Shown one piece after another: positions 1 through 64,000 of a DNA stretch of 64,000 nucleotides. A program made the translations under genes and the position numbers. Position 1 is the stretch's first letter, and each line of letters starts with the position of its first letter. The notes under the pieces were generated by a model. The model had not been told where the DNA came from. It saw nothing but the letters and a program-made list of their open reading frames with translations, and did no database searches. The stretch spans positions 16,537,527 through 16,601,526 of the forward strand of contig NC_088712.1 of assembly GCF_963576615.1 (NCBI RefSeq), given 5' to 3'. Source of the stretch: Watersipora subatra (lineage: Eukaryota; Bryozoa; Gymnolaemata; Cheilostomatida; Watersiporidae).

Positions 1-322
1 TAATGTATTCCTTGTCTAAAATAACCACATTTTCGTAAAATTAGACAGAGAAGAAAAGTATTACTTTTTTATGAACTGATATAATGTTTTCCAATAAAAC
101 CAAAGCATAGCTCACATTGCAACTTTTTTCACAGTAAATTTTTCAAAAATGAGTAGGTCGTTCAAACTCATTTGCAAATTATGAACTTTAGCCAGCCTTA
201 TAAATTAATTGTTAACTCCATTTAATCGCTGCTTGAGTTATGCTTTTTGGCAGCTTAAAATATTAATTTTACAATTGAATTTGAACACTTTGGCGCAACA
301 AATGCTTAATTTTGTGTGCCAA
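1..322. other. Unassigned AT-rich DNA left of the LTR element
   Basis: No open frame, repeat or splice structure is recognisable. The last four bases (ccaa) form one half of the target-site duplication of the LTR element that follows. Confidence 0.6.
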
Positions 323-833
323 TGTAAGATATGTCAAGCTTGACTCTTGAACATTGCGACAGTACCCTTATATGACAGTTAACATTCCATTCGGAGGGTT
401 GTGACCACAATCTGTGTACAGTGGATTAGAATTGATGTAAGAAATACCCTCATTTTATAGCTTCAATGCACTGACTGTTTGTGTATGCTCTACCATCATG
501 CTGCAAAGCACTCAGTTGCCCTCTGTGCCAATGTGAATCTCTTCTGTCTGACCGTTGTGACCTAACAAAATTATAAAAATGTTATTCATTCTTGTCTCCT
601 TAATGTATCTTGTGTTTGGCTCATTTTTCTAGTATGAATCACGTGTTTTGTGCTGTCAAAACTATATAAAAGCATGCAGTTTTATTAGATCTGCACTTGT
701 GGTTTTATAATCCTCGTACTTGTTGTCAGTCTATTAATAAACGCTCGTAAGACAAGACTCTCTCTCTATCTCTGGTGTAATTTAGGCTTTAGGAGTCAAA
801 AGCCACCTTAGGGCAGCATAGCGCGCTGTCACA
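323..833 (+). repeat. 5' LTR of the Ty3-like element
   Basis: This is a 511-bp repeat with TG...CA ends. It carries a TATA box (ctatataaaagc, about 662-673) and a polyadenylation signal (aataaa, 736-741). These mark the likely U3/R promoter and RNA 3' end. It matches 5144-5654 along its whole length. Confidence 0.92.
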
Positions 834-835
834 TT

Positions 836-855
836 TGGTGTCAGAAGTGGGATTC
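836..855 (+). promoter_or_regulatory. Primer-binding site, tRNA-Leu type
   Basis: The sequence tggtgtcagaagtgggattc starts 2 nt after the LTR. It is complementary to the 3' end of animal tRNA-Leu (TGG for the CCA tail, then TGTCAG..GTGGGATTC). tRNA-Leu priming is known in several animal Ty3 lineages. The position and a 20-nt match make this a strong call. Confidence 0.8.
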
Positions 856-897
856 TATAGAATTGATAGAATCCAAAGGACACTGGCAGAATTTGAG

Positions 898-2093
898 ATG
901 TCAGATAGAGAAGGATCACAAATCGCCCGTGATGAAGATTTGGAGTGATCTGATGCTGAAAGACCAGCAGCTGACGAGTTCAGAGATAAGTCAACGAAAG
1001 ATTTGCCGGCGTGGGAGAAGCCATTGATGAGCAGAGAGATGCCTTGGCCGGTGTAGCGCAACAGACTGGGAAAATCGAAGAGATGATCAAGCTCTTGACG
1101 ACACAAGTTGCCAAGTTGGCCGATGTTACTGGCAATGCCAAGAAAGACCACGATTTAGAGGTAAGTTTTGATATGCCTCAGCCTAGTAAAAGTGATTCAA
1201 ACTTACGAACAGAATGGGTTAAATTTGGTCTAAAATTCACAGGTAGGTCACTTGATGACGATTTCGAGAGCTTCGCCATGCAATTTGACACTTGCTGTTT
1301 ACTGCACAAAGTCTCAAAATCGTCATTTGTATTAATCCTACAGTTATACCTTAAAGATCTAGCATCGGCATACCTGAAAGACATAATTAAGACTGAAGGA
1401 AGTTCAGTTTTATAAAAGCGAGTAAAAATCCTTATGAAAAATAAATTAAACGCAGTTAAAGGAGAGCAACAAATTGCCATGGAAGTCTCTGCAGTGAGGC
1501 AGGGAGGAAATAAGACAGTCAGATAATATTATGAAAAGTTCCACAAAATAATTGCTAGTGGATCTGCGGGGGAAGAGAACCTCTATGTTCTCTTACATTT
1601 TCTAGCGGGTTTGAGGCCGGAAATAAAAGACAAAATCATGGGCATACCGGGAAAAACTCTTTCGGAAATACTAAAAGCTGTGGTTAGCGTCGAAACGGCT
1701 TTGGTGGTTAACAAAAAAGTGGCTGATGCATCTGTCAACTTCAGCAATCAAGTCAGACCTAACCCGAGTGTAAACAAACGCTTTGATAAATCAGCAAGAA
1801 AATGCTTCATATGCCAATTGCCAAATCATATAGCTAGATCCTCTGACAGAAAAACCAGTAATCTTAGATACCAGCAGCCTAGACAGGAACACCCTAATAA
1901 GATCAGGTTTACTCGGAACCAACCAGGTAAGTCACACCCTAGTCATTTCCCTAGATATAGACAAGGTAGCAACCAGAGCCAGATGCCACAATGGTTTCAG
2001 GCTTGGTTGGCCAGCCAACGCTCACAGTCACCCATACCCCAACCTCCCACCTATCAGCCCCAGGGAGCCTATGCTTCAACTGCTGTCCCTTAG
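898..2093 (+). pseudogene. Degraded gag of the Ty3-like element
   Basis: An ATG at 898 opens a frame that stops after 16 codons (TGA 946-948). Gag-like sequence resumes in another frame at 1011-1415, with a capsid-type segment around FTGRSLDDDFESFAMQF, and again at 1611-2093, with a segment around LRPEIKDKIMGIPG. The later piece holds a zinc-knuckle relic, CFICQLPNHIARSS. It follows C-x2-C-x4-H-x4-C except that the last Cys is Ser. Its Pro/Gln-rich tail is typical of nucleocapsid ends. At least two frame changes and several stops prevent a single Gag product unless the region is spliced; several consensus donor sites lie within it. Confidence 0.7.
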
Positions 2094-2604
2094 TCCACAC
2101 CCGAAACACACCCTGCCCCCATTGCTTCATCCAAACCCAACCAGGTAAGTGACAACATTACGGTATTTATGACAATATGGCTGTTGAACATGTACAGGAA
2201 CATGCGAAGCTCTCCTAGGTACAGGTAAAGGCAGGTAATGTAGAAGTAGCAGAAGTCATACCTGTGGTTCCTGTAATGATCGCTCCAGTCATAACAGCAG
2301 AGTATGCTGAGTTAGAAGTTGCTGTAGTAGAGGTGGTAGAAACATATTTACAGGTAAGCGAGACCCCTTCAAATAGTCGAATGTGGCCAACAAAAACTCC
2401 GTAAATAAACAAGAGGTCTCTCCAAATAGCCTCCCGCCAAAACACAAGGCATCAGAAACATCGAGTAAGGCCCATGTCAAAAGTTCCAAGGTAAGTTTGG
2501 ATAAGATATATGACCTCGTAACCTTTGAAGATGACACGGCTTAGCGCTCTGAGCCAGGAACTAGCACTCCTAAAGTAAACAAAGCATCAACAGGTGTCGG
2601 TTAT

Positions 2605-2993
2605 GTGAACGAGATCAAGTCATACCACCCAACTAGACCACCTAATTTATATGCATGCTCTGGTAGTAAACTGAACGTGTCACAATCTATGCTCTTCATG
2701 CTGACTTTATGTTCTTTGGTAACTCTATGCTATGCACAGGCCCCAATGATATGTCGAACGGGACATACTGTGGCAAACTTTCAACTACCTCAGTTACCAC
2801 CTTGTGTGCTGCCAGACACCACGGCAGCAAATGACCCATACAATTTGACGCTACAACTTTATGAACCTAACCTTGTGCAATATAGAAGTTCTGCTTTTCA
2901 TTGAAAAATTGTGAAAATCAAGACATTGACAATATTTCTGACTCTGACGTTAAGCAGCCTAAACATAGCTACAATTTGCGACCTAGAACCTAA
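2605..2993 (+). pseudogene. Env-like secreted glycoprotein N-terminus with frameshift, ending YNLRPRT
   Basis: A 99-codon frame contains a hydrophobic signal-like stretch (residues about 29-46, ending CYAQA). A short Cys-containing ectodomain with one N-glycosylation site follows. It stops at 2902-2904. In the next frame an open stretch reaches YNLRPRT (2970-2990) and a stop at 2991-2993; YNLRPR is common at the ends of Ty3-family polyproteins. The position after gag and near the 3' half suits an env gene, but no fusion peptide or transmembrane segment remains in sense orientation. It could instead be another captured secreted protein. The env label is tentative. Confidence 0.35.
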
Positions 2994-3232
2994 TTGACAC
3001 TTGACCTATCAAATCTCACTAGCAGACTTGCTTTGCTGAGAAATGTTAACCACGCTTATGAGGACAACGTCTCAAACAAAGACATGATCATTATCGTATA
3101 TTTAAGAAATGCATAGGTATATAGATAGTAGTTAAAACTTCAGTAAGTAAATAGATTTGTAATCAACAACCATGCGTTAAAAACAGTAGTAAATCCTATT
3201 TAATAATAATGTTGGAGAATAATGTTAAGAAA

Positions 3233-4144
3233 TTAGGCAGTTGGAATAGAATCATGGCTTCGATCAAACATAACGTCTTCTTCTTTGCTGTCAATAATTG
3301 TAGAAATATTAGATAATTGTCCTAGAGCGATTAATTGATTAGTTGTAAGTTGCTGATTATGATTCCGTCTTCTTATATACAGTAGATAGATTAATACGAT
3401 AGCAGTAATTATGATAATAGACAAAGGAGCAGCTATTGATAGTCCAAGAATCAGGAGTGAATTTGATGAATTTGTCAATGAAATAGTAGAGGAATTGATG
3501 ATTAAACTAGCAGGTAGATCTTCGATAGTAAAGTTATTGTTGGTAGAATTCATGATTTCTGTGATGGTAGGATCAGCATTAGGAGTGGTTGACGTTAAAT
3601 CAGTAGAAGAATCAGCTAAAACAAAATAAATTTGCTTATTAATACTAGACTTACCAGCTGTGCCTAGGCTTCATTAAATCCTTACTACAGCTAGCCACAC
3701 TACCAAGGCGGCGATCCAAGATGACACTTGCTCGTAAGTATTATTACAGGAACAGGGATTGGAGGGCTAATACTGAGCGATCATGCGTTGCAAAATCAAA
3801 GTAAACACAACTCTTATAATTTATCACGAAAAGGTGCATGATCGTTAGAATGTTTTTGCTACACGTGTATTGGAACCAATGCTTGTTAATTAAGTAACTG
3901 TACGTTAATTCTTATACATACCTCGTGTGATGATTAGGCGTGGATTGGAAGAAATTGCTAGTAAATCAGTGGGAAGAGTAATTTTGGTTAGTTTCGGATT
4001 TCGATGGAGATCAATGAAGCGATATGGCGGATAAGAGTTAGGATTAAGTTGGATAAAATCAAGATCAGTCAGATTTCGATTAGAACAATCAATTTTTAGT
4101 AGAGTCATGGAGCAGCAGCATAAAACCAAGAATGGACAAAGCAT
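3233..4144 (-). CDS. Antisense two-exon gene for a small single-pass membrane protein
   Basis: Exon 1 runs 4144-3922 and exon 2 runs 3615-3233. The donor is CACGAG|GTATGT and the acceptor is a pyrimidine-rich TTTTGTTTTAG|CTGATT. The join is phase 1, stays in frame and gives 201 residues. Exon 1 has a cleavable signal (MLCPFLVLCCCSMTLL) followed by an LRR-N-like start (IDCSNRNLTDL, then IDLHRNPKLTKI). Exon 2 has a Ser/Thr/Asn-rich stalk with several N-glycosylation sites, one transmembrane segment (LLILGLSIAAPLSIIIITAI onward), a basic stop-transfer (RRR) and a cytoplasmic tail of about 45 residues. It lies wholly between the LTRs and opposite to them. I do not recognise the family. The topology suggests a type I surface protein. 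A host gene caught in antisense orientation would keep its intron because genomic RNA is not spliced on that strand. Confidence 0.6.
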
Positions 4145-4404
4145 GATTCAGAAGATAAAAATGACTGTAATAGTAAATGAAAATAGTTTAAAAGGTAAAT
4201 TTTATGAACGTAAAGAAAATCTAGCTCTCTGCAGAGGTAATGATTGAGTTCCACAAAATGGCTTGTTGGATTGATTTATTTGAGAAATTTAATTATCTGA
4301 GGTTAATCTCAGTCTAAATTGGTCCTCTAAATTTGTGTGTGTAAAGAGCACACAACTTTCATTGTCAGCTGAATTAGCTGGCAGTTTCGGTTCCCCTCTT
4401 TCAG

Positions 4405-4533
4405 CAACAGGAATCTAGACACCAACATATAGAAGCAGAAGATTTCCAGCCTACGAGACCAATAGCAGTAAATTCACAGCCATCTGACAAATGGAATGAC
4501 AACATACCGCAGGACCACTCAAATCTGAGTTAA
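4405..4533 (+). CDS. Possible sense-strand 3' terminal exon
   Basis: A strong acceptor (TTCCCCTCTTTCAG) is followed in phase 0 by 42 open codons (QQESRHQHIEAEDF at the start) and a TAA at 4531-4533. Donors at 2145, 2354 and 2491 are also phase 0 in open frames upstream, so splicing from any of them would keep the frame. No protein family is recognisable and the piece is short, so chance is possible. Confidence 0.27.
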   Translation, partial: QQESRHQHIEAEDFQPTRPIAVNSQPSDKWNDNIPQDHSNLS

Positions 4534-5132
4534 GTTAAAATTTCCATTACTTCAGGGTTACGTGATTAACTTTGACACCCTCTCCGAACACTACATAAAT
4601 GATAGGTTGGTTCTAGTGAGCTATGCAGCCAATATACTTGATTTTTGAGCTACTGCCTATGGATTGTTTTGTGTTAGCCATATCTACTTGTTATGTACCA
4701 TTTTTGTGAGTGGATGGCAGTAAAACAAAAAAAAAGGAGTAATTAGAATCAAATGCTACATATGCTTAAAATTTTAATTTTTTTATAACCTTTAATTTTT
4801 CATATTATATTAGTTTTGGGTATACTGTTGTTTTTATTTTTGATTCCTAGGAAGCGACAACTTTATCTACAAGATACATGCTGAGAGCACATAGCGATTT
4901 GTGAGCCATCAACAAGATATATCAGGGGGCATCCTGTGGCGTACAGGTTTGGGTATTCGCAAAAATTACGGTGCAATGGCAGACAAACAACAAACAAACA
5001 GTTACTATACAAATCAGAAGTCATTATACAAACGATACTTCAGATATGTCAACACATGACGCCCACCAATAACCATGACAGATCAACAACCAACAACCCC
5101 TCTAGAAAAGAATTACGCCTGTGACGTCATCT

Positions 5133-5143
5133 AAGGAGGAAGG
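5133..5143 (+). promoter_or_regulatory. Polypurine tract of the Ty3-like element
   Basis: The purine run aaggaggaagg directly abuts the 3' LTR. It is the expected primer for plus-strand DNA synthesis. Confidence 0.75.
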
Positions 5144-5654
5144 TGTAAGATATGTCAAGCTTGACTCTGGAACATTGCGATAGTACCCTTATATGACAGT
5201 TAACATTCCATTCGGAGGGTTGTGACCACAATCTGTGTACAGTGGATTAGAATTGATGTAAGAAATACCCTCATTTTATAGCGTCTATGCACTGACTGCT
5301 TGTGTACGCTCTACCATCATGCTGCAAAGCACTCAGTTGCCCTCTGTGCCAATGTGAATCTCCTCTGTCTGACCGTTGTGACCTAACAAAATTATAAAAA
5401 TGTTATTCATTCTTGTCTCCTTAATGTATCTTGTGTTTGGCTCATTTTTCTAGTATGAATCACGTGTTTTGTGCTGTCAAAACTATATAAAAGCATGCAG
5501 TTTTATTAGATCTGCACTTGTGGTTTTATAATCCTCGTACTAGTTGTCAGTCTATTAATAAACGCTCGTAAGACAAGACTCTCTCTCCATCTCTGGCGTG
5601 CTTTAGGCTTTAGGAGTCAAAAGCCACCTTAGGGCAACATAGACCGCTGTCACA
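5144..5654 (+). repeat. 3' LTR of the Ty3-like element
   Basis: This repeat is 511 bp long, the same as the left copy, with TG...CA ends. It has the same TATA box (about 5483-5494) and aataaa signal (5557-5562). The target duplication ccaa follows immediately. Confidence 0.92.
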
Positions 5655-8600
5655 CCAAAATTCTGGTCTTACAGTTCCAAAAAAAATTATGAGACAAAGT
5701 GAGTTAAATTTTTATGGAAAAGCAAAATGATCAGTTGGAAATAAACATTAAACATGAAGCTTTTTATGATACTAGCAGTGAAAGTATGACACGTCACACG
5801 AGTGAGCATGATCGTTTTCATGTAAATAGAAAATAGCTATTGTACATTTTAAATTAGCTTAATGAAATCTGGGGTATTTGTCGGTTTATCACAAGCCAAC
5901 CAGCTCCAAGTAAACTTTCAGTGTAGAAATTTGTTTTTATAATTGATGAGCGGATGACAGGTCGCATGTCAAGCTTTTATCATTTTTATGTCAGCATAAA
6001 GTAACTGATGAAGTGTTTCAAATGCCCAGCTGGCAGAAATTTAATCTAACATTGACATGAATTCTGCAAGAAGTTTACATTGCTTCTAATGTATCGTGAA
6101 CCAAAAAGTAACAGTTTGTGCAAGTCTTATGAATTTTAGAATTAACTTTACAGTAGTTGTTTATAGTGAAAAATATACCATAAACTTAGACTAGAGAAAT
6201 TGCATGTCATTTAACACTTTTGTCTTTCATACATGTACTTAATTTCAATTAGGTTGATTTCCTGTTTATGTGAACTAGTTACATAGCACATAAAAAAACT
6301 AATAGAGGGTGACTTGAAACTCATTAAATATTTAAACAGGTTAATTAGGTATTTAAGCCTCGGTTGTCTGAGTGTTCAGATATTTTGTACAAAGATGACA
6401 ACTCTTAACATCAAACTCTAGCACCCTACCCTTCCATACTTGGACATAAACTTGTCGCATTATTCAACAAACATAACTTCAATCCACATGAAATTTCTGT
6501 TAACATCAATAATAAAACATTATATGACCTCCTCTCTGTCAAGTGTATAGCTTTTTATTACCTTGGATCAAAGAGACCTCCCATACCTTTATTCAGATTA
6601 TTATTCATGTGAACCAAAACTTAAGAAAAACCTACAAATTTCATCAAGTTAGACCTTATCCATGTAATTAGGTAAACTTGGAAGTAGAAACATAATCAAT
6701 TGGTATGATCCAAAATTTGTCTATAGCCAAATTTTGAAACTAATGTTTGACAGAATATGTACGAGCTAAAAAATATCACCAAAACCATTTGACTGTTTCT
6801 TAAACGAATGGTATCTATACCGTATATAATAAAAAAGTATATCAAATTTATCTTGATTGATTTTCAGTTTATATTTACTTTTCAGTTGCCGTAATTTAAA
6901 CAAGATAATGCACTTACATAGTCCAGGCAAAGTTCTGACTTCATCTGGTCTGTATATTTGTTTTATTAATCAACTGGTTTTGCTGTGAAATGAAACTCAC
7001 CCGCTCCTAATTAAATTTTATTCAAGTAAATTTTTTTTTTAATTTTTGTAATTGGTCTGAATTTATTTTATCAAATTTTTACCACTTTTAACACCAAAAA
7101 TCACTAAAAACAAAAAAAAAGACCACTGCAATGCAGCAAGGGCTTACTATATTTCAACTGTTCTGTAAATTGCAATTCAACAGAGAGCATTTATTGAACA
7201 GGTCAAAAAGGGAGCAGATATAACTACTTTGCATACATGTGCATCATATTGATTAGTAACTCTGCAGGGTCTTAACTCTGAGAAGACATTAATATGCCAG
7301 ACCTTACTGCACGGAGAAGGTTAGAAACAAGGTCTTTGTTTTTTGCAACACACAACAACGTTTTGGGAAGCTCAATTTTTTTAAGCTCTGACACAGAACA
7401 CTGAAAGACAAAGAGTTAATTTTTGAGTGAGCGGTAGATCCACAAATCAATCAAAATTGTTCTCAGCGGATCACTTTAGATAATAACTTGCTACTGATTC
7501 TGTCCAATTTATTTTATTTATTATTTATTATATTTTAATAATATATTGTTGATAACAATGATTTGCCAAACCAGATCTTTTATTTTATTTATTTGCGGTT
7601 GAATCGGCTAAAAAAAGATTTTGTCAGTGTTAAAAGTTGCTGTCTCCAATATTTAGAAAACAATATTTTGCACGATACGCAATGTTTTGCTGAATGCATC
7701 TTGCAAAGTGGATAAAAAGCAAACCAGGTATTTTTACTCGCTACAACTTGATAAGTTACTTCATTTTGCATTTTATAAAAGGCACCAAAAATGTTACAAT
7801 TATTGACTTTATTTGTATATTATTACTTTCTCTTGTAGCTTTAGGCAGCAAGCGTGATTTTCTTTCAGAGAAAACCTTTGTCATCAAAAGTATAGCTAGG
7901 TAATCATTTTTTAGCCACTCGTTAGATATCCAACTTTTAAGCAGCAAGTGCACTTTTCCTTCAAAGATATTATTATTTTGTCAACAGAGCAACTAAATGA
8001 TCACTAGCCGAATGCATGACGTTGTGTGGGTATTAAGAAAGCTATTTAAACATTTGCAGGTAACGTAGTTGCCATTGGCTGAACTCAGATAGTTTCCATC
8101 CATTTGGTGAAGCCTTTGTATCCTTTGAAGCTTACTGAGTTAGCTCGTCGCCTTCTGTATGTGAATTTCTGAGGTAAAATTTTACGTGGTAAGGATTTTT
8201 CAATGCTAGATTTTCATTGCTATAAGTGGACATACAACAAGTGGGTGTAACAACAAGACCTGAGAATTATGTATATATAGATTAGTTGTCGAAATATATC
8301 TCACAAGGCAAAAATTAGCTTAACAGGATAAAACGGAAGATTTTGCAGCCACTCACCTAGAAGCCACTCAGATGATTCACAATCATCTGTTTTGTTCATG
8401 TTGTAACACTTTTGTTGCCAGCAGGCAAATACCGAAATCTGTCATGCTGGTAATAAAATATCTGTGCTTTCTGTAGATTGAATCACAACCTCTGTAAACC
8501 TTTCATTAAAATAAGGCATCGCCTGTAATTATTTAATGCTTACATTTATCTTCACCGCTACATGTACATCTGCTAGAAAAAAATGGTAAACATTGCTGTT

Positions 8601-10032
8601 GCACAACTTCTCAAATAATCTCAAATAATATAGCAATATTCAGGTTATATAAACTGGAAAACAAGTATGCTATAATAATTTATTATCGGCCAATCATTAA
8701 TTTTTTTTAACAATTAAAATTGAAATAATGTTGTAATTTTGTTTCTATATATATTATGAATTTTGAAACTGGCAATTATTTTTAATTTTTATTTATTTTC
8801 TGCTGTTTTTTTAAACTTTTATGCATCTAAACTTTTCCAAAAGATCTTTGCACTGGGTTAACTAAGTTATACCAAAGCTGTAAGAGTTATCTACCCACTA
8901 AACACTATCCAAGGTAAAGCAACTCCTCAATGATCTTCTTTGAAATATGTATAAAAGTATGGACGGTAAATTTTGATTTCCAAAGAAAGTCGATCTCTGG
9001 AATAGATCATGATATTTACAACGAGCTGGGAACTATAGCTTTAAAATGTTTTCGCTAAAAATCTGTTACCAATATTCAAAACAATTTTCTCTGATTAATT
9101 TTAATACTGGTCACAAATTCTTAGTAAAATACAAAATACATTTTGTATGATTTGATGCTGCATTGAGCAGAGCTTTAAAAGCAAGTCCTTCAATTATGTA
9201 AGCACTTGTTTGTCATTAAAACTTATCATCAAAAACGTATATCATCGAAATTGTCAATGTACAGACATTAACAACTTTGTGTTATTGGTATTTTCACCAT
9301 GAGATTTTGTACCAATTGAACACTTGCAGTGTTTAAGCTATTAATACCCTTACTGAATGATATAATTAATGTCATTATTCTTTCTTATTGGCCTGAGGCT
9401 ACATAAGTGTTGATTTTTTTACTCTTAGAAAAACTGTGTAGAAAAATTGACTAGTCTAAGTGTCATCAATGACCAATATATGTTACTTCATGCATTTTGT
9501 TTAATTTTGACAGATGCATGAGTGTCACTGGTGCCACTTAAAAATATCTATAAAACTTTTGAACTAATGTTTAAGCTCGCTATATCCACACAAATATTTA
9601 GAGATGTTGTCCCAACATATATATAACACTGTATATTAAAACTGACCCTCAACAATGATTTAGCCTGCAGTGTGGCTAGTTTTAGAACATCTTCTTTGTT
9701 CATGAAAAGCTTAGTACTTTGACTGACCGCACATAGTTAATCAATTACTTACACTGCTTTGATTACTAGGTAAAATATACAACCTGTCAGAAGCCATACC
9801 AACTAGTATGTGTTGAAGTTGATTAAAAAAACATCAATCTGTGAGTCTTTACTATCATTACTTATGCAAGATTATTCAACCAAAAAAATGGTAAATTTAA
9901 ATAATAAGAGTTCATTCCCACCAGACTTACTTATAGCTAACAATTAAATTGTTGAAATCTTAAACTATCTGCAAACTTTAAGCATTTTCCTAGATAATCT
10001 TTTCCAAACTTGTATAACACTGCATTTGCATG
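5655..10032. other. Intergenic DNA, with a diverged segmental-duplication copy from about 8.3 kb
   Basis: No gene is recognisable in this AT-rich stretch. From about 8.3 to 9.9 kb it aligns by eye to 28.0-29.5, 37.5-39.3 and 43.7-45.7 kb. Shared landmarks are caaggtaaa-caactc, the ctgaccctcaacaatgatttag block and a nearby gattaacaag/gagct block. This copy flanks the 3' end of the first FReD gene, as 43.7-45.7 kb flanks the second. Confidence 0.5.
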
Positions 10033-11161
10033 AAACTTTGTACTCATACGTGTGCTGACTATGTGTTCACATTTGTGCTGATAAAACTTTGTACTCATAC
10101 GTGTGCTGACTATGTGTTCACATTTGTGCTGATAAAACTTTGTACTCATACGTGTGCTGACTATGTGTTCACATTTGTGCTGATAAAACTTTGTACTCAT
10201 ACGTGTGCTGACTATGTGTTCACATTTGTGCTGATAAAACTTTGTACTCATACGTGTGCTGACTATGTGTTCACATTTGTGCTGATAAAACTTTGTACTC
10301 ATACGTGTGCTGACTATGTGTTCACATTTGTGCTGATAAATCTTTGTACTCATACGTGTGCTGACTATGTGTTCACATTTGTGCTGATAAAACTTTGTAC
10401 TCATATGTGTGCTGACTATGTGTTCACATTTGTGCTGATAAAACTTTGTACTCATACGTGTGCTGACTATGTGTTCACATTTGTGCTGACAAAACTTTGT
10501 ACTCATACGTGTGCTGACTATGTGTTCACATTTGTGCTGATAAAACTTTGTACTCATACGTGTGCTGACTATGTGTTCACATTTGTGCTGATAAAACTTT
10601 GTACTCATACGTGTGCTGACTATGTGTTCACATTTGTGCTGATAAAACTTTGTACTCATACGTGTGCTGACTATGTGTTCACATTTGTGCTGATAAAACT
10701 TTGTACTCATACGTGTGCTGACTATGTGTTCACATTTGTGCTGATAAAACTTTGTACTCATACGTGTGCTGACTATGTGTTCACATTTGTGCTGATAAAA
10801 CTTTGTACTCATACGTGTGCTGACTATGTGTTCACATTTGTGCTGATAAAACTTTGTACTCATACGTGTGCTGACTATGTGTTCACATTTGTGCTGATAA
10901 AACTTTGTACTCATACGTGTGCTGACTATGTGTTCACATTTGTGCTGATAAAACTCTGTACTCATACGTGTGCTGACTATGTGTTCACATTTGTGCTGAT
11001 AAAACTTTGTACTCATACGTGTGCTGACTATGTGTTCACATTTGTGCTGATAAAACTTTGTACTCATACGTGTGCTGACTATGTGTTCACATTTGTGCTG
11101 ATAAAACTTTGTACTCATACGTGTGCTGACTATGTGTTCACATTTGTGCTGATAAAACTTT
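10033..11161. repeat. 51-bp minisatellite, 22 units plus a partial
   Basis: The period is exactly 51 bp; the c of aaactttg recurs at 10036, 10087 and so on to 11158. Units begin aaactttgtactcatacgtg and are almost identical, with only a few single-base variants (near 10340, 10405, 10487 and 10954). The period is a multiple of three and the unit has no stop in one frame on each strand. Long open frames of about 390-410 codons therefore exist on both strands as a by-product, encoding 17-residue repeats. The paralogous site near 45.73-45.78 kb has about one unit, so the array expanded after the duplication. Confidence 0.95.
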
Positions 11162-11884
11162 GGCACATACTGATGTCATTTTGCTCGATTTCATAAATAT
11201 ACATATGCTTGTTGATGTTTGTTAGACTGCATAATCAGTAGTTGTGAAAATTTAGCTAAACATATAAAAACAATTCGTAACAGTCTGACTTCAACTATCA
11301 GCAATGTATTTAATCATTTATCTTTACTTATAATAGAATATAACACTTACTTTTTAGTTAAAATATTCACATTGTAGATATACATTGTATAATCAAAATA
11401 AGCGTGTAAAGTTCCGCAATTAATGAAAGTATTATAGCTAGCAATAGGACATGCAAAGTTATTTTTGAATAAACAACACAATGCACATGGCTATATAGTT
11501 TAGTAATAGATAACATAACCCCAAAAGGTATCCATTTGCATTTAGAAAAATTACACACTATGAGTTAAGTATATTATCAATTGAGTAGCACAAACTTGAA
11601 AAGTTACTACAAAAAAGATCAACACAGTTTTATATCAGTCTATCATGGTAATCATTAAGTTTTTGGTGATCCTTTATTCAGTAAAACACAGAAGATATCT
11701 TAATATTGTCTCCATTTACATTCACTCTTTGGATATTAGAAACCGACATTAACCCTATGATCTGTAAAGACTTTGCAAAATCCTACTTATTGTTTCAACA
11801 AAAGCAATAAATAACTCATTTAAGATTTTTATTTTTAAGCAAAGTTCTTGCTGTACAATACAAAAATTAATTTTAGCAGAGCAT

Positions 11885-14800
11885 CTAATTTCTGGAGATT
11901 CTCATTACAGACTCGGTGAAGTGGCTGGATGTGCTCTTCCACATAATCCCTTCCCAGCCACTCGCACCATATAATCCATTCAGCAGTACACTATTGCAGG
12001 CTTTGTACCACCAACCACCTGAAATACAGTCATGATGAAATACAATGAAACATGATATATTTATAATTTAAAGGGGTCAAATGAATAATTCTAACAGACT
12101 GAGAAAAATATTTTATGATCAGTTTATCTCCAAGTTCCATTTTACTGCAATAAACGTGTAGTCTAAGTAAATATTATTATCCATAAAACTAAATATATTA
12201 CATGTATTTTTGTATGTTTACTGTCTAAATTCATACTTTGAATACACAAAAAGGTTGAAAAGTCAACATGGGTTTCTACCAACTTGGTTAAAGAGTTGGA
12301 CAAATTTCCAAAAGTTTGCACAATGCAAAGAATAATACCGACGCTACAGTAGTTGTACGAAAATCCAACATTTCTTCGGTTTAGCTAGCAGTATAATTAC
12401 TACAAAAAATTGCTTTATTTTTTACTGTGTATGATGACTGAACTTTATAAGAGTATTACCCTAAACTCTGAGTACTTCGCTAGGTTAATAATAATCATGA
12501 ACACATTAGTAGACAAATTAAAAGAACATTAATTTATTTCATGTAGGCTATAATTGTTGAGATACTTTAGTACAATTTGGTACATCTTGCATAATTGGTT
12601 ATAAATTACGACAGGCTCTTATCATCGCATGCCCGATTTTAGTGCATGCATTAAAATAAATCTCAATTTTTTTCTATAAAACTTTTTTGACAAGATAACA
12701 AATGCTGAAAAGAAAAATATATGTTGAATCATTAACCCTTCCACAATTATGCTAGCTCAAACCTCTTTTAGCTCGGCACATGCAGTTTCTCAACTCTAAA
12801 CAATGCGATACAAGATTGAAACTGTTATTCAGCTTTCTGGTCTTTATATGATTGAGTTCATGAACCATATTTAGGTCTTTTGAGGTGATACACAAAACTA
12901 GAACAAAGCGGATAAATTCAGTAAAACAGCTATCTATGTAGAGCCTTTGCTGAATCAAAGTTCATCACCCTCTTTTTGTACATGATGGTTTAAGTTATTT
13001 AGTAAATTCCCAAACAAAACAATGATAAAAAATTTTTTATGACCAAAACCAAATCTCAGAGGAGGTAGACTAACTTTTACAAATAATTGATATCTCTTTA
13101 GCTAAAACTAGCATACTTTTTCGTATCTCAGCACAATTGCTTCCATAAGTGTCTTGATCACGATCAGGAGTGCTAAACTTCATCCCATTATGGTAGTCCA
13201 GACCAGAGCTATCTAAACTCCCACGATAGCCATCATTACTAATCTGTTAGTGAAGAGATGTGTAAGTTGTATAATAAATAACAGAAATCATGTATTGCAA
13301 GTCTTTCTTTCTCTATTAAATTAGGGAGACAAATAAAAAAATGGTTCAGGTTAGCACACTTGGCTTGAGTTGAACTATATTTATGATATGACTCTAAAGA
13401 CATTCTACTGCCATTACTCTTGACCTTTTCCGATCCAAAACGAAACTTTATCGGATTACGAGCAATGTCTCAGCGTACCAAAACCAAAAACCCCGACATA
13501 TTTCAGTTATCAATAGACCTTTTTTAAAGCGCTTCATCTGTTTTAAAAACAGCGTTAAAACTTAAAATTAACAGTTTGAGCAATTTCAGTAGATTTTTAC
13601 TACGGTTTTGTGCATATAACTGTTCTATAAACCGTATAGACAATAACAAAGAATGTGTATTATGTATATTCTTTTTATGTGTGTCTGATAGCTAACTACT
13701 AAAGCTTTAGCAAACATTAAAAAACTGCCAAAACTGCTATGAAGTTTACACAAGCTGCTAAATATTTAATGATGAGGCAATAGCAACAATCATTAAGTAG
13801 AGTAACAGATTATACAGAAAATGTTGCAAGAAACCTTATTGCAAAATCTTGTTTAAAGTTTTGTTATGGACTTATTTAACTGCTTGTTATACCAAAGTCT
13901 TGTTTGCCACTAATCTGCCAAACATGTTGCAATTTTGTAAAACAGAAATTCCAACAAATGTTTGGTTTTATTGAATTTTTTTCCAAAGTTGTAGTAAAAT
14001 TATATCAAACAACAGTTCCTTTCACTTACTTGATGTGTGAAAATATTGTTTACAGAAAATCATTGGTAAATTGACATTTCATAATTGTTCAAGTATGTAT
14101 TGGTTTGAATGAAACCTGAAACTTGAATAGGCAATTTTTTAATTGAAGATATCAGCTCATAAGCCAAACCATTCATGAGAAAGCAAACTCTCATTGGATA
14201 GCGTGCAAAATACAACTTTCATGAATATTCGATTCAGAATATAATTATTAAGGCATGCAGGAAATACTTTGGTGATTGTCCCAAAAAGCTCCTCTTTCAG
14301 GTCGTCAGTGTTTATCTACATGTAGCTATTTTTGTAGATGTAGTAGTATTAGCTTATATATCAATAGCATTATTAGTAGATTGCAGAGATTTAAAAAATA
14401 GAACTTAAAATATATATTTCAACGATAGTATTTGATTTTGTAGTATTTTGAAATAATTTCAGTAGTTACTAATTTTGTGAAACATTTGTCAAAATGACTG
14501 TAAAATTGGATGAATCTTAAGACAGTTCTATTACTTTTACCACTTTTTTGAGCTAACAGCAGTTTTTACTAATTCTGCAAATAACACAAGAAATGCATAC
14601 TATCTAGAAGTGCATATATGACTACTCACCGTTAGCCTATAACCATCTGCTAGACCATTAATATAGAAGCTTGGCCATATTCCTGACTCTGTGGTTCCAT
14701 TAGCTGCTCTAAGGAAAATGGACAGTTTGGTGTTTGATCTGGTCAAAGCATGGATTTTATCTAAACCTGAAAAGGTTTTACAACATAATATACATTACAT

Positions 14801-16649
14801 CAAATAAGAAACCAAAATATGTAAGTATTTTCCCTCATTTAATAAGTTTGTTGTCACTTTTAAGCTACTAAACTAATCTAAATATCCCATTATTTCTATC
14901 ACAACCTCAACCTGGCAGTGTCATCAATCAAAGAACTAAACTCAATAATGCATATATCATGCAGACCTATATATTGTCAGTATTAGTATAGCATTGTTAA
15001 CAATCTGTGTTTGTGATGTACATAAAAAATAAATAAGGTAACATTTCACCAATAGTAATTCCCAATTTGTCCCCATTGAAGTACGAAATATGTAATAAAT
15101 TATTAAAATTAAAGTTTTTTGTTAAATTTTAAGATTTTACGTGCAGTTTACACACTGCTGTTGTACCGAGGTATATGTTTTCAACAAGCTTCTGATCAAA
15201 TTATTGTACCAGCCTAAACACTTTCAAACATATAGGGCAGATATTCAAAAAACAATGTTTAACTTTCAAATTTTGAATCATTGTTTTTGTTTTGATAATT
15301 GTCTCATAAGTCATCAGTATATTTTTATGAACTCTAGTTTCTTCTTTTGTCAATGACCAATAATATTATTTGACTATATTAACAGATATTATGAAACTTT
15401 TTATCAAAACTTGACTATGATATAATTTTGAATTATGAAATGAAATGTTAGGCACTTAAAATTTTTGCCTCCTAGGGTTTTCAAACTTACCTAACCAATG
15501 TTCTCCATCTGTATTACCAAATCCAACTTGGTAATCCGTCCAGTTTTTAAAAAAATCAATTGAACCGTTAAATCTTTTTTGGAACACAGTCCATCCATAG
15601 CCATCAATAAAGTCACACCAGACAGGAAATGGTTCACCATTTGTATGAGGTGGATTGACTTGATAAACTCCAGGGCATCTATTTCCTTGCTCGTACAACT
15701 CTTGACAATCTGTATTAACAAGAAATTTGATTTTAGTTAAAACCAACTTTGCAGATGGTTTTCTAAAGATTAGAATATAAGCTTTTTTACAGTTGTTTAG
15801 ATTAATTGGTTGTAGTGCTATCCAGTCATAGATAACCAATAATGTTGGGTGAAATTATTGGTCTAGCTTTCAGGATATTAAGGATTAATTTAATCAAAAT
15901 TTCTTGAAAATGTTTTAGAATTTAGATTACAGTTAAATTTCTAAACTTTCTGTACTGAAATATTAAACGAGTTTAATATATTACATACTTATGACTTAAA
16001 TATTTACATAGTCTTTGAAGTTGATGAACTTTGTGAATATTTTTTTTGATTGACAGGTTTTTGGTGCCTGAAAAGTTTACAAAGAAAGTATTTTTTAAAA
16101 AGTATAGGTACAATACGAGGGCACTTGATGGAATTATCAAAGTGTATAATGATATTTTTATTAAAGAAACCACTACTATACCAGTTTGATTATAGCTGAT
16201 GACAGTTAAAATAAAAAATAAGTTCTACCTTGAGGTGTTAGCATCTCACTAGTCACAGACTGGTCATTTGCTGGTTCATCTGTTGTAAGTTGTTCGCTTG
16301 TTGATTGTTTTGAAACCGCTTCTTCTGTTGCTAGACTTTGGCTTGAAGAAGGCAGAGTTGTCTCACTTCCAGCAGTGGTTCGAACTGTCAGGCACTCAGT
16401 CAAACCGTCTAGCAGTTTGCTATGAATGACTTTGCTGACTTCAAAATGAAACGGAAGTGAACTGTCATCGTAAATGCCATGAGTGGCCTCTAAGATTGTT
16501 GGACACTCATTTTGCAAAAGTTGACGAGCTGCGTAGATACTTTGTCGCAATCGAAAAAATGTTTGTCCTTTTTCGTTCACCCCAATGAGCCGCGCATCAG
16601 AAGCAGAAATCAAAATAATGAGTAATGCAAGACTTGATAAAAAGGCCAT
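11885..16649 (-). CDS. Secreted fibrinogen-related protein (FReD), copy 1
   Basis: The five exons are 16649-16229, 15709-15491, 14766-14630, 13243-13117 and 12018-11885. All have GT/AG ends and the frame is continuous for 345 residues, ending MRISRN and TAG. Residues 1-19 are a signal peptide (MAFLSSLALLIILISASDA). Residues 20-140 form a unique region ending in a Ser/Thr-rich mucin-like linker. Residues 141-345 are a fibrinogen C-terminal domain: CQELYEQG..CPGVY, then PVWCDF, GWTVFQKR, the calcium-site segment STPDRDQD, and GWWYKACNS..LNGLY. Such proteins usually bind glycans or acetyl groups in innate immunity or matrix (ficolin, FIBCD1 and mollusc FREP relatives). That role is inferred from the family. 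At the exon 4/5 join it reads NCAEIRKSGWW where most members have a form closer to NCA..Y.GGWW, which may alter the ligand loop. The copy at 46133-57032 has identical exon lengths. Confidence 0.9.
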
Positions 16650-16724
16650 TTTGGAAAGCTTAGCTCAGAATGAAGGGATCACTGATTGAACATTATTATA
16701 TAGATTCCTTGTTAAGCCCCGCCC
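16650..16724 (-). promoter_or_regulatory. Core promoter of FReD copy 1
   Basis: On the minus strand a GC box (GGGCGGGGC, 16724-16716) lies just upstream of a TATA box (CTATATAAT, about 16703-16695), about 45-75 bp before the ATG. The same layout and most of the bases recur before copy 2, which supports function. The start site is probably near 16670. Confidence 0.6.
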
Positions 16725-19700
16725 ACATTTTTAAGACTCAGTACCTAGCATCATATTTATTTGCCATAGATCCAGTTCCAAAAACTCAGAAAGTTTGCAA
16801 AAGCTAAAGCTTAGTTTTTGCTAGCCTATCAGATTGGCTATACTTTAAAAGCTTCCAAGTTTGCTAGTAGAAATATTGCAGCTCAATATTAAAAAGCAGA
16901 ATCGTATTTTAACAACAGTACTTCAATTTAGCTTAATAATGCTTGTTTGAAAAACCTTGCTAATCAAAAGCTTGCTAAGATTTTTTAAAAAATCTTCACT
17001 AAAGCTATTGGGTTTTAGGTGTTTTATAACAACAATCGTAAAAGGTTTGCAAAACATTCAGATAGTGAATTAAACTATTGAAATAATAATAGTTACACCA
17101 GAGAACATGTCAAAAAATAGAATCCATGTATCATGGCAAGGTAATCAAGTGTGCTTTACGTTGTCAATTGTCATCTATGAGTTAATCCAATCTGAAACAT
17201 TATTCGTTCAATGAAAACACTGCAAGCATTGTGACAACTTGTGAAGTGATTAAAACACTTTGGAACTCACACCCTTCACAAAGTTGCGTGGTTGATAGGT
17301 ATTTCTTTTTACAAAGTATAGGATTGCTAGACATTGATGAACTTAGAGCTAAGTTGAGCACCAGCTTGAGGCTCTCAAATAATTATGGTATTGGCCTAGA
17401 TTATAGATTCGGCTAACCAGAGACAATTTAGTTCTATAAATATATTATGTACAATATAAAATCATAAAAACAGGCTATAACGTCAGATAAAACCATTGAT
17501 TACATTAAGTTTCATCCTTGGTAAGAACAATTTTCAGATTGCCCTGATTTTATCATTGAGCACTCTGTTCGGATCTTATGCTTTTACTCATGTAATGCAT
17601 AATATATATAATATGTATGATAATATATATTACTATATATTACTATATATATTATTATAATAATATATATAAAATGTTATATTATATACCATTTTACACA
17701 TTGTATATAATATAACAGCATATAACTGTGTGTATATATATACCGTTACACATTGTTATATTATATAAGTATATATGTTTATATGGAGACAATCCAAGTT
17801 TTTTCATCGGACTTGTACAATACACTTTACTCTATTTAGTTTCCTTAAGCAGAATCTTCATGTAGCCTAACATTTAACTTTATTGCCATTAAAATAATTT
17901 TACCTCCCTAGTTATTAAAACTGCATGTTGGACAATTGCACATACATGTATTAGCTGAAATAATTTCTTAAAAATAGAATTATTTTGCTACTAAGTTATT
18001 CAGTGCAACATTTTTACTGCAATACATTAGCAAGTTTAGATTTTTGTGTACTTGTCTGCCATTTTACCCACAACTGTTGTGCTTGCTGCATTTTAAATAT
18101 ACTCTTTTTCAATTTCAAACACTATTTAGAACATTTTTGTTACATGCTCTGTCCTGCCAAGCTGTTAAAGAGCAGATCAAAAACTTGCAATGTTGATAAA
18201 TATTGCAGGTTCCTGCTAAAACTACATGAAGTTGCAATTCCTACAAAGCTATTACATCCTTTACAATGTTCCTTAGTTTTACAACTTTTTTCTTTTACCA
18301 TTGTCAGATTCGGTGCTGGCACTTTAGTTTTAGGAGTTTTCACTAGTTTCTAAATCCGATTTGGTGTCAACCACAAAAACTTATTGTTTGCTCAACCATG
18401 AGGGATGCTTTTGGAAGCCACTTTATGATTAAAAACTGTGAGCCACAGAAATAATGTACATTTTTGATGGGGAAATATCCAATCTATTATTCTAATTTGC
18501 TTCACGAATATAGGCTAATTTATGGAGAGAAATATTTGAATCCATCTGTAAATGCCAATAAAAGTATTGGTTCCTTGGTTATGTTGTCATGAATCAACAA
18601 ATTCGGTTGCTGCACATCTACTGTAATTTTCGCAAAGGATGTGTTTACGGAACTCGATGATAGGTTGTACATAAACTTGCAGCGGGCAGCAAAATGGTTA
18701 CATACAGAGATACTAAGCTAATTAATGAAGTAATCCTTTCCTGAAATGCCTTGTACAAAGCCTTATAAATGCCGCACCACTCGACTACTGTCCGCACAGA
18801 GCCACTTAGTAAACTTTAACGCATGGTTATTTGTGTTATGTAATGAGCAATGGTCAGCCAAAACTGAGCTACTTATTGCTGCTCATAAGAGTATAACCAG
18901 TTGTAATGTAACCAGCATAAATAATTGATGTTTAGTTTGGATAGTCTGATGCAAAATTTATGACTTTGTGTCAGGTATGAGCTTATGACAATCAGGTATC
19001 AAGTTTAAGTAAAATTTAGGCTCTCTTTTATTTACAGGCACACCAATTTAGAACTTACTTTAATTCTTATTTCAATATTGGTCATTTATAAGTAAACCAT
19101 TTGTTGAATTTAAAGTTAATGACAGTGAGCTAAATGTGCAGCTAAATGTACTTGGAGAAACTTAATGACCCTAAAACGTGTGTCACGTTTTTCAACCGAT
19201 AACTAAAACGCTTACCCTGAAAAGTTTGTATGGACAAATAAAAGGTTAAAGGCTGAATAATTTGAAAGTTAGGTTCGAAAAGCTACTATCTAAATTTATT
19301 CTATAAACATTGTGGTATTAGTTCCGCAATGAACATTATTTTTGTAGATTGGACGAAGGCTGACCTAAATCTGTGGGAATAATGGGCTGACACAAGCACT
19401 CAAAATTGATTTGTTTATCATACTTACCACTAGCTAGAAATAGTTGGGCATGAATTATGGCAAACAAACTCATTCAAAATCAGAACAAAGTTCACTGAAA
19501 TGTCATTCTGAGGGTTAAATGCTGATGGAGAAATACCGCACATCAGCCTAAAAAAGAATGCTGTCGACAAGATTTGATAGTTTTAGCAGCACAGCTAGAA
19601 CAAATGTGCCAAAAACATAAAAACAATCGCGCAAATCTTGCAAAACAAGGATGTTTGAAGTGTGAAGAAAGGCACGACATATGAAAAAAACAGTTCTAGC

Positions 19701-20059
19701 TAAAATTGGAATTCTGGCAAATATTCCAACTTCTTAATGCATGATCACATCATGAAGATCAAGAAGCCATCCACTATGAAAGCTTTATAAAGCTTTTTGT
19801 ATACTAAAACTATAGGCTGAAGTTATTTTTGTTTATTTTTGGGAGTTGAGCTGAAATAGCATAGTTCAAGAAATATGCTTAGCAGAAGAGCTCACTCAAT
19901 AAAACAATTACATTATGATGAAACAGGTAAGATATTAAGCTCTCTCCCAACAACAAAGCAGTTGTGAGAGTGGATAATAACACAGAGATTGTTTGGTGTT
20001 TTATTTTGTGGCCAGAAAATAAACCAAACTAAATGCAAAGCATGCACAGCCTTGTGATA
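16725..20059. other. Intergenic DNA with TA-rich low-complexity block
   Basis: No gene was found. About 17.25-17.42 kb parallels 57.32-57.53 kb upstream of FReD copy 2 (shared gtgacaacttgtgaagt, aggattgctagacattga and ggcctagattatagatt). This fixes the outer side of the duplication. A (TA)-rich block occupies about 17600-17780. About 19.35-19.9 kb matches 22.2-22.83 kb. Confidence 0.5.
19350..19900 (+). repeat. Diverged direct duplication, left copy
   Basis: This aligns by eye with 22200-22830. Both contain a gaa(g/a)a.taccacacatc-gcctaaa.aa block, a tagttttagcag block and a gttattttgtt..gagttg..gtgaaata block in the same order. No coding potential was seen. A pogo relic (20060-21308) now lies between the copies. 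Confidence 0.5.
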
Positions 20060-21308
20060 CAGTAATACTTCAACTTACGAGTGCTCCAACGTACGAGAAA
20101 CTTGAGATACGAGCCAGCTTTTAAGCAAGTTTTAGCACTAACATACAAGCTATATTTGAGATACGAACACGTGAGTCAGTTGCCAAGTATGCCGGAGGTG
20201 TTTTATGACAACAGCATCAATCTGTATTTTTCAACTGCACAGGTTATATTTTTTTACCGTGTTTTTGTGCACGCTTTTCAGTGCAGAATTATGTGAATTA
20301 AAAGTACTGTGCGTAGACCGAAAGTTTGCCAGTAAAATGAAAAATAATGCAAAGAAAAAGCAAAGGATAACAATTGATATTAAACAAAAATTATTGAAAA
20401 ATATGCGAATGTGTATGCATGATTGAGCTAGCTCAGCAATATGACTGAAATACATCCACAATCATCAAACAGAAGGATTATATTCAGGGCATTTAGCTCG
20501 CAAAAGTACTAACCGTAGTTTCTAAACGGCGCGGCGATCTTCACCACCGCTGATGGAGAGACCGCTCAGGCATTGGATATAAGATAAACAATTGGCCAAT
20601 GACAGCGTAACTGAAACGACACTATTTGAAAAGGCCGTTGCTATCTATCAAAACTATAAGAATAGACATTCGGACAAGTTGGCTAGTGGTCGTGCATTAA
20701 ACCTTTGTGACGACACCTGTGTTCATCCTAATCGCGACATGTTGAAAGGGCAACAAAGGCAAACGTCCTTAGATAGGTTCATCTTAAAACGGCCGGCTGG
20801 TCGTGAAAGCGAAAAAAAGGAAAAATTAGCTAACTAGCGAGAACCTTCAAACTATGAACGCCGAAGAAATTTTAATTACGTTATGTTAAAAATGAAAGTT
20901 TGCTTTTAGATTTGGTTCTAATTTTGTCTTTAAAGTCTTTGATAAAAACCAAATTTATCAAAGTCAACTGTTGTAATGAAGAATAACTTATATATCTCTC
21001 TCTGGCAAATGCTAGCGTTAGCTGCTATTGTATGTATTTAATTTTACATTTTAATTTAACACATTTCCTTGCATTATTTTTTATTTGTTGCTTTTTGAAA
21101 GCAAGTGGTAAGTCAGGACAATAACCAACATGTTTTTTCTGTTACAATATCTTGTTTGGAGTGTTTTATTTGCATTTTACAGAGTATGGAAACCAATAAA
21201 TATATATTTAATTGTTCTATATATAAATAAATTGCACCAAAATGCGAGTAAATTGACATACGAGCTCAGTCTTGGAACGCATTAAGCTCGTAAGTTGAAG
21301 TATGACTG
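20060..21308 (+). mobile_element. pogo/Tigger-like DNA transposon relic A
   Basis: TA duplications flank the element (20058-20059 and 21309-21310). Terminal inverted repeats of about 25 bp begin cagtaatacttcaacttacg, and the right end is tcgtaagttgaagtatgactg. The 1,249-bp length is too short for a complete transposase (about 500 codons). Fragments of the reading frame remain inside. Relic B at 29582 is the same type and shares the same internal deletion, so both derive from one shortened family. Confidence 0.85.
20338..20836 (+). pseudogene. Tigger transposase remnant A
   Basis: After AAAATG comes a basic start (KNNAKKKQRITIDIKQKLL) resembling the CENP-B/psq-type N-terminal DNA-binding region. 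Stops and frame changes follow. The frame at 20592-20836 reads DSVTETTLFEKAVAIY, the segment that follows the N-terminal domains in Tigger proteins, and then QRQTSLDRFILKRP, a motif seen at their C-termini. The DDE domain between them is deleted. It cannot be functional. Confidence 0.6.
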
Positions 21309-21310
21309 TA

Positions 21311-24300
21311 CTTATAATCATAAATCTTGATTTATGATTATAAATGTATAAACCAAAACATTTTCAGTATACATATTGTATACATGATGGCTGGCACTTC
21401 ATAAGTCTTCATATCAGAAGTAGAATTTGCTAGCAAACAATGCTAGGTGTTGAAAAATAAACAGGTCAGTGAGATATTTTGTGAAAGTCTTGGATTCTTT
21501 GCTAGATGTTTATGCAACATTGTAACACAGATAATCTACGATTTGCCATAAAAATTATGGTTGTACATATGGTTAGATTGACATATTTTGCTAAATGTGC
21601 AATTCTTACCAACAACAAAGAAAATACCCAAGCACACCAATAAGTTAAATTAATGTCACAAATGGAACAATAAAAATTATTTGAGCTTTTTTAGGTATTG
21701 ACAAGAACAATCTAAAGTGTTTTATTCACATTTTCACTTAATAGCTTTGACTTTCATATGAATCTTACAATCTTACAGTGGAAATTGTACGTTTTGTGTG
21801 TAAGTAACTGTTTGTGTGAAGGTCTATTATCTTCCTTTAGTGAGTGCCATTTTTAAACACTGATAGCATGTGTTACCAGCTATCTCAACAAATCACGGAA
21901 GCACAGGTTTTAACTTTTCCCAGTTAAATTAAGACTAACATGCTCATTTCAAAATGGTGTATTGGCGACACATCAAAACAGGAGTTACAAAAACATAAAT
22001 TTCATGGTTTGTACATAGATTCTTAGTCACATAACTATTGTACCCTACATAGAAAACCTTTAGCTTGGTAAAACTGTCTTAAAGTGAAAATAATAGGCTA
22101 ACATGCAGAAGTTTTTATAAGATGGATTCGAATGGGTTTTTATAAAGATTTTTGTAGTTGTTTTTCAGTAAATGTATTTCTTCAGAACATAAAATGGCTG
22201 CCATATCTTGGTTAGATTGATCGACTGACCACAACACTGAAAAGACATTAGGGAACTATGTTTTCCACTAGCTAAAACAATTGCTGTTAGATTCTGGCAA
22301 ACTGATGTTTAAAATCAAGACAAGGTTCAGTAAAGGGTCAGCCTGTTGGCTAGATGTAGCTCGAAGAATACCACACATCCGCCTAAACAAGCTACTGTCA
22401 AAGAGATTTAATAGTTTTAGCAGCTAATATAAATATGTCAGTTTTCACACAAAAACAAAGATGCTGATGAGAAGAGAAAAATGCATGGCTCATGACAATA
22501 ACGTTTTATACCAAAATATAAATTCAAATAAAGTCAAACCTTATCATAGATGGTGATATAATGGCTATTGGTAAGATATACATTTGGTGAGTAATGTAAA
22601 GCCATATGATTATTGACGGGTGAATACTGGCAGAAAACAGCAGCAATAGCCATAAAAGGTCTAAGTTACATTGTTTTTTTGTTATGATATTGTCCGCGTA
22701 ACAGAGAAAATTATCTAATTTTCTGCTAAAAAATCATATTTTGGAATTATTTTGTTATTTTGTTGAGAGTTGGTGTGAAATAAAATATTTTAAGAAATAT
22801 ATTTATCCGAATTGCTCAAATTCTAGGAGTGAGTTGAAATGTTAGTATTTAGAGAGGTAAACCAAATATTATTATTTTGAACCACTAAACAGAAAACGTA
22901 ATAGCTACTTAGGAACCTTTCAAACCATTGTAACAGTCATCAATTGTGCACCTTACCATTACAACTAGATTATATACTGTGTAGACACCAGGTCTAGCAT
23001 CAAATGAGTCTCAATACTAACATAGGTTGCAGTTCGTAACAATTGGTAGCAGCTGCTGTAGTTAGTGCATCTCGCTGTTCTATCATAATATTATAGAAAC
23101 AAAAACAAAGTAGGCCTATGTCATCTGTTTTACAGTTATTCAGTTAAACTGTTATTCTATATTCTCAAAAGAAGGTAGGTTAAATACAGTTTTCAAATTC
23201 ACTGTTTCAATTTCTGATCTGTGCTAATATATATTTTTGATGGTTTTAAAGTTTTTGTATGCATAATTATGCTTAAAAAAGCAAGCTTTGGCACTACTAA
23301 AATGCATTGTACCACCTAATGATGGCTATCTGCTAAATACACCAGCCTATCTAGTAGGCACGATTTATAAACACCAATTTCAGAAAAAAATGTCTTCAGG
23401 TGTGCATGAGGTAATAATTATAAACGTTTTGTAGAATATGGATTAAAAGTGTCTTATGTTGTAAGTTACAAAAAAATCATTCAACAAACAACTATAACAA
23501 AGTAATAACAAATTTTACAAAGAAAACAAGTTGTTAAAGCCTTTTCAACAGACTAGTAAGCAGTAGAAATATGAACAATTGCAAATTATAAAAATAAAGA
23601 AAATGAATCCTAGAAAGGAAGGATGTGTACTTTACTTCAGTGTACCTTTATCAGCAGGTGATGTGTACAAAGCAGAACACAAGCCTTATTAAAGAGTTAA
23701 TGGAATCAATCAAATTTTCAAAAATCATAAAAAATCAAACAAGCCTTCCTCAAGAGTTTGCCAGGTCAACCAAATTTGGTGTAGCTGAAATTATCCCCAG
23801 TCCATGAACAGCTATGAACAACATATCAAAACACCAAGGAAGTTCTGAAAACCATTTTAAATATAACTGTTATTTGCGCTATCATTCGAGATGTGCGCTC
23901 CAAAAATAAATCTTATCTAGGATTTTACGAGTAGAATTTGCTTTATTTTATGACAAAGTTAGCGAAAGTCCAAAAGTCTAATAATTTTGAGCATTCTGCA
24001 AGCTTTTAAAGTTTGACTAGAAAGAATTGGGATAAACTGTCTTTGCAACATTGTGTGTGTCAGCAGGCTAGAACTTGAGAAATCAAATTCTATATAGTTT
24101 TTTCTTGGCGTGTAAACTATTTTCTGGGAGTTTTCTGCTGCTATTTATTTTAACATATACAGTAGCAGCTTACCAGATGGTAGTCACTCCTAAAACTCTT
24201 TTTCTAATAGCAAAAAACGAAAATAGAGACTATTTAACTCACTACCATGTGGTTCCTTTTATTGTCACACATTTTTACTATTAATCTATTCCACAGCACA

Positions 24301-26059
24301 TTTATAAAATATTTTAACAACTACCTTGTGTTGTGACAAAAACATTAGTTGGTTTCTTAGTATCAATTCATACTCGTATGTGTGTGAATAATATTTATAG
24401 TACAATAGAATAGGTGTTAGAGGACATTCTCAAGTTTTGTTAACAGTCATGAGCTGCCGCAGCAATCTAAATACATATGTGTTACCTAATGTAATTACAT
24501 CTTGCACCACAAGCCATTTGACCTGTGTTTTACTTTGTGTGTAAGCCATTAATATAAAACGAGTGACTGCGTTGAACGGGAGTTTCATCTCTAACCACCC
24601 TCCTAAATGATCACATGATATCATTGTAATTAAACAATTCAAAAATCTTATGTTATACTGAGCAGATCTAATACACTACAACTCTATTTTAATTCATTTT
24701 GAAACAGCGTGTTTATGCTTTAATTGATTGCAATAAGACGTCAGATCGTCTATGCACTTGAAGATGAGCTTACACAAAAAACTTTTGCAGTCTTGAGCAA
24801 AGTATGTATATGGGTAATTTTCTATCATTTTTAATTGTTTTTGCTATTTAAGGTGGTTTCACCTCAGGATGTTTCAAGATTAAACTTGACAAAACTTGAT
24901 CACAGATAAAATGCTCAGAAGAGCTACTCTAAAACCTTACCAAACTTAAGATCAATTGTAGATATAGTCATCACATGTGTCAATCTCTCACAGCACACGC
25001 AACTGCCAGCAAAATAGTTGCTATGGTGAAAACCTTTTACAGCAGTCTGAAACCTTGGTTACATGTTGGGATAAATGACCGCATTGCACTCGAGTTGAAC
25101 TCTGACATTCAGTGTACTTTCCAGGCTCATTGCAATCTGTGCTACTCAACAACGTGATTGCATTTTGTTATATTTGTATAGATATTACACAATAATAAAC
25201 TCTCATGACACATCCGACTGCCAGGGTACTAGTACGCAATAATCATAGATGTAAATGTGCTTGTTTGACCCTAACCAACTTTGAAGCTTGACATGTTATT
25301 TAAATTAGATTGGCATGCCATGTGTGGCATGAGTGTTTAGGTTGTGGTTTGCTAATCAAAGTGATTAGATAGTTCTAGATGTTTTTACATTGGAGCTAAA
25401 ACAGACACGCAACGTTTTACCCAAATTCTGGGCGATCGGTAAACAAAGCGATATACACATCAGTATACCAAATATAATATAAACCAAACTTATTTATAAC
25501 AGTGAGAATCAAACTTGCTCATTTGTAATAATATTATTGAGATAAATCAGCAAGCCTTCAAGTGTGTCAGCTTTATAGAGACATGGGATTGCTGTGTGTT
25601 CATAAAGCTACTGTATGTTTTCACCTGCTGAAAGGCGGAAAGAAACAGTAGGCTTATTCAATTATTTCCCGTATTTACTACTTCATGGTAAAAAAAGGGA
25701 AAGTTAAATTGTTTTTAGCTCTACCAATGCAGAATTAAGAGCAATCATGCTTCTCCTTTTAAATGAGTTTGAAGCAAAAGTTCACTAGGAAATAGACAGG
25801 CTGAAATGTTTTAGACAAACCATTATAAAAGTTCAATGCATTGCTCAAAGTTCTGTTGCACAACATATACTTCTGAGGAAAACTAAAACTGGTTTGAAAT
25901 CATTGAATCAAACTTTAAGTACCTAATTAGAATGTTTCTAGCCTTGGAAACTGGTTATGAAAACTCTTTGAGTGCAACAAGCACAATTCCCTAAAAGGAA
26001 TAGATTTTATGCTAAATGAATACACATCTATGTAGTTGCCTAGCGAAATTAAAAATACT
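21311..26059. other. Intergenic DNA, part of the duplication mosaic
   Basis: No gene was recognised. About 24.3-25.6 kb is related to 32.4-33.15 kb (shared aaactctcatg.cacatc and actagta landmarks and a gtgtcagctttatagagaca block). About 22.2-22.83 kb is the right copy of the 19.35-kb duplication. Confidence 0.4.
22200..22830 (+). repeat. Diverged direct duplication, right copy
   Basis: This is the partner of 19350-19900 in the same orientation and block order. Spacing differs by small indels. Confidence 0.5.
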
Positions 26060-26154
26060 ACACATGTAGCTTCTATGTGGGTATTTGCTTGGTAATCAGC
26101 CAGTGAGCTATTAATAATAAGAATAATAGCGAGCAGGATATTAACCACTTTCAT
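26060..26154 (-). CDS. Candidate signal-peptide exon
   Basis: An ATG opens MKVVNILLAIILIINSSLAD, a textbook signal peptide with Ala at the -1/-3 region. Only about 30 residues follow before the sequence turns non-descript. No downstream exon was found. The diverged copy near 40.14-40.19 kb lacks the ATG. It may be the first exon of a dead or unseen gene, or chance. Confidence 0.2.
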
Positions 26155-29100
26155 GATTTGTTTAGTCCGTAACAGATATAGGGATTAACAAGGAGACTAC
26201 AACTGCAATTCAACATAGTAAATATAATGCAATTATTCAGATTGCGCTGAAGGTGGCACATGATTTTACTCAGTGGCATTGTTTTGTTATATTTTTACTA
26301 TTTACCATCAAATAAAAACAATTAGTTTGAGATGCAAAAGCAATAATTCTACATTATGTTTTTTGCTACCCGTATAATTTGATATATATACGCATACATT
26401 GAATAAATTATGCTTTTATATAAATTATTAGGTAGGTTATACCATTTTTATATAACCGTTTCCTACAAAATATCGGCGGTAATCAGCAATGCAGAAAATA
26501 AATAAATATGATTATGACTTAAATTTAAGTTTAGAATACAAAATATGTAAGAGCAAGTATATCAGAATTTAATATGTACCGAACAGAACACATACTATAG
26601 TAAAGAATGTGTTTAGTTGACAGAGTAAAGGGCAGGTGACATTATTACTAGTGCGTCACCCGCTACTACTAATATATTGTAAAATCGAACAGTGCATTAC
26701 CAATGTCTGTTGTTCAAATTTATAAAGATTTTCATGATTTTTGTACAATATATGTGTTCTAAAGCAGAGATCATGTTTTGGGACTCAAAAGAAGTTGTCT
26801 TCTCATGTTGTATTATTGTTGTGTTCAAAAAATTCATGATGTAACAAAAATCTTTCTAAGGGAAGACAACTTCTGTTGAACAATTCAGTCTCAATAGCTT
26901 CTGCTCTCTATAGTAGTGCAGTCATTGCAGGGCACAATCGCTTTCAAAAAAGTATCTTTATCAGTTATTAATAAAAACAGACCCAATTGCCGACTTTATG
27001 TTGTTTATTCATTGTCCAAAGCTCTTTTTCGTGGCCTCCCTAAAACTGTAGAAAGAGTTGTGGTATCATATTTGTCTGTAATAAAATTATACTATGGAAA
27101 TGTTGGTAAATACAAAAACAGTTTAACTTCACTGCTGGATTAAATGTCTGCATTCATGTTTTATTTTTTTTTAAATCCTGTTCCCATTGTTTCACGCAAC
27201 ATAATAGAAAACCCTTTTTTCAATTTTATCCGCTATTAAAAAGTTTAAGATACTTATTCAAGCGTCAAGACCTTCTGTCTCACAATTTTTCTATCTAAAC
27301 ACACTTTCTAGAATAATTATTCATTATATGGAGTATAAAGTTCATTGTTAGGTAGAAACAGAGACTATAATCAAACAATTTTCATTCACTAAGCTCATCA
27401 AAAGTACACAAATGGTATCTATTGCTACATTTGAGTAGTCAATAATCAACTATACATGCAATGCGTAATTTTGAACTCTAAATTTCTTTTAGATATGTTT
27501 TCTCGATAATCATTTTGTGTACTTCAAACATGACTTACTTGAAAAAAAGTTTTAACAAATTTGAGTAAGACTTTTAAATCTACTGATCTTTTATGTTTAT
27601 CATGTTAAAAAAACTAGGTTATCATTGCTTACAACTATTAGTCATGTATAAAATTACCCAAAACACGTATCATAAAGTGGTTTCGGGAGGCAGAGGCTTA
27701 CCCGTTGTCACCTCAGGCTCTGCTACTAGGTCATCAATGAACACCACAAAGAGCTTGTGTACATTTTATATAACAGTGAGAGACAGTACCCAGCCTGTAT
27801 ATAAGTAATTCTTGAAAACTTTGAGAAGACTTTCACTAATTCCCCAACTAGTAACAGTTTCATTTTTCTAGTTTTCCATTATAATTAATCTTTCACCTTT
27901 CTAACACTTTAACCACTATAAACAGGTTTGATAATATTACATGACCAAATGAGTCAAATATCAGTTGAGAACTCGAATATCCTGAAGTCATATATACACA
28001 AGCTATACTCCATCATTTACTTACATTATTTCAATAGGACTGTTGCAAGTAATGGTATGAAGTAATTCCAGATCAAAAATAGTGAAACTCGATCAAAATT
28101 TAACTATGAAGCATGCGCCTGCGGTGATAAATATGCAGATTTTATGCAGTATTTTGGTAAATCATTGCCTATAATTATATAATACTTATGTTAACCCTAA
28201 AGTTATATCCCTCTGTAGTAAGCAAAATTAGAAATCAATGCAGTATCAGGATTGAAAACCTTCTAAATAGACCACGAAAGTTGTAGAATTATTGCTACAG
28301 ACAGGTTTTATGAGCAACTACATGTACACTGTACATGCTAACTTTTTTTTCATAACCGGCCAGTCATTATTATTTGAACATGTAGAATAAGAAAATATTT
28401 ACGTCTTTGTTTTTAATACAAATGAAAACTGTTAAAGTCACACTTTCTTCCAACTTTTAAGTTATACCAAACATTGTTTTACACTGATTAGGCACTAGTT
28501 AAGCAAAGTGGTGACTATGTTTGTTGTAAGAGTTGCCTACTCAATAGAAATTATTCAAGGTAAATTAACTCCTCTGTGTTTATCCAATATTCAGCTACTA
28601 CACACATGTGTTCTTAGTTCTAAGACAAAAGCTCTTTCTTAGAGTAATTGCAGATATATATTGCATGATTGATTATGTTTAAAAGAAATCAAAATTTATT
28701 TTTTTGAAGGGGTTTGAGGTTAACAAGAAGCTTTTGTCTTACTCTTTTGTAGAGAATTTTTCACATTATTCGATAGAGAATTACCTGAGAAGTTTAACTA
28801 CTAGTTACATATTTTTAGTAAAAATACCAGTCAATTGTTATTTGTGAATATTTGATTAGGTACTGAGAACAGCTTACAAAGCAGATCCTATTCATTGAGG
28901 AATTATATATCATTACAAGTAAATGTATAGGAATTAATACCTCCTTTTCTGGGTGATTCTATTTGGTCAATTCTTGTTGCTGTCTTACCACTAATATAAA
29001 TTAAAGTTTTTGATTGACATGCATAGTTCCTAAATGATTTAATTATGGTCATTTGGCAATCTGATTTTCCTCAGGTTAATTAAGCTGCTGATTTATTGAC

Positions 29101-29579
29101 TTTCTATGAATATATCTTAAAGATGTTGATTAGTTTAAATGCAGCCAAATCATCAATTACTAATCTTTAATATTTGATACATATATTGTAATCTTTAAAA
29201 ATCTGTGGGTCTCACTTGAGTCACATATAAGTGTTCATAATAATCTTTAGATAATGCTCAAAGTTGTCATATCTATAAAAACTCAAAAGTTATCCTCTAG
29301 ACTGATGGGTCCACTCAACTTAACTGCTTTTATTAGGCCTACTGATCATATTTTATTGTTTCTGTTTAAACTGTTTACAGATGGCTGAACTATTGCTAAT
29401 GTATTCACAGACAGGGCCCATAATATGTACACTGGCAAAAAATCAGCAAGTTTAATAAATCAAAGGCAAAATGAATTTTGCAAAGCTGAAGCCGTTCCAT
29501 GTTAATTACAGTGTTTAGCTGCCTTGGTTTTGCCATCACAGCAGCTATTAAACAAACCATTTGCAATATCTCTAACCAG
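26155..29579. other. Non-coding duplicated segments
   Basis: About 26.2-26.95 kb corresponds to 40.2-40.83 plus 43.38-43.5 kb. Landmarks are gggactaaaagaagttgtct, tctcatgt..attattg and agacaacttctgtt. This unit preserves the site where the hAT element later inserted in the other copy. About 28.0-29.5 kb corresponds to 37.5-39.3 and 43.7-45.7 kb. No open gene was seen. Confidence 0.5.
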
Positions 29580-29581
29580 TA

Positions 29582-30787
29582 CAGTAATACTTCAACTTAC
29601 GAGTGCTCCAACGTACGAGAAACCTGAGATACGAGCCAGCTTTCAAGCAAGTTTTAGCCCTAACATACGAGCCATGTTTGAGATACGAGCACTTGAGTCA
29701 GTTGTCAAGTATGCCGGAGGTGTTTTATGAGAACAGCATCACTATGTATTTTTCAACTGCTCAGGTTATACTGTTGTACCGTGTTTTTTGTGCACAATTT
29801 TCTGTGCAGAATTATGTGAATTAAAAGTACTGTGCGTACACCGAAAGTCTGCCAGTAAAATGAAAGATAATACAAAGAAAAAGCAAATGATAACAGTCGA
29901 TATTAAATGAAAAAATATGCGAAATGTGTATGCGTGATTCAGCTAGCTCGGCAATATGACAGAAATACATTCATAATTATCAAACAGAAGGATTATATTC
30001 AGGGCATTTAGTTCGCAAAAGGACTAACCATAGTTTCTAAACGGTGCAGCGGTCTTCACGACCGCTGATGGCATTGGACAAACAATTGGCCGGTGACAGC
30101 GTAACTGAAACGATGCTATGTGAAAAGGCCGGCGCTACCTATCCAAACTGTTTAATAGACATTCGGACAAGTTGGCTAGTGGTCGTGCGTTAACCATTTG
30201 TGACGACACCTGTGTTCGTCCTAATCGCAACATGTTGCAAGGGCGACAAAGGCGAACGTCCTTAGATAGGTTTATCTTAAAACAGTCGGCTAGTCGTGAA
30301 AGCGAAAAAAAAAGGATTTCTTCGGCGTTCAAACTATGAACGCCGAAGAAATTTGAATTACGTTTAGTTGAAAATGAAAGTTTGCTTTCAGGTTTGCTTC
30401 CAAGTTTGTCTTTTAACACTTTGATAAAATCCAAATTTATCAAAGTCAGCTGTTGTAACGAAGGATAACTTATATCTCCCTCCCTGGCAAATGCGAGTGT
30501 TAACTGCTATTGTATGTATTTAATTTTACATTTTAATTAATCACATTCCCTTGCATTATTTTTATTTGTTGCTTTTTGAAAGCATGTAGTACGTAAGGAC
30601 AATAACCAACATGTTCTTTCTGTTACAATATCTTGTTTTGAGTGTTTTATTTGCTTTTTAGAGTATGGAAACCAATCAATATATATTTAATTGTTCTATA
30701 TATAAATGAATTGCACCAACATGCGAGTAAATTGACATACGAGCTCAGTTTCGGAACGCATTAAGCTCGTAAGTTGAAGTATGACTG
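29582..30787 (+). mobile_element. pogo/Tigger-like DNA transposon relic B
   Basis: TA is duplicated at 29580-29581 and 30788-30789. The ends match relic A (cagtaatacttcaacttacg ... cttacgag-type complement). Internal sequence is collinear with relic A, including the KMIT/DNA-binding start near 29863 and the RQ(R)TSLDRFI-type end near 30250-30290. It has its own stops and a shorter poly-Lys region. It is non-autonomous and decayed. Confidence 0.85.
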
Positions 30788-30789
30788 TA

Positions 30790-33186
30790 TGTGAGCGGGT
30801 ATTTAAAGCACTTCCTCCTCTTAATGATGAACTTTGTACTTTGACAGCTCATGGCTGCTCAATCACTTACACTGCTTCAATTACTCCGCCTAACAATTAA
30901 TAATCTCGGCTCATATCATGTTTGGTAAAAGGTTAAAATAGTTTTTGGGAATGAATCATAACATATACCCATTCTTCTAGAGATCCAATAAAGGGGCTTG
31001 TGACCACTTTGATTCATTTTCTATTCTTTATCAATTATATTCCTAACTTATTTATTTTAATTAAATTGGCTCCCAAAAATATCAGGTAGAAACCAGAGAA
31101 GGAAATGCTTAACAAAATGTACTTTTTATACCATCAGAGCCAGAGAGTTTGTTTTGCACAGTTCAAAAATAAAACTTTATAACAAATTATGCATGCTCAC
31201 CTTCAAACTAGTATGGAAAATGATAGCCGAACATGAATATAATTTTACATTTCTAAGTTAATATAGATCAAATCTTTTTAATGAAAAGTGTTTCCAACTT
31301 TTTAGAATTAAATTTTTTTGCCAGTAAAATAATGAATGATAAAATATAATAGATTGAATTTTCAAAACTAATAGATTTTTTTTTTCCTGGTTAGTTTTTA
31401 GGTTCAGTAAAAGCCTCCAATTGGTGAGTTGTAATAAATATGAAAGCATTAAAGGCTATGTGTCTCTGTCAAATAAGTCAGATGTGCACAACGTACACCA
31501 ACAATAAACCAACTTCTGATTAATGTTCTCCAGTGCAGCAACTTTGATCCAACCTTCAATCTGGCTGCATTTATTTGTTTATGACATTGTACTGCAATTG
31601 TGCTATTTTCTATATTATGGAGTCATCGGTACTATGTTAATGGTTTCAGAATTCTTTGTCTCTTATTTGGAACTTCTAAGTAAACTCTCCAAAATTCAAT
31701 GCTTATTAAATAGAGTTTCAAGCTTACTGCTGAATAGAAACAGAAACTATATTAAACTTTTAGCATTTAATTTGCCACTCAAACGTACACAAAGTGGTAT
31801 TTATTACTACATTTCAGTAGCTAATCAGACAGCATAGAGGTCAGTTCTGTTTTGGAAACATTCTCCAGTAAGTTATAAACACTACTTTTAGAAAATATAA
31901 CAAAACTGTTTTTAAATATACTTATTGTTTCATATTTTTTAAGCCATAAAAAACTTGGTTGTCATAGTTTAATACCATTAAATTGTTATTAGATAACTAC
32001 GTATAAAGAACATAACCATTTAAAGCGCTCCCTCGCTATACGATACACTTAGCTATACGATATCAACTAAATTTTCTATTGTTATTCAAATTTGGCATTT
32101 AGTGTGATGATTATGTCAGAACAAAGAAGATACTGATACGCCATTTACCAAAATATTTCTCAGAGATATGATGCATTTTTATCTCATTTCATCTTTATTT
32201 GTTATAAGTTACAGTTAAGATGAACTGAAACCGAATAATTAATAAAATTTTAGCCTTTGACAAAGTTTAGGTTTAGTTTTATAAAAATACTTAATAAAAC
32301 TTAGTTTTAAGTATGTGTTTAGTAAGCTAAAATCATTTAAATTAAAGTCACCGTTAATTTTACAAATCTGTCTCAAAAATATAAACCCTCTATGTTATGT
32401 ACTGCGCTTAGTAAACTGCACTGTTGCATTTTAGCACTTTCACTTCCGTCCATGTCCAAATTTAGCTATCGGCCTTTCAATGTATCCCCACATTAATACC
32501 ACTTGTAAATTGGTATGAATAATATGGCTTGTCAAATGGTATGAGAGTGGTGATTTTAAAACCACTCTAACTACTATAATAAAAAACTTTTCTAGCAGAC
32601 TTAAACCTCGGTTAGATGTTGAAAAAAATACTGCATGGCACTCAATGTGAACTCTGACATTCAGGTTACATGGCAACCAAACTAAATTCTGTGGTATTCA
32701 ACTACCTAATGGTATTTTTTTATATTTGTGCAATTATTACACAATGATAAACTCTCATGGCACATCAGACTTCCATGGTACTAGTAAGTGATAGCGGTAG
32801 ATGAAAATGAGAATGTTGTGAGTATAAAAAACTTCTAAGCTTGACATGCCTTTAAAAATTAAATAGCATGTCACACATGGCATGCTGTTTAGTTTAGGAT
32901 TTTCTAATCAAAGAGATTAGATCGTTCGAGATGTGTTGCTTTGTAGCTAAAACAAACATGCAAATTTTTACCCCAAATCTGGACATTTAGAGAGAAAAAT
33001 GAAATAAACAACAATATAACAATTATACTATAAACCAAACTTATTTATAAAAGTGAGGGGCAAACTTGCCCGTTCACAATTAAATATTTGAGATCAGCCT
33101 TCAAATGTGTCAGCTTTGTAGAGAGATAGGATTGCTGTGTTTTCACAAAGCTTCATCTACTGTCTGTACTGTTCTGTTCATGGTGT
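30790..33186. other. Intergenic DNA, duplication mosaic
   Basis: No gene was recognised. About 31.5-31.85 kb resembles 27.3-27.45 kb (gaaacagaaactat... acacaaa.tggtat.tatt.ctacatt). About 32.4-33.15 kb resembles 24.4-25.6 kb. The (TA)n target of the LINE starts at the end of this stretch. Confidence 0.4.
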
Positions 33187-33211
33187 ATATATAGATATAT
33201 ATATATATATT

Positions 33212-33302
<91 letters not shown>

Positions 33303-33328
33303 AACTCTCATTGGTAATGGGATTTGTG

Positions 33329-33362
<34 letters not shown>
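33187..33362. repeat. (TA)n tract at the 3' side of the LINE, with a 31-bp insert
   Basis: TA dinucleotides run from about 33187 to 33299 and 33333 to 33362. They are interrupted by a 31-bp piece (33301-33331) whose reverse complement recurs at 37019-37049 on the other side of the LINE. Confidence 0.9.
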
Positions 33363-33424
33363 AAATTGTTTCCTCACCCCGGATACCCCGTATGGGTGGT
33401 AAATTCCGCTCTAACTAGGGTCTC

Positions 33425-36400
33425 CTACCAGAGACCTGGGAGTTTGAGCACTCGCCTCAAGATCTTAGCTGTTCCCAATAGCACACTTTTCTGAAACTCA
33501 CCTGAGTTGATTGTTGTTGGTATTTGGGCAAGCCACATTTTATGCGCTGGTGTTATTGCGCCCAGTGCCCCAATGACTACTGGGATTACAGTTGTTCTTA
33601 CATTCCAGCATTTTTCAATCTCTTCTCCAAGAGGGAGATATTTCTCTACCTTTTATTTTTCTTTGCTGGCTATATTGTAGTCATTGGGTACTGTTATATC
33701 TGTTATAGTAGCACTCTTGTTTTCCTTGTCTACCACCACTATATCTGGTTGATTTGCTAGGACATGCTTGTCAGTTCGGATGTAGAAGTCCCAGAGGATC
33801 TTAGCGCGGTCATTTTCATTCACCTTATCAGGAGCTTCCCACCAGTGTTGTGGTTTATTAAGGCCATACTCATTACATAGACTTCTATACAACACACCTG
33901 CGACATGATTATGCCGCTCAGTGTATGCGTTTCCTGCTAGCTGCTTGCATCCACTGATGATGTGTTGGATGGTCTCAGGTGCATCTTTGCACAGTCTGCA
34001 TCTAGGATCGTCTCTAGTGTGATAGATTTTTGTTTGGAGTTGCCTTGTTGGGAGCACTTGCTCCTGGGCTGCCATGATTAGCGACTCTGTATTGGCCAAT
34101 AAGTTTCCTTTGTTCAGCCACATATACATGTATGTCTGATAAAGATTGCCAACCTTAAATAGTTGTTGGTGGTAAGCACCATGAAGAGGTTTCGTGTGCC
34201 AGTCAATTTCCTCATCATCAGGGCGTAGGTTCGTTGTAAGAGCAGCGGATTGAAATTCAGCTAGCAACTTATCTGAAATGGCCATGGAGGCTGCATATGC
34301 TTTGATGCTTTGCTCCTCTTCCTTCACTGTCTGCTGTACACTTTTGAGTCCCCTACCGCCATTTTTCCTATCAAGATACAATCTAGTAGTATCAGATTTT
34401 GGGTGGAGTGCTCCATGCATGGTCAGCAGTTTATGAGTTGCTATATCTGTTTCTTTGATGGCTTCCTCAGTCCACTTTATTATGCCTGTTGGATATCTTA
34501 TTACTGGCAGTGCATAGGTATTTATTGCCATGACTTGGTTCTTGGCATTGAGCTGGCTCCGTAAGACCTGCCGAAGGCGTTTCTTGTATTCGGTAATGGC
34601 TTTATGACGTACCTCGGCTTCGTGGTTGATGTTGCTTTGCATAATCCCCAAGTACTTGTACCCTTCTTCTATATCTTTGATGGTACCATATGGCATTCTT
34701 AGGCCATCTGTGAGCATAGAATGGCCTTTCTTAAGAATTAGCCTTCCACATTTCTCAATACCGAAGGTCATTCCGATGTCCTTGCTGTATACCTGAGTGA
34801 GGTGTATTAGCGAATCAATGTCCCTTTCTTTGTTAGCATACAGCTTGATGTCATCCATGTAGAAGAGGTGGTTTATTTTGGTGCCACTCTTAAACTGGTA
34901 CCCATATTGAGTCTCCTCCAGCATATCGCTTAGAGGGTTTAGGCATATGCAAAAGAGCAGCGGTGATGAGTCACCTTGATAGATGCCTCGCTTAATTTTT
35001 ACACTCGCCAGCTTTTTGCCATTAGCCTCCAGTTCCGTCTTCCATTTGGTCATTGACATCTTGATGAATGCCACAAGAGCAGGGTGAACATTGTACATAC
35101 TGAGGCACTCAAGTATCCAACTATGGGGAATTGAGTCATAGGCCTTTTTGTAGTCAATCCAAGCCATGGCAAGATTGGTTTGCCTTTTCCTGCTGTCTTG
35201 ACACACCGTCTGATCCACCAGTAACTGATGTTTGGCTTCTCGAGTGTTGCGCCCAATTCCTTTCCGAGCACTGGTCATATAGTGACTCATGTGCTCTTCC
35301 AGTTTGTCTGCAACTATTCCTGAGAGCAGTTTCCAAGTGGTGGGCAAGCAAGTTATTGGTCGATAGTTTTTGGGAATCGGCCCCTGCTTTGGATCTTTTA
35401 TCAGAAGTACAGTTCGTCCTTTGGTCAGCCATTCTGGATGGTCACCTTGTTCTATTAGGCATTCCATCTGCTTAGCCATTCTAGTGTGAAGTGATGTCAA
35501 TTTCTTCAACCAGAAGGCTTGAATCATGTCATGGCCAGGTGCTGCCCAGTTCTTCATACGCTGCACTCTGCACTTGATGTCCTTTTTGCTGATGGTGAGT
35601 CGTTGCTGAGCCACAGTGTGTTGATGGCCCTCTTTAAGCCTCTTCAGCCAATTTGCAGTGGTGTTATGAGTAGTCTCTTTCTCCCAGATGTCCTTCCAGA
35701 ACTTTGAAGTGCTAGATTGGGGAGGCTCAGACATTGGCCTCCGCAGTTCACCTTTGAACTGGGAATACCCTCTAGATGGATTATTGATGAACAGTTTGTT
35801 CATTCTCTTGTTATCCCGATCTTTGGTGTACCGCTTCAGTCGTGCCGAGAGCGCTACTAGCTGCTGTTTGGCAAATTCTAGAGCTTCTATTGTGGCTTCC
35901 CTTTTTTGATGCTCCAAACTGTGGTTAGATCTCTCACTGAGCCTACTAACTTTCTTGCGCAAGTCCTTGATCTTATTTTGTAGCCTCAGCTGCCAGGATT
36001 GAATGGCTTAAAGCCTTGTTGGCAGTGGCTTAATATCCATCTCCTCCAAGATGACGGTTGCTGTACTGTAGATTAAGGCATTAGTCTCACTGATTGATTC
36101 AGTTGAGATCGACTCCAGTGCCAAGTTAATGTCTTCTAACAGTTTCTTAGGTATGGCCTTGCTAACTCTTCGTAGTGGTACCCTGCTACCATAATCATTA
36201 GCAGCTGACAACTTGTTGATGATATTCTCCGCAAGCTCTCTCACTCTTGAGTCAAGGTCCAAGTGCATGTCTTCTTCAACCTGTGAGCCAACACATGATC
36301 GTGTATGTGTGACAGTGTGTGTTGACATGCACTCCTCGTTGGTTGAGGTTACTTGGGTGAACTGTTCCCTAATTTCATCTACCTCAAGTTCCGATATGAG

Positions 36401-36694
36401 GTGCCGCTTGATTATGTTACTCCTCTGAGCTACAAGTTCCTTAGCGGTTAGTGGCAATTCAGGGCGCATGTTTATCCACAGTTGACGCATCCTTCCCATG
36501 TAGCCTCACTTTTGAGGTTCACTCATAAAGTAGCACTGCATAAGGTCCGTGTTATCAGTCCGGGTCCATTTCATCCGCTTTGAACCAGTAGCCCATTTTT
36601 CACTGCCTTGTCCTGGTTCAGCTACAGGCAGCGCGGACCTTGTTTGACCGGGCGACGTCCGAGCCGGCATGGCTTTGATTATTGCACTCATCAT
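33425..36694 (-). pseudogene. R2-like reverse transcriptase/endonuclease, one frame with three stops
   Basis: Reading from the ATG at 36694 gives 1,090 codons, normal for the group, ending at TAG 33427-33425. It is broken by TGA at 36508-36506, TAA at 36010-36008 and TAA at 33655-33653, without frameshifts. The order is: Myb-like MKWTRTDNTDLMQCYF; RT motifs PKNYRPITCLPTTWKL, MAWIDYKKAYDSIPHSWI (catalytic Asp), GIYQGDSSPLLFC and FYMDDIKLYA (YMDD rather than the commoner YADD); CCHC-type CRLC...H...C; then the endonuclease QPDIVVVDKENKSATITD. The tail has IPVVIGALGA and ends LPGLW, shared by this clade. The enzyme would nick target DNA and prime reverse transcription there. The exact clade (R4, Dong or Hero-like) needs a tree. 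Confidence 0.88.
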
Positions 36695-36749
36695 AGAGGT
36701 TGTAGACGTTATACAAGCAAGGGTCTTGTCTAAGGACCACCAAAAAAGT

Positions 36750-37213
<464 letters not shown>

Positions 37214-37300
<87 letters not shown>

Positions 37301-37336
37301 TATATACATATATATATATATACATATATATATATA
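37214..37336. repeat. (TA)n tract right of the ribozyme fragment
   Basis: About 60 TA units with a few TACATA variants near the right end. Confidence 0.9.
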
Positions 37337-37339
37337 GAT

Positions 37340-37435
37340 TCATGTGAATGCCGGTATTACAGCCGTTAGGGTTTCTGACACCCCTTATGCAATACTGAAA
37401 TACAGTCGGTCGTTAGGGTTCAAAGGGTTAAAGTA
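37340..37435 (+). repeat. Short interspersed repeat, copy 1
   Basis: The order tgtgaat, gttagggt.tctgacac, tatgcaa and gttagggttcaaagggtt recurs at about 53876-53962 in intron 3 of FReD copy 2. The two copies have different internal lengths. No coding sequence or known SINE promoter was seen. Confidence 0.5.
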
Positions 37436-39865
37436 ATCATTAAAATTTCCAACACTTTTTAACACTATTCAAAGATCTAATATTATTAGATGACTAAATG
37501 AATAAAATATCCCTTGATAACTTGAATAGCCAGATGACCTTAAACCATATGTACACAAGCAATAGTTTATTACTGACAGACATTATCAAGACACTTGGAA
37601 GTAATTGTATAAAATAATTGTATTTGAAAAACAATCGAAGAACTTGCAAGAAAATTTAACCAATCACCGAAATGTAAAAAGTAGGCATTTAACAATGAAG
37701 TATGCGCGTGCAGTGATAAGCCTGTCAATTTTGTGCATTATATTGATAAATCATTGCTTATAATTATATAGTACTTATGTTTACCCCTTCCCCTATATTT
37801 CCCTGTGGTAGCAAAGATTTGAAAGCACTGATATGATGCAATTGCACAACTTCTAGAAAGTTTCAAAAATTATAGAAATAAGGCTACAGACAGGTTTTAT
37901 GAGGTGCCATATATACAGGCAAATGATTTTGTGTGAGTGATTTGTCATTACTTTTGTAAGAAGTAACGTAAGAAGAAAACTATACCATTGTTTTCATTTA
38001 GTCAGAAAAATGTGAAAGGCGCAACTTGTTTAGTTTTGTAAGTAAGACCAAACTTTTGTTACCCTGATCAGGCACTAGATATGCAAAGTGATGACCATAT
38101 GTGCTGTAAGGGTTGTCTACTTTATGAAGAATCATTCAAGCTAAATTAGGTCATCTGCGCTTATTCATTCTTTCGTTTCTGCATGCCTTTTTTTAGTTCT
38201 AGCACAAAAGCTCTTTATTAGAGTAAGTGAAAAAATATATATAAATATAAATATATAGCATGATTGACTCTGTCTAATAATAGCTTATTTTGGAATAGAT
38301 CATGAGATTAACAAATAGCGTTTGAATTTCAATTTATAAATTTTTTTCTAAAACTGTTTCAAATTACTCAAACGTGCATTACCTGAGTAGTTTAATTACT
38401 AATCATATTTCTGGCATAAAAACCTGTAGATGGCTATTTGTTATAATTTGATAATGCACTGAAAACAACTTACAAAGCAGGTCCTAGTCTTTGAGGACTT
38501 ATCTATCATTTTTTGTAACTCTATAGAACTAAACAGTTCTTTTCTTAGATTATTGCCATTTGGTCTATTCTCCTTGCTGCGTAACTATTAGTGGTGCTTC
38601 TACCAAACAAGAAATTACAGTTTTTAAATTGCTTTTATAGTTCAAAATGATTTACTTATTGTCATCTGTCAATCTGATAACCCTCAGACTAAATAAGCTG
38701 CTGATTTACTGACTTCTTATAAATATCTCTTAAAGATGTTTATTAGTTTAAATGCAGCCTATTGAATTTACCTATTTTCACTATTTTAAAACATTTATAC
38801 ATGATACATTTTAATATTAAGAAGTCTGTTAGTCTCACTTTTGTCATTTAAAAGTATTCATAATAATTTTCAGATCTTGTTCAAAGTTGCCATATAAACA
38901 AATACCCAAAGCTATCTTCTAGACTGATGGATCCATTTAACCCAAGTTGCATTTATTACTAATCAATTAGCATCGCTTCTGCTTGAACTTTTTACAGATA
39001 GCTGAACTATTGCTAATGCATTCACAGACACGGCTGATAATATGTACGGTGGCAGTAAATCAATGGATTTAGTGGGAAATATATTAAAGGCGTCATGACC
39101 GTTGCAAGGCTGAAGTCTTTCTATGTTGATAACAAGTGTGTTCATTGTTCGGTATTGTCATGACAACAGCTATTAAAACTGACCCTCAGCTATGTATTTA
39201 GCCTGTGTTTTGGCAGGTTTTAGAACATACTCTCTTTTCAATGATGTACTTTGTACTATGACTGATAGCTTTACTACCACATTGCATTCCATAATAACTT
39301 TACATATTTCTACTCATTCCCCCTTATTATTATGCAACAAAAAAAGATTGACTGAAAAAACGTAGACTTCACGCTAGATCATTATAGACGTATGTAGTCA
39401 CTTAGTAAAACTTAAAATGCTACACTTGTATCTTATATGTGGTTATTCGCTTGTCAATCACCAAAATAATCCTTGTTCACTTGACAGCGCTTGCCACAGA
39501 GTATTGGCCTGTCATACATATTATGATGAGTGCAATCTCTGCAGCATAATGACTTGAAAATAAGACTGCAAGATAGTGGGTGCTCATAATTGAACCATTA
39601 CTGCTAGATTCAGTGCTAAGTCCATTTTTGCTGAAAAAATAGTTTTTTGTTACATAGTTTTAAAGTGCAAGAAAATTTGTGGAAAAGTCTAAAAACGTCC
39701 ACAAATATTACAAAAGCTAGAATAATACTAATGTAACTAAGGTTAGCGCAGCAGAAAATTAATTTTGTTATTCACATTCATGCAATATATGTAATATATT
39801 AAATGCCCAATTATATATAAAGAGTTATATACAAAGTATTTAGATATCTACATAAGCAAACATAT

Positions 39866-39917
<52 letters not shown>

Positions 39918-40839
39918 TATATTATTATTATTATTATTAGTATTATATATTATATAATACTACTTTAATATGACTACTTTGCTAAAAGGTACAGCCATAA
40001 GCGGCCAATATTTAGATTTTCCAACCGAACTCATGAAACATACGAAAAGCACACAAATATTTGCCTGAAATTCACAGAATGGTCAAAGTTGTGTGTCTAC
40101 ACTAAAATTATTAACAAAGCACTTTTAGATTGCCAAAAAATAATTAGTGAGCGCGATATTAACAGCTTTTACAATTTGTTTAGTTTAAAACAATTATAAC
40201 GACACTAAACAAAATGCCAAGGTAATTCAACATAGTAATTATGATGCAATTAATTAGATTGAGCTAAAGTTGACACATTTTAACTAGTTGAATCGTAGTT
40301 ACTATGTTTTAATTAGTTTCTATTAAAACAAAAATACAATTAGTTTGGGATGCAAAAGCAATAATTCTCTGTTATATGTTTTGCTAACCGCATAATTTTA
40401 TATACTTATACCATTGAATAAGTTATAATAATATGTTAATTATAAATTAAGTTATACCATTTTCTCTAACTCTTTGCGACAAAATAAATATTATAGATAT
40501 AAAAATGCTTTTGGTTTAAATGCAAGTTTGTTGCACATGTCTACATAGTATGGAATAGTAAATATATCAGAATTTACTGTGTACAGAACAAAACACATAC
40601 CTTAGTAACGGGCATGTAGAGCCGATATAATGATGAGTAAGTGGCATTATTATCTATAATGCATAGCTGGTATTGTTATCAGTGCATCACCAGCTACTGC
40701 TAATATATTTCAAACTCTACCAGAGCATTACAAACATCAATTGTTCAAACATTATAAATAGTTTTATAAGCATTCTAGACTTGCAACAGTTTGGGACTAA
40801 AAGAAGTTGTCTTCTCATGTATTATTGTATAGTCTAAAT
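37436..40839. other. Duplicated non-coding segments with an AT-rich microsatellite
   Basis: About 37.5-39.3 kb parallels 28.0-29.5 kb and 43.7-45.7 kb. About 40.1-40.83 kb parallels 26.1-26.8 kb. A (TA)n plus (ATT)n tract lies at about 39868-39960. No gene was found. The last eight bases, gtctaaat (40832-40839), are the hAT target duplication. Confidence 0.5.
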
Positions 40840-43367
40840 CAGGGGTGCTCAACCTTTTTAGACATGTGATCTACTTTTATATTTGCCTGCCTTCAAAGAT
40901 CGACTAGTCTAGCGAAGCCCCGAAACAAAAAATTAAAAACAAACTTGAGCCTGTAGTGGTGAGCCTATCACCTTTATTAAGTTCCACATATATGCTTATA
41001 TAATGCAGTGATCCAGTAAGTAACATAATTTTAAAGGAAAAACATTCATTCTCTACCTTAGTGAGAAACCTGGCACTGGGAGGATGCAGCTAGTTTCTTA
41101 TAGTCAGGGTAGTAGCAGGTTGTTGCAAGCCTCATACACGCCAGTAGGTGGTCATCTGTCATGGTGGATCTGTATTTTGATTTTATTATCTTCATGTAAG
41201 AAAATGCAGATTCACACAGGTAGGTTGATCCAAAGCAGGCTGATAAATTAAAAGCACATCTTCTTATGTTTGGATACTTCTCCTCTAACAACAATCCCCA
41301 CAATTTTTCCCTCTCAGTGGTTGCCCTGGATTTCATCTCTATGTCATTTTGAAGGGAGACTATTTCATTTTCCAATGCAGTTGTATCCAGCTGAAAGAGT
41401 GCTCCCATTTTGAAGGCAATGTCCTCCACATCTATGTCTGTGGCAAATGGGAAACACATATATGTGGCAACAGGCTCAACTGATGCAAAGTCATTGAAGC
41501 GCTTGTCAAACTCTGATGAAATGCTTTGCACCTGCTGAATGTAATGTGCACTATTGAGTTCTGCAGAGGTTTTGCCCTGACGCGCAAGTTCGGAGTTCAT
41601 GTGTTGAAAGTAGCGCAAGTCCTGGCGTTCAAGCTTGGTTGAGATCAGCTGTAACTTGCGTTTAAATGCGTTCACAGAGCTGATCATGTTAATTACATTT
41701 TTGTTTTTTCCCTGCAGCTCTAAATTCAGCTCATTCAGAAGAGCAGTAATGTCAGTAAGGAAAGCCAAATCCATGAGCCACTGTTCATTTTCAAGCTGTG
41801 CATATTCCGCATGTTTAGATTGTTTGAGAAACTCTTTTACATCAGGCAATAGCTCTCTGAATCTTTCCAAAAATCTACCTCTGCTCAACCACCTCACATC
41901 TGTATGAAGCAGCAGATCTGTGTGTTCTGCGTCAGCCTCTTCCATATGAGCGCGGAAAAGTCTCCTCTGTAGGCTCCTTGCTCGAACTGAACAAACAATC
42001 TTCATGACAATATCCATCACCTCCTGCATGTTTAATACTTTCCCACATAAAGCCTGCTGGTGGATGATGCAATGATAATGAATAAAGTCTGGAAAAGTGT
42101 CATTCTGTTTGCAATGAGCTATAAACCCATTACTACAGCCCACCATAGCGGGTGCCCCATCGGTTGTAATGGAAACAAGCTTACCTAGCGGCAGTTGGAT
42201 TTTGTTAACGAACTCCATGAATGCTTGAAATATGTCTTCACCTCGTGTATGTCCTTTAAGAGGCAAGATGCAAAGCAGCTCCTCTTTTGCAGTCATGTTA
42301 TCGAACATCATTCTTATGAAAAGGCACAACTGTGCCACATCCACAGAGTCTGTTGACTCATCAAACTGAAGTGAAAAACACTCACACATGGCAATATCTC
42401 TCTGCAACTGGGCTGTGACGTTCTTCTCTATTTCCTCACATCGCCTTGTCATCGTACTTCTCGATAACTGAACGTCTTTGATTGCGGACATGATTTCATC
42501 TTTGTTTTTAAAATCCACAAACAATGAATCAGCAGCTTCCATAAATGCTTCCTTGACCATTGCTCCATCTTGAAATGGTTTCTTATGCTTGGCAAGAACT
42601 TGGCAAACTCGATATGATGCTATCTTAGCTGCTTTGCCTCTCGTATTTGGCCTGGTAAAAATAGACTGCTGTGCAGCTAGTTGCGATTTCAATTCCTTTA
42701 ATTTTATTTTCCTTAATTCACTTTGGGCAGGAAAATCATTCTCGTACCTTTTATGCATGGTTGTGAAATGCCTTTCGAGGTTACCCTTCTTAGGAAGCGA
42801 GATGATGGCTTGGCAGATGAGGCACATGCATTTAGAGTTGGAAATGACAAAGAAATAATCCTCTTCCCATTCCTTGTGGAAGTGATAGGTTTTTTGTCGT
42901 TTCAGATTTGTCTTAACACTCATTTAAGGGTTTATGTTTTTATTCAAAAAGAAAAAACGAGATCGACTGCTAGCAGAAAGCTGCATAACATTTTAACAAA
43001 AGTTATTTTGGGTGCATGAAGAACTATACACGGTTTTGTATCGAGTGCGGACCTATCGGCTTTTTCTGCGGTCCTGTGCTGGGAACTTATGAATGGCGTT
43101 CACGTGTATTTTTGTTGGTCTTGAAATACACAATCAAACACGACTATACATAAACAACGATAATAGGTAAATAATGTTATTATTAAAACTACTTTTTTAG
43201 TGCAGTAGTTTAGTAAAGTGCTGTGCAGCAATAGTAGTTGCTGCTAGTTAGTGAATAATTATTATTTTATGTTGTAATTATATGTTATCCTAAAATCATC
43301 CCGCGATCGACTGCCAAGCACTTGAAGATCGACTGGTAGATCGCGATCGACTGGTTGGGCAACCCTG
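40840..43367 (-). mobile_element. hAT DNA transposon, potentially intact (2,528 bp)
   Basis: A perfect 8-bp target duplication, gtctaaat, lies at 40832-40839 and 43368-43375. Terminal inverted repeats are CAGGGGTGCTCAACC and CAGGGTTGCCCAACC, with 2 mismatches in 15 bases. A single uninterrupted transposase frame occupies the minus strand. The motif gatcgact occurs near both ends (40898, 42961, 43305, 43327, 43345), a likely transposase-binding repeat. The duplicated segment at about 26.8 kb shows the same flanks without the insertion. Intact ends, duplication and frame suggest a recent, possibly active element. Confidence 0.95.
41058..42923 (-). CDS. hAT transposase with BED zinc finger, 621 residues
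   Basis: The protein begins MSVKTNLKRQKTYHFHKEWE. A BED-type zinc finger follows (CMCLIC ... HFTTMH, residues about 33-58). The RNase H-like core has a first acidic motif in FDESTDSVD (residues about 195-203), a second in SITTDGAPAMVG, and the CxxH-type CIIHQQALCGK. The C-terminal hATC dimerisation block contains FGSTYLCESAFSYMKIIKSK followed by TMTDDHL. The length of 621 residues is full size for this branch, which also gave rise to domesticated vertebrate genes such as GTF2IRD2-, ZBED5- and SCAND3-like proteins. It cuts and pastes the element by recognising the terminal repeats. No stop or frameshift was seen. It could be a domesticated gene, but the flanking duplications and inverted repeats argue for a live transposon. 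Confidence 0.95.
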   Translation of the reverse strand: MSVKTNLKRQKTYHFHKEWEEDYFFVISNSKCMCLICQAIISLPKKGNLERHFTTMHKRYENDFPAQSELRKIKLKELKSQLAAQQSIFTRPNTRGKAAKIASYRVCQVLAKHKKPFQDGAMVKEAFMEAADSLFVDFKNKDEIMSAIKDVQLSRSTMTRRCEEIEKNVTAQLQRDIAMCECFSLQFDESTDSVDVAQLCLFIRMMFDNMTAKEELLCILPLKGHTRGEDIFQAFMEFVNKIQLPLGKLVSITTDGAPAMVGCSNGFIAHCKQNDTFPDFIHYHCIIHQQALCGKVLNMQEVMDIVMKIVCSVRARSLQRRLFRAHMEEADAEHTDLLLHTDVRWLSRGRFLERFRELLPDVKEFLKQSKHAEYAQLENEQWLMDLAFLTDITALLNELNLELQGKNKNVINMISSVNAFKRKLQLISTKLERQDLRYFQHMNSELARQGKTSAELNSAHYIQQVQSISSEFDKRFNDFASVEPVATYMCFPFATDIDVEDIAFKMGALFQLDTTALENEIVSLQNDIEMKSRATTEREKLWGLLLEEKYPNIRRCAFNLSACFGSTYLCESAFSYMKIIKSKYRSTMTDDHLLACMRLATTCYYPDYKKLAASSQCQVSH

Positions 43368-43375
43368 GTCTAAAT

Positions 43376-46132
43376 GTTCATGATTTAACAAAATCATTTC
43401 TAAGGGAGGACAACTTCTGTTTAAAAATTCAGTCTCAATAACTTTTGATCTCTACAATAAGGCAGTTATTGCAGAAATAATCAGTTGTAAATATTTTATT
43501 CATTAATTATTAAAAACAGCTTTACAAGAGGTTTAAAAACAATCACCACAGTCTCTGCAACTAAATTATTAATCAACATCACAATCAACTAGCGTACATT
43601 TGATATAACAGTGAGAGTCAGTACACAGCATGCGTATAGCTGATCCTTGGAGCAGTTGATAGTCCAGTTCCTAGTTCCAAAATTTGGAATCTTTTCCTCT
43701 TTCTAGTTTTATACTAAACTTGACTTTTTGTCCTTCTAACCCTTTTACAGGTATAAAAAACATTTGATAATATTGCATGATCAAATAATTCACTTATCAT
43801 AATATAACTTGACTGATTGAGACAGTGCACTTGAATAGCCATGAATTGTTTCTACACAAGTTATACTTTATCAGTAAGATATATGATTCACTGAAGGGCA
43901 TCATAACTCCAAGTCACACTATATTAATTATTTAGGGTAATTTTTTGTGGCTAATACTTAATTGCTATGACTAGACAGATAAACGACAGACACATATTGA
44001 AAATCATATGTGTTTATTTAAAAATAACACATTATCGTTCAACATGAAAGCGACAGAGAAAATAATAACATTAATTGAACATTTTGCCTAGAAAGTATTT
44101 AACAGTAAACAACACGGCGTATAAAACACTGTATATAATTATGTAGTATTTATGTAAAATTTAATCACTAAAAGTACTACTCACACATCTATATTTACTT
44201 CTGGTAGGAAAAAATTGGAAGCATTGATATGTTGCTGTAGCAAAACTTCTAAAAGAAACTAAAATAGTATGGCAATACCGTATCAGATTGGTTTCATGAA
44301 CTACAAGCTGCATGAGTTACAAAATTTTCTTATTGGTCAATATCCTTGACCTTTTTGTAATAATCTACTTTGAGAAAAGGTGTAGTTTAGTTTTCATTGA
44401 GATTAAAAAATATGAAAGTGGCAATTTTGTTAAATTTGCATATATTACTACTATTCTGTAAACAGTTTATGCACCTAACATTTGTTTTCAAAACAATTGA
44501 GCACTGGATTGTAGGAGTTATCTACCCAATAAATATTACTCAAGGTAAATCAACTCTATGATGCTTATTCAATATTTATCTTCTGTATGCTCTCTCTTGC
44601 TATTTAACACAAAAGATTTTGTTGAAGAATGTATAAAAATATAAATTGTAAGATTTACTCTATCTAAAGAGAATCCAAATTCATCTTGGGAATAGATTAT
44701 GAGATTAACAAGGAGCTAGTGATTATAACTTTCAAATGTTTTTGGAAAGAGTTTGTTTTAACGTTTCTTAAAAATTGTATTAGGCCCACTTGACTAATTT
44801 AATTACTAGTCATAGATTATTAGTAAAAATACAAAAAATTAACTATTTCTTATGATTCGATGATGTATTGAGAGCAGCTCTCAAATCAGGTCCTTGAACC
44901 CTGTCAGCATTTGTTTACATTAAAGTTAAATATAGAAACTGACACTTATGTGTTATTGATAATTTTATTTTGTCTATTCTCTTGGTCACATTTTCATCAT
45001 AAGTTTTTGTCCCAAATAATCAATCAGTTTTTAAATTTTATGCATACTTCCTAAGTTATACAAGTATTGCCATTGCGCATTCCTATAGGCCTAAGGCTAC
45101 CTAAACTGCCGATTTTCTAACTTTCAGGTATATTTCTTAGACAACAATTTTGCTCTAAATGCAGCCAAATCATTAATTGCCAATATTTATTCCTTTAAAC
45201 ATGTATACTAATCTTCAAAGATATGTGGGTGTCTCTGGTGTCATTTGGAAATATCTATATAATCTTTTGAGTAATCTTCAAGCTTGCTATATGTACATAA
45301 AATTTTGGTGTGTCGTCACAACAGATATCAAAAGTGACCCTCAACAGTGATTTAGCCGGTGTGATGGTAGGTTCATAGAATATGCTCTCTTTTTAATGAA
45401 AAGCTTAGAAATGTGACTGACAGCACGCTGTTAATCAATCATTTTCACTGCTTTGATTACTAGGTCTAAAAATTAACATGTCAGAAGCCTTATACTACAA
45501 TGATTACTGTGAATATAATTTGATTAGTAAAAATCATTAATCTGAGGGTGTTTACACTAGAAAAGATATGCACCCAAATAAACAGTCAATTGAAGAAAAG
45601 TAGATCATTGCCTTTCTGTTAGGAATAGAAGCCGGTATTTAGCATGATTGAAATGGTGAGCCATCAGCAAATTGTTGAGTATTTTCCAAGATTATTGTAT
45701 TTTAAAACTTAGTATAACGCTGTAATAGCCTGACTTTATGTGGTCACATGTGTGCTGATTAAACTTTGGCATATAATGGTGTCATCTTGCTTGATTTCAT
45801 GAACATACATATGTTTGTTGATGTTTGTTAGGCTGCATATTTAGTAGCTAAGAAAACTTTAGCTAAATGTATAAAAAATCTCTATAAACGGTTTCATTTC
45901 TACTACCAGCAATATATTTTATCACTTATCTTTACTTATGATAGAATATAACAGGCACTTTCAAGCTAACGTGTTTATATTATAAATAGTTTATCAAAAT
46001 AAGTGTAGCAAGTTGTCAAACTACTCAAAGAATTATTGCCAACAATAGAACATGCAAAGAAATGGTATTTGATAACATTACTCTGCATAAGTAGGGTTTC
46101 TGCTGAACTATACAAAAAAGTTGGCACACCAT
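43376..46132. other. Duplicated non-coding DNA 3' of FReD copy 2
   Basis: No gene was found. About 43.38-43.5 kb continues the segment interrupted by the hAT element. About 43.7-45.7 kb is collinear with 8.3-9.9 kb and continues into 45.73-46.0 kb, which matches the minisatellite flanks at 11.16-11.35 kb. Here only about one 51-bp unit is present. Confidence 0.5.
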
Positions 46133-49100
46133 TTAATCTCTGGTGACTCTCATCACTGACTCAGTGAAGTGATTTGATTGGCTCCTCCACATTATCCCTC
46201 CTTGGTTTTCAGCACCATATACTCCATTCAGCAAGGATTCATGACAGTTTGTAAACCACCAGCCACCTACAACACAGTCTTGATGAAATACAATAAAATA
46301 TTATACATTTATGATTTAAAATGGTTGAACAAATTATATTAATAGAGTTGAAAAACATTTTATGATATTTTTATCTCTGTGTTCTTTTTACTGCATTAAA
46401 ATTGTAGTCTATCTAGATATTTTAGTACCTTCCATAATACCCATTATATTATTATAGTATTTTGGACTGGCTAAGTTTATACTTTGAATACACACATACA
46501 ATTTCACACTGAAAGTTAAAAAGGGTGAAAAGGTCAACATGGATGTCTCTTGACTTTTTTGAATGGTGCACAAGTTTGCACAAGTTATCACAAGTTCAGG
46601 GAAAATCCCTAAACAAAGAGTACACAAATAAAACAAACTAGAAATTCCACTGTCATACAGCCCACGACCAAAGTGATAATGGAAAAAAGAAAGGGTACTG
46701 TTGGCTGTTGAGAAAGTAGTTCTCAGCAGGAATTGAGAGAGTATAGTGTAAATGAGACTTGTTTTAAATAGAAATGTTCTAGAAATAGCTTGAAAAGCTT
46801 GGTTTAATACAATAATAAATCACACCTAGTCACACAAAAAATCACACCTAATCTACTACTATCTCAAACCTGTTTTACAACGATAAAAATAATATTAATT
46901 TAAGCTGTAGGCCTAACCTACTGCAATGTATGTATTTTACCAACAACGATAAGGAAATATGTATATTATAACTTTGACATGCAAAAGTAGAAGTAAAATG
47001 GCAAGCTACTGTGTACTATACACAGTTTGAAAGTCGGTTGCGTTGAATTTAGAATGGTTTTGATAGCATTCTTTAACAGAAAGCAAGTATGAGCATTCAC
47101 GCGTCTGAAAGTTCCCTGCAAACTGCAGCAACCAAAATAAAAAATGTTCTCGTCATAAAGGGGCGTTGTAGTTCGGCCCTAGCTGGTACATATTTTCGGC
47201 TAATGTTTTAAATAATGAAACCTTCGGTGATTGGACAAAAAACATAGGCTGATAAACTGTGTACCACAATTTCGAACCTGTAATTTACTCTATGCCTCTA
47301 CATTCATTACAAAAACCTTCAAATAAATTCGATTACATGTAAACAATGCCATAGACTGGTGAAATGAGCACGGGTTTCTCGTGAAATACGCAATGCTGAA
47401 TTGTTCTACTATCTGTCACACGGCTTTATTAGCAGATCGTAGGCCGGTCTTAACTTTTATTAAACCAAGCTCTTCGTTTGCTCTTCGCAAGCGTTTTGTG
47501 GCAATTTTCGTCCAAATTAATCTGTCTATTTGTGTATAATCCGATCAGATGGGTAAGTTTTAAGGTAATGCCGATGGTTTACAATGACTTGGTAACACAT
47601 TTAAATAGGTTTAAATGTGTTTTGCAACGTTATTATACTTTAACGACTCTGCAAAACGATGGTTAAATTTGTTGATGAGATTTCAAAACAAGGGTTCGTC
47701 TCATTGTTGATGAATAATTTTTGTAAGTTGTGTGCACATGCATTTATCTTAAAAACTCCCAAACTTCGCATCCGCTCGTTTAGTCGTGGGATAAATTTTT
47801 TGTTGGTCTTGCTAGTGGTGATTTGATTGTAAAATAAGTTTCTTAAAGTCTTTGTCATGTATGATGAGTGCATTCTACTAGAGTAATTTTGCACCCTCTG
47901 AATATTCTGCTAGGTAAATAAGAATCATGTAATGTACACACTAGTATATAAATTAAAAAAACTTTAATTTAATACAAATATTGCTGACAGACATGGGTTT
48001 TTTGGCCATCAAAGCATTTTCATAGATTTTGCATCATTGGCTATAAACTAAGACTGGATTTTATTATCACATACGGAAGCAATAGTGTATGCATTAAAAA
48101 TAAAATTATATTGTTTCTGTCATAGAAAACTTCCTGGAAAGAACCTAAATGCTGATAGAAGTCAATCTATGTTGAATAATTAACACTGTCACATTTACTC
48201 TAGCTCAATGCTGTTTTCAGCAGCTCGGCACATGCGATTTCTCAACTCCAAGCAATGGGATACAAGTTTTACACAGTTTTTTAGCTTTTTGGTCTTTAGC
48301 TGATTGAGTTCATGACCCAGAGTTAGGTTTTTTGGAGATCATACGCAAAGTTAGACCATGGCGTAATAATTCAGTAAAGCAGATTTAACTGTTTGGAGCC
48401 ATCGGTGGAGCAGAATTTAGTATCAGCTAACTTTTTACCTAATACCTTTTTAACACATGCAAGTTTAACGGTTAATTATTCAGTTACTTTCCATAAAAAT
48501 ACAAATACAAATAATCATTTAGTTGAATGACCATGATAAAATATTTTTATTAACAACACCGAATCTCAAATGCAGTAGAAAAAAAGTTAACAAATATCTG
48601 ATAACACTCTAGCTAAAACTTTCATACCTTCCCAATATTGAGCACAGTTGCCTCCACTGTTGTCTTGATCATGATCAGGAGTGCTGAACTTCATCCCATG
48701 ATGATGGTCCAGACCATAGCTATCTAAACTCCCACGATAGCCATCATTACTAATCTGTTAGTATAGATATGTGTGAACTGTACAAGAATTAATAGGAATA
48801 ATGTATTACAATTCCCTGTTTCTCTATTAAGTTATGGAGACAAACTAAAGAACTTTTTAAGTTAACACATTTGAGTTGAGCTAAACTATATCTATGATAT
48901 GACTCTAAAGACATGATACTACCATTACTCCTAAGGAGGTCAATATTCAGGACAATTACATTAGTCAATACATAACTGTGCTATAAACTGTATAGATGAT
49001 TAGAAAGAATGTGTATATTCAAGAGTGTATGTATATTCCCCTTATGTCTGTCTGGTTACCAACTATTAAAGCCCTAGTATACATTAAAGAATATGTGCAA

Positions 49101-52100
49101 AACCTTTCAACAAAGTTCACAAAAGCTGCTAATTCTTTCACAGCTTTGCAATAGTAAAAATCCTTAAAGGTTGACTTGCAACAAAATTCACATTACAGTT
49201 ATTTGGTATCAAAAGATTCGCCATGTCTTACTCTGTTGTGTGGTAGGTGCCAAATATGTGGAAATGTGATAAAAAGCTCTTAAAAGCTCAAAAACAAAAA
49301 GCCGCCGTGGATTGGAATCTCTTGATTTCGATGACGTATCCGCGCTGTATGGTTATTGTCTTGTCACGTGATGTTCTCGCGTGAATTGAAAAGCCAATAA
49401 AAAACTCAATATCAAACTTATCGTAGCAATAGTTTATGATAAACACTTCGGGTTTTACCTAAGACCCCGTATCAAATATAGATGCTCGCTACTTTACAGT
49501 TTCGGCTTGGCCATTCCGTTCGACTATTCATGTCCGAGTTGCGATCATAAAAAATGTCAAATTCTGAAAAGTTAAGACCCTGGCGTTTCGAGCCTGACGC
49601 TCTATCTGAAGAAGATCCTCAACAGAATCAAACCTCCCAGCAAGTAAGCATCGCCACTAGCCAGCTCTTATGTGCCAAGCTAGCTAGTAGTAATAGTTTT
49701 AGCTTGAGAGTGATAGAACGAATATTATTATATATGATTTTAATGATGATAATTATCGCTTCAATATTGCGAAAAAATAATTACAGATTTTTCTCGAATG
49801 ACAACATTAACAATTTTAATATTTAAATCTAGCGCTGCACTGATATACTGTTGGATAACATCGACCTGATGTATTAGCTATGGTTGCATAGACATATCTG
49901 TTCATTTCTTTAGGAGCTAATACCAACGGATACAGAGTGGTGTGCCTGCAAGCGTTGTCAAGACATGCCATCTCTTCCTGAATGTTTGTGCTGCCATTAT
50001 GCTGAGTTTGCGCATTGTCTCCTTGACCGAGGGGAGCATGAATGCCTGTGTATGCATCCTGGTGTAAACGAATTTGTGGCGTCGGCACCCCTTGAGTTGA
50101 GGTGGAATAATTACCTACGATATCATAGTGAGTTGGGTATTCATTTAATGCCAACAACACCAAGGCTATGCTAATGTGTCAAGCATTATCTAAAATTCTT
50201 GTGTTACACATTTAATGCATCAGTTGAACACACACATATTCTGAACTCGTGGAACACAAGGAGAACTGGTATATTTGGCTTGTACACTTACTACAGTAGA
50301 GAGTGTATTAGTTTTATGATTTTATTATATAAAGATTGAGATTATTTTGATGATCAGCAATTATTGTTTTTCAATAATTGTTTTGGTAGATAATCTATTC
50401 CCATTTGGAGAGCCATAGCCAAATGCTCGGAAAAGGTTGTGTGCATACCGCAATCTTGTGTTTTGGTTTATGCCGCAAATCTTGTTTGCAAGTCTGCAAA
50501 CTCTTCTTCATCATCCGTTGGTGGGAAAAGAGCCCGAATCTTAGACACCAAGCAGGCAGGTAGAGGCCGTCGCTCACGGCGACAAATTTGCAGCATAAGC
50601 CAAAACACAAGCTTGCAGTATGCACACAACCTTTGTAACAACATCCGTTGTAATGGACCTCACTCTCAGGCCGTGGGAAATTAGATCGGACTGGCATCGC
50701 TTGAAGCCTTCCAGCTCCATGGTGTTAGAGCTGGTGGTCTCTGTTGACTGCAAAGTAAAGAAAGTTACGACCAACAATTACTTTCACATTATTTGAATGA
50801 ACTATTTAGCTAGATGAGCAACTTCATGTTTATGTATTGATAACTACTAAAAAATTTGGGTTTTTGTCAGGCTGTGAAGTAAAAACTGTCAAAGTTTTAC
50901 CTTGACAAGATGGCTGCTGACTATTAAACCGCAGCTCTGATCCATCATAGTGTAGGCTCTGTATAGTGCGCAATGCCCCGGACTATCGCATCTACCATCA
51001 CCTGCCAAATCAAGCTCCCAATCGATTGCTGCCATCAATCCCTCGTTATGCAGGGTGTACTGCTCAGCAATACACTGTAAAATATTGTAAAACTTCATTA
51101 TACAAGATTAATTTGTATCATTATCATTAGTCTAAGAATGTAGAATCCTCTTCCCCCTTTTTGTGCTATATTATGATGAAGAATCAGAATTTTGAATTAT
51201 AATATATTTTGCTTGAAGGATGACATATTTTCATTTCAAGAAAAAAATTGTTTCTAAATGTCGTTATTCAATTAGTGTGCCAAGCTTTTACTCACATTTT
51301 CCAAGTTTATGAGTAAATATTAACACTCACACCATGTAAGTATTCTCTTTGTTGGTAGAGGCAAACGCTGTGGCTTGGTATTGCGATGTTCAGGAGCGAC
51401 AGAAAACGGAGGTTCTGCGTAAGGCATCCGCCAGAAAAGAGTGATGTAGCTGCCAGCAGGGGGTTGATGACGTGAGCTCTGTTCACCCTGGCAGTTGTTT
51501 CCCAAGTGTACGATTGGTGACAGGAGGCACATGTAACCTTGAACTCTACCCATCCGCCTTCTCGCACCATCGTGAATGAGCAGGGGAGGGCGCAGGTGTG
51601 ACAGTGAAATAGTCGCTGGAGTGCTGTCACACTTACTATTATTTTCTCCTCTTTGAAGGAGGATTCGGGTCTGAAATCACAACACAATAGTTGACATGCA
51701 ATAAGATCTGTACAACATCATTTCCTGTTATTATATCATATTTGCTTGATCAGAAAAAGAATAAATATATAGCCATGCAATCATGACACAGATTTTACAA
51801 AACCCTATCAGAATCCATGATATTGTAAACATAAAATGTGAGTAATAACTCTATGGATATTTTTTATATTTTGTCAAGTTTGGTTTAGTTCAGCTCTATC
51901 TTACATGTAATTGGAGAGCGTTTGACGCTGGCCAACATAGCGCTCAAACTCTTCCCAGTCTTCAGTGGTTGGCACAAATTCTTCATCTAATACTAATAAT
52001 AATCAACTAATAATATTAATATGCTATTAACGATGATACCAGAAAATGACAATAACTATGTTATATAACATATCTATAAGTGAGTGGGGTTAAGAAATTT

Positions 52101-55100
52101 GGCAAAATTAATCGTGAAACAACATTATTTTATCAATTATATATTAATATATTACGTTTTACAGATAGATATGCAGTATGAATTAGTTTTGTTATTATAA
52201 TAAGAATAATACACGTAATTAAAAAGATAAAATACTAAGAATATAATATTACAATTAAATGACATTAATATTGTTATATTAAATATAGATTAATACAGTA
52301 CTATTAGGAGAATACTAGAAAATAACCCGAGTTACAACTACTAATACAAGTAGTTCATAAATTAAATTACTCACGTGCTTTGGTGACATGTGGAGTAAGC
52401 AAACAGGTTAGAAAACATGTCGTCTTTGAACTGGCGAAAACAAAGGTAAGAGTAAGCAGGCGAATAAATAAAGTTTGTCACATCCAGCTTCACCCAGTTG
52501 CTCCACGCCCGGTGGAGGTCTGGTCTTTTCTCAGCTCTTGGCCAAAAAAAAGGTGCTTCTCAGCTTGGCAGCTGCACAAACACTATGTGGCGCGTTAGAC
52601 ATTATGACGAATTGAAATAAACAAGTTGAATATGAGAAAGCGTGTTTGCTATTTGCGATAGATCAAACTTGAACTGAAACTAACATTATCTGGTCACGTG
52701 ACTTACAATTCCCGCTATATGGCGCGAAAAGTTTCTACAGCATTTTTCAACCATCATAGCGGACCAAAAGGCTCATCATTTTTATCAGAGGATGATATGC
52801 AATCGTTCAAACTAAGCTTAAAAAATTAAACATATTTTTATGCTATGTTTTGAGATATCAGTGCTCAAAGTTGCAGCATTACGATGCCGATAAAATAGAC
52901 GCGTAAGAACAATAGACATGGTTTTTGTTGCAAGCGTGAAGTATATTTGTGAAAATAGTTCGACGAATAAGGATGCATGAAAGTGTAAACATAAACTATC
53001 TCGCACACATTTTAGCCGTTTTAGCACACATACGTCACATTTTAGCCGTTTTGGAAAACGAATCCAAACTAGGGCGGTCTCGTGTGGCTGCGATTTTTTG
53101 TTCGTTTTTTAGCTTTTACGAGCTTTTAATCACATTCCCACATATTTGGCACCTACAACACAATAGAGTAAAACATGGCGAATCTTTTGATACCAAATAA
53201 CTGTAATGTGAATTTTGTTGCAAGTCAACCTTTAAGGATAGGAGCATATTAGCCAGCAAATTTTGCAAAAAATCAGGATCACCATGAAACAAAATGTTTT
53301 TTGTTAGATAATTTTAACCTTTCAACCCTGGCCATCCTTTTCAATGTGTATCAGTAACCCTGGGCAAATTTTCAACTGTTTTTAAATTTTTAAACTTTTG
53401 TTAAATATATTTAAATGTGCTCATAATACAATGATTATTGGAAAACCATAGCAAAAAAATTCAGTAACTTACAGCAAATGACATCAAACATAAAAAACAG
53501 TATTTAACAACTTCAGACTAAAACTATAAAAAATTGTATGCTTTTGGAAACTCGTAAAAATATCTACAGTAGCATCATATCTATTGATCACTTTCATCAT
53601 CATTTCATGGCTCAAGATAAACTGGATAATTATAGCTAGTATTATTAAATTCTTCATTTGCATCACAATCATTTATGGCCTACAAACGAATAAGTCATAT
53701 TGATTTTTTTGCGATATCGTTCTAATGAAAATTATCATTATAATGAAAGAACTGAATAAAGATATTTCAAAATGGTTAGAAATGTAAGTGAAATTTCTGG
53801 CTTAGTGCCCAGTGCAAGAATTAAATTGATTGATTTATGCTGCTACTTAGAAACAGCATTTGTGAACAGGGCCGTGTGAATATCATTTTTCTAGATGTTA
53901 GGGTCTCTGACACACCCTATGCAACGCCGGAATAACGGCTGTTAGGGTTCAAAGGGTTCAAAGCTTATCATACCAAAGATTTGTTTGCTGCTAACTTGCA
54001 AAACATGTTGCAGTTTTGCACTCTTTTGGAAATTTAAATTAGGCTTGTTAAGTTAATATTAATGATTCTTTTTAAAAAGCTCCAACAAAGTTATATAAAA
54101 CAACAACTTATTGATCTGCCTTGATGTTTAAAATATTATTCACAGTAATCCACTGGTAATTTTATTTTACACGCTTTGTCAAGCAAGTATTTTTTGAATA
54201 AAAGCTGAAACTTAATTTGGAAATTTTCAAACAAAAGCATCTGCTTAGTTGAACCTTTCACAAAAATGCAAATTCTCATTGGACAGCATGCAAAGCATAA
54301 CTTTAGTAAATTTTCCTTCCAGAATAAAATTAATAATGTACACAAGAACTATTTTAGCGACTGCCACAAAATGCTGCTTTTTTTCAAATAACCACTGATC
54401 ATCTATATTTGTAAATACAGTAATATTACCATATGTCATTTGTATTATTATTAGATTATAGGGATTCGAATAAATTGAACTTAAAATATATCTTTCAATG
54501 GCAGTATTTGGTTATATGGCATTTCAAATAATTTAAACAGTCACTACTTTTAGTAAAACCAATTGTCTGATTACCATTTTTACTCTTTATTGAAAAAAAA
54601 GTATTGTGCTCATAAAACTGTAAGAATATTAAAATAGTTTTCATACCTTTGCAATTTATATGAGGTATCAGCAGTGTTTAAAGGTTATGCAAATAAAACA
54701 AATAATTGATATTATCTAGAAGTATATAACTACTTACTGTTAACTTATAACCATCTGCTGAACTATTTATATAAAAACTTGGCCAGATTCCAGACTCTGT
54801 AGTTCCATTCGCGGCTCTAAGGAAAATGGACAGTTTGGTGTTTGATCTGGTCAAAGCATAGATTTTATTTAAACCTGAAAGAGTTTCATGAAATATATTA
54901 AAGTGAAAACAAAAATATTTAAGTCTTTTTCTCTAATTTTGTTGCTACTTTAAGCTGCTAAACTAATCTAAATGCCACATTATTTTGTCACAACCTCAAC
55001 TGTACATAAACAAAGGAATTAAAGACACAGATAAATATAATATTTAGACCTATAGAAGCATTAATAAATTACTTTTAACAATTTGTGTACTAACGAACAA

Positions 55101-57032
55101 AAAAAATAAGGTAACACTTTACCAATTTTAATTTCAAAAATTCTTCTCATTGAAGTACTTCATAATTATTAAATTATAAATAATAAAGTTTTATTTAAAG
55201 ATCTAAGAATTTATATGAAGTTTACACCCCACTGTTTTGCAGCCTGACTGTTTTACAGCCCACTGTTTTACACCCCACTGTTTTACACCCCTGACTGTTT
55301 TACAGCATATTGTTTTACACCCCACTGTTTTACAGCCCACTGTTTTACAGCCCACTGTTGTACACCCCACTGTTTTACACCCCTGACTGTTTTACAGCCC
55401 ACTGTTTTACACCCACTGTTTTACAGCCCACTGTTTTACCGCCCACTGTTTTACACCCCACTGTTTTACAGCCCACTGTTTTACAGCCCACTGTTTTACA
55501 GCCCACTGTTTTACACCCCACTGTTTTACACCCCACTGTTTTACAGCCTGACTGTTTTGTTTGTTTTTAGCTCCTATCATATTCCAGCACAGGAACTTTC
55601 TAACCTATCAAGCTGAGATTCAAAAAAATATTTTAGTTTTCAACCCTAATAATAATTTTGTTTTGATAGTTGTCACATAAGTCTTCAGTATATTTTCAGA
55701 AACATTGATTCCTTCCTAATTCTTTTTTGTTAATGAGCAACAATATCATTCAACATAATTAACTGGAACTGTAAAAGTATTACCAAAACGTGACTAGTAG
55801 AATTTTTAGTTATGAAACAAAATGTTAGGCATTTAAAAAATTAACCTAAAATGTTATTTCAACTTACCTAACCAATATTCTCTATGTATATTACCAAATC
55901 CCTCTTGGTAACTTGTCCAGTTTTGATGAAAATCAACTGATCCATTTACTCTTTTTTGAAACACAGTCCACCCACGACCATCAATAAAGTCACACCAGAC
56001 AGGAAATGGTTCACTATCTGTATGAGGTGGGTTAACTTGATAAACTCCAGGACATCTATTTCCTTGCTCATACAACTCTTGACAATCTGTATCAACAAGA
56101 AATTTGAGTTTGTTGAAACCAAACTTTGCAGATAGTTTTTTGAAAAGTAGAATATAAACCTAATCTATTTTTATGAATTAAATGGGTGTAGTGCTTTTCC
56201 TTTTCTGACAACCAAAAATGTTTAGAAAAACTAGGGTAGTTATTAGTTTATTAAATATTGATTTCATCAAAATTTCCTTGGATTACTTTTAAATATATAT
56301 GTTACACTTAAAATTTTCCAATTTGGATTGTGATACCAGAATATTAATTGACTTACATATGTGTCATACTAGTGACTTAAATATGACCATAACACTCGAA
56401 GTAGATGAGAGAGAGATATAAAAACTTTTTTTCAAATTGCTGTTTTTTGGTGCCTGAAAAGTTTACCAAACCATATTTTTCAAAAATAGTTGCAATACAA
56501 AGACACTAAATGGAATTCTCAAAATATATAATGATATTTTTGTTAAAAAAACCACTACTATACCAGATTGGTTATGGTTGATGACAGTTAAAATAAAACA
56601 TCAAGTTTTACCTTGAGGTGTTGACATCTCCCTAGTTACAGTCTGATCATTTGTTGGTTCATCTGTTGAAAGGTGTTGACTGGTTTGTTGTGTTGAAGTC
56701 GCTTCCTCTGTTGCTAGACTTTGGCTTGAAGAAGGCAGGGTAGTCTCACTTCCAGCAGTAGTTCGAGTTGTCAGGCACTCAGTCAAACTGTCTAGCAGCT
56801 TGCTATGAATGACTTCGCTGACTTCAAAATGAAATGGCAGTGCGCTGTCATCGTAAATGCCATGATTGGCCTCTAAGATTGTTGGACACTCATTTTGCAA
56901 AAGTTGACGAGCTGCGTAGATACTTTGTCGCAATTGAAAAAATGTTTGTCCTTTTTCGTTCACCCCAATGAGATGTGCGTCAGAAGCAGAAGTTAAAATA
57001 ATGAATAATGCCAGACTGGATAAAAAGGCCAT
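46133..57032 (-). CDS. Secreted fibrinogen-related protein (FReD), copy 2
   Basis: The exons are 57032-56612, 56086-55868, 54874-54738, 48754-48628 and 46266-46133. All junctions are GT/AG and the lengths (421, 219, 137, 127, 134 nt) are the same as in copy 1, giving 345 residues ending MRVTRD and TAA. The signal peptide (MAFLSSLALFIILTSASDA) and the 120-residue N-terminal region with a Ser/Thr-rich linker are close to copy 1. The fibrinogen domain has CPGVYQVNPPHTDSEPFPVW, GWTVFQKR, a conserved NCAQYWEGGWW at the exon 4/5 join and NGVYGAENQGG. The ligand-side loop is nearer to the family norm than copy 1. Introns are much longer because of a Kolobok element, an unidentified 1.2-kb insertion and a tandem repeat. 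Frames are intact, so both paralogues are probably expressed. A role in pathogen or glycan binding is inferred from the family. Confidence 0.9.
46640..47890. other. Copy-2-specific insertion in the last intron, unidentified
   Basis: Alignment with the intron of copy 1 (12.27-12.5 kb) is lost at about 46.64 kb and resumes near 47.89 kb. I saw no convincing inverted ends, open frame or known motif in the extra DNA. It is slightly less AT-rich than its surroundings around 47.05-47.55 kb. Confidence 0.35.
49168..49285 (+). repeat. Kolobok terminal inverted repeat, left
   Basis: This matches the reverse complement of about 53113-53231 with few mismatches (for example ttatttggtatcaaaagatt in both). 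Confidence 0.85.
49554..50684 (+). CDS. Transposon-borne cysteine-rich protein with P2X7 ballast-like domain
   Basis: Exon 1 (49554-49643) encodes MSNSEKLRPWRFEPDALSEE and ends at CAA|GTAAGC. Exon 2 starts after TTTCTTTAG at 49914, in phase 0. It encodes TEWCACKRCQDMPSLPECLC followed by CHY, then CLCMHPGVNEF and LRWNNYLRYHSE. The spacing W-C-x-C-x2-C...P..xEC-x-CC...C...HPG resembles the zinc-binding 'ballast' C-terminus of vertebrate P2X7 and the many invertebrate 'P2X7-like' proteins that lack the channel. Exon 2 either reads through to TAA at 50172-50174 or splices at a good GTGAGT near 50129. A downstream piece (50405-50684) with IPQSCV may be a last exon, but its phase does not fit cleanly. 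No ion-channel part is present. The function in the transposon is unknown. Confidence 0.5.
50435..50631. repeat. Imperfect palindrome inside the Kolobok element
   Basis: Arms 50435-50480 and 50586-50631 (46 bp each, about 6 mismatches) are inverted copies separated by 105 bp. Transposase homology stops exactly where the right arm begins (after ITTD), so a rearrangement here removed the catalytic 3' half. Confidence 0.8.
50574..52620 (-). pseudogene. THAP-Kolobok transposase, exons partly intact, 3' half missing
   Basis: A THAP-like start lies at about 52604-52380. It runs VCAAAKLRSTFF, then a frame change at a T8 run, then RAWSNWVKLD and YLCFRQFKDDMF, with His replaced by Gln in the last zinc position. 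An exon at 51986-51905 (DEEFVPTTEDWEEFERY) follows. Three in-frame exons follow: 51670-51331 (CHTC, CASCHQSYTWET, LLAATSLFSGG, YQQREYL), 51074-50901 (LAGDGRCDSPGHCALYRAYT) and 50747 onward (SSNTMELEGFKRC, SITTD). The GDGR.DSPGH and S-N-x-ME-x-EG signatures are characteristic of Kolobok-group transposases. Junctions have good GT/AG sites and matching phases. Homology is lost after ITTD. Not functional. Confidence 0.75.
53113..53231 (-). repeat. Kolobok terminal inverted repeat, right
   Basis: Inverted partner of 49168-49285, followed by the TTAA duplication. Confidence 0.85.
53876..53962 (+). repeat. Short interspersed repeat, copy 2
   Basis: Partner of 37340-37435, ending in the shared gttagggttcaaagggtt. 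It is absent from the matching intron of FReD copy 1. Confidence 0.5.
55229..55560. repeat. Short-unit tandem repeat in intron 2 of FReD copy 2
   Basis: About 20 units of cccactgttttacag or cccactgttttacac (15-17 bp). Some units are extended to cctgactgttttacag. The paralogous intron of copy 1 (about 15.14-15.17 kb) has a single related stretch, ttacacactgctgttgtacc. The array therefore grew after duplication. Confidence 0.93.
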
Positions 57033-57115
57033 TTTGGAAAGCTTGGCTTAGAATGAAGGGATCACTCATTGAACATTTTTATATATAGATTTCTTGTTAG
57101 GCCCTGCCCACATTT
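57033..57115 (-). promoter_or_regulatory. Core promoter of FReD copy 2
   Basis: On the minus strand GGGCAGGGC (57109-57101) precedes a TATA box (ATCTATATATAAAA, 57090-57077), at nearly the same distances from the ATG as in copy 1. The GC box has one substitution relative to copy 1. Confidence 0.6.
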
Positions 57116-59391
<2,276 letters not shown>

Positions 59392-59614
59392 TGTTAAAAT
59401 GTGAATTCAGTGCACTGTGTTGTTGCTGCTTGCATATATTCTGAACAACTGACTGACTAGCATAACATAAGGCATAACGTAACGTAACGTCATGAAGGCA
59501 ACTCAGACAGTAAGGCCTAACTCATAGGTCAATAAGTACAGGCAAAGGATAAACAGGACAAGGGCATAAAAGGACAAATGAAATCACATGTCATTACAAG
59601 ATATTATAACAACA
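59392..59614 (-). repeat. 3' LTR of the copia element
   Basis: A 223-bp repeat that on the minus strand begins TGTTGTTATAAT and ends TTTTAACA. It has one extra taacg unit compared with the other LTR. Confidence 0.92.
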
Positions 59615-59621
59615 CTCCCAC
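59615..59621 (-). promoter_or_regulatory. Polypurine tract of the copia element
   Basis: GTGGGAG on the minus strand immediately precedes the 3' LTR, as in many copia elements. Confidence 0.65.
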
Positions 59622-59626
59622 TATAT

Positions 59627-62600
59627 TTAATGTACATGTGTACCACTGAGCACTTGCAACTGCAGCATGAAGCCACAGACAACACCCATCACCGATCTTA
59701 GTTTTTCGTATTTCACGCGTGGTAATGGTTTAGTCAATATGTCTGCGATCATACTGTCACTAGGGCAATACCGAATTTCGATTTGACCACTTTCTTTAGC
59801 CTCTCGGACAAAGTGGAATTTTATATCGATATGTTTCGTTCTTGCATGTTCCACAGGGTTACTCGATACAGCAATAGCTCGTTGATTGTCTTCATATAAT
59901 ATTACAGAATGCAAATGTTCCTTTGGGCGTAGTTCGTTCAGTAGTCGTTTGAGCCAGATGGTTTCTTGGCTAGCTGAGCAGAGCGCTATGTATTCAGCCT
60001 CTGTCGTGGATAATGCCACTACAGGCTGCTTCTTGCTAAGCCAGCTAATAGCTCCCTCTACTAACATGAAAACCTGACCTGTCGTCGAGTGTCATCTATG
60101 TCACCGGGATAGTCAGCATCTGCGTATCCAATGAGTTCATTGTTACCCACAGCATTGTATTGTAGTGTTTGGTCTGCAGTCCCCTTTAAGTAGCGAAAAA
60201 TCCTTTTTACTGCTGTAAGATGTGTGCTGTTTGGCTTGGCGTTAAATTTGGTTACAGCTCCCACTGCTTGCGCAATATCAGGTCTTGTACCAATTGCTAG
60301 GTAAAGTAGACTTCCTGTCATGGATTGATACATCTTTGCATCTACTTCCTGGCTGACACCATCATCTTTACACAGTGTTACATTGACATCAGCAGGTGTT
60401 GAGGCTGTATGTGCATCAGAGAGTCCATATTTAGTCAGTATTTGTTGTATGTACTGTTTCTGATGCATCTCTATATTTCCCTCTTTCTTTGCTATCGATA
60501 TCCCAAGGCAATGGTGTATTTCTCCCATGTCTTTCATTTTGAATTTATTCTTGAATTTGTTTTTGAGCTGGGAAATTTCCTTGTCTGTCTTGCTGGCCAA
60601 AATGAGGTCATCTACATACACAGCTATTACTGCATGCGTATCTGGATGGATATATACACAGTGGTCAGTATCGCATTGCTTGAATCCTATAGATTCAACG
60701 ACTGACCGCAAAGCTTTATTCCAGCATCGAGGGGATTGCTTCAATCCATAAAGCGATTTCCTTAGTTTACAAACCAATTTTTCTTTGCCGGGTTGCTCAT
60801 ACCCCTCAGGTTGAAGCATGTATATGTCTTCGTCCAGGTTTCCATTTAAAAAGGCTGTTTCAACATCCATTTGATGTACATGCATGTTCTTTTGTACAGC
60901 ATTAGCTAGAATTGTACGGATTGAGGAGTATCGAACTACCGGCGCAAATGTTTCACAGTAATCTATTCCATACCTTTGTGCGTAACCTTTAGCCACCAGT
61001 CTTCCTTTAAAACGCTCAACTGTTCCATCGCTTTTACTTTTTACTTGAAGACCCATTTGCATCCTATAGCTTTTTCTCCCTCGGGTAGCTCCACTAAATT
61101 CCAAGTTTGGTTGGTCGTTAACGAGCGAAACTCCGCATCAGCTGCTGCTCTCCACTCATTTGCGTGCTCACTACCCATAGCCTCGGCAAAAATTTTTGGT
61201 TCGGTGATGTCATTTGTAAAGCAGGCAGTGTGTCTTACTACGGTAGAGCTAATGTGTTCATCGATACCATATCTAGCTGTCGGCTGCCTCTCTCGGTGCG
61301 ACTGACGTGGGTGTGCTGCTGTCGGCTCCGTAGTTGCAGGTTGGGTGCTAGTGGTTTCCATGCTTACATCAAGTTTGCAGGTTTCATTATTCGCAGGGAC
61401 AACTGTGTTGCTACAACAAACATTAGTATGATCGAATTGAAACATACATTCATTGAACACCAGGTAACGACTAATAAAAAGTCTACCAGAATTCTCATCT
61501 AACACTCTATAGCCCTTTGATCTAGTACTGTTGTCAACAAACCTTACTTTTAATGCCTTACTATCTAGCTTTTGTCTAGCGCTATCGTTCACATGTGCAT
61601 ATGAAATACAACCAAATACTTTGAGATTGCTCACATCGGGTTTTTTGCCATACCAGAGTTCATACGGTGTAATGCCTTTGCTCAAGGATGATGTTACAAC
61701 ACGATTACGCACATAGGCAGCAGAGGCAACGGCCTCTGCCCAATAAGTGTTGGTCAATCCAGCATGCTGCAACATTGTACGGGCTGCTTCTACAAGTGTT
61801 CGATTTTGCCTTTCTGCAGGGCCATTTTTTTCAGGTGAATACGCTGCACTCAGTTCGTGCTTAATACCTCTGTGCAGCAGATATTGTTCAAATTCAGATG
61901 ACACGTACTCACCCCCATTGTCGGACCTAAGCGTTGCAATGCGGTTGCCTGTGCTATTAACAGCAGCTGCCTCAAACTCTTTGAATTTCTGAAACACTTC
62001 AGACTTGTGTTTAATAAAGTAGACAGCACAACAATGAGAATAGTCGTCTATAAAAGTTACGAAGTATTTAGCTCCACCAAGTGATTGTGTTTGCATTGGT
62101 CCGCAGACATCGCTATGTATCAATTGTAGCCTATGACTAGACTTTCCGACTTGTGAATGGGGAAAAGGTTTACGCGTGATCTTACCTTTTTTGCAGCTCT
62201 CGCAGAAGGACAGTGTATCTTTTCCAATCAGGGTACTATTTAGTCCAGTAACTGATTGCCCTCGTATAAGGGAACGAATCTGCTGATCATTTAAGTGTCC
62301 AAGGCGTCGATGCCAGAGATCTATGTTGTTATTAGAAGACGTGGTTGTGAGGTGTACTTCCTCTTTACTCGTAGTGGTAGCAAGTCTACACCTCAGTTCG
62401 TAAAGTTTGTCACACACTTTACCCATACCGCACAATCGCCCATCTCTGCTGCGGATCCAGCATCTTTCATTTCCAAACTTGACAGTGTTTCCCCTTTTTA
62501 CAGCTGCTCGTACAGAGAAAAGGTTACATGACAGTTTTGGAACATGCAATACATCTGTCAACACCGTGGGTTTGGCATCACTTACATCGAACAGCATTTG

Positions 62601-63575
62601 GAGACGCACTTTACCACATCCTACAGCTTCTACCGATCTGCCATCTCCCAGTCTCACTAGTTGTGGTTTCTCAAAGTTGGTATATTCGGTCATCATGGTC
62701 ATCATGGTCATCTGATTAGTCATGTGTGATGAGGCACCCGAGTCTATCAGCCATCGATTATCATTGACAACGCTATTACCAGCAACGAATAGCCAATCAT
62801 CCTGACCACTATTTTCATCATTTCCTGCAAACTTAGCTTGGTGGTTGCCTCTATATTCAGCATTTCGTTGAGGACAGTTACGCTTTAGATGAAGTGGGGA
62901 ATCACATACAAAGCACCTGCGTTGTTTCTGGCTTTTGCACTCATGTGCTTACTTCCGTTTTCCCACTAGAGCAGTATTTTGTTCAAGTTTGTTGCCACTA
63001 GCATTTCGCTTCAATTCCTCATTAAGTAAAGCTTGTTGAACAAAGCTTATGTCTATATCGTCAACTCGAGCTTCTAACGCAGTGACAATAGTGGCATAGC
63101 TCTCTGGCAGGCTCCCCAAAAGTGTCACAACTTGGTCCTCAAGATCAACGGCAGATCCTATAGCTGCTAGTCTGTCAGTCATCTCCTTCATGGTCTTCAT
63201 ATGTTCTACAAGTGGCGTTCCTTCAGTCATTTGCAATCGAAAATATTGTTTTTTTTTAAAAAGTCTATTCGCGAGAGAGTTGCGCTCAAAATGTTTGCAC
63301 AGGGCATCCCATGCTTTATCTGGTGTCTCGTGTGATGTGATGAGATAAATTTGCGATGTGCTTACAGCCATTACAATAGATGAAAATGCTCTCCGGGATT
63401 CTGTCTAAAATCTCTGTTTCGCATCTGCTCCGGCATCTTCAGCTAAGGTTATACTGCCATTCACTTAACCCCACAGCCCCTTTGCCAGCAGCATATGCTT
63501 CATCTGAAATTTCCATGTGTTCCAGTTCTGTCCATCGAGCTTGTCTATAGTCCACTTTTCATCTGTTGCTGCCAT
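59627..63575 (-). pseudogene. copia gag-pol polyprotein with three stops and two frameshifts
   Basis: The ATG at 63575 starts MAATDEKWTIDKLDGQNW, typical of copia Gag. TAA at 63467-63465, TAG at 63407-63405 and TAA at 62951-62949 interrupt one frame. In order come a Gag UBN2-like region (AWDALCKHFERNSLANRLF), a zinc knuckle (CFVC..PLHLKRNC), protease (WLIDSGASSHM) and integrase. Integrase has an HHCC motif (HRRLGHLN...CESCKKGK), SDVCGP, LRSDNGGEY and PEKNGPAERQNRT. A frameshift near 61041-61100, after GCKWVFK, leads into reverse transcriptase (MDVETAFLNGNLDEDIYM, AVYVDDLILA). A second frameshift near 60070 leads into RNase H (STTEAEYIALCSAS, YEDNQRAI, DILTKPL). All domains are recognisable and close to full length. 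Confidence 0.93.
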
Positions 63576-63622
63576 GATAATCTAATCAAAAGTTTCTTAT
63601 GTAATAATATTATCAGGAGGCT

Positions 63623-63636
63623 CTGGGCCCATAACC
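63623..63636 (-). promoter_or_regulatory. Primer-binding site complementary to the internal region of initiator tRNA-Met
   Basis: GGTTATGGGCCCAG directly abuts the 5' LTR. It is complementary to the anticodon arm of animal initiator tRNA-Met (CTGGGCCCATAACC). Drosophila copia primes with a half-tRNA from this same region. Confidence 0.8.
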
Positions 63637-63854
63637 TGTTAAAACGTGAATTCAGTGCACTGTGTTGTTGCTGCTTGCATATATTCTGAACAACTGACTG
63701 ACTAGCATAACATAAGGCATAACGTAACGTCACGAAGGGAACTCAGACAGTAAGGCCTAACTCATAGGTCAATAAGTACAGGCAAAGGATAAACAGGACA
63801 AGGACATAAAAGGACAAATGAAATCACATGTCATTATAAGTTATTATAACAACA
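63637..63854 (-). repeat. 5' LTR of the copia element
   Basis: A 218-bp copy of the repeat at 59392-59614, about 97% identical by eye apart from a 5-bp deletion in the taacg run. Confidence 0.92.
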
Positions 63855-64000
63855 ACTATAACAGTTGACACTGTCCATAATCATGAACTATATGTTGAAC
63901 TATATCGTTTTGCAAATGTCTAAACAAACAGATGTCTAAACAGAAGACAAACTTTAAAATGTATATATATAGATAATCTGTAGGCTCGATAGCATATACG
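63855..64000. other. Flank right of the copia element
   Basis: AT-rich with no feature seen. Its first five bases (actat) are half of the imperfect target duplication. Confidence 0.5.

Follow-up and report, generated by a model that had tools for sequence, protein, structure and literature searches.

The antisense genes of deltaretroviruses, HTLV-1 HBZ among them, and ASP of HIV-1 occupy the 3' part of their proviruses. Splicing is described for the antisense RNAs of HBZ and of other deltaretroviruses, and ASP is a membrane protein (PMC10186651, PMC8622228). The gene described here likewise runs antisense to gag-pol within the 3' part of its element. HBZ acts as a nuclear bZIP factor, and ASP spans the membrane twice and overlaps env, whereas the present gene has a coding intron, a single-pass glycoprotein-like product and no overlap with a sense gene, and it resides in an animal Gypsy-type element. 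The likeness is one of kind; homology is not claimed, and Pfam and PDB scans of the antisense protein gave no significant family. The antisense ORFs of plant Retand-type elements have the same place and orientation and are kept across families, with function unknown (PMC7264820, PMC11963269, available portions). Those discussed there are nuclear or DNA-binding-like and the word intron has no occurrence in the accessible text of the two papers, whereas the gene here has an intron; the TRP28 domain (PF04195) that marks the plant proteins was absent from our Pfam scan results. In its manner of working the gene is like the retroviral antisense genes, and its position is that of the plant antisense ORFs, but the sequence comparisons made place it in neither group.

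Other LTR elements of animals offer partial parallels. The sORF2/FAST-like proteins of the Drosophila MDG1 group are also small single-pass membrane proteins of Metaviridae elements; as described in the available part of PMC11952523 they are sense-encoded, with a shorter ectodomain, mostly an N-myristoylation motif and an unspliced coding frame, unlike the antisense gene here, which shows neither the sense orientation, nor the short ectodomain, nor the 63-107 aa length of that group. Bdelloid rotifer LTR retrotransposons likewise contain extra transmembrane ORFs (ORF3s), and the accessible text of PMC5408684 describes no antisense ORF among them. A chuvirus-type env/glycoprotein occurs, as here, in an LTR retroelement of the Anakin type (available portions of PMC10084718 and PMC12440569; see also PMC7642597). 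Those are mosquito Pao elements, and PMC10084718, in the part available, found no clear capture by Gypsy, whereas here the element is of Gypsy type and its env precedes protease and RT. Within the limited scope of the open-access PMC literature searched, no intron-bearing antisense membrane gene is reported for an animal LTR element. Probably, the present locus is an accessory gene, coding for protein and interrupted by an intron, that a Ty3/Gypsy-type lineage carries antisense between pol and the 3' LTR and that is conserved in three lineages.

The DNA analyzed, referred to as the window, is a 64-kb stretch of the Watersipora subatra genome (C5:16537527-16601526; the searched genome comprises 784 Mb in 239 contigs). 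An LTR element spans positions 323-5654, with an LTR pair identical at 496 of 511 positions (97%). The outer flanks match (CCAA) and AAGGAGGAAGG stands before the 3' LTR, and therefore this is one insertion; an earlier note on this DNA had also seen common outer flanks on the two 511-bp LTRs, and two nested or separate insertions are ruled out by the matching flanks. Paired LTRs, a short target duplication and a polypurine tract are features of Ty3/Gypsy elements (Metaviridae), whose pol order of RT, RNase H and integrase is found in a relative, L016, the window copy having the pol tail alone, consistent with the earlier description of an element without pol. From its layout, the window copy is a non-autonomous, internally deleted derivative in which most of env is gone, pol is reduced to its tail and the 3' antisense gene is retained. 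We take the stretch adjoining the 5' LTR to be primer-binding-site-like. The Gag label is our assumption from position and a knuckle-like CFIC...H stretch; a Pfam scan of this remnant gave no match, and the 64-kb window contains no Rfam match or tRNA. The coordinates are collected in Table 1.

Table 1. Features of the LTR element and its antisense gene, in window positions
Feature	Position	Strand	Basis or remark
Target duplication CCAA, 5' side	319..322	+	Partner at 5655-5658; both flanks read
5' LTR, 511 bp, TGTAAG...CACA	323..833	+	LTR comparison
Presumed primer-binding-site-like stretch adjoining 5' LTR	834..852	+	Sequence
Gag-like remnant (presumed label), two frames, 990-1415 and 1527-2093	990..2093	+	Position; 41-50% aa matches in older copies
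Env N-terminal fragment	2620..2901	+	65% over 95 aa to L031; remaining env deleted
pol tail, final codons ...KQPKHSYNLRPRT and stop	2934..2993	+	L016 pol frame ends alike (KQPKHNYNLRPRT); remaining pol deleted
Exon 2 including stop codon: glycosylated stalk, transmembrane stretch (residues 135-153), basic YIRRR, acidic tail	3233..3615	-	Sequence
Intron, 306 nt, GTATGT...TTTTAG	3616..3921	-	Position and phase equal in families B and C
Exon 1, 223 nt, ends in phase 1	3922..4144	-	Sequence, family comparison
Acceptor-like site CATTTACTATTACAG, 22 nt upstream of family-A ATG	4165..4183	-	Also kept in L016
Polypurine tract AAGGAGGAAGG	5133..5143	+	Directly before 3' LTR
3' LTR, 511 bp	5144..5654	+	LTR comparison

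Elsewhere the window contains a 51-bp tandem array (10033-11162; 22 copies at 99%) that has an open frame on each strand (412 and 392 aa). Its minus strand has two similar gene fragments (15456-16664 and 55854-57047), presumably fibrinogen-like, an RVT_1 retroelement (33653-36007), a hAT-type transposase (41058-42923) and a retroelement-type feature (59627-63404) that we take to be Copia-like.

Read from the sequence, exons 1 and 2 would join through GT-AG splice sites to encode 201 residues and a stop. The two-exon, 201-codon minus-strand gene inside one LTR element proposed in the earlier note is borne out by the same exons and splice phase in independent insertions and in lineages at 40% and 29% protein identity. 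We call the window's own lineage A; protein identity to it is about 40% for lineage B (L029-L033) and about 29% for lineage C (L036, L041, L042). Proteins of all three share an N-terminal hydrophobic stretch, three to seven NxS/T motifs and one transmembrane stretch, beyond which come basic residues and a cytoplasmic tail; they start with MLCPF, MFCLL or MACIL, are 180-201 aa long and have an ectodomain of more than 100 residues. The glycosylated stalk, transmembrane segment, basic stop-transfer and hydrophobic N-terminus reported earlier can all be read in the window protein and belong to this common plan. The LRR-like start reported with them did not survive: LRR_4 (E 0.055) and LRRNT (E 0.37) fall short of the Pfam cut-off in the window protein, as does LRRNT in family-B proteins (E 0.0048 and 0.011; LRRNT scores are 10.9-16.9 bits where Pfam requires 25.8), and the above-cut-off LRRNT or LRR match of an LRR receptor is absent. 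An LRR fold was also set aside, the single-sequence model of exon 1 being uninformative (pLDDT 42.8). Pfam and PDB scans of the antisense proteins gave no significant family and no PDB relative, and a PHROGs search gave no match. The acceptor-like site upstream of the ATG hints at a possible non-coding upstream exon. Further coding exons upstream of exon 1 were rejected; the antisense ORF there is stopped in one of two family-C copies and is without frame signal.

A DNA search of the genome with positions 3233-4144 gave 36 matches, nine of which, the window counted, are full-length or one base short at 93-100% identity. The LTR search, scoring the best 40 of 67 candidates, gave at least 30 LTR matches at 90% identity or more, forming 12 pairs, with 6 left single. 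Each of the 12 copies recovered with paired LTRs has the antisense gene, whole or in part. The region is whole in nine: the window, the fetched loci L009-L015 with their paired LTRs, and the C4 copy L016. In the L017/L018 pair (C11:29.993-30.008 Mb) it is split by another retroelement nested within antisense exon 2, in the L019 pair an exon 2 piece is inverted, and in the L020 pair exon 1 is partly present. Absence of the region from other members, which the earlier note would have counted against its reading, was not encountered among these copies, yet the gene was undetected in other env-bearing lineages. Flanks are common to L009 and the window and to L012 and L011 (12 bases compared per side), so L009 and L012 are likely duplicates and 10 insertions remain. 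L009 (C5:16995500-17003500), 460 kb from the window, also has the same target duplication, as expected of a segmental duplication of the window insertion, and has an insert at its 3' LTR. Target duplications vary among copies (ATAA, TATA, GCTT, AAAT, CTAA) and were found too in L010, L011/L012, L013, L014, L015 and L019; the L013 and L015 elements are inserted into satellite-like arrays.

Splice sites are retained in all 10 aligned family-A copies, the window among them. Relative to the window copy, exonic indels are +6, -3 and a single -1 (L010), and those of the intron and flanks include 1, 4, 5 and 17. The gene is full-length in four of the seven independent whole-region copies (window, L011, L013, L016) and broken in the other three, by a one-base deletion in L010, a CTG start and a stop in L014, and two stops in L015. 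Older A-like copies (L021-L028) have 65-72% DNA identity, and many have stops.

The window protein found at least 96 matches in the genome, grouped as 66 loci, with both exons in 28; in 18 of these loci env was matched on the other strand no more than 10 kb upstream, and in one the env match is oddly oriented. A second search, with a family-C protein, found at least 70 matches in 44 loci, 23 of them with both exons; both six-frame searches scored limited candidate sets. Intron place and phase 1 agree in A, B and C, with donors G/GTATGT or G/GTAAGT and acceptors TTTTAG, TTGCAG and TTTCAG. Exon 1 length is 1 mod 3 in 10 of 10 loci, each with one acceptor option. Seven of the 10 encode 180-210 residues (the tail is altered in L030), and the three truncated ones (L031, L032, L033) are all of family B, of which five copies were fetched. 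The gene of lineages B and C is antisense between pol and the 3' LTR, in elements with env in unbroken frames of some 2,500 codons, and LTR pairs enclose it in all three lineages. In L029 a 491-bp direct repeat (99%; 3554-4043 and 5178-5668) encloses the antisense gene and covers the exon 1 start. Seven family-C-like gene remnants, all on the minus strand, about 85-185 kb apart and mostly with stops, lie at C5:1569615-2426706 and may reflect an old element caught up in a large tandem duplication.

The hosting elements include copies with virus-like frames. L016 has identical LTRs (588/588) with ATAT on either side, env and pol in one uninterrupted 2549-codon frame that ends at the pol end, and both antisense exons open; its frame contains RT (288-448), RNase H (538-641) and integrase (749-915) and ends in YNLRPRT. 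The LTRs of a family-B copy are identical (659/659), and a family-C copy is enclosed by a 413-bp repeat (99.8%) plus 60 bp (100%), its LTR ends being approximate. L031 has a 574-aa frame with a Pfam match to Monjiviricetes_fusion (E 8.9e-10), and a gag-asp_proteas frame comes after it; env matches lie within stop-free frames of up to at least 2609 codons. We infer the element order Gag-like, Env, protease, RT, RNase H, integrase. An arrangement in which a chuvirus-type Env precedes protease-RT-integrase within a single frame of about 2,500 codons recurs in this Gypsy-type lineage on C4, C9, C8 and further contigs (L016, L031), and is an unusual gene order.

Evidence for a protein product comes from the comparison of L041 with L042 in family C, where dN/dS is 0.13 in exon 1 and 0.29 in exon 2 and the non-synonymous deficit has p values of 5.5e-7 and 6.3e-5. 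In the six-frame control of this pair no frame but the antisense one is free of stops throughout the two exons in each copy, and its pN/pS is the lowest of the six (0.23 and 0.40); the mirrored sense frame is next-lowest (0.40 and 0.44) but has stops. The pol tail of the two loci has pN/pS of 0.17 in its own frame. Exon 1 has no indels between them and exon 2 has one of 3, whereas those of the intron are 20, 5, -7, 1 and -5. The family-B pair L029 and L030 gave ratios of 1.08 and 2.09, from 5 and 8 changes. The dN/dS comparison among copies suggested in the earlier note was also made among the pol-less family-A copies, where six non-autonomous copies with 18 synonymous and 36 non-synonymous changes gave a non-significant ratio of 0.63 (p=0.08); with L016 added the ratio is 0.55 (p=0.008). 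In exon 2 of the near family-A copies the sense frame has pN/pS of 0.44 versus 0.55 for the antisense frame. These copies were dropped as sole proof of selection, given that p value and an equally low sense frame. As a rough guide, a neutral simulation at 4-5% divergence, assuming one frameshift per 15 substitutions, left 42-50% of frames stop-free and 6-10% intact. Since related elements with virus-like frames keep the gene under selection, it appears to be a genuine accessory gene, as opposed to a frame open by chance. The earlier suggestion that this passenger could be a main reason for the element's persistence is unsupported, because the gene came from fuller relatives and selection in the pol-less family is not significant.

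The env search, which scored the best 76 of 662 candidates, gave at least 79 matches, merged to 73 loci, and the gene was detected within 10 kb in 31. By env identity to L031, it was detected in 12 of 18 loci at 90% and over, 5 of 6 at 70-89%, 1 of 2 at 67-69%, 1 of 13 at 62-66%, 11 of 16 at 47-61% and 1 of 18 at 40-46%; L033, tallied as gene-less among the 73, holds a damaged gene. Read directly, 3' regions have the gene in 2 of 2 cases in B (both damaged), 3 of 3 in C, none of 3 in lineage D (env 62-66%), and none of 3 in lineage E (env 41-46%), where the place was set by offset with the pol tail absent from view. As the env of D is nearer to those of A and B than is that of C, it is likely that the gene was lost in D or exchanged between lineages. 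The L032 element has identical 659-bp LTRs, env in a stop-free 2532-codon frame and a truncated antisense gene; it has recently moved in this state, so an intact gene is unnecessary in cis for recent movement. A young, sense-intact copy with a broken gene, together with gene-less env-bearing lineages, argues that the gene is accessory and not essential.

It is formally conceivable that a chance open frame was caught in a decaying element, and several copies are indeed broken and the non-autonomous copies alone show no significant selection; this is extremely improbable, as the family-C comparison, the six-frame control and the conservation of splice sites and phase over lineages contradict it, and we reject it. 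What is conserved might instead be a regulatory RNA read in antisense, or an RNA signal of the sense strand, with the frames incidental. The sequence upstream of exon 1 is conserved as well (72-77% between L041 and L042, against 76-78% in the exons), and the accessible parts of PMC10186651 and PMC7264820 describe some retroviruses and transposons as regulated by antisense RNAs. We consider an RNA quite unlikely, because the constraint is frame-specific, with a third-position excess, a stop-free state solely in the antisense frame and exon indels only in threes, unlike the intron, and because the domain plan is unchanged at 29% protein identity.

If a protein is made, it could still be essentially that of a captured host membrane-protein gene, for instance a receptor decoy, held in antisense, and the intron and the weak LRRNT-like start would suit such an origin. 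The earlier note had left host capture and an evolved antisense surface protein side by side. Splice sites, frame and selection over three lineages favor the latter, whereas the host paralogue sought with the window and C-family proteins was not recognized: both searches, with limited candidates scored, returned two-exon members or remnants alone and no host gene of greater length, and neither a Pfam family above cut-off nor a PDB relative was found. Capture is on this evidence unlikely. The product might also be a second fusogen or cell-to-cell transmission protein akin to the sORF2/FAST-like proteins of insect LTR elements, since it is a small single-pass protein with a basic patch past the membrane stretch and is retained in env-deleted copies. 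Against this, sORF2 proteins as described in the available part of PMC11952523 are 63-107 aa, sense-encoded and with an ectodomain of about 30 residues, versus 180-201 aa, antisense and more than 100 residues here, and the fuller elements possess Env already; a fusogen is distinctly improbable.

Under the accessory-gene reading, which concerns the gene family and makes no claim of expression for the window copy, the antisense transcript would begin in or near the 3' LTR or in the approximately 1 kb between the 3' LTR and exon 1, and host splicing would unite the two exons. The predicted product, about 180-200 residues long, would be a type I membrane glycoprotein whose ectodomain is short and whose cytoplasmic tail is conserved. 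The intron would persist in the element because reverse transcription copies the sense-strand RNA, which fits the earlier note's argument that a retroelement can retain an intron only if this lies antisense to its genomic RNA. Tentatively, the product may serve as an accessory membrane protein of the resident provirus, whose target, in the secretory pathway or at the surface of the host cell, would be a receptor or Env; it might, for instance, limit re-entry or immune recognition.

More speculatively, and with considerable doubt on our part, a conserved class of spliced antisense genes for membrane glycoproteins may belong to animal Gypsy-type proviruses with a chuvirus-type Env, a class that predates the lineage split, manages the provirus-host interface through receptor or Env control, and is trans-complemented and hence losable. 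Its contribution could be measured in the young copies that occur naturally, some of which have the gene intact and some not. Conserved antisense genes have so far come from a few vertebrate retroviruses and from plant LTR elements. If our reading is true, animal Gypsy-type elements would contribute a distinct variant, a selected, intron-bearing antisense gene for a membrane protein, and this gene would show a route by which an intron can persist inside a retroelement.
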